64,000 bases of DNA from Acidobacteriota bacterium (GTDB lineage: Bacteria; Acidobacteriota; Blastocatellia; HR10). Both the position numbers and the translations under genes were made by a program. The notes under the pieces are model-generated. The model saw nothing but the letters and a program-made list of their open reading frames with translations. It was not told the origin of the DNA and did not search any database. Numbering within the stretch: position 1 is the first letter of the stretch; every line of letters starts with the position of its first letter. Below, piece after piece: positions 1-64,000 of this stretch. The stretch lies in the NCBI GenBank assembly GCA_030550025.1, contig JAUQQC010000003.1, forward strand, positions 101,464-165,463, in the 5' to 3' direction.

Positions 1-1
1 A

Positions 2-1069
2 GCGCTCGCCACGGGCGCGAGCCGGTGTTACATCGAGGACATGCGCGAGGAATTCGTTCGCGACTTCGTCTTCATGGCGCTCAAGGCCAATGCCGTGTAC
101 GAAGGCTTTTATCTGCTGGGGACGAGCCTGGCGCGGCCACTCATCGCAAAACGGCAGATCGAGATCGCGAAGCGAGAGGGAGCGGATGCCGTCGCCCATG
201 GAGCGACGGGCAAGGGGAACGACCAAGTGCGTTTCGAGCTGACCTATTATGCCCTCGATCCGGACATCCGGGTGATCGCCCCGTGGCGCGAGTGGGAGTT
301 TCGATCGCGCACCGATCTGATCGAATATGCGGCGCGGCATGGCATCCCCGTGAGCGCGACCCATGAGAAGCCTTACTCGATCGATCGTAATCTCCTGCAC
401 GTCAGCTACGAAGGAGGGATTTTGGAAGACCCCTGGCGCGAGCCTCCGGAAGACATGTTCCTGCTGACGGTCTCGCCGGAGCGAGCCCCGGATCGTCCGA
501 CGACGATCGAGATCGCGTTCGAGGAGGGCGTGCCCGTCGCGCTGGACGGCGAATATCTGAACCCGGTCGCGCTGCTGGAGACGCTGAACGCGCTGGGAGG
601 GGAGAACGGCATCGGGCGCGTGGACATGGTGGAGAATCGCTTCGTGGGCATGAAATCGCGCGGGGTCTACGAGACGCCGGGAGGCACGATCTTGCACATC
701 GCGCATCGCGCCCTGGAATCCATCACGCTCGATCGAGAGCTCGGGCGGCTTCGCGACGCGCTCATCCCGAAGATCGCGGAATTGATCTACTATGGGTTCT
801 GGTACTCGCCGGAATTCCAGGCGCTCCGAGCCTTCATTGACCAAACGCAGAAGAACGTGACGGGAACGGTTCGGCTGCGCCTCTACAAAGGCAACTGCAT
901 CGTCCTTGGACGCCGATCGCCGTGCTCCCTCTATCGGCCGGAGTACGCCACGTTCGAAGCCGACCAGGTATACGATCAACGCGATGCGGCGGGCTTCATC
1001 AAGCTGAATGCGCTGCGGCTCCGCCTGCACGGGATGCGCGCGACGGCGGAGGCCACGATCTTGCGATAG
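2..1069 (+). CDS. argG: argininosuccinate synthase, 5' end outside the window
   Basis: ArgG joins citrulline and aspartate using ATP to make argininosuccinate, the penultimate step of arginine synthesis, in the cytoplasm. The frame is open from base 2. The 355 visible residues begin with [13 protein letters not shown] and run through [26 protein letters not shown] and the [12 protein letters not shown] loop, all conserved in ArgG. The usual length is about 400, so roughly 45-50 N-terminal residues, including the ATP-binding SGGLDTS loop, lie upstream. The ATG at 41 is an internal methionine, not the start. The stop at 1067-1069 abuts the AGGAGG of the next gene, so the two are co-transcribed and probably translationally coupled. 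Confidence 0.95.
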
Positions 1070-1082
1070 GAGGAGCGAGAAG

Positions 1083-2171
1083 ATGAGGGCGTGCGGGCGA
1101 TCAGACGATGTGACGATCCGGTTCCTGAGGGTGGATAAGATCGGATCGGCGACGGCGAACCTGAAGCTCTCTCCGGTGGTCCCGGTGACGACGCGCTGCG
1201 AAGCGCGTGTGGGCAATGTGGTCGTCGTGCGCGTCCTCACTGAGAACGCCGCGTACAATCACTTGGAGCTGCCCACCGGACGACTCTGTAAGATCAACCG
1301 CCATGATCTCATCGTGGGCGTGCTCGGAGAGCGGCGGGCGCTCAAAGGCTTCGTCGGCGATGTCCCCCCGAGGCTCGCCCCAGGAGATCGGCTGCACATC
1401 TTGAATCTCGGGGGAGTGATCGGTCGTTGTGTGGATCATTACAACGAACTCGGCGAGGCCATCGAGGTCGAATTGCTCGGCATGGTCGCCGATGGCGATG
1501 GCGCGCGATCGCCGGCGATCTTGAACATCGCCAAGGGCGCCCTTCCACCGCGCGAGCACTTGGAGCACTCTTGTCCCCTCATTCTGGTCGCGGGGACCTG
1601 CATGAGTTCGGGGAAGACGTTCGCCGCAGCGCAACTCATCAAGCACTTCACGCACGCCGGATATCGCATCGCCGCGGCCAAGCTCACCGGCATCGCCTGT
1701 CTGCGCGACACGCTGAACATGGAGGATCACGGAGCCATCAAGACCCTCTCGTTCCTCGACTGCGGGTATCCCTCGACCGTCTCGGTGCCCAATCTCCCAG
1801 CGATCGCCAAGGCGCTCATCGCCCAGTTGAATGCGGTCGAGCCGGACGCGATCGTCCTCGAACTGGGCGACGGGATCATCGGCGGATATAACGTGCACGT
1901 TCTCTTCGAGGATGCAGAGCTGCTGCGATTCGTGGCGGCCACGGTCTTCTGCGCGAGCGACTTCGTCGGGGCGTGGGGAGGGATTCGACTCCTCGCGGCC
2001 AAGCGCGTGCCGATCACGGTCATCTCCGGAGCTGTCACCGATAGCGCCATGGGGCGCGAGTTCATCGAGCGCGAGTGGGGGATTCCAGCGGCTAATGCCA
2101 TGAGGAATGGTGAGAAGCTCTACCGACTCGTGGAGGAGAAGGTCCTCGCGTTCCGAAGCGCTGTGCGCTGA
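1083..2171 (+). CDS. P-loop NTPase of unknown function inside the arg operon
   Basis: I do not recognise a characterised function. The 362-residue protein has a glycine-rich loop GTCMSSGKT at about residues 170-179, a Walker A variant, followed by a Rossmann-like region with VLELGDGIIGGYN at about 260-275. The first 160 residues look like a separate beta-rich domain. The overall plan, with a beta domain followed by a dethiobiotin-synthetase or DUF1611-like P-loop domain, is an inference. The ATG at 1083 is chosen because AGGAGG at 1068-1074 sits just upstream; an earlier in-frame ATG lies inside argG. It is packed between argG and argC (12 bp to argC), which suggests a role tied to arginine or acyl-ornithine metabolism, but nothing in the sequence shows which. 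Confidence 0.8.
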   Translation: MRACGRSDDVTIRFLRVDKIGSATANLKLSPVVPVTTRCEARVGNVVVVRVLTENAAYNHLELPTGRLCKINRHDLIVGVLGERRALKGFVGDVPPRLAPGDRLHILNLGGVIGRCVDHYNELGEAIEVELLGMVADGDGARSPAILNIAKGALPPREHLEHSCPLILVAGTCMSSGKTFAAAQLIKHFTHAGYRIAAAKLTGIACLRDTLNMEDHGAIKTLSFLDCGYPSTVSVPNLPAIAKALIAQLNAVEPDAIVLELGDGIIGGYNVHVLFEDAELLRFVAATVFCASDFVGAWGGIRLLAAKRVPITVISGAVTDSAMGREFIEREWGIPAANAMRNGEKLYRLVEEKVLAFRSAVR

Positions 2172-2183
2172 AGAGGAGGAGTG

Positions 2184-3233
2184 ATGGCGATTCGCGTAGG
2201 AATCGTGGGAGGATCGGGCTACGGAGGAGGAGAGCTCGTGCGCCTCCTCCTCTTCCATCCGGCAGTGGAGATCGCCTGGGTGGCGGCTCACGAGCAGGCG
2301 GGGCGCTCGATCGCCGATGTTCACCCGAATCTGCGGCGACTGGCGGAGTTTCGCCTTCTCCCCATGCCGACGACGGACACCATCGGCTCGCTCACCGAGG
2401 GACTTGACTGCGTGTTCCTCGCGCTGCCGCATGGACGGAGCATGGAACTTGTCCCTTGGATCCCCGAGTCGGTGAAGGTGATTGATCTGGCTGGCGACTT
2501 TCGAGTGAAGGATCCCCACGTCTTTGAGGCGCACTATGGGCAAGCGCATCGCGCACCGGATCAACTAGAACGCTTCGTCTACGGATTGACCGAGCTGCGA
2601 CGTGCGGAGATCGCGCGCGCTTCGCGCGTGGCCAATCCGGGATGTTTCGCGACGGCCGTCCTTCTGGGACTCGCTCCGTTGGTGGCGGCGCGACGACTCA
2701 TCGGTCCGGTGATCGCTGATGCCAAGACCGGTTCCTCGGGCGCTGGCGCCAAGCCGCTCGAAACGACCCATCATCCGCGGCGGGCCAATAGCTTCTTCGC
2801 TTACAAGCCGTTCGTCCATCAGCATCTGCCGGAGATCGCTCAAGCGCTCGCATATCTGGCGGAAGATCGCTGGTCCGAGCGCTTCCTTCTGCAAGTGCAT
2901 TCAGCCCCGGTCGTGCGAGGGATCTTCACCTCTCTCTATCTCACGCTCGCCGAGCCGATGGGGGCCGAAGAGATTGGCGATCTCTTCCACCAATTTTACG
3001 CCGATGCTTTCTTCGTGCGCCTGCTCGGACCGAACGTCTCGCCGGACATCACCTGGGTGAAACACACGAACTTTTGCGACATCGGTTGGGCGGTTCGAGG
3101 AAGGACGGCGATCATCTTCACCGCCCTGGATAACTTGGTCAAAGGTGCGGCTGGTCAGGCCGTGCAAAACATGAACGTGATGTTTGGCCTGGAGGAGACG
3201 ACGGGCCTGAAGTGGCCGGGAAGTCATCCGTGA
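2184..3233 (+). CDS. argC: N-acetyl-gamma-glutamyl-phosphate reductase
   Basis: ArgC reduces N-acyl-gamma-glutamyl phosphate to the semialdehyde with NADPH, the third step of arginine synthesis. The N-terminal dinucleotide-binding motif is GIVGGSGYGGGELVRLL at residues 5-22. The catalytic cysteine lies in ANPGCFATAV near residue 153. The motif GSSGAGAKP follows, as in ArgC. Length 349 is normal. The start codon is ATG at 2184, with GAGGAGG at 2173-2179; the GTG at 2181 directly before it is a possible alternative. In an organism using succinylated intermediates, as the next gene hints, this enzyme would act on the succinyl analogue. That is an inference. Confidence 0.95.
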   Translation: MAIRVGIVGGSGYGGGELVRLLLFHPAVEIAWVAAHEQAGRSIADVHPNLRRLAEFRLLPMPTTDTIGSLTEGLDCVFLALPHGRSMELVPWIPESVKVIDLAGDFRVKDPHVFEAHYGQAHRAPDQLERFVYGLTELRRAEIARASRVANPGCFATAVLLGLAPLVAARRLIGPVIADAKTGSSGAGAKPLETTHHPRRANSFFAYKPFVHQHLPEIAQALAYLAEDRWSERFLLQVHSAPVVRGIFTSLYLTLAEPMGAEEIGDLFHQFYADAFFVRLLGPNVSPDITWVKHTNFCDIGWAVRGRTAIIFTALDNLVKGAAGQAVQNMNVMFGLEETTGLKWPGSHP

Positions 3234-3245
3234 GGAGCACACGCT

Positions 3246-4286
3246 ATGGCCGTTTCAATCACACGCCGACCGATGCCTCGCCCGACGCTCAAAGGGCGAA
3301 GTTTTCTCACCACCGGGGAGTTCACGCGAGAGGAATTGTCCGAGGTCCTCGATCTGGCGATTCAGTATAAGACGCTCGGGCACGGGCGTCCCTTGAGGGG
3401 AACGTCCCTCGCCCTCGTCTTCTTCAACCCCTCGTTGCGCACGCGCGCTTCGATGGAGATCGCCATTCACCAATTGGGGGGGCATGCCGTTGTGCTCGAG
3501 GTTGGGAAGGGAACGTGGATGCTCGAATATCGCGAAGGCGTCGTCATGGACGGCGATCCGAGCGAGCACATCAAAGAGGCGGCGCGCGTGCTCTCTCGAT
3601 ACGTGGCGGCTATTGGCGTGCGCAGCTTCCCCGCCTTGCGGTCGTTTGAGGAGGAACGGCACGATCCGATCCTTCGCAGTTTCGCGCGCTACAGCTCAGT
3701 ACCGATCATCAATATGGAATCGGCGATGTTCCATCCGTTGCAAGCGTTGGCCGACGTGATGACGATCCGAGAGACCTTCGGGCTCGTGGATCAGCGTCAG
3801 GTCGTCCTGTGCTGGGCATACCACCCGAAGCCGCTGCCGATGGCCGTGCCGAACTCCTTCGCATTGATCGCCGCGCAATTCGGCATGAACCTGACGATCG
3901 CTTGCCCGCCGGAATATGAACTTGATCCGGAGCTGATGGATCTGATCCGCACACACGCCCATCGCAATGGGGGGTCCGTGCGCGTCTTGCACGATCGGCA
4001 CGAAGCCTGCGGCGGCGCGGAGATCATCTACGCGAAGAGTTGGGGCAGTCGCCACTACTATGGCCGATGGGAGGAGGAACAAGCAGTGCGGGAGCGCTAC
4101 CGCGATTGGATCGTGGATGAGGCGCTGATGCGCGTGACTCATCGAGGCTATTTCATGCACTGCCTCCCTGTGCGGCGGAATGTCGTCGTGACCGATGCCG
4201 TCCTGGACAGCGAACGCTCCCTCGTGATCCAACAGGCGGAGAACCGCCTCCACGTTCAAAAGGCTCTGCTCTCCATGCTCCTGTGA
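3246..4286 (+). CDS. argF': N-succinylornithine / N-acetylornithine carbamoyltransferase
   Basis: The enzyme transfers a carbamoyl group to an acylated ornithine, giving N-acylcitrulline. The carbamoyl-phosphate motif is FFNPSLRTRAS (residues 58-68). The features that separate it from ordinary OTCase are GTWMLEYREGVVMDGD, the AYHPKPLPMAVPNS segment, AKSWGS, and HCLPVRRNVVVTDAV near residue 305. These resemble the Bacteroides succinylornithine enzyme slightly more than the Xanthomonas acetylornithine enzyme. The residue that discriminates the two (Glu92 in Xanthomonas, Pro90 in Bacteroides) is Ser106 here, so the acyl group cannot be assigned with certainty. Length 346 fits. It lies between argC and argB in the same operon, and no ordinary argF is seen in the window. 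Confidence 0.9.
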   Translation: MAVSITRRPMPRPTLKGRSFLTTGEFTREELSEVLDLAIQYKTLGHGRPLRGTSLALVFFNPSLRTRASMEIAIHQLGGHAVVLEVGKGTWMLEYREGVVMDGDPSEHIKEAARVLSRYVAAIGVRSFPALRSFEEERHDPILRSFARYSSVPIINMESAMFHPLQALADVMTIRETFGLVDQRQVVLCWAYHPKPLPMAVPNSFALIAAQFGMNLTIACPPEYELDPELMDLIRTHAHRNGGSVRVLHDRHEACGGAEIIYAKSWGSRHYYGRWEEEQAVRERYRDWIVDEALMRVTHRGYFMHCLPVRRNVVVTDAVLDSERSLVIQQAENRLHVQKALLSMLL

Positions 4287-4304
4287 GCACTGAGGAGAAA
4301 GGGG

Positions 4305-5198
4305 ATGATGAACCACGATCGCCTGGAGCTGCTGCGCGAAGCGCTCCCTTACATCCAGAAGTTCAAGGGGAAAATTTTCGTCGTCAAGCTCGGTGGAAAA
4401 GTCACCGAGCATTCGGCGACCCTTCAATCGCTGGCCGAAGAGATCGTCCTCTGCCACCAAGTGGGTATTCGCATCATCGTCGTCCATGGCGGGGGCCACC
4501 AGGTGACGCATCTGGCTCGGCGATTGGGCGTCCAGCAGAAGATCGTCCTCGGACGGCGCATCACCGATGACGAGACGCTGGAGATCGCGAAGATGATCTT
4601 CGCCGGGAAGATCAATACCGAAGTGGCGGCGGCTTTACACCGGCTGGGCGTTCCGACCGTCGGACTCACAGGATTCGACGGTCATCTCATCCGCGCTCGT
4701 CGCCGACGCCCACAACGCGTCGTGGATCCAGAGACGGGACGCGAGGAGATCATCGACTACGGTCACGTCGGCGATATCGAATCGGTCAACGGCCGACTTC
4801 TCGCGCTCCTCTTGGAGCATGGGTATGTGCCGGTTGTCTGTTGCTTGGCCGCCGACGCGCAAGGGAACATCTTCAACATCAACGCCGATACGCTCGCGGC
4901 TGAACTCGCGGCCAACCTCGATGCGGAGAAGCTCCTTCTGTTGACGGACGTGGATGGGATCCTGCTGGAGAAGGCTGATCCGACAACGCGACTCTCCCGC
5001 CTCACGCTCGCTCAACTCAGAGAGCTGCTCGCGAGTGGACGTTTGGCCGAGGGGATGTTACCGAAGGCCGATGCGATCCTGCGCTTGCTCGCGCATGGGC
5101 AAACGACCGTGCACATCATCAACGGCTGTCGGCGCAATGCCCTGCTTCAGGAGATCTTCACGGACGAGGGATCGGGGACGATGATCAGCCCGACGTAA
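4305..5198 (+). CDS. argB: N-acetylglutamate kinase (possibly acting on N-succinylglutamate)
   Basis: ArgB phosphorylates the gamma-carboxyl of N-acylglutamate, the second step of arginine synthesis. FVVKLGGKV (about residues 25-33) and VVHGGGHQV (59-67) form the phosphate-binding region. FNINADTLAAELA and LLLLTDVDGILL are typical of the amino-acid kinase fold. Length 297 is normal. The start is ATG ATG at 4305/4308, preceded by GAGGAGAAAGGGG. The pairing with an acylornithine carbamoyltransferase means its natural substrate might be succinylglutamate, which is an inference. It ends the plus-strand arg run, and its 3' end overlaps the convergent argH by 14 bp. Confidence 0.93.
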   Translation: MMNHDRLELLREALPYIQKFKGKIFVVKLGGKVTEHSATLQSLAEEIVLCHQVGIRIIVVHGGGHQVTHLARRLGVQQKIVLGRRITDDETLEIAKMIFAGKINTEVAAALHRLGVPTVGLTGFDGHLIRARRRRPQRVVDPETGREEIIDYGHVGDIESVNGRLLALLLEHGYVPVVCCLAADAQGNIFNINADTLAAELAANLDAEKLLLLTDVDGILLEKADPTTRLSRLTLAQLRELLASGRLAEGMLPKADAILRLLAHGQTTVHIINGCRRNALLQEIFTDEGSGTMISPT

Positions 5199-6597
5199 TC
5201 GCCTCCCGATCCCGCCACCGGGCGTTCACCCTCTGCCGCGCTTCCTGCAAAGCCGCGCGAACGCGCTCCGGAGCCGTCCCGCCGAGCGCTCGCTTGGAGG
5301 CCAACGCGCGCTCGAGCGAGAGCGCCTCGTAGACGTCCGCCTCGATCTGAGGGGCGAATTGCCGATACTCTTCGAGGGAGAGCTCGCTCAAGCTCTTCCG
5401 GACCTGAGTCGCGTACAGGACGATCTGCCCCACGAGCTCATGGGCATGGCGAAAGGTCATGCCCTTGCGCACGAGGTAATCGGCCAGCTCCGTCGCATTG
5501 GTATAATCGCCAAGCGCCGCGTCCATCATACGCTCAGGACGAAGCTCCGTGTGGCGGAGCACCGTCGTCATCACGCGCACGGAAGCCCGCACCGTGTCGA
5601 GCGCGTCGAAGACGGCCTCTTTGTCCTCCTGCATGTCCTTGTTGTAGGCGAGCGGTAAGCCCTTCATCATCGCGAGCACGCCCATCAGATGACCGAAGAT
5701 GCGCCCGGTCTTGCCGCGGATGAGTTCCAAAGCGTCCGGATTCTTCTTCTGCGGCATGAGCGAGGATCCGGTGGAGACGGCGTCGCCGAGCGCGAGGAAT
5801 CCGAACTCCGACGTCGCATAGAGGATGAAGTCCTCGGCCAGGCGGCTGAGGTGCATCTGCAGCACGGCCGCGGCGAAGAGAACTTCGAGCACGAAGTCGC
5901 GATCACTCACGGCATCGAGGCTGTTGGCCGCCACGCGTTCGAAGCCTAATTCCCGCGCCAACCACTCCCGATCCAGAGGAACGCTCGTTCCGGCGAGCGC
6001 CCCGGCCCCCAGCGGGAGCACATTGAGTCGCGCGCGTGCTGTGCGCACTCGCTCTCGATCGCGCTCGAACATCTCGAAGTAGGCGAGCAGATAGTGCCCC
6101 CACAGGATGGGTTGAGCTCGTTGAAGGTGCGTGTAGCCGGGAAGCGCGACCTCCGCATATCGTTCGGCCAGATCGAGCACAGCCGTCTCCAGCTCAAGAA
6201 GTTCCGCAAGCCAGAGATCGCACTGCTCGCGGAGATAGAGCCGAAGGTCTGTACTCACCTGATCGTTCCGACTCCGGCCCGTGCGCAACTTGTATGCAGC
6301 TTCGCCGATCAATTCGGCCAAGCGCGCTTCGACGAAACTGTGAACGTCTTCAGCGGGATAACGATTGAGGGCTTCGGGATCCCGCTCCGCTTGCTCGAGG
6401 ATTCGCGCGAGGGCATCAAGGATTCGCGCAGCCTCTTCTTCAGAGAGCAAGCCCGCCCGCTGTAAGGCGCGGCAATACGCGACATTGGCGCGAATGTCGG
6501 CATGGAGAAGCCTTCGATCGAAGGCGAACGAAGCATGGAACCGAGCAACCTCTGGATCTGAGGCTTCACGAAATCGTCCGCCCCACAGCTTCTCCAT
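5185..6597 (-). CDS. argH: argininosuccinate lyase
   Basis: ArgH splits argininosuccinate into arginine and fumarate. The protein has LWGGRF near the start, KLRTGRSRNDQVSTDLRLY at about 110-130, GYTHLQRAQP, and the superfamily signature SSLMPQKKNPD at about 275-287. Residue count is 470, normal for ArgH. I chose ATG at 6597 (MEKLWGGRF); a GTG at 6624 would add nine residues not seen in the family. It is transcribed toward the arg operon, overlapping the argB tail by 14 bp, and lies 140 bp downstream of a multi-HTH regulator gene on the same strand, which could co-transcribe or control it. Confidence 0.95.
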   Translation of the reverse strand: MEKLWGGRFREASDPEVARFHASFAFDRRLLHADIRANVAYCRALQRAGLLSEEEAARILDALARILEQAERDPEALNRYPAEDVHSFVEARLAELIGEAAYKLRTGRSRNDQVSTDLRLYLREQCDLWLAELLELETAVLDLAERYAEVALPGYTHLQRAQPILWGHYLLAYFEMFERDRERVRTARARLNVLPLGAGALAGTSVPLDREWLARELGFERVAANSLDAVSDRDFVLEVLFAAAVLQMHLSRLAEDFILYATSEFGFLALGDAVSTGSSLMPQKKNPDALELIRGKTGRIFGHLMGVLAMMKGLPLAYNKDMQEDKEAVFDALDTVRASVRVMTTVLRHTELRPERMMDAALGDYTNATELADYLVRKGMTFRHAHELVGQIVLYATQVRKSLSELSLEEYRQFAPQIEADVYEALSLERALASKRALGGTAPERVRAALQEARQRVNARWRDREAITSG

Positions 6598-6737
6598 GCT
6601 CGATGGCTCCGGAGAACAGCTCACGCCTCGCCGTACCTCGAGGATATGCCGATGAAGACTACCCCTCCAGCTCTACGCGCGACCGATCGCTCTGGCGCCC
6701 TGGCACTTCGGCTTCCTCCTCATGCGCGCGACCCGAT

Positions 6738-7589
6738 TCACTTGCCCGCGCGTCGCTCGCGAAACGCTTGCTTGGCGTCGATCACCGTTCCCGATTGCGC
6801 AGCTCGACGCCGCCCCGCCATGCGCCGACTCCGAGGCCGCAGCAAATACCCTAACCCCCGTTTCTCCAATTCGCAGAAGATCCCAGGCAGGTTCTTGTAC
6901 CCGAGCATGCGCCCGAGTTTCCAAGCGCTCACCTCCGGGTTACTGTTGTAGAGCTTGATCGCCTGAATCAACCGTTCGCTCCGGAAGTACCCGAAATGTC
7001 GCTCGACCAACCCACGCGCCTTCAACCGATTCAGGTGCCAGTGGATCACCCAAATGGGGGCATTTAAGCTCGTGGCGATCTGACGACGGGTCAGCAGCGG
7101 CTCTTCTTCCTGCAGCTGAAGGATTCGCTTGCAGAGCTGGCAGCGCTCGATCCAATGCCCCTCCGGAGGCGTCTTGCGCTCGACGAGCTTCACCCCCAAC
7201 GCCTTCGCCTTCTTCAAAATCTGATGAACGCGCTGACGCGTCAACCCAAAAGCGCGCCCGATTTGCTCCAGCGTCGGCGCCTCCGGACTGTTGTACATCT
7301 CGACGATCTTCTGATCCCGCTCGCTCAAGCGCCGCTCAAGTTTAATGTATTCCTCGGCGATTTTCAACTGCGGGAGCGTGCGCCGCCGCCGCACCTGATC
7401 GTAGGTCACGCCGAACGCGCGAATGGCATTGAGCACCGTCGCGGGAGAGCATCCGAAGTGCTTCGCCACCGCCTCGACGTCGCGATTGCGGCCGAGTGCG
7501 AATTTGACGATTTTCAAGTACCGCTCGACCGTCGTCGGCCGACGCGGTAGGTTCAGAGTGATTTCCTGTTTGGCGACCTTTGCGACCAT
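6738..7589 (-). CDS. multi-helix-turn-helix DNA-binding protein
   Basis: Probably a cytoplasmic transcription regulator; the family is not recognised. The 283 residues contain several predicted HTH units. One is at about 37-57 (VEAVAKHFGCSPATVLNAIRA). A sigma-region-4-like unit lies at 106-127 (TLEQIGRAFGLTRQRVHQIL). A winged-helix-like unit lies at 167-191 (TRRQIATSLNAPIWVIHWHL), and a fourth basic segment at 205-246. A CQLC pair sits at 150-153, and the C-terminal tail is very basic. ATG at 7589 is chosen because GAGGGG lies 8 bp upstream; GTG at 7616 and ATG at 7604 are in frame too. A perfect 9-bp inverted repeat lies 36 bp upstream (7625-7653). It follows thiD and precedes argH. Confidence 0.75.
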   Translation of the reverse strand: MVAKVAKQEITLNLPRRPTTVERYLKIVKFALGRNRDVEAVAKHFGCSPATVLNAIRAFGVTYDQVRRRRTLPQLKIAEEYIKLERRLSERDQKIVEMYNSPEAPTLEQIGRAFGLTRQRVHQILKKAKALGVKLVERKTPPEGHWIERCQLCKRILQLQEEEPLLTRRQIATSLNAPIWVIHWHLNRLKARGLVERHFGYFRSERLIQAIKLYNSNPEVSAWKLGRMLGYKNLPGIFCELEKRGLGYLLRPRSRRMAGRRRAAQSGTVIDAKQAFRERRAGK

Positions 7590-7624
7590 TGTCTTTCCCC
7601 TCATTGTGGACTCCACTTTCTTAG

Positions 7625-7653
7625 ATGCGAACCCTCATCCCAAAGGTTCGCAT
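7625..7653. promoter_or_regulatory. 9-bp perfect inverted repeat upstream of the multi-HTH gene
   Basis: ATGCGAACC at 7625-7633 is matched by GGTTCGCAT at 7645-7653 with an 11-bp spacer. The centre-to-centre distance is 20 bp, about two helical turns, which fits a dimer operator. It lies 36 bp before the start of the HTH gene, so autoregulation is possible. It could instead be an RNA hairpin between thiD and this gene; no T-run follows it. Confidence 0.45.
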
Positions 7654-7735
7654 ATTCTTGACGATTGCCTTGTGCTACGAGTATTCCCGCTGTGCGGGCA
7701 CTTGTTCGCCGGAGTGTCAGCAGACGCTCTGTCCG

Positions 7736-8536
7736 TTACGCCGCCTCGCCTTCGCTCCAGAAGTGATTCAGCGGACCATGACCTCGACCCAACGAGAACC
7801 CGTGTCGGATGGCCATCGTCACGTAGTGCTTCGCTTTCCGAATCGCTTCGAGCAAGCCGTCGCCTCGAGCCAGATATGCCGTGATGGCCGCCGAATAGGT
7901 GCAGCCCGTTCCGTGCGTGTTCCGCGTAGGCACGCGCTCTGCCGCGAACTCATGGAAATCCCGTCCATCGTACAAAACGTCCACGGCTTCCGATCCGGCC
8001 TCCAAATGTCCGCCCTTGATGAGCACCGCTCGCGGTCCCAGGTCGAAGATGCGCCGCGCTGCTCGCCACATGTCTTCGCGCGATCGAATCGGTTCGCCCG
8101 CGAGGATCTCTGCCTCCGGGATGTTCGGCGTCACCACACATGCCAATGGGAACAGTCGCCGGATCAACGCCTCCTCCGCCTCCGCACGCAAGAGCCGATC
8201 TCCCGATTTGGCTCGCATCACCGGGTCCACGACCAATCGCTCGATCCGATGTTCCCGTACCCCGTCAGCCACCGCCTCAATGATCCCCGGACTGGAAAGC
8301 ATGCCGGTCTTCGCCGCATCTGCTCCAATGTCACGCATGACCATATCCAGTTGCAGGCGAACGAAATCCGCTGGCAGCTCGATCACGCCGGCCACCTGGC
8401 AGGTATCCTGCGCCGTGATCGCCGTCAGCACCGAGAGCCCATAGACCCTAAGCGCCGTGAAGGTCTTCAGGTCCGCCTGAATCCCTGCACCCCCACCGGA
8501 ATCCGAGCCCGCAATCGTCAAGGCACGTGCTACCAT
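7736..8536 (-). CDS. thiD: hydroxymethylpyrimidine / phosphomethylpyrimidine kinase
   Basis: ThiD phosphorylates the pyrimidine precursor of thiamine twice, giving HMP-pyrophosphate. The ribokinase-fold signature starts at residue 7 (TIAGSDSGGGAGIQADLK). It continues with TAITAQDT, VVDPVMRAKSGDRLL, VTPNIPEAE, VLIKGGH and the catalytic THGTGCTYSAAI anion-hole motif near residue 212. The length of 266 residues is typical. No other thi gene lies nearby, so the placement says little. It is followed, 146 bp downstream on the same strand, by the multi-HTH gene. Confidence 0.95.
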   Translation of the reverse strand: MVARALTIAGSDSGGGAGIQADLKTFTALRVYGLSVLTAITAQDTCQVAGVIELPADFVRLQLDMVMRDIGADAAKTGMLSSPGIIEAVADGVREHRIERLVVDPVMRAKSGDRLLRAEAEEALIRRLFPLACVVTPNIPEAEILAGEPIRSREDMWRAARRIFDLGPRAVLIKGGHLEAGSEAVDVLYDGRDFHEFAAERVPTRNTHGTGCTYSAAITAYLARGDGLLEAIRKAKHYVTMAIRHGFSLGRGHGPLNHFWSEGEAA

Positions 8537-8659
8537 GACTCCAAGCCTGCTGTAAGTACAAGTTTACCCGAAATCGCCCGAAGAGGGAAGTCGAGGAGGG
8601 CCATGCGCGTGAGGTGGGAAAATCCGCCCCCGCTTATAACGAGATCGGCGAAGCCCCCG

Positions 8660-10348
8660 TCACAGGATGAGATAATTCGGTCCACCCCCCCCTTCCGGGG
8701 GCACCCAGGTGATGATCTGATACGGGTCCATGATATCGCACGTCTTACAGTGGACGCAGTTGGAGGCGTTGATCTGCAGGCGCTTTCGCCCATCTGGGGT
8801 CGCGATCATCTCATAGACATTGGCGGGGCAGAAGCGCTCGCATGGATTGCCGTATTCGACCACGCATCGCGTATGGCAGATATCAAAATCGGCGATCCGG
8901 AGGTGGCAGGGCTGATCCTCCTCATGAGAGGTCCCGGAGTAATACACATCGGTGAGCTTATCGAAGGTCAAGACACCATCGGGCTTCCATTCCAGCGGCG
9001 GGCATCCCGCCTCCCGTTCTCGGTGACATTCCGCCAGCTTCCGCATGCGCTCGTGTCCAGCGACGGTCGGGAGAGGATCGCGCCATCCCCGCCCTTTCGT
9101 CAGCATCTGCAGCCCCACGTGAAAGAGGCCCGGCCACAGACCTCGCTCCATCGCTTGGTGAAAATTCCGAGCGCGATATAGCTCGTCGTGAAGCCAACTG
9201 GCTCGAATCAGCTCCTCATATCGGGCCAGCTGCCGCTCCGAGAAATCATCTCGTCGCAAGGCCTCGTAGATGGCTTCGGCAGCCAGCATCCCCGACTTCA
9301 TGGCCAGGTGAATCCCTTTCAGCCGTTGAGCGTTCAGAAATCCGGCGCTATCGCCGATCAACAACGCCCCACTCACATACGGCTTGGGGATCGAATAATA
9401 CCCCCCTTCTGGCAGGGCTTTCGCTCCGTATCGAACGAGCTTCCCTCCACGCAGGATGCGCGCGATCGCCGGATGCATTTTGAACTGCTGGAAGAGCCGA
9501 TGCGGATCCAGACACGGATCCTCATAGCTCAATCCCACGACCAGTCCCACGCTCACGAGCCGTTCCGCTCCAGCGTAGAGGAATCCGCCTCCAAAAGTTC
9601 GGGAATCCAGCGGATACCCGAGCGTGTGTATGACCGTCCCGGGCGCGATGCGTTCCGACTCGACCTCCCACAACTCCTTGATCCCCAAGGAGTAAACTTG
9701 GGGATGCCTCCCCGCCTGCAGGTGGAACCGCTCAATGAGGACCTTCGCCAAAGATCCTCGGACGCCCTCCCCCAGGACCGTCACCTTCGCGCGGATTTCA
9801 ACCCCTGGCTCGTAATTCCCCTTGGGCTTGCCGTTTCGATCCACCCCGCGATCGCCCGTTCGCACACCCACGACCGCTCCGTCTTCAATGAGCAATTCCG
9901 CGCCGGGGAATTCCGGGAAGATGTCCACGCCCACGGGCTCAGCCAACGTCGCTAACCACCGGACGAATTGGCCGAGCGAGATGATGTAATTCCCGTGATT
10001 GCGCAGCGACGGGGGGATGATAGGAGCTGCGAGCTTTCGGTTCGGCGTGAGGAACCAGACGTGATCCTCGACGACTGGCATTGAAAGCGGCGCTCCTCGA
10101 TCGAGGAAATCGGGAACCAGCTCCCGAAGCGCGCGAGGATCAAGAACGGCTCCCGAGAGGATGTGCGCCCCAACCTCTCGTCCCTTTTCGATCACGGCGA
10201 TGCTGACTTCCAATCGCCGCTCGCGAAGCTCTCCAGCTTCGACGCGCTCATTATGCCGCCGAATGAGATGGGCCAGATGCAATGCCCCGCTCAAGCTCGC
10301 CGGACCGGCTCCCACAAACAGCACGTCGAACTCGATGCGTTCCCCCAT
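8660..10348 (-). CDS. electron-transfer flavoprotein:quinone oxidoreductase
   Basis: ETF-QO passes electrons from ETF to the quinone pool and works at the inner face of the cytoplasmic membrane. The FAD motif VLFVGAGPASLSGALHLA is at residues 9-26. GDSAGFLNAQRLKGIHLAMKSG marks the second flavin segment near 330-350. The C-terminal ferredoxin region holds CHTRCVVEYGNPCERFCP and ASNCVHCKTCDIMDP, which supplies the four cysteines for one 4Fe-4S cluster. Length 562 matches the family. The start ATG at 10348 is preceded by GGAAGGAGGGGGAGG. The ETF subunits are not in the window. It is separated from thiD by 123 bp. Confidence 0.95.
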   Translation of the reverse strand: MGERIEFDVLFVGAGPASLSGALHLAHLIRRHNERVEAGELRERRLEVSIAVIEKGREVGAHILSGAVLDPRALRELVPDFLDRGAPLSMPVVEDHVWFLTPNRKLAAPIIPPSLRNHGNYIISLGQFVRWLATLAEPVGVDIFPEFPGAELLIEDGAVVGVRTGDRGVDRNGKPKGNYEPGVEIRAKVTVLGEGVRGSLAKVLIERFHLQAGRHPQVYSLGIKELWEVESERIAPGTVIHTLGYPLDSRTFGGGFLYAGAERLVSVGLVVGLSYEDPCLDPHRLFQQFKMHPAIARILRGGKLVRYGAKALPEGGYYSIPKPYVSGALLIGDSAGFLNAQRLKGIHLAMKSGMLAAEAIYEALRRDDFSERQLARYEELIRASWLHDELYRARNFHQAMERGLWPGLFHVGLQMLTKGRGWRDPLPTVAGHERMRKLAECHREREAGCPPLEWKPDGVLTFDKLTDVYYSGTSHEEDQPCHLRIADFDICHTRCVVEYGNPCERFCPANVYEMIATPDGRKRLQINASNCVHCKTCDIMDPYQIITWVPPEGGGGPNYLIL

Positions 10349-10475
10349 CGCCTCCCCCTCCTTCCGAAGGTGCGAGCGAAGATTCTAGCACAGCGTGCGG
10401 ACCCCGCGAAAAGACGTTGCGAAGAAGACTGCGGCCAGTCCGGCTCAGCCAATCCCCAATCGGACGAGGAAGGGG

Positions 10476-11612
10476 CTACGGCGCAACGGAGAACTTATAG
10501 ACGGTCGTCGTCTGGTAGCGCGCGCCCTTTCGGAGGATGACGGAAGGAAAGTGCGGCTTATTGGGAGAGTCAGGGAAGTGCTGCGGCTCCAGGCAGAAGC
10601 CATACCGATGGCGATAGACCCTCCCCTCTTTCCCCGTGATCGTCCCATCGAGGAAATTCCCAGAATAGAATTGCAGGCCAGGCTCTGTCGTCCACACCTC
10701 CAGCACGCGCCCCGAGTTTGGTTCAACGACGCGGGCAGCCAGACGCAGCGCTCCCGGCGGGCCAGCCAACACCCAGTTGTGATCATATCCGCGACCAAAG
10801 CGCAGTTGCTCATCGGGCTCTTCAATCCGCGCCCCGATCGGCGTCAGCTGGGTGAAATCAAACGGCGTTCCGCGCACGAAGCGAATCTCCCCCGTCGGGA
10901 TCAAATTCGCATCGATCGGCGTGAAGTAGTGCGCATTGATCTGCAGGAGATGATCGAGAATATCGCGACGCCCCTGGCCAGCGAGGTTGAAGTACGAATG
11001 ATGCGTGAGGTTAACGATCGTATCTCGATCCGTCGTGGCCGTATACTCGATCCGCAGCTCGTTCTCCTCCGTCAACAGATAGGTCACCGTGACGGAGAGG
11101 TTCCCCGGATACCCCTCTTCTCCATCTCGACTTACATAGCTGAGCCGCACGCCGACGCCTCTTGCCGATCTCACCGGACGCGCCTTCCAAACGACCTTGT
11201 CGAATCCCTTTTGCCCGCCGTGCAGATGATTCTGTCCCTCGTTGAGTGTGAGCTGATATGAAACGCCATTCAGGACGAACCGCCCTCCGGCAATGCGGTT
11301 CGCATATCGGCCGATGATGGCCCCGAAGTAGGGATGTCCCTTCAGGTAGTCCTCCAGGCGATCGAACCCGAGCACCACATCATCGAATTGCCCTTGCCGG
11401 TCGGGGACGCGGAGGGAGACGACGATCCCTCCATAGTTCGTGAGCCGCACCTCCATGCCCTTAGTATTGGTGAGCGTATACAGCTCCACGATTTCCCCAT
11501 CCGGCGTCCTCCCGAAGACTTCCTTCCTCATGGTGGACTCTCTCCGATCCGCTTGACTCACCGGTCCTCCGATGAAGAGAAGGAGCAACAATACGTGAGC
11601 ACGCATCGCCAT
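10476..11612 (-). CDS. galM: secreted aldose 1-epimerase
   Basis: Aldose epimerase interconverts alpha and beta anomers of free sugars. The chain has a clear signal peptide (MAMRAHVLLLLLFIGGPVSQA). Family motifs follow: TNYGGIVVSLRVPD, GRYANRI, NHLHGGQKGFD, and the catalytic-site LTHHSYFNLAG near residue 210. EPQHFPDSPN lies toward the C-terminus. I chose ATG at 11612 because GGGGGG sits directly upstream; the frame stays open farther but without a start signal. 378 residues. A periplasmic epimerase immediately downstream of two arabinofuranosidases (44 bp from GH127) suggests it prepares released arabinose for transport. That last step is an inference. Confidence 0.93.
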   Translation of the reverse strand: MAMRAHVLLLLLFIGGPVSQADRRESTMRKEVFGRTPDGEIVELYTLTNTKGMEVRLTNYGGIVVSLRVPDRQGQFDDVVLGFDRLEDYLKGHPYFGAIIGRYANRIAGGRFVLNGVSYQLTLNEGQNHLHGGQKGFDKVVWKARPVRSARGVGVRLSYVSRDGEEGYPGNLSVTVTYLLTEENELRIEYTATTDRDTIVNLTHHSYFNLAGQGRRDILDHLLQINAHYFTPIDANLIPTGEIRFVRGTPFDFTQLTPIGARIEEPDEQLRFGRGYDHNWVLAGPPGALRLAARVVEPNSGRVLEVWTTEPGLQFYSGNFLDGTITGKEGRVYRHRYGFCLEPQHFPDSPNKPHFPSVILRKGARYQTTTVYKFSVAP

Positions 11613-11656
11613 CCCCCCGATGACCTTGGCTTGCCAATGATGGCTTCCCCACAGGC

Positions 11657-14074
11657 TCAATAGACCCGCCACTCGTGAATTCCGGCGCAGAAGCTCTCTT
11701 GCGCTTGCACGACGATTCTCAACCCATCGGTGACCACCGGCTCGAAGGTCGTACGATTGTAGCGATCTCTCTCGCGCCCATAACCGCTCGGGTTTCTCAC
11801 CGGCTTCCACTCCCCATTCTCCCGATAGAAGAGTTGCCAAGCTTTCGGAACGCGACATTCGCCGATGCCGGTATCATCATACCAATAGACCTCGACGGCG
11901 GAGACGCGCGTCGGGGCCTCGAAATCATACTGCACCCATTCGGTCGTTCCCTTCCGCGGCCACCAGTGGAGATACCGATTCGAGCGATCGGCGGAATGGC
12001 GCGGCTCGCGCTGGTCATTGAGCGCCTGGGGATCCCCTCCGGAGGAGCTGGCCTTCGCGCGGAAGGCGATCGTCGGACACGGCAAGGGACGCGCCGCCGA
12101 TTCCACGCGAGCGATCCAGACGGCCATCTCCCCACGCCCTCGGTGCGCCCACGCATAGTATGGAATCGCCGTGAAGGGGACGCGTTCCCTCTGGATCTTC
12201 CCCGCAGCATCAACGCATCGAAGTCCAACAGCGGTCCCGCGGATGACTTGGATTCCTCCCAACTGATCTGCCTGGAATTCCGCGCGAAGGTGCTCCTCAT
12301 CCGGCAGGACCAAATTCGTGACGCTCCTTCCTGGGACATCAGGCCACTCCAGGCAATAGACGATTGGCCCTCGCTGCAGAGCTACCTTCCCGACGTTATC
12401 CGTGACCTGCGGATGGCTCACCACGCGTCGGACCGGCATGGGCAAAAGCAGCTTCACCACGTCCCCTTTCTGCCATCGTCGCCGGATGACCGCATATCCT
12501 CGTTGCACGGTATAGGCAAAGGGGCGCCCGTTCACCCAAAGAGCGGGCCGCTCCCGAACGGTCTCGGTGAAACGATAGAGATCGCTCGGTACGGCCTCAT
12601 GGCGCGCCCAACCAGGGATACGCAAGAGCACGGTGAAGGCATGACCGGGACGCTCCGGTTCGAGCGTGAGCGTCACCTCGCCTCGCCAGGGATAGTCCGT
12701 ATCTTGTTTGATGACGACCGTCTGAGCGGCCGTGCGCACGGTCGCGCGGCTGGCTATGAAGAGATTAACGTAGAGCCGATCTCCTTGGTGCGCATAGGCC
12801 AACCCGGGCACCTGGAACAAGAACCGCGCGATGTTGGGCGGACAGCAAGCGACGGCGAACCACGGGCTTCGTGCATGGCGACCGTCCGACTCCAGAGGGT
12901 TGGGATAGAAAAAGGCCCTTCCATCAAGGGAGATGCCGGAGAGCAGCCCATTGTAGAGGACGCGCTCCAGCACATCCACATACCTGCCGTCTCCGGACAG
13001 AAGGAACATCCGATGATTCCACAGAGCGAAGGCGACGGCAGCACACGTCTCGCAATAAGCCACCAGGTTCGGCAGCTCATAGGGTGCTCCGAACCCCTCA
13101 TGACCACCGGCTGCTCCAATCCCTCCGGTCACGTACATCTTCCGCCCGACGACATCTGCCCACAGACGATCCAAGGCCCGAGCGTAAGCCGGATCGCCCA
13201 GCAGCGCCACGACGTCTGCCATCGCCATGTACATGTAGAGCGCACGAACGGCATGCCCGACGGCTTCTTCTTGCTCGGTGACCGGCTTATGGTCCTGGCT
13301 GTACGTCCCATAGAGCCGACGACCATGAGCGCGCCCCCGCTCCTGGAGGAAGAACCTCGCCAGGCGAAGATACCGTTCATCCCGGGTCACTCGATAGAGT
13401 CTGATCAATCCGATCTCAACCTCCTGATGTCCGGGGACGTCACGCTTCTTGTCTGGCCCGAACACGCGATCCAAGAGATCAGCGCTCTTCAGAGCGATCT
13501 CCAGAAGCGAGCGCTTCCCCGTCGCCTGATAATGCGCGACGGCCGCCTCAAAGAGATGTCCTAAGCAGTACAGTTCATGGCTGGATCCCAACCTCGACCA
13601 ACGCTCCGGTCCCACCGAGGCGGCGAACCGATAGTTCGGCGCCATCGTCCGACGCGGCGTGAAGAGGTATCCGTCGGGCTCTTGAGCTGCCGCGATCCTC
13701 GCGATGAGATCGTCCAAATACCGCTCCAGCTCGGGATCGGGATGGGACATCAAGCTATAGGAAGCCGCCTCGACGGATTTGTAGACATCCGAATCATTGA
13801 ACCACCATCCCTCGAAGTGCCCCTCCATCTTTCCGGCCGCCTTGAGGAAGTTGTTCACCCGCCCCGTCACTTCGCACTGTCGCAGGATGTGCGGCACGGT
13901 CGCCCTGCGATTGGTCTCTAAACGCGTCTGCCAAAATCCGGGTTCAAGCCGAACGTCGGTGAACGGAACGGCGGTGACGGGGTAATCGTTCCAGGACGTC
14001 CACATAGAGGGACCAGAGGACGGTGGCCAGACGGATGCCCCCATCAGCAGGAAGACAAGCCCAATACGAATCAT
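11657..14074 (-). CDS. GH127-family beta-L-arabinofuranosidase (DUF1680 type)
   Basis: Family members remove beta-L-arabinofuranose from arabino-oligosaccharides. A signal peptide (MIRIGLVFLLMGASVWP) is followed by the six-hairpin barrel starting at VPFTDVRLEPGFW. The metal/catalytic residues known from the Bifidobacterium enzyme are visible: the ETC of YCETCAAVA (zinc Glu and Cys) and the CC of AVACCPPNIAR, where the first Cys is the nucleophile. The last 130 residues look like a discoidin-type carbohydrate-binding module (EPRHSADRSNRYLHWWPRKG, then QEWRVY-like end). 805 residues. ATG at 14074 follows GGGAGGGAGCT. It sits between GH51 and galM on one strand, which supports arabinose release. 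Confidence 0.92.
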   Translation of the reverse strand: MIRIGLVFLLMGASVWPPSSGPSMWTSWNDYPVTAVPFTDVRLEPGFWQTRLETNRRATVPHILRQCEVTGRVNNFLKAAGKMEGHFEGWWFNDSDVYKSVEAASYSLMSHPDPELERYLDDLIARIAAAQEPDGYLFTPRRTMAPNYRFAASVGPERWSRLGSSHELYCLGHLFEAAVAHYQATGKRSLLEIALKSADLLDRVFGPDKKRDVPGHQEVEIGLIRLYRVTRDERYLRLARFFLQERGRAHGRRLYGTYSQDHKPVTEQEEAVGHAVRALYMYMAMADVVALLGDPAYARALDRLWADVVGRKMYVTGGIGAAGGHEGFGAPYELPNLVAYCETCAAVAFALWNHRMFLLSGDGRYVDVLERVLYNGLLSGISLDGRAFFYPNPLESDGRHARSPWFAVACCPPNIARFLFQVPGLAYAHQGDRLYVNLFIASRATVRTAAQTVVIKQDTDYPWRGEVTLTLEPERPGHAFTVLLRIPGWARHEAVPSDLYRFTETVRERPALWVNGRPFAYTVQRGYAVIRRRWQKGDVVKLLLPMPVRRVVSHPQVTDNVGKVALQRGPIVYCLEWPDVPGRSVTNLVLPDEEHLRAEFQADQLGGIQVIRGTAVGLRCVDAAGKIQRERVPFTAIPYYAWAHRGRGEMAVWIARVESAARPLPCPTIAFRAKASSSGGDPQALNDQREPRHSADRSNRYLHWWPRKGTTEWVQYDFEAPTRVSAVEVYWYDDTGIGECRVPKAWQLFYRENGEWKPVRNPSGYGRERDRYNRTTFEPVVTDGLRIVVQAQESFCAGIHEWRVY

Positions 14075-14127
14075 AGCTCCCTCCCTCACTGCCGATCGTC
14101 CGCCAAGCCAAGGCCAGCCCGTGCGGC

Positions 14128-15792
14128 TCACGAGAGGACCAAGCGCAGTTTCGTGACCGAGGCCGGTGGGAACGAATAGACCAAAACGGGAGCACGAATC
14201 GGGACCTCCTCCTCTCGCGGGACGACGGCGAAGGGATTCTCGAACGTATTGCACTCTTGGACGCGGCGCGCCGTGAGGATCGTCGCGCGCGCTGAAGCGA
14301 TCGTGGCCCCCCGAACGAGGACTTCGGTCACGCGCGCCTCCGACAGATGTGGATTGGTCACCGTGAGCGTCACGCTGTTCCCCTTCACCGAAGCCGATCC
14401 ATTGAGCCCCCAGAACAGTTGCGGCCGATTCGTCCGATCGGTCCAGCTCACGCGCGGCGTCGAGAAGATCGTTCGCACGGCCTGCCCATCTTGGTGATCG
14501 GCGTACATGGCGAAGACATAATAGGTCGGCGTTCGGACGAACTTATCCTCGTGCGCCAGAAAGAGCGAATGGAGGCAATTGATGAGCTGCGCGACGTTGG
14601 CCATCCCCACCTTATCGGCGTGCCGATTGAAGGTGTCCAACGTCAATCCGGCGAGCACGGCATCGCGGAGCGTGGACTGCTGACCGAAGAGGTGCGTCGG
14701 ATGGATGTTCGTCGTCATGCGGTACCACGCGCCCCATTCGTCCACAACGAGCCGGACGCGACGTTCCCGATCGCTCTCCCCCATCACCTGCCAATGCGCC
14801 ATGATGAGCGATTCCATGCGATCCGCACTTTGCAGAAGCTCATACCATCCGGTGGCGTCATAGTTGATGGCCTCTCCGCCGGAGAAGCTCGAATAGTGAT
14901 GCAGCGCCCATCCCCAAAGCCGATCGAAGGCGCGGCGCTCGGCGATCTTCAGGAAGAACCGGCGCGTCCATTCGAGGTCTCGTCCGCTCGGTCCCGCCGC
15001 AATGAAGCGCAGCCCGACGCCATAGTCAGGTACCGCCCACGTTGTGAAGCGGCGGAATTCCATCGCATACTCTTCCGGCGTGAAATTCCCGCCGCATCCC
15101 CAAGACTCATTCCCCACCCCCCAGTAGCGGACGTTGAACGGCTCTCGATCCCCATTCGCTTCGCGGATCTCCGCCCATGTGGTGCTACCCGGCGGAGAAT
15201 TGCAGTACTCGATCCATTGATGGAAGACGCTCGCGGGCAACGTGCGCACGTTCGCGGCGATGTAAGGCTGAGCGCCGATCAAGCGGCAGAAGCGGATGAA
15301 CTCATGCGTGCCGAAGTGATTGGGCTCATACTTCTGCGGGACGATCCCTACCTCGCGCCATTCGCGATTATCTACCCAGAAGTTCGTCCGGCGCGGACGC
15401 TTCGCCCGTGGCCCAATCCCATCGCGCCAATCATAGGCATCGGCGAAGCACCCACCCGGCCAGCGCAAGACCCCAGGTTTGATCTCTCGCATCGCGTCCA
15501 CGAGCGCCTTGCGGATGCCTCCGATGTTAGGAATCTTCGAGTCCTCTCCAACCCATACCCCATCGTAGATCACTCCTCCAAGATGCTCGATGAAATGCCC
15601 GTAGATCTCCGGAGCGATCCGCCCGATCGGCTCGTTCAGCAAAATCTCGATCCGAGAATCTGCGGCCTGAGGCGCGCTCCACAGGGACGCGGCATGAGGC
15701 CACGCGCGCGTCAGTGCTAACGTCGCCCCCGCCGCGACCGTTGACTCCAAGAACGCACGACGCGTATATCGTCCCCGCTTCGTCTTCTCCAT
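14128..15792 (-). CDS. Tat-exported GH51 alpha-L-arabinofuranosidase
   Basis: The enzyme hydrolyses terminal alpha-L-arabinofuranosyl bonds of arabinan or arabinoxylan. It starts with a twin-arginine signal (TRRAFLESTVAAGATLAL). The catalytic domain follows with IYGHFIEHLGG, VLRWPGGCFADAYDWRDGIG, the acid/base GVGNESWGCGG near residue 230, and the nucleophile VVDEWGAWYR near residue 355. The C-terminal beta-sandwich ends at residue 554. All these positions fit GH51, normally about 500 residues plus signal. It starts at the ATG at 15792. Upstream on the same strand is a receptor fragment (80 bp); downstream GH127 follows 53 bp away, consistent with one unit. Confidence 0.94.
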   Translation of the reverse strand: MEKTKRGRYTRRAFLESTVAAGATLALTRAWPHAASLWSAPQAADSRIEILLNEPIGRIAPEIYGHFIEHLGGVIYDGVWVGEDSKIPNIGGIRKALVDAMREIKPGVLRWPGGCFADAYDWRDGIGPRAKRPRRTNFWVDNREWREVGIVPQKYEPNHFGTHEFIRFCRLIGAQPYIAANVRTLPASVFHQWIEYCNSPPGSTTWAEIREANGDREPFNVRYWGVGNESWGCGGNFTPEEYAMEFRRFTTWAVPDYGVGLRFIAAGPSGRDLEWTRRFFLKIAERRAFDRLWGWALHHYSSFSGGEAINYDATGWYELLQSADRMESLIMAHWQVMGESDRERRVRLVVDEWGAWYRMTTNIHPTHLFGQQSTLRDAVLAGLTLDTFNRHADKVGMANVAQLINCLHSLFLAHEDKFVRTPTYYVFAMYADHQDGQAVRTIFSTPRVSWTDRTNRPQLFWGLNGSASVKGNSVTLTVTNPHLSEARVTEVLVRGATIASARATILTARRVQECNTFENPFAVVPREEEVPIRAPVLVYSFPPASVTKLRLVLS

Positions 15793-15871
15793 AGCGCGTG
15801 GTGTCTACGCTTCTTGAAGGAAGATAGGGACGGGGGCGTCTTCTGAAACGCCTCCCGCCCCCCTCCGCGCG

Positions 15872-16960
15872 TCAGAACAGGATCTTCAAAGCGAGCTGGA
15901 TGTCACGCGGATCTCCCGCGCTGGTAGAGCGCCCAAAGAGCGGGCTGTTCAAATCCGCCACCGGCGTCCCCAGGTTCACGCGGTTGAAGGCGTTGAAGAA
16001 TTCGGCGCGGAACTGGATGCTCGCCGTCTCCGTCACTCGGAAGTTCTTGAACAACGACAAATCCGTGCTGGCATACCATGGGCCGCGGAACGTGTTCCGG
16101 CCGAGGTTCCCCAACGTCCCCGGAGCCGGCAGCGGAAAGTCGGCCACGGTGAAGATCCCCCGCAAGAAGTCGCTGCGGCTCAAATCGCGCTTGGTATTCC
16201 CCCAACTTGGCGTGTTGGGGCGGTCGCCCGTCTGCCCATCCGCATTGAAATCTCCGCGCGGATAGGCCGCCCCATGAAAGACGCTGAAGGGCGCTCCCGA
16301 TTGGATCTGCACGATCGCATTGAGTTGCCATCCGCCAAGGATATGCCGCACCACCGGTCGCTCTCGCCAGAACGGGATCTCCCAGATGGCGTTGATCGAG
16401 AGCTTCTTTCCACGATGGAAGCCCGTGACCGAACGATCCAGATCACGCCGCGTCACTTCCATCGCGGCTCCCGGCGTCTCCAGAACTTTCCCAAAGGTGA
16501 ACGCTGTTTGGAAGGCGAATCCCTGGCTATAACGCCGGCTCACCTGAATGGTGCCACCATGGAAGCTCGAACTGGCGGCCGTCTCACCGAGGCTGATGAT
16601 GCCAAAACTCGGATTCAACCGATCCAGCCGGCCATCGAGCAAGTCTCCGGCGAAGCGGTTGTAATTCTCTCCGCCCGGCCCATCGCCCGTGTGCAGATGC
16701 CGTCCCACGGAGCCGATATAGTTGATCTCCGCGACCAATCCACCGGGCAACTCGCGCTGAATGCCCAGGAACCAATTCTGCGCATAGGGCGTCGTGAGGT
16801 TGGGATCCACGACGCGCAGGTTCACCCGCGTGCCCCGAATCCCCCCGCGCTCGTCCAAACCGCGCGCGAGCGCCGGATTCGGCGGATACTTCGGCCCCAA
16901 TGTGTATACGATTGGCGGAGCTCCTGGAGTGCGAACATCCGTCGAAGCCGCCGCGAATCG
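15872..16960 (-). pseudogene. C-terminal fragment of an Oar-like TonB-dependent receptor
   Basis: Only the last third of an outer-membrane receptor is present. The readable part begins in frame with GAPPIVYTLGPKYPPNPAL and goes through TPYAQNWFLGIQRELPG, the barrel strands, LSLFKNFRVTETASIQFRAE and FFNAFNRVNLGTP to a C-terminal phenylalanine, as in the intact receptor at 32608-36381. There is no signal peptide, no regulatory domain and no plug, so it cannot work alone. Its upstream end runs straight into a truncated GH31 gene at about 16960, in a different frame. I infer a deletion of roughly 3 kb that removed the 3' part of one gene and the 5' part of the next, or an assembly join. Confidence 0.8.
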
Positions 16961-18246
16961 TAGACATCGCCCGACCAGAGAAAGGCGGCATATCGCTGCA
17001 TGCCGGCGTGCCCGTTCCGATGCAAGGCGTATGGACGCGCGTTAGGGCGATCCATCTGCGGCCCTTCCCAATAGAGGCGATGGCGCACAAGGCGCGACAC
17101 GCGATCGAGCGGATCGCCTTCGTCCACCCACCATCCGTCCACGCCCATGGCGAACACGCGCCGGTGCAGGTTCCAATAGCATCCCGCCTCTTCCTCGTCG
17201 AATCGCGCCAGCTCGCACCCGTCCCGCGCCGTTCCCCGCAAGGCGCGCGAGAGGATGACGACGTGCAGGACAATGCGAAAGTTCATCTCATGCAGCTCGC
17301 GGATCATGCGTTCGGGATCGGGAAACACCGACCGATTGAAGGAAAAAGAGCCGTTGGCCGTGTTCCAGCCCGACGGCGTGAATCCGGTTCCCAGATAGAT
17401 GAGCACATCGCAGGGCAGCTTCTTCTCCCGAAAGGTCCGGGCGACGGAGAGAACTTCGTCTCGACCGGCGAGCGTGCGGTGCGATTGCTGATACCCCAGG
17501 GCCCAAAGCGGAGGCATTTCGGGCAATCCCGTGAGGCGAGCGTATTCGGCCATGATCTCCATCGGCTCCGGCGTCCCGATGACGAAGAGATCGAGGGGAA
17601 GCGCCTCCTCCGGACGGCGCGGCTCGAACCGGCCCTCCGATGCCGTGAGATCGAAGATTCCCTCCGGCTGATGTACGAACATCGCCCATCCCGATGTCCC
17701 GATGAGCCAAGGAATCGGCACGCGCCCGCCGTGCGTGCGCAGGCGATACCCTCCCTGGCCGCTGCGCATGAGATCGCGCGATCCTCGGCGATCGAATTGC
17801 GGCCCTCCCTGTCCGAGACCGAGAACGGGTCCCTCCCCCTGGAGAAAACTCATCGCGCCGGTGCGCGGATCAAGCTGAAGTCGCTGGACGAGGCGTCCCT
17901 CGCGCGTCTCGATGTGAATCGTCAACGGATCCGGGGAGAGCCAAACGACAAGATCTCCCGACGGCACCCGCTGCGAGCTGCGAAGAGATCGCAGTCGCAG
18001 TGCCGGCTCTCCCCACCTCTCCCGAACGAGCGAACCGTCCTGCGGGATCGGCGCCGGACGATCGGCTTCGAGCGGCACCACGCTGAGGCGCACTGTGCGC
18101 GCGCTCACGGAGGAAACCACGAGCTCGACCGGTCGCCCCAGAATCCGAAGCTCCTCTTGAGCGCGACTCCCGCGAGCGCCGAAAAGCATCCCGGCCGCCG
18201 TCGCGCCCACCCCCTTCAACACTTCGCGTCGAGTGACCTCCACCAT
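16822..18246 (-). pseudogene. GH31-family glycosidase, C-terminally truncated
   Basis: GH31 enzymes are retaining alpha-glycosidases or alpha-xylosidases. The start is ATG at 18246 behind AGGGGGTG and gives a Tat signal (TRREVLKGVGATAAGMLFG). The N-terminal beta domain follows, then the barrel: PPLWALGYQQSH, the nucleophile region GVDGWWVDEGDPL near residue 370, and the start of the acid/base region at FLWSGDV (residues 422-428, ending at 16963). After that the sequence stops matching GH31 and reads out of frame through receptor DNA for 46 more codons to a stop at 16822. Roughly 200-300 C-terminal residues, including part of the barrel, are missing, so activity is unlikely. Confidence 0.82.
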
Positions 18247-18301
18247 ATTCACCCCCTGGCTCGGATGCACCTCCGGAATACGCGCGAGGGAACCCATTCG
18301 C

Positions 18302-21160
18302 TCAGTTCCTCCGGCCTCCCTCACGCTCTCGAACCAGCTCGACGACCGTCGCGTCTCCGGAGATGTTCAATGCGATCTCGGATTCCTCTCCGAGTCGAAC
18401 AATTCCCACGCGTCGCCCCTCCTGAACGACGGCATAAGCCATGCGCTCCGATCCCGTCTCCTTAGGAGATTTCTCTCCCAGTGCTGCGTCTCGGAGCGAA
18501 ACCTTGAACAGCGTCACATGTGCGTCGGCCGTCCGATTCTCGATCACCACCCGAATGCGTCCGAAGTCCCTGGCGACGAAAATCGGCCGCTCGGCGGCCA
18601 GTCCATCTCGGTCCAGCTCGATCGTCATTCGGAAATCGGCGAGCACGATGTGAAATCGCTTCCGCAGCCCATCGCGGGGGATGATCGAGAATCCGTCTTC
18701 CGATGTGGTGAGGGCGCCGCCGAAGGCGAACCAATCGAAGAGCGGATCGCGGGTCAGAATCGTGGCCGCTGCCCGAAGCGCGCCGCCGAAGCCGAGATCA
18801 ATCTCGCCATCGTAATGCCAGGCTCCCCGCGACATATCCTTCCGAATCCACGCGCGCCCGAACTTGGCCGTCATGAATTGCCATCCCGCAGCTCCGTCGT
18901 TCTCTTTGCCGGGAAACCAGAATCCGTAATTCGTTTCCGGTCGCCCCGTGTTCATCAGCGACCAGGAACTCAAGATAGAGGCATAGCCGAGTTGAAGCCA
19001 ATCGGCGGGATCGGTCGCAAAGTAGATGGCGTAATCAAGGATCGCCCATCCTCCCATCGCGGCCATGTAGCTCATCGCGCCCACATCGGAGGAGCCGGTG
19101 AAGTCCGCTCCGAGCAGGTAATAAGCCGCCTCCAACCATCCGCGAACGGCCAGATTCGCCCGCAACTGCCGCTCCATGAACGCCCGCGCGTCTTCCTTTC
19201 GCACGACCGGATGCGCGTACCACTTCCGCAGCTTCTTGTCGAACCAGAGATTGTGGTCCGGTTTCATCTCATGCGTGGCTCCGTACTTGGCTACGGCATA
19301 GGTCGTCTCGAATGCCGTTCGGTCGAACGGATATTCCGAGCGATAGGGATAAGGGTCGTCGTAGATGAAGTATTTGACCTTCTTCTCCCACTCGCTGCGA
19401 AGCCACGCCGCTTTCTCCGGAAATCCCTCTCGCTCCAACGCGGCGATGAGCGATAGGATCACCACTTCGTTATAGCAGCCGATCTTGTACGTCTCGTACT
19501 CCTCCGGCAAAATCTCGTAGGGATAGAGGAAATAGGCCCGCGCCGTTTGGTAAGCGCGTTCGAGATACCCTCGCGCATCGAGATAGCGTACCAGGTGCGG
19601 ATATTTCCTGGCGATCTCGTACATGTGGAAGTAGAGCATGATGACGTGAGGATAATCGAACGAGCGCCAGATGGGCATCTTGTCGAGATGGCGATTCCGA
19701 ATCCCGGCGCGCGCCCTCGGATCGGGATCGCGATTCACCTTCCAGTTGGGCACGCCGTAGATGCCGTAGGGATACGGATGCTCCTGATCCGTGCGTTGCA
19801 GCCCTCCCCAGACGAAATGCTCGATGTAGTACTCGACCGACGCGATCTCCTCAGGATCGGGGAAGTGCACGTTTTTCGCCGCGACGAACGGAGCTTTGCC
19901 GAGAGCGGGATCATCGGAGGCCAGCACATATCCCCACCAATAGTCGAATCCGTCGGTGTCATCCGGGCTTCGCAAGACCTTGTTCTTCATGTCGTAGACC
20001 GAGTAGAGCCCGTTGTACCACCGGGACGGATCTCGATGCTGCTGCCGATGGGTGATAAATCGGCTCCGCTTTTTGATCAGAGTCTCCAGCGGCTCCGTCA
20101 CGAAGAACTCCAGGTATGTTCGTCGCCCTCCGTCGTGTCGAATCGTCAGCAGATTCTCGCCGGGCCGCGAGAAGGCGATGCGATAGAGGTGATGATCGGG
20201 ACGCCGCTCGCCGAGATACGTGATGCGCGCGTGCTCCGGGACCTCCGGCTCCAGCGCCTCGACGCGGGCCTTCGTGTGAAGGGCGAGTGTGGCCGTCAGG
20301 TCTTCGGGAACGGTCATCCCGGGGACGATGCGAATATCGAAGAGTCCTTCCCGATAGAGAATCTCGCGTATCTCCGCATATGACCGCGCCCACTGAAATC
20401 GAATCCCATAGCGAATCGCGCTTCCCGACGCCCCCGCCGGCCGTAGCTCTAAAAACGTATGCGGCTGCCGCCAGCTTCCCCGCGTCTCCCGCCCGCCGGA
20501 AAGCCCCGAATGAATGTAGGCCCGATAATTCCGCCGCCCTTCCGACGTGTAGTACTCGAACTTCGTCCCCGGATGGACGGTGATGACGAGATAGGGAGGC
20601 TCGCCGTTTGGTCGCACAAAATACAGGAACGATCCATGCCCGCTGATGAAATGATGCTTGGTCCAGCTTCGCTCGAAGATCGTCCGCGTCTCTCCCGCGG
20701 GGAAGCGCCAGGGGATCGGCAATGCGAGGTCTCCGATCTGCACGGGGAAGTTCATCGTCGTCTCGATCTCGATCGTCCAATCGAGAACATCACCCTCGAT
20801 TTTGAACTGCTGGACCATCTTGAGCGGAGATCCGGGATCGAAATCCGTGTAAGTGAGCGCGCCTTTGTCCGGCTCCGCCTGCAGCGTTCGAGTTCCGGTG
20901 TAAATCGGCAGCCAATCGCCTCCTTCGACCCGGTAGGTCACGACCGGCTCCCCCAACCGGCCCTCGCCGCTCAACAGATCGGCCTGAAAGGGATCATGAG
21001 GATTCCACAGCCGGGTGATTCCCCGACGATCATAGGCGAGCACGAAATTCTCGGTGCGAATTGTTCCTGAAAGGTCTTGTCCCGATGCCGGTCCGAATCT
21101 GTAGGGAAAAGCCGCGACCAGGCCAAGGATCATGAGCGATCGTGCTGCTCTCAGCTTCAT
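18302..21160 (-). CDS. large secreted protein, probable carbohydrate-active enzyme (DUF5695-like)
   Basis: Function is not established. The 952-residue product starts with a signal peptide (MKLRAARSLMILGLVAAFP). It then has a beta-rich region with TENFVLAYDRRGITRLWNP and HFISGHGSFLYFVRPNGEPP. An alpha-helical half follows from about residue 430, rich in aromatic residues (YNGLYSVYDMKNK, DDTDGFDYWWGYVLAS, AMSYMAAMGGWAILDYA). This reads like a beta-sandwich plus helical-barrel glycosidase or lyase. I think it may belong to DUF5695 but cannot verify that. ATG at 21160 has GGAG 10 bp upstream. It lies in the arabinose-related gene run between a TIM-barrel candidate and GH31, which supports a polysaccharide role. 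Confidence 0.7.
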   Translation of the reverse strand: MKLRAARSLMILGLVAAFPYRFGPASGQDLSGTIRTENFVLAYDRRGITRLWNPHDPFQADLLSGEGRLGEPVVTYRVEGGDWLPIYTGTRTLQAEPDKGALTYTDFDPGSPLKMVQQFKIEGDVLDWTIEIETTMNFPVQIGDLALPIPWRFPAGETRTIFERSWTKHHFISGHGSFLYFVRPNGEPPYLVITVHPGTKFEYYTSEGRRNYRAYIHSGLSGGRETRGSWRQPHTFLELRPAGASGSAIRYGIRFQWARSYAEIREILYREGLFDIRIVPGMTVPEDLTATLALHTKARVEALEPEVPEHARITYLGERRPDHHLYRIAFSRPGENLLTIRHDGGRRTYLEFFVTEPLETLIKKRSRFITHRQQHRDPSRWYNGLYSVYDMKNKVLRSPDDTDGFDYWWGYVLASDDPALGKAPFVAAKNVHFPDPEEIASVEYYIEHFVWGGLQRTDQEHPYPYGIYGVPNWKVNRDPDPRARAGIRNRHLDKMPIWRSFDYPHVIMLYFHMYEIARKYPHLVRYLDARGYLERAYQTARAYFLYPYEILPEEYETYKIGCYNEVVILSLIAALEREGFPEKAAWLRSEWEKKVKYFIYDDPYPYRSEYPFDRTAFETTYAVAKYGATHEMKPDHNLWFDKKLRKWYAHPVVRKEDARAFMERQLRANLAVRGWLEAAYYLLGADFTGSSDVGAMSYMAAMGGWAILDYAIYFATDPADWLQLGYASILSSWSLMNTGRPETNYGFWFPGKENDGAAGWQFMTAKFGRAWIRKDMSRGAWHYDGEIDLGFGGALRAAATILTRDPLFDWFAFGGALTTSEDGFSIIPRDGLRKRFHIVLADFRMTIELDRDGLAAERPIFVARDFGRIRVVIENRTADAHVTLFKVSLRDAALGEKSPKETGSERMAYAVVQEGRRVGIVRLGEESEIALNISGDATVVELVREREGGRRN

Positions 21161-21242
21161 CCGAAGCAATCTCCACAAGAGCGGCGCCGGATTTCCCGCC
21201 TGCGGTCGGGGGCAGACTCAGAAGTCCGCGCCACTTTACATC

Positions 21243-21344
21243 CTATAGCGAATTTCAATTGTCCGTACTCTGGGAGCGCCCGCATCGTGCGGGCAGAGGC
21301 ACGCGGCAAGCGTGCGCTCCCAGGGTAATTGCAAATTGCCCTAG
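21243..21344. repeat. 102-bp palindromic element with terminal inverted repeats
   Basis: The outer arms, CTATAGCGAATTTCAATTG at 21243-21261 and CTAGGGCAATTTGCAATTA read on the opposite strand from 21344, are imperfect inverted repeats. Inside is a second dyad, CTGGGAGCGC at 21270-21279 and its complement GCGCTCCCAG at 21315-21324, around GC-rich loops. This is the form of a REP/MITE-like non-autonomous repeat. The right end supplies the TAG stop codon of the gene at 21341-23140. No second copy was seen in this window. Confidence 0.6.
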
Positions 21345-23140
21345 ATTCCGGCGCGTTGGCGAGCCCGGCGGATCACCGCTTCCATCTGATCGCGATAGGT
21401 CGTGAAGGTATCGTCCACGACATTGAGCGTGGGAATCTGCTCGTCTCGAAGCGAGAGCGTCTCGGGATTCCAGCGACCGAAGCCCGCTTCGTGCACGCCG
21501 GTGCTGCCCCGTCCCGGAGCCGGATGGCTGAGATGCTGGAAGAAGCGCGCGTATTTCTGCACGGCTGCCGGATAGGCGAACTGCGAGAAGACGTGATAGA
21601 ACGGGATGACCTCCAGCAGCGCATCGTAATGCATCTCGCCGCAGGCCAGAACGTGGGGATATTTCGCCCGCAGGTCGAGGACGAGCCGCCGAGTCCCTTC
21701 GTGCATATCGGCCTGGGGATTGTTCACCCATCCGCCGACGATGTCGAGGAAGTAGGCATCCACGCCGTAACGCTCGATGACCTCCGAGATGCGTTCGAAC
21801 AGATGCTCGCGCCAGGAGGCGACGCCGAGATTCATGTACGAGAGCCAGCCGTCCTGATGGCGATCGTTATCCCAATCCACCCAGTTGAGATCGAAGCGAT
21901 CGCCGTCAATCTTCGCCGTCGCCGCATCGGCCAGGCGGGCGAAGACGGGCTGCTGGCGATTGGCCGCATTCGCTCCGAACATCGGCATCATGCGGAAGCC
22001 CAGCCGCTGGGCTTCTCGAATGAGCCGACGGAAGCCGTCCTCGCCGCCCATGCGCGGCGCGGGCCGATAGCGGGGATACTCCCAGTAGTATCGGCCATCC
22101 CAGGCCGAGAGGAAGACGAGCACGCGATCGGCCGGGATGCGCTCGGCCATCCAGCGAAGGATCTCGCCCATGCGGGCATAGTCGTTGAAGATGTAGCCCG
22201 TGTAGTGCATGCCGTGCAGCGTCACGACCAGCGCGATCCGTCGCAGCCACTCGGGAACGTCCTCGCGCGTCTCCCACGGTCGCAGGCGATAGACCCGTTC
22301 CAGGTGCTCGTAGTGCCCGCGCGCGATCGCCTCCACCGTCGGCGCTCGTCCGATGCGCCAGCGAGGAAGCGTCACCGTCGTCGGGCGCGTCCAACCTTCC
22401 AGCTCGCACACGGCGTCCAGGCGATAGCCTCTCTCGCCCGGTTGGAAGTAGTAGCGCTTGGTCCGCACGCGATCATCCAGCGACGAGATGAAGAAGAAAT
22501 CCCGCTCCCCCGCCTGCACAATGGCCAGCGGCGTTTCCATGCCGCGCGCCGATCCCGGACCGAACAGATCTCCGCCGGAGAAGGGATAGCCCAGAAGCAC
22601 TTCGTCCTCTCGCGGATCGAAAAAGTTCTGCAACGCGCTGGAGATGCGACCGCGCGGCACGCCTCGGATGATCGTCGTGATGGCTTTCAGGGGACGTTCC
22701 ATGTGAACCGTCGTCTCCCACTCGATGAACGCGCCGCGCTTCTCCAGACGCGCCCGCAACTGTCCCGGAGCTTTCTCCTGTCCTCCGGCCCAGATGAGCT
22801 GATCGCACCGAAGCTCGAGCGCGTCCCCATGCACGTCCACCGTCATTCGTTCGCGATCCAACCCGTAGACGTTCTCGTAGGTGAAGACGAGGAACCCGAA
22901 TTGATACCCCTCGAATTCGACCGAAGGCTCCGGGAAATCGAAGCTGAACTTCATGTACGACCGCCCGCGAGGAGGGACATGAACGCCGGTCGTAGAGGTG
23001 AACGGATGAATGGTCCCGTTCGGCGCCTGGAGAACGATGCGAGGGCGGATGGAGCGCGAGGGAGCCGGGGTGACGATCGCTCCGGCTCCGATCAGCCCCA
23101 GGCTCTGAAGAAGCGCACGACGAGAGCAGCGTCCCTTCAT
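21341..23140 (-). CDS. Tat-exported TIM-barrel glycosidase-like protein, function unknown
   Basis: I do not recognise a characterised family. The 599-residue protein begins with a Tat signal (SRRALLQSLGLIGAGAIV). It continues with a beta-sandwich (MKFSFDFPEPSVEFEGYQFG) up to about residue 300. A TIM-barrel-like C-terminal half follows: LVVTLHGMHYTGYIFNDY, LVFLSAWDGRYYWEYP, GFRMMPMFGANA, FDLNWVDWDND and DAYFLDIVGGWVNN. The Asp in FLDIVGGW (about 485) is placed like the nucleophile of GH-D clan enzymes, which is an inference. The stop codon TAG lies inside the right arm of the palindromic element. It belongs to the minus-strand carbohydrate gene run, 21 bp from the DUF885 gene. Confidence 0.7.
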   Translation of the reverse strand: MKGRCSRRALLQSLGLIGAGAIVTPAPSRSIRPRIVLQAPNGTIHPFTSTTGVHVPPRGRSYMKFSFDFPEPSVEFEGYQFGFLVFTYENVYGLDRERMTVDVHGDALELRCDQLIWAGGQEKAPGQLRARLEKRGAFIEWETTVHMERPLKAITTIIRGVPRGRISSALQNFFDPREDEVLLGYPFSGGDLFGPGSARGMETPLAIVQAGERDFFFISSLDDRVRTKRYYFQPGERGYRLDAVCELEGWTRPTTVTLPRWRIGRAPTVEAIARGHYEHLERVYRLRPWETREDVPEWLRRIALVVTLHGMHYTGYIFNDYARMGEILRWMAERIPADRVLVFLSAWDGRYYWEYPRYRPAPRMGGEDGFRRLIREAQRLGFRMMPMFGANAANRQQPVFARLADAATAKIDGDRFDLNWVDWDNDRHQDGWLSYMNLGVASWREHLFERISEVIERYGVDAYFLDIVGGWVNNPQADMHEGTRRLVLDLRAKYPHVLACGEMHYDALLEVIPFYHVFSQFAYPAAVQKYARFFQHLSHPAPGRGSTGVHEAGFGRWNPETLSLRDEQIPTLNVVDDTFTTYRDQMEAVIRRARQRAGI

Positions 23141-23161
23141 CTTCGCCTCCTTGGAGACGCC

Positions 23162-25144
23162 TCAGCGCCGCTCCAGATCATAAAACCGCCACGAGGAGCG
23201 GAAATCCCGCGTGAGCGGCTGCCGGGTGAGAATGGCGCGCACCATCTCGACCGGGATGCGTCCTTCCTTGAGGATGGCGTCGTGGAACGCGCGATTGGTC
23301 ATCTTGCCCGACTCGACCAGCTCGCGATGCAGGGCGCGGAATTGCAATCCCCCGAGCAAGTAGGCCGCCTGGTAGAGCGGGCCGTATTGTCCGCCGAATG
23401 ACCGACGGACTTCCCCTTCGGCATTGGCGCGCTCGTGCCCCACCCGCGTGACGAGAAAATCAATGCATTCCTCCGGCGTCATCTCGCCCAGATGGAACTT
23501 GAGCGAGAAGATGATCCGGGCGCAGCGATGCATCCGCCAGAAGAGCGCCCCGATGCGATCCTCCGGCAATCGGTGGAATCCCAGGTCCCACAGGAGCAGC
23601 TCCCAATAGAGCGCCCAGCCTTCGCCCCAGAAGGGCGTGCTGAAGAGATTACGGTAGGGTTTGTATCGGGCCGTCATGAAGCCCTGCAGATGATGGCCAG
23701 GGATGAGTTCATGAAAGACGGTCGCCCGCGAGAAGTGGCGATTGTTCCCCCGCAGGCTCATCATCTTCGCTTCATGCGACATCGTGTTGGTCGGATAGGA
23801 GACGGTGATCACTTCGCCGCCGGTGAAGAAGGGATTGACGAGTTGTCGTTCGGGCGACATCATCTCCATGCGCCAGGTCTCTTTGGCCACCGGAGGGATC
23901 GTCACCAGGTCACGCTCTTCCAGGAATCGAATGGCCTCCATCGCGAGATCGCGCACGAGTTCCGGCTGCTTGCCGGGTTCGACATAGCGGGTCTTGACAT
24001 ATTCGAGCGCTCGCTTCCAATCCTCTCCGAAGCCCAACTCTCGCGCCGCCTTCTTCATCTCGTTCTCGCACCAGGCCATCTCCTTCTCGGCAATGGCGAT
24101 CAGCTCCTCAGGAGTATACGGGATCATCTCACGAGCCAACTCAACAAGCAGGGCCTCCCGACCGATTGGATCCCCGATGATGTCGCTCGCTTCTCCCGGC
24201 TGAGGACTTGGAGCCCGCACCGTTCCGGGTTGCGGTCGTTGCCCCATAGGCCCACTAGCTCCCCTCCCCATCCCCGGCGAAGGTCCGCTGACTACCACCG
24301 GCGCCTCATCTAATCTCACACCCACGACGCGCTGGGCCAGAAAGTCTATATAACTCCCGAGCGCTTGATCCGCCGATTGATAAGGCTCGCTCACCCACCA
24401 AGTGAATAGCGGATCGTACCCGTTGTAGAAGGCGAACCAGTTCCGCAACGTCGTTCGCAAGTTTTGAAGCGCTTGCAGAGCTCGATTCGCCACCACCCGC
24501 GTGGCCCGGATGGGCGTGATCGCATCCGTCCCACGATCTCGTGGTTGACCATCGGCACGCTCCCCGCGCAATCCGGCCTCCACGGCGCGACGCACATCTT
24601 CGATCTGTCTCCGCATTATGGCTAAACGCTCCGCTACCTGCTCAGGTCGAACCGGCTCCATGCGCCGGCGCGACTCTTCCAATTCGATGATCGTCTTGGC
24701 AAAAGGCAGGAGCGGCTCCATCTCCGCGATTTGCTTGGCCTGAATGTCCAATTGCCGCAGCAAATATTCGAGATGATTCCGGAAGAGGAGGTAGTCCACT
24801 CGGCCATCCATGCTCAAGACCTCGAAATTCACCCCCTCCAACTTCTGCAGCCACTCCGTGTAGAACTTCCGTAAGCGTTCTCGCCGCGTCGGAGAGATCG
24901 GGATGGCGTAGAAGCGATTCAAGCTCCCCAGATCAACGGTGAAGCGCTCGATCAACGGGCGCAGCTCACTTTGTGATGTGTCCAGGTCGTCTCCAATTGA
25001 GGCCGAAGGGCCCGCGCGCTCAGATCGGGCCGGTGCTGAACGAGCGGGACGTTGAAGGCCACTTCCGGCCGCGTCAGCGAGGATACTCCCTTGATGCCAA
25101 AGAACGATGAAGAGAGAAACGACGGCTACAGGCGTTCTCCTCAT
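23162..25144 (-). CDS. DUF885-family secreted metallopeptidase-like protein
   Basis: DUF885 proteins are zinc-peptidase-like and common in Acidobacteriota and Gammaproteobacteria; their substrates are mostly unknown. A signal peptide (MRRTPVAVVSLFIVLWHQGS) starts at ATG 25144, just after GGAGGGGGAAAT. The zinc motif is HELIPGHHLQ at about residue 490, with the third ligand expected in the EGWALYWE segment near 525. FSLKFHLGEMTPEECIDFLV and GGQYGPLYQAAYLLGG are family hallmarks of the C-terminal part. 660 residues. A Pro/Gly/Arg-rich insertion near 300-325 (PSPGMGRGASGPMGQRPQPG) is probably a flexible loop. It follows the M24 relic and precedes the carbohydrate genes on the same strand. Confidence 0.9.
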   Translation of the reverse strand: MRRTPVAVVSLFIVLWHQGSILADAAGSGLQRPARSAPARSERAGPSASIGDDLDTSQSELRPLIERFTVDLGSLNRFYAIPISPTRRERLRKFYTEWLQKLEGVNFEVLSMDGRVDYLLFRNHLEYLLRQLDIQAKQIAEMEPLLPFAKTIIELEESRRRMEPVRPEQVAERLAIMRRQIEDVRRAVEAGLRGERADGQPRDRGTDAITPIRATRVVANRALQALQNLRTTLRNWFAFYNGYDPLFTWWVSEPYQSADQALGSYIDFLAQRVVGVRLDEAPVVVSGPSPGMGRGASGPMGQRPQPGTVRAPSPQPGEASDIIGDPIGREALLVELAREMIPYTPEELIAIAEKEMAWCENEMKKAARELGFGEDWKRALEYVKTRYVEPGKQPELVRDLAMEAIRFLEERDLVTIPPVAKETWRMEMMSPERQLVNPFFTGGEVITVSYPTNTMSHEAKMMSLRGNNRHFSRATVFHELIPGHHLQGFMTARYKPYRNLFSTPFWGEGWALYWELLLWDLGFHRLPEDRIGALFWRMHRCARIIFSLKFHLGEMTPEECIDFLVTRVGHERANAEGEVRRSFGGQYGPLYQAAYLLGGLQFRALHRELVESGKMTNRAFHDAILKEGRIPVEMVRAILTRQPLTRDFRSSWRFYDLERR

Positions 25145-25271
25145 ATTTCCCCCTCCCCCGCTTGAGATGAGGCCCTTCCCGAGCCTCGCACGGCTCTTCT
25201 CCACGCCCGTGCGCCTCTTATCATGGCGTACCCGCCAGGACCAAATCAACCGCGCGACTCCGTCACATCCC

Positions 25272-25952
25272 TCATGATCCCAAGCATCGAAACGCTCGCG
25301 GATGCTTTTGCAAAAGCCCTCCTTCGCGCATCACCCGCTCGATGTCGGAGATCTCCATCATGAACCCGGAGAGCACCTCTGCTCCATATAGAATTCCGTA
25401 CAGTCCCCACTGCCATGAGTTAACTCGTCCATTCACGGAGAACCGCCGCGTCACCTCACAAACGTCGTATCCGACGTCGGGAGAGTGATCCATCAGGACG
25501 AGGTCTCCATCCCGCAATTCACCCGCATTAAGGTGTCCAGCCAGCAAGTCCGTCCCATAGATCGCATCTATACCCGTCAATCGCTTGACCGGATCGGAAT
25601 CTTCAGCCGAAAAGATCATCCCCGCGTTGCGCTCGCACGACTCGTTCCGATGCAGCAGATAAAGAGATGTTCGCTGCATCCGCCCATCGAGAAGAAGGTA
25701 CGCGTTCAGAACCTCAACGCCACAGAGATGATAGAATTCGTTCGATTGGCGAAACCGCACCCACCCGATCGGCACCAGTGCGCCTTGAAGGAGCGCGATC
25801 GCCTCCCGGCTAATCCGCTCGAAAACCCGACGCCGGCGTTCGGCGAACTCCTCCGGTGGGAGATCCGTCGTAAAGGGCGGTCTCCCTTGCGCGCCCGCAC
25901 AGGTCGGCAAAGGACAAAGGAAAGCTACAATCCATCGCCGGTCTTTCCACAC
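25272..25952 (-). pseudogene. decayed M24-family (aminopeptidase P-like) peptidase
   Basis: The 226 residues start at GTG 25952 (GGAAGGGA upstream) with a signal-like segment (IVAFLCPLPTCAGAQG). They match the aminopeptidase P N-domain (FAERRRRVFERI, VRFRQSNEFYHLCGVEV). After DAIYGTDLLAGHL the chain jumps to GDLVLMDHSPDVGYDVCEVTRRFSVNG, which is the first metal-ligand region of the catalytic domain. The piece between, about 150 residues, is missing. So is everything after the first ligands, including the HxxG and final Glu motifs. The ligand expected as Asp in DVTR is Glu here. An intact enzyme has 420-480 residues. The frame is still open, so decay may be recent. It lies first behind the regulated promoter at 26049-26105. 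Confidence 0.75.
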
Positions 25953-26048
25953 AGTCCCTTCCCCCTCGCTAGCGTCCTCGCCTTTCGGAGATCGAGGTGC
26001 CTCTGCCCGCTCCATCCCCTTTCACTCCCTTTCTCCCACGCCCCGCTC

Positions 26049-26105
26049 AGTGTAGAGGGAAAGAGCCGTCACCGTCTTGAACGATCCAAAGGGGGAGTTG
26101 AACGA
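26049..26105 (-). promoter_or_regulatory. activator-type promoter with TCGTTC direct repeats (copy 1)
   Basis: Read on the minus strand, TCGTTC occurs at 26105-26100 and again at 26084-26079, exactly 21 bp apart. The second copy runs into AAGACG (-35, 26078-26073), then 18 bp, then TACACT (-10, 26054-26049). The same arrangement precedes the receptor gene at 36381. The predicted start of transcription is near 26042, about 90 bp ahead of the M24 relic. The weak -35 and -10 hexamers suggest that an activator bound to the repeats is needed. Confidence 0.6.
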
Positions 26106-26254
26106 AATTAGGCCCATCCTTAAGGACGTTCTATAAGTCTGTGCAAGACAGGTCTCGCCCCAAGTGATAGACTTTGTAATGTCTCGCACTTCGAGGCGGA
26201 GTCAAAGGCTATGTCTCGACGAAGGGGGGCATATACTCGGTCAAATCAACTCCT

Positions 26255-26570
26255 GCGGTTTGTCGAAGTGCGTACTGATGGCGAATTCTTATGAGTGAGA
26301 CCAACATCTTCGGGGGCGGGTTCTTACGGGAGTCTCTGAACGCGCAGTGGAATTTGGCGATCAATCAAGCAGCTGGGGTGAACAGCTTCGCCTATCCGGG
26401 AACGCATGAGATTCAGCTTGCAGGTCGAGATGCTCAATGCCTTTCATCCGAGCCTGAACGTTGGGAGTTTAGGCGGGACGATCAGCATTGACTCAACGAG
26501 TTTCGGGCAGACGACGAGCACACTCATCGGGCCGCGCAATATTCAAATCTGCGCGCATATCACGTGGTAG
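26255..26570 (+). pseudogene. relic of an Oar-like TonB-dependent receptor
   Basis: Two fragments of receptor coding sequence remain in different frames. The first (26291-26404) reads SETNIFGGGFLRESLNAQ and LAINQAAGVNSFA, nearly the same as NIFENGFLQEFLNAQ and LAINQAAGVNSFA in the intact receptor at 32608-36381. The second (26406-26570) reads MRFSLQVEMLNAFHPS, then SIDSTSFGQTTSTLIGPRNI, matching the C-terminal strands of the same receptor. About 300 codons between them are gone and the frame has shifted. A possible VEVR match just upstream of 26291 suggests the relic begins near 26255. It lies on the opposite strand to the intact copy. Confidence 0.8.
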
Positions 26571-26711
26571 CGTCTCTGGACACGACCTCCTCGTCGTCAC
26601 GCCCACCGGCTTGGGAGGATGCCGATCCTTCTCGCCCGTCAGATCGCGCATCCTCTCAAGCCCTTTCCGCCGATATCCGAAGGAAATTTTCGGATCAGGA
26701 GGGATGATGCC

Positions 26712-29141
26712 ATGAGACGGGACCGTCAGTGGCTGGGAATAGTCGTGGCGATCGTCTGTCTGCTGTCCTACGCCTCCCCCCTTGTCCGCGCGCAAGGTAC
26801 GCGGGCTGACTACGAACGCGCTTTCGCGTTGCGCGAGCGCCTTGAAGGGTTGGCCCTTCATATCGTGGATAGCGTCGCGTGGATTGAAAACACGTCGCGC
26901 TTCTGGTATCGGCGAACGGTCAAGGGCGGCCACGAATTCGTCCTCGTGGATGCCGAGACGCTCGCGAAGCGACCGGCGTTCGATCACGCGCGATTGGCAG
27001 CTTCGCTCTCGAGAGCAATGGGACGCACCTATACTCCGACGACCTTGCCCTTCTCCGACCTTACCTTCGTGAATCAGGAACGCGCGATTCAATTCACTGT
27101 GGCGGGAGCGACCTGGCACTGCGACCTCACCGATTACGCGTGCCGTCAGATCGAATCGGCCGCTCCCGGTTCCCCCAGAGGGCAAAGCCCCGAAGAGCTG
27201 GAGGAGTATCCCCGCGAGTATGACAATGATGTTCACGATGGAATGGTTATTCTCCCCACACAGGCCCCGTCCCCACAACAGACCCAGCAGACTCGCCGCC
27301 CGCTTCCCTTCGCCCCCATCCAATCGTCCCAAGAGCCTCAAGTGAAACCCTCTCCAGATGGACGATGGGAGGCCTTCATCCGAAACTACAACGTCTTCAT
27401 CCGCCCCAAGGGGAAGGAAGCAGCCATCCCGCTCAGCTACGATGGGTCGGAAGCGGAAGCGTACACATTCGCCTCGATCGCCTGGTCGCCGGATTCGCGG
27501 CGCCTCGTTGCATATCGCGTACGGCAAGGGTATCGCCGCCAGGTCCACTACATCGAATCCTCACCGACCGACCAACTCCAACCGAAGCTCCACACGCGCG
27601 AATACGCGAAGCCGGGCGATGTCCTGGATGTGGCGCACCCCGTCCTCTTCGATGTGGAAGCGCGGAAAGCCATCCCGATTGAGAACAGCCTCTTTCCCAA
27701 CCCGTATAGCCTTTCCAATCCCGTTTGGTGGAAGGACGGCCGAGCCTTCACCTTCGAGTACAATCAACGTGGTCATCAAGTCTACCGCGTGATCGAGGTG
27801 GATGCGGTGACGGGGACGCCGCGCATCCTCATCAACGAAGAGTGCCCGACGTTCTTCTCCTACCGCCCCCTCTCGCCGAACCACCGCGAGACGGGGACCC
27901 GATACCGATATGACGTCCACGACGGGCGAGAGATCATCTGGGCTTCGGAGCGCGATGGGTGGCGCCACCTCTACCTCTACGATGGGCTCACGGGAAAGGT
28001 GAAGAATCAGATCACGAAAGGCCCGTGGGTTGTACGCGGCGTCGTGAAGGTGGACGAGCAGAAGCGCCAGATTTGGTTCCAAGCCAGCGGCATGCGTCCC
28101 GATCAGGACCCGTACTTCATCCACTACTACAGGATCAATTTCGACGGCAGTGGGCTCTTGGCTCTAACCGAAGCTAACGGAGACCACGTGGTGCGGTTCT
28201 CTTCGGACATGAAGTACTACGTGGACCTTTGGTCGCGCGTGGATCATCCGCCGGTTCTGGAGCTTCGGCGCACGGAGGATCGAAGGGTGCTCATGGAAGT
28301 AGAACGCGGAGACATCTCCGAACTGCTCGCGACCGGATGGCGTCTGCCGGAGGTCTTCGTCGCCAAGGGACGCGACGGCGAAACCGATATCTGGGGCATC
28401 CTCATTCGCCCGATGAACTTCGATCCGTCGAAGAAATATCCGGTCATCGAGAACATCTACGCCGGGCCGCAAGGGTCGTTCGTGCCGAAATCGTTCAGCG
28501 TGTACACCCCAATGCGCTCGCTGGCCGAGCTAGGGTTCATCGTCGTGCAGATTGATGGGATGGGGACAGCGAATCGCTCCAAGGCTTTTCATGACGTCGC
28601 CTGGAAGAACCTGCGCGATGCCGGGTTCCCCGACCGCATCCTCTGGCATAAGGCTGTGGCAGCGAAGTATCCATACTACGACCTCACTCGCGTCGGCATC
28701 TACGGGCACTCCGCTGGTGGACAGAACGCGCTCGCCGCCTTATTGTTCCACCCCGATTTTTACAAGGTGGCCGTCTCCTCGTGTGGGTGCCACGACAACC
28801 GCATGGACAAGATCTGGTGGAACGAGCAATGGATGGGGTGGCCCGTCGGGCCGCACTATGTGGAATCCTCGAACGTGGAGAACGCGCACCGACTGCGCGG
28901 GAAAGTCTTACTCATCGTCGGCGAGTTGGATACCAACGTGGATCCGTCCTCCACGATGCAGGTCGTGAACGCGCTCATTAAGGCGAATAAGACGTTCGAC
29001 CTATTGGTCCTCCCAGGCCAAGGGCACACGATGGGTGGAACCTATGGGACGCGGAAGATGTACGACTTCTTCGTTCATCATCTGCTCGGCGTGGAACCAC
29101 CCGAGTGGAACGCCCTCTCGGAGGAGACTCCCCAACAGTGA
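26712..29141 (+). CDS. S9-family prolyl oligopeptidase, dipeptidyl-peptidase IV type
   Basis: The enzyme cleaves short peptides after proline or a similar residue and is exported. ATG 26712 follows AGGAGGG with 8 bp spacing. A signal peptide ([21 protein letters not shown]) is followed by a DPP4-type beta-propeller (about residues 60-540, with [19 protein letters not shown]). The alpha/beta-hydrolase domain comes last. The nucleophile is in [13 protein letters not shown] near residue 665, the Asp in [12 protein letters not shown] near 740, and the His in PGQGHTMGG near 775. 809 residues is normal. A hairpin-forming repeat, ATCCGAA/TTCGGAT, lies at 26676-26696 just before the ribosome binding site. 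It converges on the GH146 gene. Confidence 0.94.
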
Positions 29142-29146
29142 GAGCC

Positions 29147-29186
29147 CGTGGGGGATTCCTGGGCAGAATCCCCCACGAGACCTTTT
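29147..29186. terminator. bidirectional terminator between convergent genes
   Basis: CGTGGGGGATTC at 29147-29158 pairs perfectly with GAATCCCCCACG at 29166-29177 around a 7-base loop. CCTTTT follows on the plus side at 29181-29186. It lies exactly between the ends of the S9 peptidase and GH146 genes, as expected for a terminator shared by both. Confidence 0.7.
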
Positions 29187-29193
29187 GTAGGAA

Positions 29194-31590
29194 TCACTGG
29201 CGCTGTCCCTCTCGTGCGACCGTGCGGACGTCGAAGAGAGCTCCCGCGATGGCGTTCGGATGCGCTTGGAACTTCACGACGATGCGCTCCTTGCCCCGCG
29301 TGAGATGCTCCGGGATCGGATACTCCTTATCGAACAGCTCGGTTGGATGGATTTCCAAACGCTCGGTCGCGATTTTCTCCCCCTCGACGAAGATGTCGAA
29401 GACGCGTGGAGGCCCTTCGCTCCCGCGATACGTGCAGACCAAGAGCACCGGGCGATCTGGCGTGACCTGCAGCTCATAGCTGAACCAGCCGTTGCGCGCC
29501 GCGCGCCAGCGTCTCCCCTCGAAGTATCCCTCGTTCGTGTTCTCCCCCTGAAAACGATGCGCTTGTTCGCTCTGCGGATCACCGAGGTTCACGGCATCAA
29601 TAGTCAACCGCTCGATCTCCCGACGTCGTGCTTCGCGCGCGGCGATCTCCGCCTTCCGCTTCTCCCACTCGGCAGGGGTGTAGACCTTCCAGTAAACCGT
29701 ATATCGCCGATCGTGCAGCTTGTAGAAAGGCGCGAGCGTCACCTCGCGCGGTTGCCCGAGCCCTTCGGTGCGAAACGTCAAAGGCACTCCCGCCACGGGC
29801 TTCACCTTCGCCAGGATGTCCTTCACATCGGTGGTGACGAAAACGGGCACCTCCACCGGTCGCACTCGACCGATGCGCGGAGCGCTCGGACCATAGCGCT
29901 CGGACTCGACCAATCCCTCCGTGCCCAGATCCCCGGCTAAGACGATCGGGCCATAGAGGAGCGCGATCATCGTCGGATCATCCGGCATGGCCTCCATCCG
30001 TAAGCTCATGGGGAATTGGACCTCCACCGTATCGCCCTCGCGCCACTCGCGCTCGAGCGTGATATATGATCCCGGCATCGCTGTGACCGATTCACGCTGA
30101 CCGTTCACGAGGACTTGGACGCCCGATGCCGCCCATCCCGGATATCGAACCTTCAACGCTAATCGAACGGGACGCTCCGCGTGAATGATCAGGCGCGTGC
30201 GGTCCTCTTCGGGGAATCGCGTCCGTTGCTCCACGCGCACGCCCTTTTCGTTCCAACGTACTTCCGACGCGAGGAAGAGCGTCACATAGAGCGAGCGGTC
30301 ATCGCGGAAATAGATGGCCTCCCCATACCGAGCGGGATTCTCTATCCCTGTCCCTACACAGCACCAAAAAGAATTTTCCGGCGTCGAGTATGTCCGAAAC
30401 GCCCCCGGTCGCAACGGCACGTAGTAGCACATCATCCCCGTCGCCGGATCTTGCGATGCCAGAATGTGGTTGAATAGGGCGCGCTCGTAGAAATCCATGT
30501 ACTCGCCCTTGGGCTCCCAACTGAAGAGGTGGCGCGTGAGCTTCAGCATGTTGTACGTGTTGCAGGTCTCGGCCGTCGCCGGCCCCAAGCGGCGCGAGAA
30601 CTGAGAGATTGGGAAGAATCGTTCGCCATCGCTGTGACCGCCGATGACGTACGAGCGATGCAAGGCGACGCGCTGCCAGAAGAAGGTGGCGATGTCGGCA
30701 TACCACTTCTCTCCCGTCAGCTCATATTCCCGCGCGGCGCCGATGATCTTCGGAATCTGCGTGTTCGCGTGAAGCCCATCAAGGGGATCCTCTCCCCGCG
30801 AGAGCGGCTCGAAGAGCCGATGGTGATCGAACAACCGCGCCAAGCGCAAATGCTCCGGATTCCCCGTGACGGCATACAGGTTCGCCAGGACTTCATTCAT
30901 CCCTCCGTACTCGGTCTCCAGCATATTCTGCTGTTGCTCGCGCGTCAGACGGTCCATTCGGAACTTCACCCAATCTGCCATTTTGACGAGCACATCGAGG
31001 GCCTGCGGATTGTCGCAATAGAGGTAGACATCGAGCAACCCCGCCATGATCTTATGAAGCGTGTAATACGGCGCCCACACTCGCTGTCGCGCCTCCACAC
31101 GATCAATGAACTCTTCGGGGAACGCCGACAGGTACCCGCGATTGAACCCGCGACGTTCGAGCGCTTCTTGAATGCGCGCTAACTCCGCCACGATCTGATT
31201 CGCCCGCGCTTTGAATCGCTCATCCCCCGTCTGGGCATACATGAGCGCGCAGGCCGTCAGATAGTGCCCGACCGTGTGCCCGCGTAATTCGACGTCGGGC
31301 GCTTCCCATCCCCCATATGGCTGCGCCGATGACGGAAGCCCCGCATTCACCCGGAAGTTATGCAACAACCGATCCACGTCCAAGCTCAGGATATACCGCT
31401 GAGTCCGCTCCATCGCCTCTCGAAATGGGCCTTCCAGAAGGCGAACGTCGGTCACCTCAAAGGGCGTCACCTTCAGCGGAACTTTATTCGGCACCGTAAT
31501 CTTCCTCCCCTGCGGGAAAGCCCCCACTCCCAGGGGAGCGATCCAGGAACAGAGGAGAAGGAAGATCCAAACCCACCATGCTCGTCTCAT
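29194..31590 (-). CDS. secreted GH146-type beta-L-arabinofuranosidase
   Basis: Members of this DUF1680-related group remove beta-L-arabinofuranose from pectic arabinan. ATG 31590 (GGGGAGG upstream) begins a signal peptide (WWVWIFLLLCSWIAPLGVGA). The barrel starts with FEVTDVRLLEGPF and contains GWEAPDVELRGHTVGHYLTA. Zinc and catalytic residues are seen as the ETC of ATAETCNTYNMLKL near residue 375 and the CC of SFWCCVGTGIENPARYG near 430; the first Cys of the pair is the nucleophile in characterised relatives. A C-terminal beta-domain ends the 798-residue chain. It is the last gene behind the receptor and permease (55 bp from the permease). Confidence 0.9.
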   Translation of the reverse strand: MRRAWWVWIFLLLCSWIAPLGVGAFPQGRKITVPNKVPLKVTPFEVTDVRLLEGPFREAMERTQRYILSLDVDRLLHNFRVNAGLPSSAQPYGGWEAPDVELRGHTVGHYLTACALMYAQTGDERFKARANQIVAELARIQEALERRGFNRGYLSAFPEEFIDRVEARQRVWAPYYTLHKIMAGLLDVYLYCDNPQALDVLVKMADWVKFRMDRLTREQQQNMLETEYGGMNEVLANLYAVTGNPEHLRLARLFDHHRLFEPLSRGEDPLDGLHANTQIPKIIGAAREYELTGEKWYADIATFFWQRVALHRSYVIGGHSDGERFFPISQFSRRLGPATAETCNTYNMLKLTRHLFSWEPKGEYMDFYERALFNHILASQDPATGMMCYYVPLRPGAFRTYSTPENSFWCCVGTGIENPARYGEAIYFRDDRSLYVTLFLASEVRWNEKGVRVEQRTRFPEEDRTRLIIHAERPVRLALKVRYPGWAASGVQVLVNGQRESVTAMPGSYITLEREWREGDTVEVQFPMSLRMEAMPDDPTMIALLYGPIVLAGDLGTEGLVESERYGPSAPRIGRVRPVEVPVFVTTDVKDILAKVKPVAGVPLTFRTEGLGQPREVTLAPFYKLHDRRYTVYWKVYTPAEWEKRKAEIAAREARRREIERLTIDAVNLGDPQSEQAHRFQGENTNEGYFEGRRWRAARNGWFSYELQVTPDRPVLLVCTYRGSEGPPRVFDIFVEGEKIATERLEIHPTELFDKEYPIPEHLTRGKERIVVKFQAHPNAIAGALFDVRTVAREGQRQ

Positions 31591-31644
31591 ATGTTTTTCC
31601 TCCCCGACATTCCGGCGAAGCCTCAACTCCGCCGGAGGATTCCT

Positions 31645-32493
31645 TCAGGCTCCGATCCGAGCCCGGATGTATCGCAAGAGTCCATATACCGGGACCCCCG
31701 CGAGAACGAGGATGAAGCCCAGCCATGTCGTCGCCGTTCGGTGGTGCAGGAGCACGGCCAAAGTTGTTCCCGCCCCGACAATGTAGAGCGCGGGAACGAT
31801 CGGATACCCCCACACGCGATAGGGTCGTTCGCGATCCGGCCACTTCGCGCGCAGCCGGAAGATGCCCAAGATCGTGAGGATGTAGAAGAGCAATGCTGCC
31901 GAGATCACATAGTCCAGCAAGTTGCTGTAGAGGTTTCCATAGGTCCCCGTCTCCGGATGAAACGTGCGCAGTAAGACCAAGGCCGCCGCCCACAATCCTT
32001 GCACAAGCAACGCCCATCCTTCGGAGAGATGCCCTGGCGGGATCAGACACCGATCCTCGGCAATCACCGACCAGAGCACGCCCAGAAAGCGCACGAACGC
32101 CACCGAGACGACCGCGATCATCCCGGTTTGAATGACCAGAAAGAGCGTCCATCCATACAGAAAGCCCCAGAGCGGAGAGCACGCTTCGCGCAGGAAGACG
32201 TACTGCCCACCTGCCCACGGCATCATGGCTGCCCACTCGCCATAGAAGAGAGCCCCGGCCAACGTCAAAAGCCCCGCGATACCCCAGGCCAGAAGCCATC
32301 CTCCGGGACCCCCAATCTGCCGCGCCATATCCGCTGAGACGATGAGAATCCCAGACCCGATCATGATCCCCACGACGAGCAGAGTCGCATCGAAGACACC
32401 AAGCCCCTGGACGAAGTCCCGCGCTCCTTCGCTCGAAGTCACCGACGGGGGAGCCGCCATCCCGCCGTTTGTCTTCCTGAACGAAAGCCTCAT
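31645..32493 (-). pseudogene. APC-superfamily amino acid permease with an internal deletion
   Basis: The ends match LAT/APC permeases. The N-terminal helix motif is LLVVGIMIGSGILIVSADMARQIGG. AGGQYVFLREACSPLWGFLYGW and LVIQTGMIAVVSVAFVRFLG follow. At the other end are YSNLLDYVISAALLFYILTILG and the DRERPYRVWGYPIVPALYI segment. The middle is gone: after VIAEDRCLIPPGHLSEG (about residue 155) the chain goes directly to WALLVQGLWAAALVLL, which normally comes about 190 residues later. The total is 282 residues against 430-480 in the family, so five or six membrane helices are missing while the frame stays open. Start ATG 32493 or 32460. It lies between the receptor and GH146. Confidence 0.75.
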
Positions 32494-32607
32494 GTTGGGG
32501 ATCCCACAATGACATCGGGGGGGGAGCAGATGGAGGAGATTGGGCGATGTTGGAAGCCTCCATGGTCATGAGCGGCACGTCCTCATCCCCCCCGACGCCG
32601 GTGAATC

Positions 32608-35600
32608 TCAGAAACTCAGCTTGAGTCGAATTTGAATCTCCCGTGGCCCTGTGGCTGTCGCCGTCGTCTGCCCAAATGTCGTAGAGAGGATGCTGACGGA
32701 ACCAGCCACACCCCCAACCTCGAAGCTCGGATGGTTGAAAGCATTGAGCGCCGTCACCCAGAGATCGAACTTCACCCGCTCGGTCAACGGGATCTCCTTC
32801 GAGAGGGAGAGGTCGGGTAAGAAGAGGGAGGGCCCATACAAATAGATGAACTGACCAAAGACGCCCGGAGTCATCGGGGGCGCCAGGATCTCCGGATTCG
32901 CCCGTCCATCCGGGCCGATGAGTTTCGGATCCACGAAAAACACCGTGGCGTTCGGCCCCGGCCTCACCGTGAGCATCTTCTGCAGCTCTTTCGCCGTGAG
33001 CCCATTCAAGATGACGCCGGCATCGCGTTGGTTCACCGTGAAGCGATCACTGGAGAGACGGAAAACGCGCCCCGACTGCCACCGGAGAATCCATGATAAC
33101 GTCCATCCGCCGATGATCTTATCCGCGATCGCATTCCCCGTCGCCCAACGTCGTCCCATCCCAAAGGGAAATCCCCAACTCCCGTAGGCCTGAAAGACAT
33201 GACGCAGATCGAACGGCGAGGGCCCCTTATCAAGCCTCCGATTCCGAAGCGTCGTGTAGTTCCGGAACATGGTCGGCGAATCGGCGAAGAGGTCACTCAG
33301 GGACTTGCTGAAGGTGTAGTTGACGACGAAGCTCAGGCCCTGGCTGTACGTGCGGCGCACCTGCAGCTGGAGTCCGTGATAGCTGGAGTAGGAGTAGTCC
33401 GTCATGAGGTTGATCGTCGCTCCGGCCGCAAAGGGATTCGCCTGGAAGAAGTTAACGGGGAATGGCCCCGGACTATCGAACCCCAAGCGCGCACACGCAG
33501 GGAGTAGATTTCCGACCATCCGACAGAGATAGATCGAAGACCCGGCCAGCGCATTGGCGAAAGCCCCGACCTGTCCCTGACGAAGGTAGTTCAAGAACGT
33601 GCCGTTGCTGAATCCCGAAGTCGGCGGCAAAGCCGGCTGCGATCCCCGCGCGCCAAAGGCCGCCTCGAAAATCGGCAGCGGTACCTGTCCCGGCAACCCT
33701 CGATGGGCAAAGCTGTTCACCCCAGCTGCTTGATTGATCGCCAAATTCCGCTGCGCGTTCAGAAACTCCTGCAAAAACCCGTTCTCGAAGATGTTGACTT
33801 CGTTCAAATCGAACCCGCGCCAGATGTGTGTGCCCTTATTCCCCACATATCGCACTTCGATGACCGTATGACGAGCGACCTCCCGCTGCAAACCGAAGGT
33901 CCACGTTTGAATGTACGGCGTCCGAAGCTGCGGCAACATGCTGCTGAATCCGCGCGCGAACGTGTAGTCCGCCTGCCGGAAAGGCGGCGAGAAGCTCTCC
34001 GGGAACGTCGCCAGTGGCGGCGTCGGACTGCTCAGCCGCAACTGCCCGATGGGAAATCCCGGCATCCCCGGATTCGAGAAGAGCGATTGCATCAGCCCAG
34101 GATTCCCGCCAGCGTAGTTGATGAACGTCAGCAGCCCCTCATCGTAGTAGCTCAGCGAATAACTCGCGCGAAGAACGGTCTTTTGCTCTCCCCCCAAAAG
34201 CCTCTGCCAAAATCCCGATTCCACCCGCGGCGACCACGCGAATCCGAAATTCGGCCCCGGATTGACGAAATCTCCCTTGTAAGCACGCGGGCGGAGGAAG
34301 ATCTGCGGGTCCATCGCTCCATCGAGGACACCAGGCTTGAAGAGTTGACGCGAAGGCCCCATGAGATGTTCTACCGTCGGACTCGTGTAAATGCCATGCG
34401 CATCGTGAGTCGCCCCCGAGAACTGCCACCGGAACCCGTAGTTGAACGTGAGCGTCGGCCGATACCGCCACGAATCCTGGAAGTAGAAGCCTCCAACCCG
34501 TTGCCGATCGAGCCGAACGAGCATCGTCAGGTCCTTATATTGCTTCGTCCGGTAGTCCACACCGCGCGTCGCGCTGATGCTCGCCACGCGCCCGGTCAAC
34601 AAGGCGTAGAGGTTCCACGCGTTCGTCAGATCGGTGCTCGAAATCGCCGGTAGCACCGACGGGCTCAACACACTCGTCACCGGATCTCCCGTCGCGATCC
34701 CGACGTTGTACTGCGGAATCCCCGCTCCGATGAAATCGGCATCATACCAGCCGACATGACGGAATGATCCTCCGATGGTCATCGAGTGCGCTCCCCGAAT
34801 GAGCGTGAGGTTATTGTAGAGATTATGCGTGCCATTGGCGCGCGAGATGTTCATCTGATTGCGAATCAAGGGTGGAACGAACGGATAGGCGATGCGCATG
34901 AGCCGACCGTTCACGTAGAACTGATCCGGCCCCTCGCCCACGTTATACTGATCCACATTGTGCTGGAGCCCGTACTTGAACTCATTGAGCGTCCGCGGCG
35001 AGATCGTCCAATTCACCGACGTCGAAGCGATATACCAACTGTTGGTGAACTTGCTCTGCTCTTTGAACTCCGGCCCCGGCCAGGGCCGCGTCCCATCAAT
35101 GACGCGATTGAAGAGGTGCCATGTCCCCGTCCAGGTGAGGTTCGGCGCGATGTGATAGTCGATGCGAGCCGTCGGATAGTGCTGAATCGTATTGGTGCGA
35201 TTGAGCCAGCTCAGCGTGTTCCGAAACAGGTCCAGGCGCGTGATCACCCCATTGCGCCACGTCTCATTCGTGCGCCGGAAGTAGTCGGCCACGATGGGAT
35301 CGAGCTGATCCGGATGCCCATTGGCGCCAGCAATGTGCAGGAGATTGACTGCGCGCTCAACGCCGTCTGTCCCCCGATACCGAAAGATCCCCTGCTGCGC
35401 CTCCGGCGTGAGGATTGTATTGGAGGCCGTGGACTGGCTCGGGATACGCGCTTGTTCGTAGTTCACGAAGAAGAAGAGCTTGTTCCGCCACAGCGGCCCA
35501 CCCAGATTCCCACCGAATTCGTTGAACCGCACTCGCGGCCGAGGTAATCGCCGCGCGTTGTTGAAATAGCTATTGGCATTCAGCGCGTCATTGCGCAGTT

Positions 35601-36381
35601 GGTGGAAGATCCCGCCGTGAAATTCGTTCGATCCGCGCCGCGTGACGAAGCGAATCTGCATCGCCCCTTCGGCGCCGGCGTCGGCCGTTAGCCCGGCCGT
35701 CGAAATCGTTACTTCCTCAATGGCATCGAGCCGAGGTGGAACGGTCGCAAAGAAGCTCGTTCCGCCGCTCTTGAACCCCTGCGAATTGTTGTTGATGCCA
35801 TCCACCATGATGTTGATCGTCGCCCCAGGCATACCATTGTAAGCGCTGAAGCGCCCTCCCCCACCGACCGTCTGGGCTCCCGGCACCAGGAGCGCGAAGT
35901 TCAAGATATTGCGCCCGCTGAGCGGCAATTTCTGAATCGCTTCGTTCCGAACCGTGTTGGAGACCGTATTGGAGGTGATCTCTAAAGCCGGCGTCGCCCC
36001 CTCGACCTGAACCGTCTCAACGACTTCGCCCACCTTCAGATGAACGATCACATCCGTCGTCCGCGCCGATTCCACGACAACCCGACTATAGACGGCCGTC
36101 TGAAACCCCGGTGCCGTCACTACCACCTCATAGGTCCCAAACGGAAGATTCGGGAAGAGAAAGGCCCCCACCTCATTCGTAACGGTCTCGCGAAGGGCTC
36201 CGGTGAGCTGATCCTTGAGTTGTACCTTCGCCCCAGCCACTACTGCCCCTGTCGGATCGAAGACCGTCCCGGAGATGGCCCCCGTCGTCCTCCCCTGTCC
36301 GAAGACAAAGCCGCCTCCTAGGGAGAGCGATAACACGAGAGTTAAAAAGATCACTTCCTTCATCCCAGGTCTTCCCACCAT
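32608..36381 (-). CDS. Oar-like TonB-dependent receptor with carboxypeptidase-regulatory domain
   Basis: An outer-membrane beta-barrel that would import large substrates using TonB energy; in this context arabino-oligosaccharides are the likely cargo, by inference. The 1257 residues comprise a signal peptide (1-28), a carboxypeptidase-regulatory-like domain (about 31-112, GAISGTVFDPTGAVVAGAKV), a plug (about 115-240, IQKLPLSGRNILNFALLVPG), and a barrel ending in RLKLSF with the usual terminal Phe. ATG 36381 has GAGGAGG 7 bp upstream. The promoter with TCGTTC repeats lies at 36433-36488. No SusD-like partner is present. It heads a unit with the damaged permease and GH146. A relic of a very similar gene lies at 26255-26570. 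Confidence 0.93.
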   Translation of the reverse strand: MVGRPGMKEVIFLTLVLSLSLGGGFVFGQGRTTGAISGTVFDPTGAVVAGAKVQLKDQLTGALRETVTNEVGAFLFPNLPFGTYEVVVTAPGFQTAVYSRVVVESARTTDVIVHLKVGEVVETVQVEGATPALEITSNTVSNTVRNEAIQKLPLSGRNILNFALLVPGAQTVGGGGRFSAYNGMPGATINIMVDGINNNSQGFKSGGTSFFATVPPRLDAIEEVTISTAGLTADAGAEGAMQIRFVTRRGSNEFHGGIFHQLRNDALNANSYFNNARRLPRPRVRFNEFGGNLGGPLWRNKLFFFVNYEQARIPSQSTASNTILTPEAQQGIFRYRGTDGVERAVNLLHIAGANGHPDQLDPIVADYFRRTNETWRNGVITRLDLFRNTLSWLNRTNTIQHYPTARIDYHIAPNLTWTGTWHLFNRVIDGTRPWPGPEFKEQSKFTNSWYIASTSVNWTISPRTLNEFKYGLQHNVDQYNVGEGPDQFYVNGRLMRIAYPFVPPLIRNQMNISRANGTHNLYNNLTLIRGAHSMTIGGSFRHVGWYDADFIGAGIPQYNVGIATGDPVTSVLSPSVLPAISSTDLTNAWNLYALLTGRVASISATRGVDYRTKQYKDLTMLVRLDRQRVGGFYFQDSWRYRPTLTFNYGFRWQFSGATHDAHGIYTSPTVEHLMGPSRQLFKPGVLDGAMDPQIFLRPRAYKGDFVNPGPNFGFAWSPRVESGFWQRLLGGEQKTVLRASYSLSYYDEGLLTFINYAGGNPGLMQSLFSNPGMPGFPIGQLRLSSPTPPLATFPESFSPPFRQADYTFARGFSSMLPQLRTPYIQTWTFGLQREVARHTVIEVRYVGNKGTHIWRGFDLNEVNIFENGFLQEFLNAQRNLAINQAAGVNSFAHRGLPGQVPLPIFEAAFGARGSQPALPPTSGFSNGTFLNYLRQGQVGAFANALAGSSIYLCRMVGNLLPACARLGFDSPGPFPVNFFQANPFAAGATINLMTDYSYSSYHGLQLQVRRTYSQGLSFVVNYTFSKSLSDLFADSPTMFRNYTTLRNRRLDKGPSPFDLRHVFQAYGSWGFPFGMGRRWATGNAIADKIIGGWTLSWILRWQSGRVFRLSSDRFTVNQRDAGVILNGLTAKELQKMLTVRPGPNATVFFVDPKLIGPDGRANPEILAPPMTPGVFGQFIYLYGPSLFLPDLSLSKEIPLTERVKFDLWVTALNAFNHPSFEVGGVAGSVSILSTTFGQTTATATGPREIQIRLKLSF

Positions 36382-36432
36382 GGCGGAGCCTCCTCAAATT
36401 TCAAAGTCCTCTCCGCTTCACGCAGGATATTC

Positions 36433-36488
36433 AGTTTAGGCTCCGCACGCCGGTGTGTCTTGAACGATTTAAAGGCGGCATGGAACGA
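36433..36488 (-). promoter_or_regulatory. activator-type promoter with TCGTTC direct repeats (copy 2)
   Basis: On the minus strand, TCGTTC at 36488-36483 and 36467-36462 are 21 bp apart. The second is fused to AAGACA (-35, 36461-36456), then 17 bp, then TAAACT (-10, 36438-36433). The predicted transcript begins near 36426, 45 bp ahead of the receptor start. Over about 40 bp the sequence matches the copy at 26049-26105 in roughly 30 positions. This would make the receptor and the other carbohydrate run one regulon. Confidence 0.65.
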
Positions 36489-36605
36489 GATTAAGTCAGG
36501 CTGGGAATGCATCGGAACTTCCGGCGCGCCATCGCGAACAATTCACATTTGGAGCGAGCTACGGGCGAAGATCGGGAGCGTTGCCCCCTTCTCACCAAAG
36601 AGGTT

Positions 36606-37133
36606 CTATCCACGCGAAGGCCGAGACGGCGAAAGGACTTCTTCCAATCGGGGGAAGAGGACTTGCTCTTCGCGATGAACGTGTTCGACAATGACTTCGA
36701 TGATCCCCTCGCCAATGGCAATCACTTGCTGAACGGTCTCGCGCTTCCCCCCCTCGCGCTTGAGTCGCTGCAACGCCCGTTGAAGTTGCCGACATTCCTT
36801 CTCCAAGCCATTATCGCCGGCCAAGATCGCCCGGATGTCCTGCTGGCGCGAGAGTCCACTCTTCTCCACCAGCGGATGCAGGGTCTCGCGCTCCCGCAAC
36901 ATGTGCGGCTGCACGTGATCCGCGAGAAAGGCACGGAGTGATTCCAAGACGGAAATCACAGCGGCAGCCTCCGCTCGCTTCACCGAGAGCCGTGCGAGTG
37001 ATCGATCCAAACGCCGCAGTTCTTTCAACAAGGCCCGATGCTCTTCACGCAAGGTCTCAATCCCCGTATGAGGCTCCTCAGCGATCCCACGATCGCTAGA
37101 GACACTCAAACGCCCGCCCTTTCGCTCAGCCAT
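36606..37133 (-). CDS. hemerythrin-like HHE-domain protein
   Basis: Hemerythrin domains bind a di-iron centre and sense or carry oxygen or nitric oxide; a general role in iron or stress handling is likely here. The 175 residues contain the spaced histidine/carboxylate pattern of a four-helix bundle: HTGIETLREEHRALL near 20-35, FLADHVQPHMLRERETLHPL near 75-95, and VEHVHREEQVLFPRLEEVL near 145-163. The first 20 residues are polar and have no export signal, so it is cytoplasmic. ATG 37133 follows AGGGAA. A TATAAT -10 lies 40 bp upstream. It has no evident functional tie to the receptor gene downstream of it. Confidence 0.85.
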   Translation of the reverse strand: MAERKGGRLSVSSDRGIAEEPHTGIETLREEHRALLKELRRLDRSLARLSVKRAEAAAVISVLESLRAFLADHVQPHMLRERETLHPLVEKSGLSRQQDIRAILAGDNGLEKECRQLQRALQRLKREGGKRETVQQVIAIGEGIIEVIVEHVHREEQVLFPRLEEVLSPSRPSRG

Positions 37134-37169
37134 GTCATTTTCCCTCCGAAGCCTCGCTCTCACGCGCTG

Positions 37170-37175
37170 ATTATA
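37170..37175 (-). promoter_or_regulatory. -10 element upstream of the hemerythrin-like gene
   Basis: The minus strand reads TATAAT here, 37 bp from the start codon. The only -35 candidate, TTCCTT, 18 bp farther up, is weak. The rest of 37134-37497, about 360 bp, shows no gene or strong structure that I can support. Confidence 0.4.
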
Positions 37176-37497
37176 ACCCGTCCGGGAAGAGAAAAGGAAA
37201 CGGCGCTCGCTTTTTCCCTTCGGGCGAAGGCTTGCTGCCGAAAAGATGAGGAGGGGCCGAGATGTTTATACCCCAGCCCCTCGCTCACGGAGGATCATCT
37301 AGAAGCTCCGGATCACCATGTGACCTCAAGCGGTCCACAGGCACCGGTCGGGCTTCAGCGAAGACTCTCAGCAAAGCGAGATATCGCTTCGCCGGAACAA
37401 ATGATCACCGTGCAGCAAGAGCTTCACTCACAAACATTAGCCCTCACTACATCGTGATCCCGATGGAACTCTTAACCCTCATAAGCTGCTATGATCT

Positions 37498-37590
37498 TCA
37501 CCCACCCTGACTTACCCCAGAGTCCAGCACGTTCACGAACTGGATGAAGAACCTGTAGAAGGCAAAGAGAATCAGCAACCACAGTTCCAT
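37498..37590 (-). CDS. 30-residue hydrophobic membrane peptide
   Basis: The frame encodes MELWLLILFAFYRFFIQ followed by FVNVLDSGVSQGG. The first 20 residues would form a single membrane helix. It is preceded by AGGAGG and AAGGGG at 37595-37606, one of the better ribosome binding sites in the window, and by a 12-bp hairpin and a sigma-70-type promoter. The short length, hydrophobic helix and structured leader resemble both KdpF/CydX-type small subunits and type I toxin peptides. The sequence does not decide between these. I know no named relative, so existence as a gene rests on the promoter-leader-SD arrangement. Confidence 0.5.
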   Translation of the reverse strand: MELWLLILFAFYRFFIQFVNVLDSGVSQGG

Positions 37591-37697
37591 AGAGCCCCTT
37601 CCTCCTTTCTTTGTTCCTTCGAGCGCGTCCACTAACCCGGCAAATCCAACGGACTAGCGGCCCACGCGAAAACCCGCGATCTTTCGGGTTTTCGCGC
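37591..37697 (-). ncRNA. structured 5' leader of the small membrane peptide
   Basis: On the minus strand the predicted transcript opens with a perfect 12-bp stem, CGCGAAAACCCG (37696-37685) with CGGGTTTTCGCG (37676-37665) around an 8-base loop. A second stem follows at about 37625-37662, pairing CCGCTAGTCC with GGGTTAGTGG. The leader ends in a purine-rich SD. It does not match a riboswitch class I know. The first hairpin could also act as a weak terminator for transcription in the plus direction. Confidence 0.45.
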
Positions 37698-37700
37698 TTT

Positions 37701-37728
37701 ATTATATGCAAATGGAGATTTCAGGCAA
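37701..37728 (-). promoter_or_regulatory. sigma-70-type promoter for the structured leader
   Basis: Minus strand TTGCCT (37728-37723), 16 bp, TATAAT (37706-37701). The -10 is a perfect consensus. The predicted start, about 37694-37697, falls on the first base of the 12-bp hairpin. Confidence 0.6.
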
Positions 37729-37791
37729 GTAGATTTTTTCTTTCCACCCACTCGGGCTATTGGGTGGCAGCGAGGATGAATCAGAGAGCCG

Positions 37792-39216
37792 TCAAAGGCC
37801 GTATTGTTTCTTCTTCTTGTGGACGTGTACGCGCGTCGTCCCCAGCAACTCCCCCGCTCGAGTTAGGTTGTTCCCGGATTGCTCCAGCGCCTTCCGGATG
37901 AGGAAGATCTCAAGTGCCTCCTTAGCCTCGTACCACTTGGGCAGCCGCGTCCCGTCCACGATGAATCGCTCTTCCTCGATCCGAATCCGACCTTCGTCCA
38001 TCTTCCGCCGGATCCGCTCAAACTCAGCACGGAACCAAGCATGAGGATACGTAGCGAGAAGCTGATCCGCCCGTGCGAGCCACTCGCGTGCCTTCATGGG
38101 CTGGACCGCGAGCATCAGCTCGGCCAGATAGAGACAAGCGGGCGTCTCGATCTCCCGGCTCTTCAACTTCTCGCCGATCTCCAGCGCTTGCCGAAGGGCT
38201 TTCTCGCTCTCGTAATATCGGCCCTTCAAAAGGGCAACGCGTCCAAGCTGAACGAGGGCACGACCTTTCTCAAACGGATTCGTAGCCAACTCGGCATATT
38301 CTGACGCTTGCCTACTATAGAGATGCGCTTTTTCAAGGTCTCCACACGCGACATACAACTCGGCAAACGATGTCAGGAATGTACTAGCACTCACCACATC
38401 ACCAATCCTCTGAGCAAGCTCAAGGCTTTCTTTCAATAGCAGCTCAGCCTCCTTATATCGTTCAAGTTGGATCAAAGCCAAAGCGATATTGTTGCTCGCG
38501 TGCTCAAGGTCATGAAAAATGCCAATTTTCTCAAATATGCCCTTAGCCCTTTGAAGCACCGCTATGGCCTTATGAAGACACCCCAGGTAGAGATGAAGGC
38601 CGCCAAGGCTGTTCAAAACCAAACCATAATACCGCTGGCCTTCGCTTACCTTCAAGATCCTTGCGGCTTCCTCAAAAAGTTCCTTCGCGGGATCAAGCTG
38701 TCCTTCATAAAGCCTTATCGCTCCCAGATTGAACAACACGAGCCCACGTAGGAATTCGGCACGAGAGTCAGCGTGATCTTTGCTCAACTCGATGGAGCGA
38801 TTGAGGAGTCTCTCCGCCTCCTCGAACCGGGCGCGTCGACGCTCCAAGCGTCCGAGGTTATAGAGGGCGACGGCCTGACGGAACGTCTCGCCGAGGAATT
38901 TATAAAAGTGCAGGGCTATATGGAAGTGCTCTTCAGCCTCTTCGTAGCGGTAGAGCCAGTAACTCAGCTCCCCACGCGCCATGGCGTAGCGGGCGGCGAC
39001 TTCAACCTCCCGGGCTTCCTGGGCGACTTCATCGAGCAAACGCTCGGCCTCATGCAGGTGCGAGAAGTAGATCTCCACTTCGGCGCGAAGCACGTGAACA
39101 ATGGGTGAGTCTTCACGAATCTCCCGCAACGCCTTCTCGGCTGTCGTGAACCGGCCAGCATCAATGAGATCAGCAATGACGGATGCGGTGACCTGAAGCT
39201 CTCGGACTCGTGGCAT
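37792..39216 (-). CDS. TPR-repeat protein with C-terminal Fis-type HTH (paralogue 1)
   Basis: Likely a cytoplasmic transcription regulator. About 400 residues of TPR-like helices (from RFTTAEKALREIREDSPIVH to LYLAELMLAVQPMKAREWL) are followed by a Fis-type HTH: FLIRKALEQSGNNLTRAGELLGTTRVHVHK at residues 440-470. That C-terminal domain is the kind found at the end of NtrC proteins, but there is no receiver and no AAA+ domain. ATG 39216 is preceded by GGAGGGG. The 474 residues align over their whole length with the protein at 43233-44660. Its promoter region carries GGAAAAT direct repeats 22 bp apart. Targets are unknown. The direct-repeat promoters of the carbohydrate units are candidates only. 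Confidence 0.85.
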   Translation of the reverse strand: MPRVRELQVTASVIADLIDAGRFTTAEKALREIREDSPIVHVLRAEVEIYFSHLHEAERLLDEVAQEAREVEVAARYAMARGELSYWLYRYEEAEEHFHIALHFYKFLGETFRQAVALYNLGRLERRRARFEEAERLLNRSIELSKDHADSRAEFLRGLVLFNLGAIRLYEGQLDPAKELFEEAARILKVSEGQRYYGLVLNSLGGLHLYLGCLHKAIAVLQRAKGIFEKIGIFHDLEHASNNIALALIQLERYKEAELLLKESLELAQRIGDVVSASTFLTSFAELYVACGDLEKAHLYSRQASEYAELATNPFEKGRALVQLGRVALLKGRYYESEKALRQALEIGEKLKSREIETPACLYLAELMLAVQPMKAREWLARADQLLATYPHAWFRAEFERIRRKMDEGRIRIEEERFIVDGTRLPKWYEAKEALEIFLIRKALEQSGNNLTRAGELLGTTRVHVHKKKKQYGL

Positions 39217-39279
39217 CGGTATGCCCCTCCCTCGCCAGAAGACAGTCTCCTCAAATACCATGCCGTAATGGCGTCGCTA

Positions 39280-39347
39280 TATGTAGGCGATGGATGCGAC
39301 GCCGTCAAGAGGTGCGGCGGAAAATCCGGTATTTGTCGGAGGAAAAT
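39280..39347 (-). promoter_or_regulatory. promoter and direct-repeat operator of TPR-HTH gene 1
   Basis: On the minus strand: TTGACG (-35, 39308-39303), 17 bp, TACATA (-10, 39285-39280). Upstream, ATTTTCC occurs at 39347-39341 and 39325-39319, 22 bp apart, and the similarity extends into the neighbouring CGG and G positions. Two copies in helical phase just upstream of -35 suggest an activator or autoregulatory site. Confidence 0.5.
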
Positions 39348-39418
39348 ACGGCGTTCGCCGGAGGCGCAACGGACGGGAGACGGCTCCCGACCTTCGGAAA
39401 GAACGCGGGCCTTCCCAC

Positions 39419-40969
39419 TCAGATCAATCGCTGATATTCGCTCAGGTCGAGTCGCCAAACGGGGACGCCACAGAAGCGCTCCCCTTCCGGGCAGGTCGGG
39501 CGGGTCCCGGCCAATTTGCGCAGCGCGCACGGAGGGAGCAGGTATTTCCCGATCGTCGGGTTCACCTCGCGGATCTGTTGAGCCTCATCCACGGAGGCGC
39601 GCCAGATCTCCTCTTGCGCGAGATAGCAGAGCCGCATGGCGTGCTTATGCCGGAGATTGAGCAGATCGGCCGATTCCGTGTAGCGAATGGCGACGGCATT
39701 GGGCAACACGTACATCGCGTACTCGTCGCGGACACCGCGCGTTCGCAGTCGCGCGATGGCTGACCAGATGCGTTCCATGACGTCAAGGTAAAAGCGCTCG
39801 ATCTTCTCCTCGCACCGGATCAACTCGGGCGTGATGAAGTCCGGTTCCGGGCTGAACTGAGCCGTCAGGCACGGACGCGAGGCGGGTGTCAGACGGTGCC
39901 GCTGATCCTGCGAATCGGCAGCATGGCTGAGCTTCTTACGGAAGGTGTAACTCGGATGGTAGAGCGCTCGCGAGAGTTTCGAGAGCATCGTCAGGTTCAA
40001 CGACTCCCCGAGCAACCGATTCCGCGCCGGATCGAGGACCAGCGCGATGGCCGCCCCATCGTCCAACACGGAGCGCGAGACACCAAGGACCTGCCGCACA
40101 GCATCAGCCAGCGTCGCCTCATTATTGAGCTTGTAGTCCACGAGCTTGGAGACATGGCCATCGAGGCTGCGGTCGAATTCCTCGCGAAACGCACGCCGCC
40201 CCTCCCAACCCAAGGCCTCGAAATGGGCGGTGAAGAAGGCGAACTCGGGCGTTTCCTCAAGCGGAATGGGATCCTCAAGGATCCGAGCGTAGAGCGGATC
40301 CCAACGCAAGACCTCGCCCACCATCCTCTCGATGACGAGCCGCTGCTCGTGAGGAGCATCCAGCTGTTGACACAGCCGATGGTAGCGCAGCAGAGTGATC
40401 GCACTGATCGTGTGATACAGATAAGCGAACGTCGCCACGGGCAACACATATCGGGCGACCTCTAAGCACCGCTTTTGGATCACCGCACGATATTTCTTCT
40501 CAGTCGTCCGGCGATAAGGGAAGAGGCGGCGATATTCGCTCTCGACGATCGGGAAGAGCATCTCGGCCAGGCGACGATACGCTTCCATCTGGAACTCGAG
40601 GGTCTCCAAATAAAGCGTCAAGCTCTCTCCGCGCAACGGTGGAATGGCGAAGTTCCCCGGTGCGACTTCGACGTAACGTTGGCTCACCTGTTCGGAATTG
40701 TAAAAGGGGTGCGCATGTAAGAAGGACCAGATGAATTGCCGGGAGACGTTCGCCAGCGAAAATTGAAAATACGCGTGTTCGATAGTCGTATGATGCCCGG
40801 CATGATAGAGCATCTCGGCCAGCGCCTCGGCTCCTTCCCTGAGGTCCTCCTCGCGCACGATCCCTTTGTTGGAGTAGCACGTCCGCGCCGCTGTGAGGAT
40901 CGTCTTGAAGGGGTTCACAAAAGCCTTCTCCAACTTCACGACGGGTTCCGGCGAGAGGAATCGTTCCAT
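39419..40969 (-). CDS. tandem ThyX-like flavin-dependent thymidylate synthase family protein
   Basis: ThyX makes dTMP using FAD and methylene-tetrahydrofolate. A single-domain ThyX has 220-270 residues; this protein has 516 and seems to carry two copies. The N-terminal copy has GHHTTIEHAYFQFSLANVSRQF and then HPFYNSEQVSQRYVEV, where the usual RHRxxSxNExSxRY motif is partly lost. The second copy has DQRHRLTPASRP and then EYAMYVLPNAVAIRY and DLLNLRHKHAMRLCYLAQEEIW, matching the ThyX C-terminal helices. Whether it is the active synthase or a related flavoprotein cannot be told. ATG 40969 follows GGAGCGGAAGGG. No thyA is seen in the window. Confidence 0.8.
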   Translation of the reverse strand: MERFLSPEPVVKLEKAFVNPFKTILTAARTCYSNKGIVREEDLREGAEALAEMLYHAGHHTTIEHAYFQFSLANVSRQFIWSFLHAHPFYNSEQVSQRYVEVAPGNFAIPPLRGESLTLYLETLEFQMEAYRRLAEMLFPIVESEYRRLFPYRRTTEKKYRAVIQKRCLEVARYVLPVATFAYLYHTISAITLLRYHRLCQQLDAPHEQRLVIERMVGEVLRWDPLYARILEDPIPLEETPEFAFFTAHFEALGWEGRRAFREEFDRSLDGHVSKLVDYKLNNEATLADAVRQVLGVSRSVLDDGAAIALVLDPARNRLLGESLNLTMLSKLSRALYHPSYTFRKKLSHAADSQDQRHRLTPASRPCLTAQFSPEPDFITPELIRCEEKIERFYLDVMERIWSAIARLRTRGVRDEYAMYVLPNAVAIRYTESADLLNLRHKHAMRLCYLAQEEIWRASVDEAQQIREVNPTIGKYLLPPCALRKLAGTRPTCPEGERFCGVPVWRLDLSEYQRLI

Positions 40970-41054
40970 AGGCCCTTCCGCTCCTGATCCTGCGAACCTT
41001 CACCGTGAGATCCCCAATGGGGAGTATACGGCGTCCATCCTTTGAGAGCAAGAA

Positions 41055-41078
41055 GGCGATCTCTCGACCGAGATCGCC
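41055..41078. other. 9-bp inverted repeat between divergent genes
   Basis: GGCGATCTC at 41055-41063 pairs with GAGATCGCC at 41070-41078 around a 6-base loop. It lies in the 248-bp gap between the tandem ThyX and FecR-domain genes, which diverge. There is no T-run, so an operator is more likely than a terminator, but no regulator is known. Confidence 0.3.
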
Positions 41079-41121
41079 ATTTGATGCGAGCACGAGGACG
41101 ACCTGGTGCGGCGATGGGGTC

Positions 41122-41150
41122 TTGAATCGGGGCATGATTCGTAGTATCCT
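41122..41150 (+). promoter_or_regulatory. promoter candidate for the FecR-domain gene
   Basis: TTGAAT (41122-41127), 17 bp, TATCCT (41145-41150). The predicted transcript starts near 41157 and leaves a 60-bp leader before ATG 41218. Confidence 0.45.
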
Positions 41151-41217
41151 TGCGCCGGAAGGCTTGGGGAGTGTGCCCCGATCCTTCGCAGGAGCTTAAG
41201 GCGACGGGAGGACGAGG

Positions 41218-42291
41218 ATGAGAAGAACCGTCACGAAGCATTTCGCACTGTTCGCTCTCGGCCTGCTTCTGGGTTTCGGAGGATGGGTCGGGGTCATGGC
41301 GCAATACATCGTTTCGGCGCGCGCCGGACTGGTCAATTACACGCAAGGCGAGGTCTGGCTGCAGACATCTGCGGGTGTGCTCTCGCAACGGCTCGCCCCG
41401 CATCAGCAACTGGACGACGGAGACGCGGTTCTCACCCGAAGTGGCCGCGCGGAGATTCTGCTTAATCCGGGATCGGTGCTCCGACTCGATCATCACACGG
41501 AGATCGTCTTCCATCAAACGGACCTCCCCCGTGTGGAATTCGGGATCAGGGCGGGCACGGCGCTCCTCGAAGTGGTGGGACTGAATCGGGAGGTCAGTCT
41601 TCGGGGACAAACGCCGCATGCCGCCTTTCGAATCAAGAAGAGTGGGCTCTATCGCATTGATGCGCGCGCAGACGCGACGCGCTTGCTGGTCCGAAGTGGA
41701 GAGATGGAAGTGCTCGCCGAAGGGCGAACGCAAAAGCTGAAGAAAGGACAGCAAGCGGTGGTGACCTCCGCTCAGATCGAGATCGCGAAGCTACCAAAGC
41801 GAGAACCGCTCGATGAGTTCGAGCTGTGGGCGAAGGATCGCGCAGAAGTGTTGATCGCGGCGAATCGGTCGCTGACGCGCCGTCGGAATTTCGACTACGG
41901 ATTGATGGCGAGCGCGTGGGTGTTCGATCCCTTCCTGGGCATTTTCACTTTCGTGCCCTTTGGCTTCGACTTCGCCTCGCCTTGGGGGCGGCGTTTGATC
42001 TACCGCTGCCCGTATCCGACGGCTTGGTACGGGGGACCCTATGCGGGCGGGCCCGGCTATGGAGGGACACCGGGCGTGACGCTGCCGACGACCGATCCGG
42101 AGCGTTCACGACCCAGCTTCCGCGCGAGAGACATTCGGGTGGAGCGCGGAGGGACACTCACACCCGGTCCGACTATTGGAGAGCGAGGGGAAGGGCCGGC
42201 CGGGCATCGGCCGATGCTCGCTCCATCAGCGCCAATGGGGGGAGAAGTGCGGTCCGCTCCTGGCCCGGTGAAGGCTCAACGGCATCAGTGA
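41218..42291 (+). CDS. FecR-domain protein with signal peptide
   Basis: FecR domains are beta-rich and often act as periplasmic sensors or scaffolds. In Acidobacteriota, stand-alone exported versions like this are common and uncharacterised. The 357 residues have a signal/anchor (FALFALGLLLGFGGWVGVMA), then the FecR region at about 40-165 (GEVWLQTSAGVLSQRLAPHQ, LLNPGSVLRLDHHTEIVF, RLLVRSGEMEVLAEG). A Tyr/Gly/Pro-rich tail (YGGPYAGGPGYGGTPG) ends the chain. ATG 41218 follows GGGAGGACGAGG. There is no sigma factor or receptor beside it, so a classical FecIRA role is unlikely. A terminator follows. Confidence 0.85.
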   Translation: MRRTVTKHFALFALGLLLGFGGWVGVMAQYIVSARAGLVNYTQGEVWLQTSAGVLSQRLAPHQQLDDGDAVLTRSGRAEILLNPGSVLRLDHHTEIVFHQTDLPRVEFGIRAGTALLEVVGLNREVSLRGQTPHAAFRIKKSGLYRIDARADATRLLVRSGEMEVLAEGRTQKLKKGQQAVVTSAQIEIAKLPKREPLDEFELWAKDRAEVLIAANRSLTRRRNFDYGLMASAWVFDPFLGIFTFVPFGFDFASPWGRRLIYRCPYPTAWYGGPYAGGPGYGGTPGVTLPTTDPERSRPSFRARDIRVERGGTLTPGPTIGERGEGPAGHRPMLAPSAPMGGEVRSAPGPVKAQRHQ

Positions 42292-42351
42292 TGCCGAGGA
42301 CGGAGCGAGGAGCGCGCTTACCGAAAGCGATCTGCGACGTGAGGATCACGA

Positions 42352-42391
42352 AAGGCCGGAGCGAAGGGTGCTCCGGCCTTGATCTTTTTTT
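42352..42391 (+). terminator. rho-independent terminator after the FecR-domain gene
   Basis: AAGGCCGGAGC (42352-42362) and GCTCCGGCCTT (42370-42380) form a perfect 11-bp stem with a 7-base loop. TTTTTTT at 42385-42391 follows. It ends the FecR transcript and separates it from the convergent SDR gene. Confidence 0.85.
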
Positions 42392-42443
42392 GTGCCCGTT
42401 TGTGCCCGGGGGGTATCGGGCCATTCGTTAACGTTGGCACGCT

Positions 42444-43169
42444 TCATCCTTTTCGCGGAGGCTTCGCGGGACGAATCTCCACGCAGCTTGGGAGGCTCGT
42501 CGGGTCGTGCTCGAGCAGATGGAGGACGACGCGCGCGACATCCAAGGGCTTCAACTTCCATGCCGATTCCGGCGTCGGCTCGCGCCCGCCGAACTCGGTG
42601 GCGACGCTGCCGGGCATGACGTAGCTCACGCGAATGTTATCGTAGCGCAAATCCTGCATGATCGCCTCGCTGAACCCGTTCAGGCCGAACTTCGAAGCAT
42701 TGTAGGCCGCTCCCCCAGCGAAGGCATTCTTGCCGGCGAGCGAGCTGATATTGATGATGTATCCGCCGCCGCGCTGCCGCATATGACCGACGACCTCGCG
42801 GCAACAATAGAAAGCGCCCGTGAGATTGGTCTCGATGACCTCGCGCCACTCTTCGGGCGCCAGCTCATAGATGCTGCGGAAGATACCAACGCCGGCGTTA
42901 TTGATCAGAATGTCCACGCCACCGAACGTGCGGACCGCGTATTGAACCAGCTCGCGCACCTGCGCGAGATCCCGCACATCGCACGGGAGAGCCGCGACGC
43001 GTCCCGGCGCCTTGGAACTCAATTCCTCAAGCGTCCGTTGCACCGCTTCCGCTCGGCGCGAGCAGAAGACGACCGCAGCCCCCGCTTCAAGTAATGCTTC
43101 GACGATCGCGCGACCAATGCCGCGCGTTCCTCCGGTCACAATCGCGACCTTTCCCGCCAACGTTCCCAT
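42444..43169 (-). CDS. short-chain dehydrogenase/reductase
   Basis: A cytoplasmic NAD(P)-dependent oxidoreductase with unknown substrate. The cofactor motif is VTGGTRGIG at residues 11-19, NNAGVGIF is near 90, the catalytic Ser is in IINISSLAG near 138, and YNASKFG is near 152. GSVATEF is near 186. A basic SRR after the second beta strand suggests NADPH. 241 residues is the classical SDR length. ATG 43169 has AGGAGGGGG upstream. It follows the second TPR-HTH gene by 63 bp on the same strand, so the two are probably one operon. Confidence 0.92.
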   Translation of the reverse strand: MGTLAGKVAIVTGGTRGIGRAIVEALLEAGAAVVFCSRRAEAVQRTLEELSSKAPGRVAALPCDVRDLAQVRELVQYAVRTFGGVDILINNAGVGIFRSIYELAPEEWREVIETNLTGAFYCCREVVGHMRQRGGGYIINISSLAGKNAFAGGAAYNASKFGLNGFSEAIMQDLRYDNIRVSYVMPGSVATEFGGREPTPESAWKLKPLDVARVVLHLLEHDPTSLPSCVEIRPAKPPRKG

Positions 43170-43232
43170 ATCCCCCTCCTATTGCGCTTGTCCGATGAGT
43201 GGCTTCCGAAGCTCTCCACGGCTCGCGTTTCC

Positions 43233-44660
43233 TCACAGATTGAACTGCCGACGCAGATTATGCACATGCACCTTCGTGATCCCTAGCAATTCCCCGGCCT
43301 TCGTGAGATTCCCCCCGGCTTGCCGAAGCGCGTTCTTGAGCAGGAAACGCTCCAGCGTCTCGCGCGCCACGTACCAATTGGGAAGGAAGTTGCCGTCGAA
43401 GATGAGCTTGTTGTCGGGCGTCAGCTTGATGCGCTCGCTCGTCGCCCGTTGCGCGACGCGCTCGATCTCGCGTTCGATCTGCGGATCGGAGAATGGATGA
43501 AGCAACTCCTGCGCGCGCGCGATCAACTCCTGGGCTCGCATAGGGGAGACAGCGTAACAAGCTTCCGCCCAATACAGGCAGGCGAGGCCTTCCAGTTTTC
43601 GATCGTCCAGACCTCGGGCGATCTCGCGAGCTCGCGAGAGGGTCTGTTCGGCCGCCTCGTGATCGCGCCGTCGCGCGGCGACGCGTCCGAGGAGGATCTG
43701 CGCCTCCGCTCGCAAGACGTCATCTCGCAGGGTCTCGGCATGCTCAAGGGCCGCGCGAGCCGCATGTTCTGCGCGCGCGACATCGTTTCGCTCGAGGTAG
43801 ATCTCGGCGAGCGTCTTGAACATCCGCCCGACTCCCCGCCCATGCCCGAGGCGCTGCAACGCATCCAAGCTCTCGTGTACTGCGTGTTCCGCTTCGTCGA
43901 AGCGCCCCATCCGAACGAGAGCGGCAGCCAGTGTAGGAGTCACTTCGATCAGCGGATCGCCGATCATATATCGGATCAGGATGCGCTGTGCCTCCCCTAG
44001 CTTCTCGACCGCATCCGCACATTCTCCGCATGAGGCGAGCAAAGCGCCGAGCGCGCCCAAAGCGGAAGCGTAATATCGGCCACGTTCCTCATCGAGGAGC
44101 CGCACGCTGGAGTACAGCGAGGCGCGGGCTTCCTCGATCCGTCCCGTTTGAAGGCGCCGCGCGCCCAAGGCGTATTCGAGCACGCCGAGGGCGAAATCGC
44201 CCCGCGCCGTCTCCTCTTCGGTCAGGAGTGCCTTCGCTTGTTCCCACAGCGCTTCCGCTTCTTCTCCGTCCCCGCGCTTGCACTTCGTCACTCCCAAATA
44301 ATACAGCCCGCGAGCCAGATGACAACGAGCGCGCAGGAGCTTGTAGAGGCAGCACGCCCCTTCCAAAATCTCTCCCGCTAACTCCCACTGTTCCTGCTCC
44401 AGATGGCACTGGCCGAGAGCGAGAAGGTAACGCGAGAGCGAACGCGCTCCCAATCTCCAAGGATCAACCTGCGCGAGGCGTTCCCGGGCCGACTCGAGGC
44501 GACCGAAGTAGAGGTTCACTTCGGCCTCCAAAATCGCTACGAGGGGATCGGCGTTCGTCCTGAGGTGGGGAAGCATCCGATCCGCTTCTTCAAATCTTCC
44601 CGCGTCAATCGCCTCCATGAGCTTCACGACCAATGCAGACTCTTCCCTGGTCGCTTTCAT
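43233..44660 (-). CDS. TPR-repeat protein with C-terminal Fis-type HTH (paralogue 2)
   Basis: Like the protein at 37792-39216, it has TPR-like helices over about 410 residues (RFEEADRMLPHLRTNADPLV through LYWAEACYAVSPMRAQELI) and a Fis-type HTH at the end: FLLKNALRQAGGNLTKAGELLGITKVHVHN, with the linker NKLIFDGNFLPNWYVARE shared nearly word for word. 475 residues; no receiver or AAA+ domain. ATG 44660 follows GGGGGAGGGGGG. Its promoter has perfect 11-bp repeats (TTTTCACAAAC twice, 20 bp apart). It precedes an SDR gene. I infer that it is a regulator, perhaps of itself. The two paralogues lie within 6 kb. Confidence 0.85.
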   Translation of the reverse strand: MKATREESALVVKLMEAIDAGRFEEADRMLPHLRTNADPLVAILEAEVNLYFGRLESARERLAQVDPWRLGARSLSRYLLALGQCHLEQEQWELAGEILEGACCLYKLLRARCHLARGLYYLGVTKCKRGDGEEAEALWEQAKALLTEEETARGDFALGVLEYALGARRLQTGRIEEARASLYSSVRLLDEERGRYYASALGALGALLASCGECADAVEKLGEAQRILIRYMIGDPLIEVTPTLAAALVRMGRFDEAEHAVHESLDALQRLGHGRGVGRMFKTLAEIYLERNDVARAEHAARAALEHAETLRDDVLRAEAQILLGRVAARRRDHEAAEQTLSRAREIARGLDDRKLEGLACLYWAEACYAVSPMRAQELIARAQELLHPFSDPQIEREIERVAQRATSERIKLTPDNKLIFDGNFLPNWYVARETLERFLLKNALRQAGGNLTKAGELLGITKVHVHNLRRQFNL

Positions 44661-44767
44661 ACCCCCCTCCCCCGATGAGGTTCGCCACGTGCCTCCTGCC
44701 CCACGCACATCCGGCACGACCTCCTGGCCAGACCACGTCCCAGGTTCGCGGCCTCTTTCGGGTACCG

Positions 44768-52535: not shown

Positions 52536-54053
52536 TCACCCGATCGGCCACTGTCCGAATGGCCCTCTGGCATAAGAATGTAAGCCGGGGAGCAAGAAGC
52601 TCACCCCCAGATAGGTGAACATGACGGCGACGAAGCCGAGTACGGCGAGCACGGCGCTTCGACGCCCTTTCCATCCATGCGTCAGGCGCGTGTGCAGAAA
52701 CGTCGCATAGAAGAGCCAGGTGATGAGCGCCCACGTCTCCTTGGGATCCCATCCCCAATATCGGCCCCAAGATTCGTTCGCCCATACGGCGCCCGTAATC
52801 ACCATGAGCGTCAAAAGAGGAAAGGCGAGCGTCACGGCGCGATATGTGAGCCGATCGAGCACTTCAAGCGATGGCAAGGCATCCAAGAGTCGCTCCCATC
52901 TCCAGCCGAAAAGGGCGACGAATCCGGTGAGCGCCAGGGCGGCGAAAATCGCGGCGATTTCGATCGCACTCCCCTGCGCGCGCAGCTCCAATCGGCCGCC
53001 GAATTGCTCGAGCCACGCCTCCGAGATCATGCTCTGTTGTGCGGGGTCAAGGAACGCGACGACATCCTGCGAACGCCGCAGTTGGACGAGCAGCCAGAAG
53101 GCACCCGCCCCCTGCATGAAGAAGACCAGGCGCGTCGCCCAATGTCCGATCGCCCGCAGAGACGGACGAGCCGTGAAGAGGTAGAGTGCGAAGGCGATCA
53201 GAGCAAAGACTGATCCGACGAAGGCTCCGCGGAAGATCATCCCGATCTGCGGGATGCTCGCCCGCAGGAATTCCCGATTCTCTGGGTCCATCGGGATGCG
53301 CTGCCCGTCCATGAGGACCTTCACGAAGAAGACGCCCTGCGTGAGAATCGAACCGTCGGAGATCACGGCATACGTGAGCACCGGGAAGGCCAACGCGAAG
53401 ACAGCAATCACCTCCAACCGAACGCGATCTTTCAGCAGATAGAGCAAGGCCGTGACGAAACTCACCGCGCATACGGCGTAACCGGCCATCGCCAGCGTCA
53501 CATGGATCGGCCGCCAATAACTGACGAGCACGGGCGGGAGGTCCTGAGCTTCGTTTCCGTAGAGGAGTCCCAAGATCAGCAACAACGCGGCCACCGGCAT
53601 GACGAGCGCCCCGATCAAGGGCTGACGCGAGGAGAGCGTCACGATGAGGCTCGCCGCCGCTGTCGCCAGCGCGAAGAAGAGCGCCGTATCATACAAGTTG
53701 CTGAGCGGATAATATCCGACAAGAAGCCATCGCGCTCCCCAAGCGGCCACGTTCAGCCCGAACCCCACTGCCGTCACCCATAGTCCCAGTCGTTCGAGCA
53801 ACGCCTCCCGCTGATAGAGATACGTCAGGTGGAACACGGCAGCCCCAATGTAGTGGATGAGCGCGAGCACGACAAGCGGCGTCTCACTCTCCAGTGGCGC
53901 GAGCACGGCGCGCCACTGCAGGAGGAGAAAAGCTCCCGCTGCCCCCAGTGGCACCAGCAGATGAAGAAGCAGCGCACGCGACCATCCCTCGTGTGCCGTT
54001 TGAGTCGTTCCCTTCGCCGAACGATCAAGCACTCCCCCCATAGAGAACTTCAC
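52536..54053 (-). CDS. ccsA: cytochrome c biogenesis protein, CcsA/ResC type
   Basis: CcsA, with CcsB, moves heme across the membrane and attaches it to apocytochrome c (system II). About 10-12 membrane helices are visible across 505 residues. The tryptophan-rich WWD motif is ESWGRYWGWDPKETWALITW near residue 430, followed by LHTRLTHGWKGRRSA with a conserved His. External histidines occur in YWRPIHVTLAM near 180. A 90-residue insert with charged segments (MDGQRIPMDPENREFLR) separates the early and late helices and makes the protein longer than many CcsA. CcsB/ResB is not in the window. The next gene upstream is a tiny CxxCH protein. Confidence 0.9.
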   Translation of the reverse strand: MKFSMGGVLDRSAKGTTQTAHEGWSRALLLHLLVPLGAAGAFLLLQWRAVLAPLESETPLVVLALIHYIGAAVFHLTYLYQREALLERLGLWVTAVGFGLNVAAWGARWLLVGYYPLSNLYDTALFFALATAAASLIVTLSSRQPLIGALVMPVAALLLILGLLYGNEAQDLPPVLVSYWRPIHVTLAMAGYAVCAVSFVTALLYLLKDRVRLEVIAVFALAFPVLTYAVISDGSILTQGVFFVKVLMDGQRIPMDPENREFLRASIPQIGMIFRGAFVGSVFALIAFALYLFTARPSLRAIGHWATRLVFFMQGAGAFWLLVQLRRSQDVVAFLDPAQQSMISEAWLEQFGGRLELRAQGSAIEIAAIFAALALTGFVALFGWRWERLLDALPSLEVLDRLTYRAVTLAFPLLTLMVITGAVWANESWGRYWGWDPKETWALITWLFYATFLHTRLTHGWKGRRSAVLAVLGFVAVMFTYLGVSFLLPGLHSYARGPFGQWPIG

Positions 54054-54105
54054 CCCTGACTGCGAGCCATTCCCGCTCGCGCGGCGGTACTCACGTCCAC
54101 GGTGT

Positions 54106-54336
54106 TCACTTCTTCTCCTTGTACCCCTCGAGCGTCTTCTTCTCCTTGTAGTACTTGCCTGCCTCGTTCAAATCCTTATCCGAATACTCCTTCGGGTTCT
54201 TCGACGTATGACAGTAGGTGCACGCCTTCTTCTCCTTCTTCGAGTACTCTTGCTTCGCCACTGGCTCGGAAGCGAACATCAAAAGGCCGATTAAGGCCGT
54301 GATGATGACTGTCACCAGGATCTTTATGAATCGCAT
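54106..54336 (-). CDS. small exported monoheme c-type cytochrome-like protein
   Basis: 76 residues: a signal/anchor (FIKILVTVIITALIGLLMFA), then a lysine-rich domain with one heme site, ACTYCHTSKNP, near residue 40-44. No distal Met or His ligand can be assigned. The rest, KYYKEKKTLEGYKEKK, is highly charged. ATG 54336 is chosen because GGGAGG lies 7 bp before it; ATG 54342 touches the SD. It lies 52 bp upstream of ccsA on the same strand, so the cytochrome and its maturation protein could be co-expressed. Similar tiny CxxCH proteins occur widely in Acidobacteriota, but I know no function for them. Confidence 0.75.
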   Translation of the reverse strand: MRFIKILVTVIITALIGLLMFASEPVAKQEYSKKEKKACTYCHTSKNPKEYSDKDLNEAGKYYKEKKTLEGYKEKK

Positions 54337-54550
54337 ATCCATCCCTCCCGCTCAATATTTTCGCTTTGGCTCGAAGCACGATCCCAAGAAGCAAGTCGCA
54401 TGCCGATCTCTCGGTCAAGAGGATGCGCGGTCGAAGGCGTGTTTGAAGAAGGAGATACACGACTCTCGTCCAAAGGGGCGGATTGGCACAGGCGAGACAA
54501 GACCCACAAAGGTGGGTGAAAAACCGCATCGAGCCGACGACGCCGACGGC

Positions 54551-56023
54551 TCATGGCAGAATCCCCTGCTCGCGCAGGAGTTGCCGCGCGAGCGTAATGG
54601 GCACAGCCAGGTTCGAGGCCGAGAATTCCCGCAGCACGGCATAATTGATGCCGATGACGACGCCGTTGCGGTTGAAGAGCGGGCCACCGGAGCCACCGGT
54701 CGTCGTCGCGGCGTCATGGACGATGCGTCCCGGGAGGCGAGCGCTCACATGCCCTTGGGTCACCATCGGGCGAATCAAGCCGCGCGTCGCCAACTCGCGC
54801 GTGACCTCGGGGATACGCATAGCCGTCGCCGTGATGATCTGTCGCGCCACGCTCTCATCGAGTCGGGCGAGCAAGGCCTCAATACCCGCAGGATAACCAA
54901 GCAAGATGACCGCTTGTCCGACGTCCACTTTGACCTCCTCACTGGCCAGGGGCGGGATAGGGAGATTCACATCCAGGCGCCCCAACCGACAGAGCGCCAG
55001 ATCGTACTCCTCGGAAACGCGCGCGACTTCCAAAGGCACCGGCGTCGGAATCGTCGGGAAGTACGCATTCAGCGCTAAGAGTCGGGGACGAAACCCCATC
55101 CCCATGATTTGCTCGGCGGCTTCGTTCTGCCACCAGGGGCGGGCCACATGGAGGTTCGTGAGCAGGTACCCGCGCGCGACCAGAAATCCCGTCCCGAGGA
55201 CCGTCTCCTCCACCGCCGGGCCGTTCCCCTCCGTCGTCACTTGGAAGCGTTCTTCTCCGTGCGTGATCGCGATCCCCCCTTCAGTCGCTTCGGCATACCG
55301 CAGGACCTTCCCCGTCCCCTGTTCGACGAACCCATAGGTGGCCTCAATCAGACTCACGCTCGGGCCGTAGGTGTTAGAGATACGCCCGGCCATAGTCAAC
55401 TCCCCTTCGACGTTCGACGCGAGTAGATCGAGCTTCCGCTTGACCTCCTCCATCTCCTCACTCACGCGCGAGAACGCGCGCTCCTGCTGCCGCAACTGCT
55501 CGTTCAGCTCTCTGATGCCCACACGGAGAGAATACTCGTTGACCACGAACCACATCGAGAAAACGAGTCCCAGAAGGAGAGCCACGATGACCAGGGCCTT
55601 CCTACGCATCGTCCGGTCGTGCCAGAGCCAGCGGCGCAGCTCGCGCTCGGCATGCTCCCATCGAAGCGCCTTCTTCAAGTGCCCCCACCGCTCGCGACGC
55701 GTGCGAAATTCGAGCTGGGTGGGGATGCCCTCGAATGTGATCCGATCGCCATCCTGAAGCAGGATCTCCCCCTCCACCGGGAAATGATTCACTGCGACCG
55801 AAGGGGAAGTCAGCGAGGGCGTCAGGAGATATCCGCGCTCCGTTCGAGCGATCGTAACCAGCACCACCCCCAAAGGGACCTCTTCGCCTGCCTGGATCTC
55901 TAATTGTCCGCCGTCGACGAGGCCGACGTGAAGCGCTCGCTCCCCCAACTCGATGAGTCGTTCTTCACGTTCTCCCCGAATGACCCGGAGCACGGCGCCG
56001 GGCGTCTGCTCCTTCCCCGCCAT
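54551..56023 (-). CDS. membrane-anchored trypsin-like serine protease with N-terminal FHA-like domain
   Basis: The order is: a cytoplasmic beta-rich, FHA-like domain (residues 1-110, LVTIARTERGYLLTPSL), a linker, one membrane helix (141-162, ALVIVALLLGLVFSMWFVV), a coiled coil (about 170-205), and a DegP-like protease domain. The catalytic triad is His292 (LTNLHVAR), Asp341 (EEYDLALCRL) and Ser445 (TGGSGGPLFNRNG). No PDZ domain follows. 490 residues; ATG 56023 follows GAGGTGA, and a GTG start inside that SD is unlikely. The design suggests that a phospho-signal or partner binding inside the cell is linked to periplasmic proteolysis. This is an inference. Confidence 0.85.
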   Translation of the reverse strand: MAGKEQTPGAVLRVIRGEREERLIELGERALHVGLVDGGQLEIQAGEEVPLGVVLVTIARTERGYLLTPSLTSPSVAVNHFPVEGEILLQDGDRITFEGIPTQLEFRTRRERWGHLKKALRWEHAERELRRWLWHDRTMRRKALVIVALLLGLVFSMWFVVNEYSLRVGIRELNEQLRQQERAFSRVSEEMEEVKRKLDLLASNVEGELTMAGRISNTYGPSVSLIEATYGFVEQGTGKVLRYAEATEGGIAITHGEERFQVTTEGNGPAVEETVLGTGFLVARGYLLTNLHVARPWWQNEAAEQIMGMGFRPRLLALNAYFPTIPTPVPLEVARVSEEYDLALCRLGRLDVNLPIPPLASEEVKVDVGQAVILLGYPAGIEALLARLDESVARQIITATAMRIPEVTRELATRGLIRPMVTQGHVSARLPGRIVHDAATTTGGSGGPLFNRNGVVIGINYAVLREFSASNLAVPITLARQLLREQGILP

Positions 56024-56165
56024 GGCGATCGTCACCTCAGCGGAGATTATAGCCGCCTAAGACTGAAAGCAGCTAGTCCGATCCCGCGCTGGAGATCAGC
56101 CTCCTCAAGGCGGGTTCACGAACACCACGCGACAGAGGGATCACCACCTCGCGCCCTATAGGAGC

Positions 56166-56222
56166 ATCGCACTTAACGCCTCTCCCCCTTCCCCTCTGGC
56201 GAGAGGAAGGGGGATCGCACTT
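56166..56222. repeat. short palindromic insert flanked by 9-bp direct repeats
   Basis: ATCGCACTT occurs at 56166-56174 and again at 56214-56222. Between them is a 39-bp stretch dominated by an imperfect palindrome, TCCCCCTTCCCCTCT (56183-56197) and AGAGGAAGGGGGA (56202-56214). The structure is that of a small mobile palindrome with a target duplication. The hairpin may also terminate the TPR-TonB message, whose stop codon adjoins it. Confidence 0.45.
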
Positions 56223-57313
56223 CAAATTTTGAAATCGATCTTCACCAGGCGACGTTCGGACGCCTGACGACCGCCGACGACCGCGGGCTCAAATTGCACT
56301 CGACGCACGGCCTCGATGGCCACTTCGTCTAAGCCGTAGCCGAGTCCTTTGACGATCTTCACCACCCGCGCGCGCTTGTCATAGCAGAAGAGCACGGAGA
56401 GGACCACGCTCCCTTGCACTTTGTTCTTCATCGCCTCCGCGGTCAGGCGCACAGGTGCCACTTTGCTCACGCGCGGAACCTTCCCCAACTCCTCGACCGG
56501 GGCGGTCGGATCGTCCGGCTTCTTGAGCAGATCAATGATCTCCTCGATCTGCAAGCGATCTTGCGCTTGCGGGGCTTGCTGCACATAGATTCCCAGCTCC
56601 GTGATGGCCGCCTCATTATCCACGCCAATCAAGGCGAGTCCAAGAGCTCGTTGCGCCAGCGGGTACGTACCGCGTTGCTCGATGGCCTTCCGATAGGCCG
56701 CAATGGCATCGTTCCACGTCAGGCCGGACGCCGCCGGACCCGCTCCTTCCATCAATTCTTGTTCGATGGCCATGCCGAGGTTGAAGTAGACCTCCGGTCC
56801 CTCGGGCCGCTGCTCGATCGCCTTCCGAAAGCTCTGGATTGCTTCCGTGAATCGTCGCTGCCCATAGTAGATGACCCCGAGGACATTGAAGGCATCGGGA
56901 TAGTTCCCTCCCCGCTGCTCGATGGCCGTTTGAAACTCCCGCACCGCCAGATCCGCCTCGCGCCTCCGGAAGTGAAGCATTCCCATCCCGAAATGCGCCT
57001 CGGGATAATTCTCGTTCTTGAGCTTGAGCGCCGTGCGCAGCGCCGCTTCCGCTTGCGCGTAATCGGCGAGGCGATAGTAACTCATGCCCAGGAAATAATG
57101 AGCCTCGGCCAAATCCGGCTTCTTCGCGATCGCCTGCTTGAGCGCCTCGATCGCTCCCGGATAGTTCTGCTGATAGAAGAAGACGCGGCCGCGCTGCAAA
57201 TCCTGCTCAGCCGTCGTCGCCTCTTGCTGGGCGCTCACGGTCGGTCCGCGTCCGAACGCGACGACCAAAAGAAAAATAAAAGCGCCCATCTCCCACCGTC
57301 TCCGTCTCCACAT
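56222..57313 (-). CDS. TPR protein with C-terminal TonB domain
   Basis: An exported protein; a signal peptide (FIFLLVVAFGRGPTVSA) begins after ATG 57313 (GGGGGAGGAG upstream). Tetratricopeptide repeats span about residues 35-260 (VFFYQQNYPGAIEALKQAI, AHYFLGMSYYRLADYAQAE, AYRKAIEQRGTYPLAQRALG). The C-terminus from about 275 is a TonB-type domain: VRLTAEAMKNKVQGSVVLSV, GYGLDEVAIEAVRRVQFEPA. TonB domains normally touch the TonB box of outer-membrane receptors. Here there is no membrane anchor besides the signal, so the protein may be periplasmic. This may relate to the receptors in the window, but distance (20 kb) gives no strong support. 363 residues. Confidence 0.85.
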   Translation of the reverse strand: MWRRRRWEMGAFIFLLVVAFGRGPTVSAQQEATTAEQDLQRGRVFFYQQNYPGAIEALKQAIAKKPDLAEAHYFLGMSYYRLADYAQAEAALRTALKLKNENYPEAHFGMGMLHFRRREADLAVREFQTAIEQRGGNYPDAFNVLGVIYYGQRRFTEAIQSFRKAIEQRPEGPEVYFNLGMAIEQELMEGAGPAASGLTWNDAIAAYRKAIEQRGTYPLAQRALGLALIGVDNEAAITELGIYVQQAPQAQDRLQIEEIIDLLKKPDDPTAPVEELGKVPRVSKVAPVRLTAEAMKNKVQGSVVLSVLFCYDKRARVVKIVKGLGYGLDEVAIEAVRRVQFEPAVVGGRQASERRLVKIDFKI

Positions 57314-57447
57314 ACTCTCCTCCCCCATCAGATGACGTATCCTCGTTCGATGTTCGCGCACATTCTACCAAAGCTTCTCAAAAGCACAAAGGCCGAAACG
57401 AATCGCGCGGCGAGCTCCCCTCCGATGCCCCGCTCGGCGCTGCGGAT

Positions 57448-58974
57448 TCACGCCCTCTCCCCCTCGCGCGTCAGGCGATGGAAGCCCTCGATGAGCCCCA
57501 TCTGAAAGTAGACGATCATGATCACCTCCGAATCCCCGAAGTTATAGTGCACGAGCGAGCTGGCCAGGAAACCCAGTGTTCCCCCAAAGGTCCCGAGATA
57601 AATCCCCGCAATCGTCGGATCCCGGTTCACCGTTTCGGATCGCATCCCCCGCCAGAGGAGCTGAAGATAGCGGGCGAACCACCAAAGCCAACAGAGGAGG
57701 GCCGGAAGACCGCGCTCCAGCGCGATCTGAAGCGGGCTGGAATGCATATGTCCGAGCGGCAGACGGCCCCCTTGGAACATCCCCCACTCGCGCCAGCGCG
57801 CTTTGAGGCTATCCATGCCGATACCCAAGACCCAATGCTTCGGACGGCTGAGGAGCAGATGCCCACCCTCTCGCCACACCGTGAGACGGTAAGCCGTGCT
57901 CGGCTCCCGTGCGGAGACGAGGGGGATGGACCGAACCTGCCGCAAGAACTGCATCCCCACAGGCGCTGCGAGCGCAAGGACCAGGAGTGCGATCACCAAC
58001 GCCTTCTTCCCCCATCGGTGGAAGAGCATGACGAACGCCGAGAGAGCAAACGCCCCCCACACGGCCCGGGTGACCGTGAGCAGGATCACATAGGCGATCG
58101 CGCCGATCCCAAACATCACCAGGAGGCCATGAATGCTCCGCTTCCTCGGAAGCGTGAGGAAGAGTCCCAGCAGCAGCGATCCGATGAGCTGCACGACTTC
58201 GGCATAGGTGAAATAGTTCCACCCGTAGAATCCCGACGCGCGAAAGTGCTTCCACGGCTCCCATTGGCGAATCTGAAGGGGGTTCTCCGACGGCGCATCC
58301 CGAGGAACCACGACCTCGCGACGGAAGTAAATCTCCGGTCGGAAGACGAAGAGTCGCACGCGCTCCCCACGCCGAGAAGCGATCGCCGCGGCTACGTCTT
58401 CGAGCGAACGAACGGTCCGCCCTTCCACGTCCAGAAGGACATCGCCCGATCTGATCCCCGCTTGAGACAGCGGACTTCCCTCAGCGATCTCCAGGACGCG
58501 CAGCCCGCGCCCCACTGCCTTCTGCCAGAAGACATACCCCACGTTGATGAAGCTAGAAGCGATCAGAAGGAGCGCCAACCGTTTTCCCCATTCCCGATTC
58601 GGGAGATTCTGCGCGACGAGGAAGACGATGAGGAAGAGTCCCACGCTCCGTACTTTCAGCAAGCTCAAGGCCGGCTCATAGGAGAAGATCGCCGCCAACA
58701 TGCTCCACCACACGAAGACGAGAATCGGCAATTCCAAAACCATCGGCCGATAATCCAGGGATCGCCGGATCGCCCACCGAATCACCCAAAGCACCATGCC
58801 AAGAAGGAATGCACCTTGTGTCACAGCGATCGAATGCGGGGCCGCGAGCGCAAAGAGCACCAAGCTCCCGATCACCGCGCGATCGAGGATCGTAGTCCCC
58901 CGGGGGGGCGCGTCCTTCATCGGATCCAGCTTCTCAAACCATTTCCCTTCATCAGAGCCAGTTGAGCCAGACAT
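57448..58974 (-). CDS. O-antigen ligase (Wzy-type) family membrane protein with an inserted PDZ domain
   Basis: Members ligate or polymerise surface glycans. About 11 membrane helices are recognisable (LVLFALAAPHSIAVTQGAFL; YAEVVQLIGSLLLGLFLTLP). The large periplasmic loop of the O-antigen-ligase domain is in RPKHWVLGIGMDSLKARWRE (about 375-394) through GHMHSSPLQIALERGLPALL. After helix 5 (VGYVFWQKAVGRG) there is a PDZ domain at about 155-225 (EIAEGSPLSQAGIRSGDVLL, RSLEDVAAAIASRRGERV). I know no common example of this. 508 residues starting at ATG 58974 (or 58920), overlapping the upstream gene by 23 bp. Confidence 0.82.
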   Translation of the reverse strand: MSGSTGSDEGKWFEKLDPMKDAPPRGTTILDRAVIGSLVLFALAAPHSIAVTQGAFLLGMVLWVIRWAIRRSLDYRPMVLELPILVFVWWSMLAAIFSYEPALSLLKVRSVGLFLIVFLVAQNLPNREWGKRLALLLIASSFINVGYVFWQKAVGRGLRVLEIAEGSPLSQAGIRSGDVLLDVEGRTVRSLEDVAAAIASRRGERVRLFVFRPEIYFRREVVVPRDAPSENPLQIRQWEPWKHFRASGFYGWNYFTYAEVVQLIGSLLLGLFLTLPRKRSIHGLLVMFGIGAIAYVILLTVTRAVWGAFALSAFVMLFHRWGKKALVIALLVLALAAPVGMQFLRQVRSIPLVSAREPSTAYRLTVWREGGHLLLSRPKHWVLGIGMDSLKARWREWGMFQGGRLPLGHMHSSPLQIALERGLPALLCWLWWFARYLQLLWRGMRSETVNRDPTIAGIYLGTFGGTLGFLASSLVHYNFGDSEVIMIVYFQMGLIEGFHRLTREGERA

Positions 58975-60433
58975 AAATACCCGCCAGAATCAGATACATG
59001 AACCACGCGAACCCCAGTAGGACTGCTCCGGCGCGACCGGGACGCACCGGCTCGGGCAAGCATGCGGGGAGCCATCGGTAATTGAGAAGAAGCAGTGCCC
59101 CAGTGAAGATGACCGTCCCGAGAAAGCCCAACACAGCCGTCAAGAGAATCAGCGTCACCGGACTGGCGAAATGCATCGTGATGATCGTGACCGCAGTCAA
59201 TCCCGCCGCGATCCCATAATACCACGTCCGCGGATGATAGCGTCGCGCCCCCGGAAAATATGTGAGCGCGAAATCCGTATGCGCGCGACTGGTGGCATCG
59301 AGCGTCGTCAACCACGTATCACTGAGAAACGCCGCGGCCACAAGTGCGAAGAGCACCTTCCCCGCATTTCCCCAACTGACCTCGAAGAAACGCATCTGAT
59401 GCACGACCAGCTCCCACCCCTCTGGAACGAGTCCCCGCGGGTACAGCAGGGCGAAGGCGAGGAGACAGGTCAATAGCGTCGTCAGCGCGTTCCCGATGAT
59501 CCCAATGAGACTATCCGCACATAAATAGAGCCGCCATCGCCGCCAGCGCTCGCGCAGTTCGGCCTTCGCTTCAGGCACATAGCCGGCAAGCGGAATCGCT
59601 TCCGGCTTCCCCGTCAACGGACTTGTGATGCGCCCTATATGCGCCGCCATCCCCGCGCCCTTCTCTCGCAGCCAATAGGAATAGAACAGTGTCCAGAATC
59701 CACCCAAGCCAGCGAACGTGATGGCCGTCAGAAGCGGCGTCGCATCCTGTCCCTCCCATGGACGCGACAGCTCCGCAAACGGCGGAAATTGCGGACGCAT
59801 AAGCCCCCGGAGAAAGGCGGGTACAGCCACGCGCACGCTCGGTTGCCCGCACGAGATCACCAAGCCCACGACGGTGATTACCGCGATCCCCAGCATGAAG
59901 CGCTCGATGAGCCGATAGGCCATCGGGCTGAGAAGCAAGGCCGGAAAGAGAACGAGTACGGCGGCCCACGACCAAAGCAGCGTCTTCTCCTCTTGGCTCC
60001 ACCCCGAAGGAAAGTCCCAAAGCGCCGCTAAGCCCGTGCTTCCGGCCGTGAGGAAAGCGCCAAACCAGAGGAAATGCACCGTCATCAACAACCACAGCCC
60101 CAGGGCGAACCATCGGTTCAAGCGGATGAACCCCTGCCAGATGCTCTCGCCCGTCAGGAGCGTGTATCGCCCGATGGCATAATTGAGCGGAAACTGCAGC
60201 AAGCATGCCGGAAGAAGCAGAAAGAGGAAATCCACCCCGTATTTGGCAACCAAACGCGGCCACCAAATCAGCTCTCCACTCCCTTGCGCTAAGGCCATCC
60301 AAACGACCCCCGGACCGAGCATCGCTCGCCATCCGGGAAAAGCCGGCAAAGGCCGCGCGCCAAAGGGTGGGAGTTCTCCCCAACTCGAAGACGGTATTCG
60401 CTCTACTCCCTCGCTTATCGGCTCCACCGTCAT
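58952..60433 (-). CDS. Nramp-superfamily-like membrane transporter
   Basis: About 11 hydrophobic segments are spread over 493 residues. The first helix region is MLGPGVVWMALAQGSGELIWWP. It resembles the GPG start and unwound metal-binding helix of Nramp proteins, but the DPGN motif is replaced by QGSGE, so manganese/iron transport is not certain. Later, FLSDTWLTTLDATSRAHTDF resembles the helix-6 MPH region only weakly. Other members of the Nramp superfamily with altered motifs transport magnesium or aluminium or have unknown cargo. Start at ATG 60433 with GGGGCGGG. It overlaps the O-antigen-ligase-like gene and follows ygfZ by 36 bp. Confidence 0.65.
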   Translation of the reverse strand: MTVEPISEGVERIPSSSWGELPPFGARPLPAFPGWRAMLGPGVVWMALAQGSGELIWWPRLVAKYGVDFLFLLLPACLLQFPLNYAIGRYTLLTGESIWQGFIRLNRWFALGLWLLMTVHFLWFGAFLTAGSTGLAALWDFPSGWSQEEKTLLWSWAAVLVLFPALLLSPMAYRLIERFMLGIAVITVVGLVISCGQPSVRVAVPAFLRGLMRPQFPPFAELSRPWEGQDATPLLTAITFAGLGGFWTLFYSYWLREKGAGMAAHIGRITSPLTGKPEAIPLAGYVPEAKAELRERWRRWRLYLCADSLIGIIGNALTTLLTCLLAFALLYPRGLVPEGWELVVHQMRFFEVSWGNAGKVLFALVAAAFLSDTWLTTLDATSRAHTDFALTYFPGARRYHPRTWYYGIAAGLTAVTIITMHFASPVTLILLTAVLGFLGTVIFTGALLLLNYRWLPACLPEPVRPGRAGAVLLGFAWFMYLILAGIYVWLNWL

Positions 60434-60469
60434 GCCCGCCCCGTGCGCGTCGCTCCTCTCGGCATGATC

Positions 60470-61612
60470 TCACGCATCCGTCTGTCCCCCACCTCTTGAA
60501 ACAAAGGGCAGTGGATGGACCTCGGCATCAATGTCCGCATCTTTCGCCTTCACGCGAAGGCGTGTCCCTGGCTCCGCCCACGCGCATTTGACGTAGCCAA
60601 GCGCAATAGGCGCTCGCAGCGAGAACGAGAACGCCGCACTGGTGATGCGCCCGACCTCGATCTCGTCCCTGACAATGCGATCTCCTGAATCGGGAAGCCG
60701 CCTCCCCTCCAATCGAAGCCCCACGAGCTTCCGATTAATGTGCCCACGATACCGAATCATCGCGATCGTCTCCTGACCGATGTAGCACCCCTTGGTGAAG
60801 CTGATCGCAGATTCCAACCCCGCTTCCAACGGAATCGTCGTCTCATCCACGTCGTAGCCATACCAGGGAATCCCGGCCTCCAACCGCAGGACGAAGAACG
60901 CACGGAAGCCAACAGCTCGAAGCCCGAACGCCTCGCCCGCGCGCCAGAGGGCACGCCACATCATCGGCCCCGCGACGCGATCCATGAACACGTCATACCC
61001 CTCCTCGCCCGTATGGCTCGCGCGAGCGATCCAGACGCTCGAATGGAACACCGGCTCGGCAACCTCCCCTCCTTGAGCGAGGACCCTCTCGATCGAGTGG
61101 GCCACGATCTCTCCATCGCGTTCGATCGTGAGCTCTTCTCCGAGAGCTGCCGAGAGAAGTTGTCGCGCTCTCGGCCCTTGAAGCGAGAGCGCGAGGAGCG
61201 AATCGGTCACCTCTTCGATCTCCACGCGCAAGGCCATCTTGTACTCTCGAAGCGCCTGCAGCGTCTTCTCCGCCGCTCGGGGTTCGACATCCAGCAGATA
61301 CTCCACGCCGAGATTGTATACGCGCATGAGGCCGATCATCCGCCCCTTGTTCGTCAACAAGGTGGCCAGCACGCCACGACCAGCTGGTAAATTGAGGATA
61401 TCGTTGGAGAGCACGCTTTGTAAAAAGCGCGCGCTCTCTCGACCTCGAACGAGGATGCGACTTCTCCCACTGAGATCCAGAAGCCCGACGGCCTCGCGGA
61501 CCGCTCGATGTTCCTCCTCAATCGGCAAATAGGCGAAGGGAATAAGCCATCCGGCCTCCTCGCCGAATTGCGCTCCGAGTGTGGCCTCCCATTCATAAAA
61601 CGGCGTGCGCAT
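60470..61612 (-). CDS. ygfZ: YgfZ/GcvT-like folate-binding protein
   Basis: YgfZ binds tetrahydrofolate and helps assemble or repair certain Fe-S enzymes such as MiaB. The signature KGCYIGQETIAMIRYRG is present at about residues 275-291. LLDLSGRSRILVRGRESARFL at 44-64 and GPRARQLLSAALG follow the aminomethyltransferase fold. 380 residues; ATG 61612 follows AAGGAGAGG. The variant from GcvT is supported by the KGCYIGQE motif and the lack of other glycine-cleavage genes. It is the second gene of an operon with the DAGK-like gene (10 bp before) and the Nramp-like gene (36 bp after). Confidence 0.9.
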   Translation of the reverse strand: MRTPFYEWEATLGAQFGEEAGWLIPFAYLPIEEEHRAVREAVGLLDLSGRSRILVRGRESARFLQSVLSNDILNLPAGRGVLATLLTNKGRMIGLMRVYNLGVEYLLDVEPRAAEKTLQALREYKMALRVEIEEVTDSLLALSLQGPRARQLLSAALGEELTIERDGEIVAHSIERVLAQGGEVAEPVFHSSVWIARASHTGEEGYDVFMDRVAGPMMWRALWRAGEAFGLRAVGFRAFFVLRLEAGIPWYGYDVDETTIPLEAGLESAISFTKGCYIGQETIAMIRYRGHINRKLVGLRLEGRRLPDSGDRIVRDEIEVGRITSAAFSFSLRAPIALGYVKCAWAEPGTRLRVKAKDADIDAEVHPLPFVSRGGGQTDA

Positions 61613-61622
61613 AGCCTCTCCT

Positions 61623-62498
61623 TCACGGAACGACAACGCGGATGGCCCGTGGGACGATCTCAATCGTCACGGGCGTCTCCTGAACGTATTCCCCATCGGC
61701 GAAAACCGAGAGCGGCTCGGTCGAAAGAATTCGAATCCGCCGCGCGCGGTAAAACTCCGCAGCCGGATGCCCTCGATGGCGGCCCCGATACACCGAGGGG
61801 ATCGCCCACAGGATGTGACGTCGCGCCATGCGATTCACGAGGCAGAGATCGAGCCATCCATCATCCATCTTCGCCTCCGGGAGGATCCGGAATCCCCCTC
61901 CGAAGAATGCCCCATTGCCTACAGCGACGAGCACCACCTCGCGCTCGAGTTCGCGTCCGTCCACCCAAAGGTGGAGCGAACGCGGCACATATAAGCGGAG
62001 CCCATGTAAGAGCGCCCTCCAATACCGCCATCGGCGGCCGAAGGCGGTCGTGACTTGAGCGTTCGCGAGCCGATTGACCTCGGCGCTTAAGCCCACGCTC
62101 GCCACGGACGCGAAGAACCGATCGCCGATGCATGCCAAGTCGAGCACTCGCGTCCGCCCCCGAGCGAGAACGTTACAGGCAGCCCCATAGTCGCACGGGA
62201 TACCAAGGCCGCGCGCCAAATCGTTTCCGCTCCCCAACGGGATGATACCGAGCGTCACCGAACTGCCGAAAACCGACGGTAGAAGATAGTGCACCGTACC
62301 ATCTCCCCCACATCCGATGAGCAGGTCATATCCGGCACGCACGGCCTCCGAAGCCAGCGCCGTCACGTGCTGGGCGCTCTGGCTGAGTGCCATTTCCAGA
62401 TCACGAAACGTCTGTCGCAAAAGCGTCCACACGCGCATGGCGAATCGGCCCGCTCGCCCTCGCCCAGCTTGTGGATTGACTACCAGACAGACGCGCAT
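61623..62498 (-). CDS. diacylglycerol-kinase-family lipid kinase
   Basis: Cytoplasmic kinase that phosphorylates diacylglycerol or a related lipid; YegS and DgkB are relatives. VCLVVNPQAGRGRAGRF starts at residue 3, the ATP motif is GCGGDGTVHYLL near 65-76, LGIIPLGSGNDLARGLGIP is near 83-101, and DDGWLDLCLVNRM and VFADGEYVQETP are the C-terminal marks. 291 residues is normal. ATG 62498 has GGAGG just 3 bp upstream. It is the first of a four-gene minus-strand run with ygfZ, the Nramp-like gene and the O-antigen-ligase-like gene, suggesting envelope and lipid functions. The 62499-62721 gap shows nothing I can name. Confidence 0.92.
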   Translation of the reverse strand: MRVCLVVNPQAGRGRAGRFAMRVWTLLRQTFRDLEMALSQSAQHVTALASEAVRAGYDLLIGCGGDGTVHYLLPSVFGSSVTLGIIPLGSGNDLARGLGIPCDYGAACNVLARGRTRVLDLACIGDRFFASVASVGLSAEVNRLANAQVTTAFGRRWRYWRALLHGLRLYVPRSLHLWVDGRELEREVVLVAVGNGAFFGGGFRILPEAKMDDGWLDLCLVNRMARRHILWAIPSVYRGRHRGHPAAEFYRARRIRILSTEPLSVFADGEYVQETPVTIEIVPRAIRVVVP

Positions 62499-62721
62499 GG
62501 GCCTCCAAAATACCAAAAAGTGAATCCCCCTGACAATCCCGATCAGATAGACGGAGATCTTCGCCCCCGCCCAGCTAAAGAGACGGAAGGGGAAAGCATC
62601 GCGGACTATATCGCGGACTTCTCCCTGGGACGCCTATCGCAAAGCGTCGTTTCGCGGATGCGCGCTACGCGCGGTAGACGCCGAAGGTGATCCTTTGCTT
62701 TGGATCGCAGCGATCGCAATC

Positions 62722-62853
62722 TCATCGGCGCGAAGGCTTGGGCCTTTGCCGTTGCATGCGCGCCCGCCCGCAGCGGGGACAGATCCACTTCCGCTGCTTG
62801 TGAAAGCTCCGCTTTTGTTCGACCATCTTAATCCGACACCGCCGGCAGATCAT
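62722..62853 (-). CDS. 43-residue zinc-ribbon protein
   Basis: The frame reads MICRRCRIKMVEQKRSFHK, then QRKWICPRCGRARMQRQRP. Two CxxC pairs (residues 3-6 and 25-28) spaced by about 18 residues make a zinc ribbon, and the rest is very basic, so RNA or DNA binding is likely. ATG 62853 gives the natural start before the first CxxC; there is no clear SD, and a GTG at 62922 would add 23 residues. I recall similar tiny proteins in other bacteria but know no function. It follows the CopZ-like gene by 85 bp on the same strand. Confidence 0.6.
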   Translation of the reverse strand: MICRRCRIKMVEQKRSFHKQRKWICPRCGRARMQRQRPKPSRR

Positions 62854-62938
62854 ACGCGGCAGAATGAGCGGGCCGCCGATCGCTCTATAAAGCCCCCCAT
62901 GCAGCGACGGCTTCGAACCCACAGCTAAGCGCAGATGC

Positions 62939-63424
62939 CTAGCCAGCGCTCTGGCCCCCCGCCTTTGAGCGTATGGTCGCGAACACCACGTGCATCACCA
63001 TGCCCAGACAGCAGCGGCCCGAAGGGTTTTTGATCTCGCAGGCGCAGCGGCCGGCTTTCACCTGCGCTTTAATGAAATCGGGGATGGTCGTTCGTCCTGT
63101 CGCCCCGATCTCTTCGAGCACCATTTGCTTGGTGATGCCGAAGCAGTAGCAAAGTGGCACCGGATCCTCGGTCTCTTTGATCCCGACGCGGACTTTCACC
63201 TCGCCCTTGTGAAAGTATGAATCGGCCTCGTTCGAGAAATACACGACCGGACACGTGGGCGTCGGGCAGAAGAAATAGGCGGCGTTCATCAGGCGCGCGA
63301 GGGCCGGTTCAGTGAGCAAGTGTTCCATCGTCACTCGCTTCACCGTCTGCCCTTCCTGTCCGCAAATGCGACAACGGGATCGCGCCTTCCGCGGCAGGAC
63401 CGCTCCCGAGCAACATTCGGACAT
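62939..63424 (-). CDS. stand-alone CopZ N-terminal (Zn and 2Fe-2S) domain protein
   Basis: In Archaeoglobus CopZ this type of domain binds zinc and a 2Fe-2S cluster and is fused to a copper-binding HMA domain. Here it is a separate 161-residue protein with rich cysteine motifs: SECCSG at 2-7, CRICGQEG near 18-25, FCPTPTCPVVYF near 50, PLCYCFGI near 92, and CACEIKNPSGRCCLG near 125-140. The HMA part is missing but lies in the next gene upstream, 8 bp away. ATG 63424 follows GAGGAGG. Metal-dependent electron transfer or copper handling is likely. Confidence 0.82.
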   Translation of the reverse strand: MSECCSGAVLPRKARSRCRICGQEGQTVKRVTMEHLLTEPALARLMNAAYFFCPTPTCPVVYFSNEADSYFHKGEVKVRVGIKETEDPVPLCYCFGITKQMVLEEIGATGRTTIPDFIKAQVKAGRCACEIKNPSGRCCLGMVMHVVFATIRSKAGGQSAG

Positions 63425-63432
63425 GCCTCCTC

Positions 63433-63999
63433 TCACAGCTTGGCCTTGAATCCGATTTGGTTGATGGCTTCGATCAACTGCCCGAGAGTGACTTTCGCCG
63501 GATCGAAGGTCAGGACGACCTGCCTCTCCTGGAAGCGCACCTCGACCGCCTTCATCCCATCGAGCCGAGCGAGCGTCTGCCGAACCGATTCGGCACAGCC
63601 TGCGCACGTCATCCCCTCGATGAGGATTGTCGCCGTCATGGTTTTGACGTTGAACCCGGCCTTCCGGATCGCTTCGACTAACTGATCCATCTTCACTCGC
63701 GTCGGATCGTACTCGACAGCGGCTTCGCCTTTTTCGTAGCTCACTATCGCAGACCGCACGCCGGGGATCTCTTTGAATGCAACCTCCACGCGCGCCGCGC
63801 ACCTGTCGCAAGTCATTCCGCTGAGGGCCATCCGTACCCTGGCGAACCGTTCGGCCACCGCTTGCGCGCTTGACGCAGAATGCTCGCTCGCGTGGAGTGC
63901 CGCCCATAGCCGCGCGGAATAATATGGGAATGCCGCAAAGGCCACGATCGCGACTGTGGCGATCCACAGCACGAGCTTACTCCATCGCGAGCCCTCGGG
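63433..63999 (-). CDS. MerT-MerP-type or tandem HMA metal-binding protein, 5' end outside the window
   Basis: The visible 188 residues begin inside a membrane segment (LVLWIATVAIVAFAAFPYYS), similar to the last helix of MerT mercury transporters. They then carry two heavy-metal-associated domains: GMTCDRCAARVEVAF near residue 60 and GMTCAGCAESVRQTL near 130. Each CxxC binds a soft metal such as Hg(II) or Cu(I). The frame is open to the edge of the window, so the true start is beyond it, and a fused MerT N-terminus with more helices is likely. It is followed 8 bp later by the stand-alone CopZ domain; together they form a metal-handling operon. Mercury versus copper cannot be decided here. Confidence 0.75.
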   Translation of the reverse strand, partial: PEGSRWSKLVLWIATVAIVAFAAFPYYSARLWAALHASEHSASSAQAVAERFARVRMALSGMTCDRCAARVEVAFKEIPGVRSAIVSYEKGEAAVEYDPTRVKMDQLVEAIRKAGFNVKTMTATILIEGMTCAGCAESVRQTLARLDGMKAVEVRFQERQVVLTFDPAKVTLGQLIEAINQIGFKAKL

Positions 64000-64000
64000 C

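Follow-up and report, generated by a model that had tools for sequence, protein, structure and literature searches.

A putative tandem AraC-type operator shared by TonB-type receptor, peptidase, and arabinofuranosidase units of Blastocatellia, probably marking a hydroxyproline-glycoprotein regulon

RESULTS

Two damaged gene units headed by similar promoters

The window, i.e., the whole stretch of 64,000 nucleotides from an Acidobacteriota bacterium (Blastocatellia; HR10) analyzed here, carries two minus-strand units and a divergent peptidase gene with the following features.

11657-14254, minus strand: GH127-type enzyme; its best NCBIfam model is aceric acid hydrolase (461 bits, below the cut-off of 950)
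14128-15792, minus strand: GH51-type alpha-L-arabinofuranosidase (Alpha-L-AF_C)
15872-16900, minus strand: C-terminal fragment of receptor C (1082 aa in the relative G001)
16822-18324, minus strand: GH31 gene, cut at a junction at 16961
18302-21178, minus strand: DUF5695 protein
23162-25249, minus strand: DUF885 protein
25272-26015, minus strand: M24 aminopeptidase-P-like gene, shortened to its N-terminal part; first ORF behind site 1
26049-26054, minus strand: -10 hexamer TACACT of the M24/DUF885 unit, 18 bp from AAGACG
26073-26112, minus strand: site 1, 40-bp operator CCTAATTTCGTTCAA-N6-CTTTGGATCGTTCAAGACG (52.7 bits); the -35 hexamer AAGACG (26073-26078) ends its proximal half
26619-29141, plus strand: DPPIV-type S9 peptidase, divergent from site 1
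29194-31626, minus strand: GH127/GH146-type enzyme with DUF6805
31645-32493, minus strand: amino-acid permease, shortened to 282 aa (509 aa in the relative G003)
32608-36381, minus strand: receptor A, TonB-type (CarboxypepD_reg and OMP_b-brl_4), 1257 aa; first gene behind site 2
36433-36438, minus strand: -10 hexamer TAAACT of the receptor unit, 17 bp from AAGACA
36456-36495, minus strand: site 2, 40-bp operator CTTAATCTCGTTCCA-N6-CTTTAAATCGTTCAAGACA (52.9 bits); the -35 hexamer AAGACA (36456-36461) ends its proximal half

The M24, amino-acid permease, GH31, and receptor C genes are all shorter than their counterparts in relatives, and both units are thus damaged. Hemerythrin-domain genes adjoin the receptor A/GH146 unit both in the window (36606-37163, minus strand) and in Pyrinomonas methylaliphatogenes (L067, 1779-2507).

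Architecture of the repeated element

A preliminary description of this DNA had placed a repeated element at 26049-26105 and 36433-36488 (minus strand), with about 30 of 40 bases alike in otherwise unrelated intergenic regions, and both copies are indeed present there. Sites 1 and 2 are identical at 31 of 40 bases, whereas their neighboring 40-base blocks match at chance level only (6, 10, 12, 8, 14, and 6 of 40 identical). The -35 AAGAC(A/G) and -10 TA(A/C)ACT hexamers that it had named, with spacers of 17 to 18 bp, were found at both promoters. The repeat is real, but the conserved block is longer than had been noted, starting with CTTAAT or CCTAAT ahead of the distal TCGTTC and including a further conserved CTT ahead of the proximal half. 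The window has two exact matches to TCGTTC-N15-TCGTTCAAGAC; with up to three mismatches allowed, the count is three against 0.16 expected, and none of 100 shuffles reached three. The third match (33779-33810, plus strand) falls within the receptor gene coordinates.

Alignment of 19 sites, including that of the Blastocatellia MAG nzgw74 and six others from relatives, resolved the operator into two bipartite half-sites, C(C/T)TAATTTCGTTCAA and CTTTAGATCGTTCAAGACA, of 15 and 19 bases, respectively, with 4 to 6 bases between them and a direct-repeat period of 19 to 21 bp. At both window sites, the proximal half lies at a sigma-70 -35 hexamer followed by a -10 hexamer 17 to 18 bp further on, and the same layout was seen by eye in several, not all, of the sites linked to the AraC branch described below. 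Consistently with the class II geometry proposed earlier, the element looks like an AraC-type class II operator, whose proximal copy extends into a weak -35 (AAGACA). One could also ascribe the likeness of the promoters solely to descent from duplicated receptor genes, since receptors A and B are ~43% identical. We give this explanation hardly any credence, as site 1 heads a nonhomologous unit, the flanks of the two window sites agree no better than chance, and the gap between half-sites varies while both halves stay constant.

An inverted partial copy of the operator with 13-bp spacing occupies positions 26118-26150 (plus strand), has its own AAGACA-N17-TAGACT, and points to the S9 gene. Three relatives (G001, G003, and G004) have a comparable stretch upstream of the site. 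This copy might be a second operator or an element serving the S9 gene.

Distribution of the operator

In the genome to which the window belongs (G000; 29 contigs, 98.72% complete), the pattern with up to three mismatches gave 42 matches, two of them exact and one with a single mismatch, against 12 for the reversed pattern. A sequence model built from 12 sites, including all three of this genome, scored these three at 59.3, 55.9, and 50.2 bits, with the next match at 16.2 bits. Such a drop indicates that the genome has three clear sites and no large set. The third one ends 66 bases upstream of a gene on contig C3 for a 1295-aa CarboxypepD_reg/TonB-type receptor. The preliminary expectation that a genome-wide scan would find more sites before receptor or glycosidase genes thus held on a small scale, with one additional site, before a receptor.

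Relatives were scanned with the pattern (up to three mismatches, 58 genomes) and then with the 12-site model (162 genomes of the class). The other five genomes of the family (G001 to G005) carry sites, as does P. methylaliphatogenes K22 (G023). The model found a match in 56 of the 162 genomes at an E value of 0.1 but in only eight at 1e-4 or below: the window's genome, four congeners, one genome of the same family, G023, and G033. The G033 site (E value, 9e-5) lacks the distal TTAAT and was kept out of the model. A looser exact pattern, searched across 84,980 species, returned 12 stretches, nine of them from HR08, HR10, one uncultured Blastocatellia MAG, and P. methylaliphatogenes K22, and one from nzgw74. 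The remaining two, in a Clostridia and a Spirochaetes MAG, were dismissed as chance, about two random matches being the estimated expectation. Low-scoring places in G015, G037, and G018 were also dropped, their promoter context being unconvincing.

Strong sites are followed, among others, by genes for M24 or DUF885 proteins, for TonB-type receptors from several subfamilies, and, in one case, for a product with a sub-threshold amidohydrolase match; sites of the relatives also head genes for a 4-hydroxyproline epimerase and a DPPIV-type S9 peptidase. In P. methylaliphatogenes K22, they stand before the genes of receptor A (L067), receptor B (L068), and the epimerase (L186), and the AraC2 regulator gene described below is at L186, 1617-2441. 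At L061 (2928-2966, minus strand), L109 (840-878, plus strand), and L110 (5555-5593, minus strand), a second operator-like copy containing GTGCAAGAC was noticed in divergent orientation. The genes behind these copies are homologous (309 to 326 codons), and the one scanned, that of L110, gave no Pfam match.

Association of the sites with one AraC branch

The nzgw74 site is divergent from an AraC-family gene whose branch is referred to here as AraC2. Two AraC2 proteins were scanned; HTH_18 scored 80.2 and 84.7 bits (cut-off, 33.6), denoting a two-helix-turn-helix C-terminal domain, and AraC_binding exceeded its cut-off in one of the two. A protein search returned 98 AraC2 matches in 51 of the 162 genomes. 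To 30 of these 98 loci, we applied a matrix trained on 12 sites only, none of them on contig positions near an HTH_18 match, with 1,180 dinucleotide-resampled sequences as the null. Half of the loci (15/30) carry a site above the 99th percentile of the null, 12 of these above its maximum, and the proportion was 12/26 without the four query genes. All 15 sites lie within ~370 bp of the AraC2 gene, either divergent from it or positioned on the same strand at the gene end or beyond. The same matrix detected no site at 20 loci of another AraC branch (AraC1) or at nine LytTR loci. Outside the family of the window's genome and G023, 8 of 62 sequence-model matches (E value up to 0.1) are within 100 bp of an AraC2 protein-search match, against ~0.008 such coincidences expected if genomes average 4.7 Mb. 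The G033 site adjoins an AraC2 gene, 42 bp away.

The AraC2 tree contains a supported clade made up of G003, G005, G090, G040, G023, G052, G022, and G049, and seven of these eight have an adjacent site. The G003 AraC2 gene has no site within 1.5 kb; in the stretch that was read, the closest one is ~6.5 kb away. The other 15 of the 30 AraC2 loci had no significant site in the matrix scan, and members of the branch elsewhere face beta-lactamase-like, amidohydrolase, S41, and M3 genes; hence, the DNA word belongs to the branch and not to hydroxyproline regulators alone. Collectively, the sites go with one AraC branch in the relatives, which makes AraC2 the candidate regulator. A LytTR regulator was rejected, as none of the seven site-bearing genomes G000 to G005 and G023 has a LytTR gene and the nine LytTR loci lack the site; G033, with one weaker site, has five LytTR genes.

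Hydroxyproline and arabinose genes around the sites of relatives

An AraC-type regulator adjoins hydroxyproline genes in G001, G003, G005, G023, G049, and G090, and the operator precedes the epimerase gene in G005, G023, and G049. The AraC2-adjacent sites of G005 and G023 lie before a gene of the proline racemase family whose best models are 4-hydroxyproline epimerase, with scores of 436.8 to 445.2 bits against cut-offs of 442 and 450; a single score of the four exceeds its cut-off. The G049 locus reads, in order, a DPPIV-type S9 peptidase gene behind one site, the AraC2 gene, and a second site followed by the epimerase, two oxidase, and DHDPS-family genes. In G023, one side has a GH51 gene 61% identical to that of the window; the other has a site followed by genes for the epimerase, oxidases, DHDPS-family and aldehyde dehydrogenase proteins, an S9 peptidase 66% identical to the one divergent from site 1, and a DUF5695 protein. 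In G022, one site heads a TonB receptor gene, and on the opposite side a weaker site precedes, by ~0.8 kb, a GH31 gene accompanied by GH51-like and DUF5695 genes. These second sites of G022 (18.2) and G049 (19.3) only slightly exceed the highest null score, 17.4, a value obtained with shorter loci. In G052, on a cut contig, a site precedes a receptor-like gene, and G090 has the hydroxyproline genes with a weak site (13.4 bits). Finally, G003 joins both themes: receptor C with its site is followed by araD, ribulokinase, symporter, possible isomerase, and GntR genes and then by AraC2, epimerase, and oxidase genes. The araD, ribulokinase, and symporter genes likewise adjoin receptor C in G004, and in G001 receptor B sits between.

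This arabinose gene set, together with the GH51, GH127/146, and GH31 enzymes of the window units and the proximity of the window GH127 to the aceric acid hydrolase model, could speak for an arabinose or pectin regulon, with L-arabinose or an arabino-oligosaccharide as the signal for the AraC-type protein and a merely secondary link to hydroxyproline. We consider this unlikely. The regulator adjoins the epimerase gene in all six relatives named above, and the operator stands before that gene in three of them; the G090 site is weaker. Peptidase genes recur, and G005 and G023 have no close ribulokinase (27 to 28% identity).

Probable loss of the regulator and of part of the island

The protein search (E value up to 1e-30) gave no AraC2 match in the window's genome, G002, or G004, and neither of the two HTH_18 matches in the window's genome is AraC2. 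No epimerase match was found in G000, G002, or G004, and no ribulokinase match in G000 or G002 (E limit, 1e-20 in both cases); G004, which is 73% complete, has the ribulokinase. Compared with G001, window position 16961 is a sharp junction at which the first part of GH31 is joined to the last part of receptor C. The G001 contig C49 ends ~31 bases beyond the equivalent point. G002 has two operators only 462 bases apart (L063, 2994-3495), with the intervening receptor and GH146 genes for the most part lost. The regulator and catabolic genes were probably removed from the window's genome by a deletion with its junction at 16961, so that the window operators may lack their original regulator. Taken with the shortened genes and the G002 remnant, the junction makes the two-unit regulon best seen as the leftover of a larger island.

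On balance, we lean slightly toward the sites being relics of an ancestral regulon, now without a regulator of their own, a reading compatible with the regulon proposed below. It agrees with the missing AraC2, epimerase, and ribulokinase matches in both G000 and G002, with the junction and the four shortened window genes, and with the 63.0-bit site that G002 retains, well preserved, before a receptor gene whose similarity stops after ~30 codons. Against it, the preservation of all three sites is roughly on a par with that in AraC2-bearing genomes, which would make the loss recent, and the regulator may lie in a stretch missing from the assembly, the G001 AraC2 gene itself being cut by a contig end.

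Intact sites in a genome with no AraC2 match may instead be served by a different regulator, and two are present there: a TPR protein with a Fis-type helix-turn-helix (37792-39261) and the AraC1 of contig C24. We judge either to be a poor candidate. The TPR/Fis protein is broken in G003, and G023, a genome with two strong sites, gave no match to it (E value up to 1e-10). AraC1 gave no match in G005 (E value up to 1e-25) and, at the same limit, matched in 70 of the 162 genomes, the majority of which lack strong sites; none of the 20 AraC1 loci carried a site. The window holds two such TPR proteins with a C-terminal Fis-type motif, at 37792-39261 (minus strand, 1.3 kb upstream of site 2) and 43233-44777 (minus strand), and a third copy is on contig C3. 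TPR/Fis matches occur in G000 to G005, as well as in G006 and G008 of the order.

DISCUSSION

A putative regulon for arabinosylated, hydroxyproline-rich glycoproteins

We regard it as probable that the operators define one AraC-activated regulon for hydroxyproline-rich, arabinosylated glycoproteins, with hydroxyproline or its product as the inducer. The activator would be an AraC-family protein with an N-terminal sensor domain, of which two subunits would bind in tandem, 19 to 21 bp apart, each reading CTTAA and CGTTCAA with its two helix-turn-helix motifs. The proximal subunit is predicted to contact the weak -35 and to recruit the sigma-70 polymerase in the class II manner. Because the AraC2 members nearest to the motif adjoin 4-hydroxyproline catabolic genes in relatives, hydroxyproline itself or one of its products is the most likely inducer. 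TonB receptors would import glycopeptides, which prolyl-type peptidases and arabinofuranosidases would digest, and in relatives the regulon would add hydroxyproline and L-arabinose catabolic genes. Combined, this gene set is what a cell would need for the uptake and digestion of such glycoproteins, the likely substrate. The hydroxyproline of extensin-type proteins bears L-arabinofuranose via beta bonds that are handled by the GH127 enzyme HypBA1, according to the part of the source consulted (PMC7263609). The nearest model of the window GH127, aceric acid hydrolase (below cut-off), would suit pectin and is a point against the glycoprotein reading.

The two units had originally been proposed to form one carbohydrate regulon. 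The common operator stands, and the regulon would include both units, but it is probably not simply a carbohydrate regulon, given that the regulator branch fitting the sites is associated with peptidases and hydroxyproline catabolism. The matching AraC gene was not found in the window's genome, so that joint regulation of the two units there today is no more than a possibility. In its fullest form, the scheme has one hydroxyproline-responsive AraC regulator running the whole glycoprotein program of some Blastocatellia, from receptors to hydroxyproline and arabinose catabolism, and a deletion in the window species has taken away the regulator together with the catabolic core but spared operators, receptors, and glycosidases; we put forward this extended version tentatively, at just short of even chances.

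Some TonB-type receptors of Acidobacteriota thereby gain an operator, a candidate regulator, and a substrate open to testing. If the proposal is true, the uptake of an amino acid, hydroxyproline, and of a sugar, arabinose, would be under one switch, and a cultured host would be on offer in P. methylaliphatogenes K22, which is described, in the portion of the source seen, as growing on arabinose, peptone, and casamino acids (PMC4644332). The decayed window copy would show a utilization island losing its control gene and core while the operators stay.

Comparison with known systems

A full-text literature search found no account of a hydroxyproline/AraC regulon that combines TonB-dependent receptors with arabinofuranosidases or of one in Acidobacteria. 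In the class II operators araI1-I2 of AraC and Pm of XylS, bipartite half-sites stand in tandem at a period of 21 bp, and the proximal half-site reaches into the -35 of a weak promoter. The operators described here have the same tandem bipartite layout, also with the proximal half running into the -35, but differ in sequence, regulator branch, and targets; their period is 19 to 21 bp, and binding is predicted. LytTR-type sites are GTT-containing direct repeats ~21 bp apart next to the -35, a similar repeat geometry, but G000 to G005 and G023 are without a LytTR gene.

As regards regulator role, LhpR is reported, in the sections of the source available to us, as the AraC-family activator of the hydroxyproline genes of Pseudomonas aeruginosa (PMC6608401). 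AraC2 would likewise be an AraC-family regulator linked with hydroxyproline catabolism, a likeness in role and not by sequence comparison, and the LhpR-type trait of a regulator gene beside the catabolic genes is seen in the six relatives listed above. Unlike what those sections describe for LhpR, the operators here also precede TonB receptors, peptidases, and arabinofuranosidase units. The HypAA/HypBA1/HypBA2 system of Bifidobacterium longum for Hyp-linked arabino-oligosaccharides shares GH127 with the window units, whose arabinofuranosidases would likewise act on hydroxyproline-rich glycoproteins; it uses ABC import, and the excerpts consulted describe neither a TonB receptor nor a hydroxyproline operon (PMC7263609). 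For Latescibacteria, extensin degradation has been predicted and GH127 proposed for hydroxyproline-linked arabinose, a similar role of this enzyme, with no regulator or operator described in the passages seen (PMC4454575).
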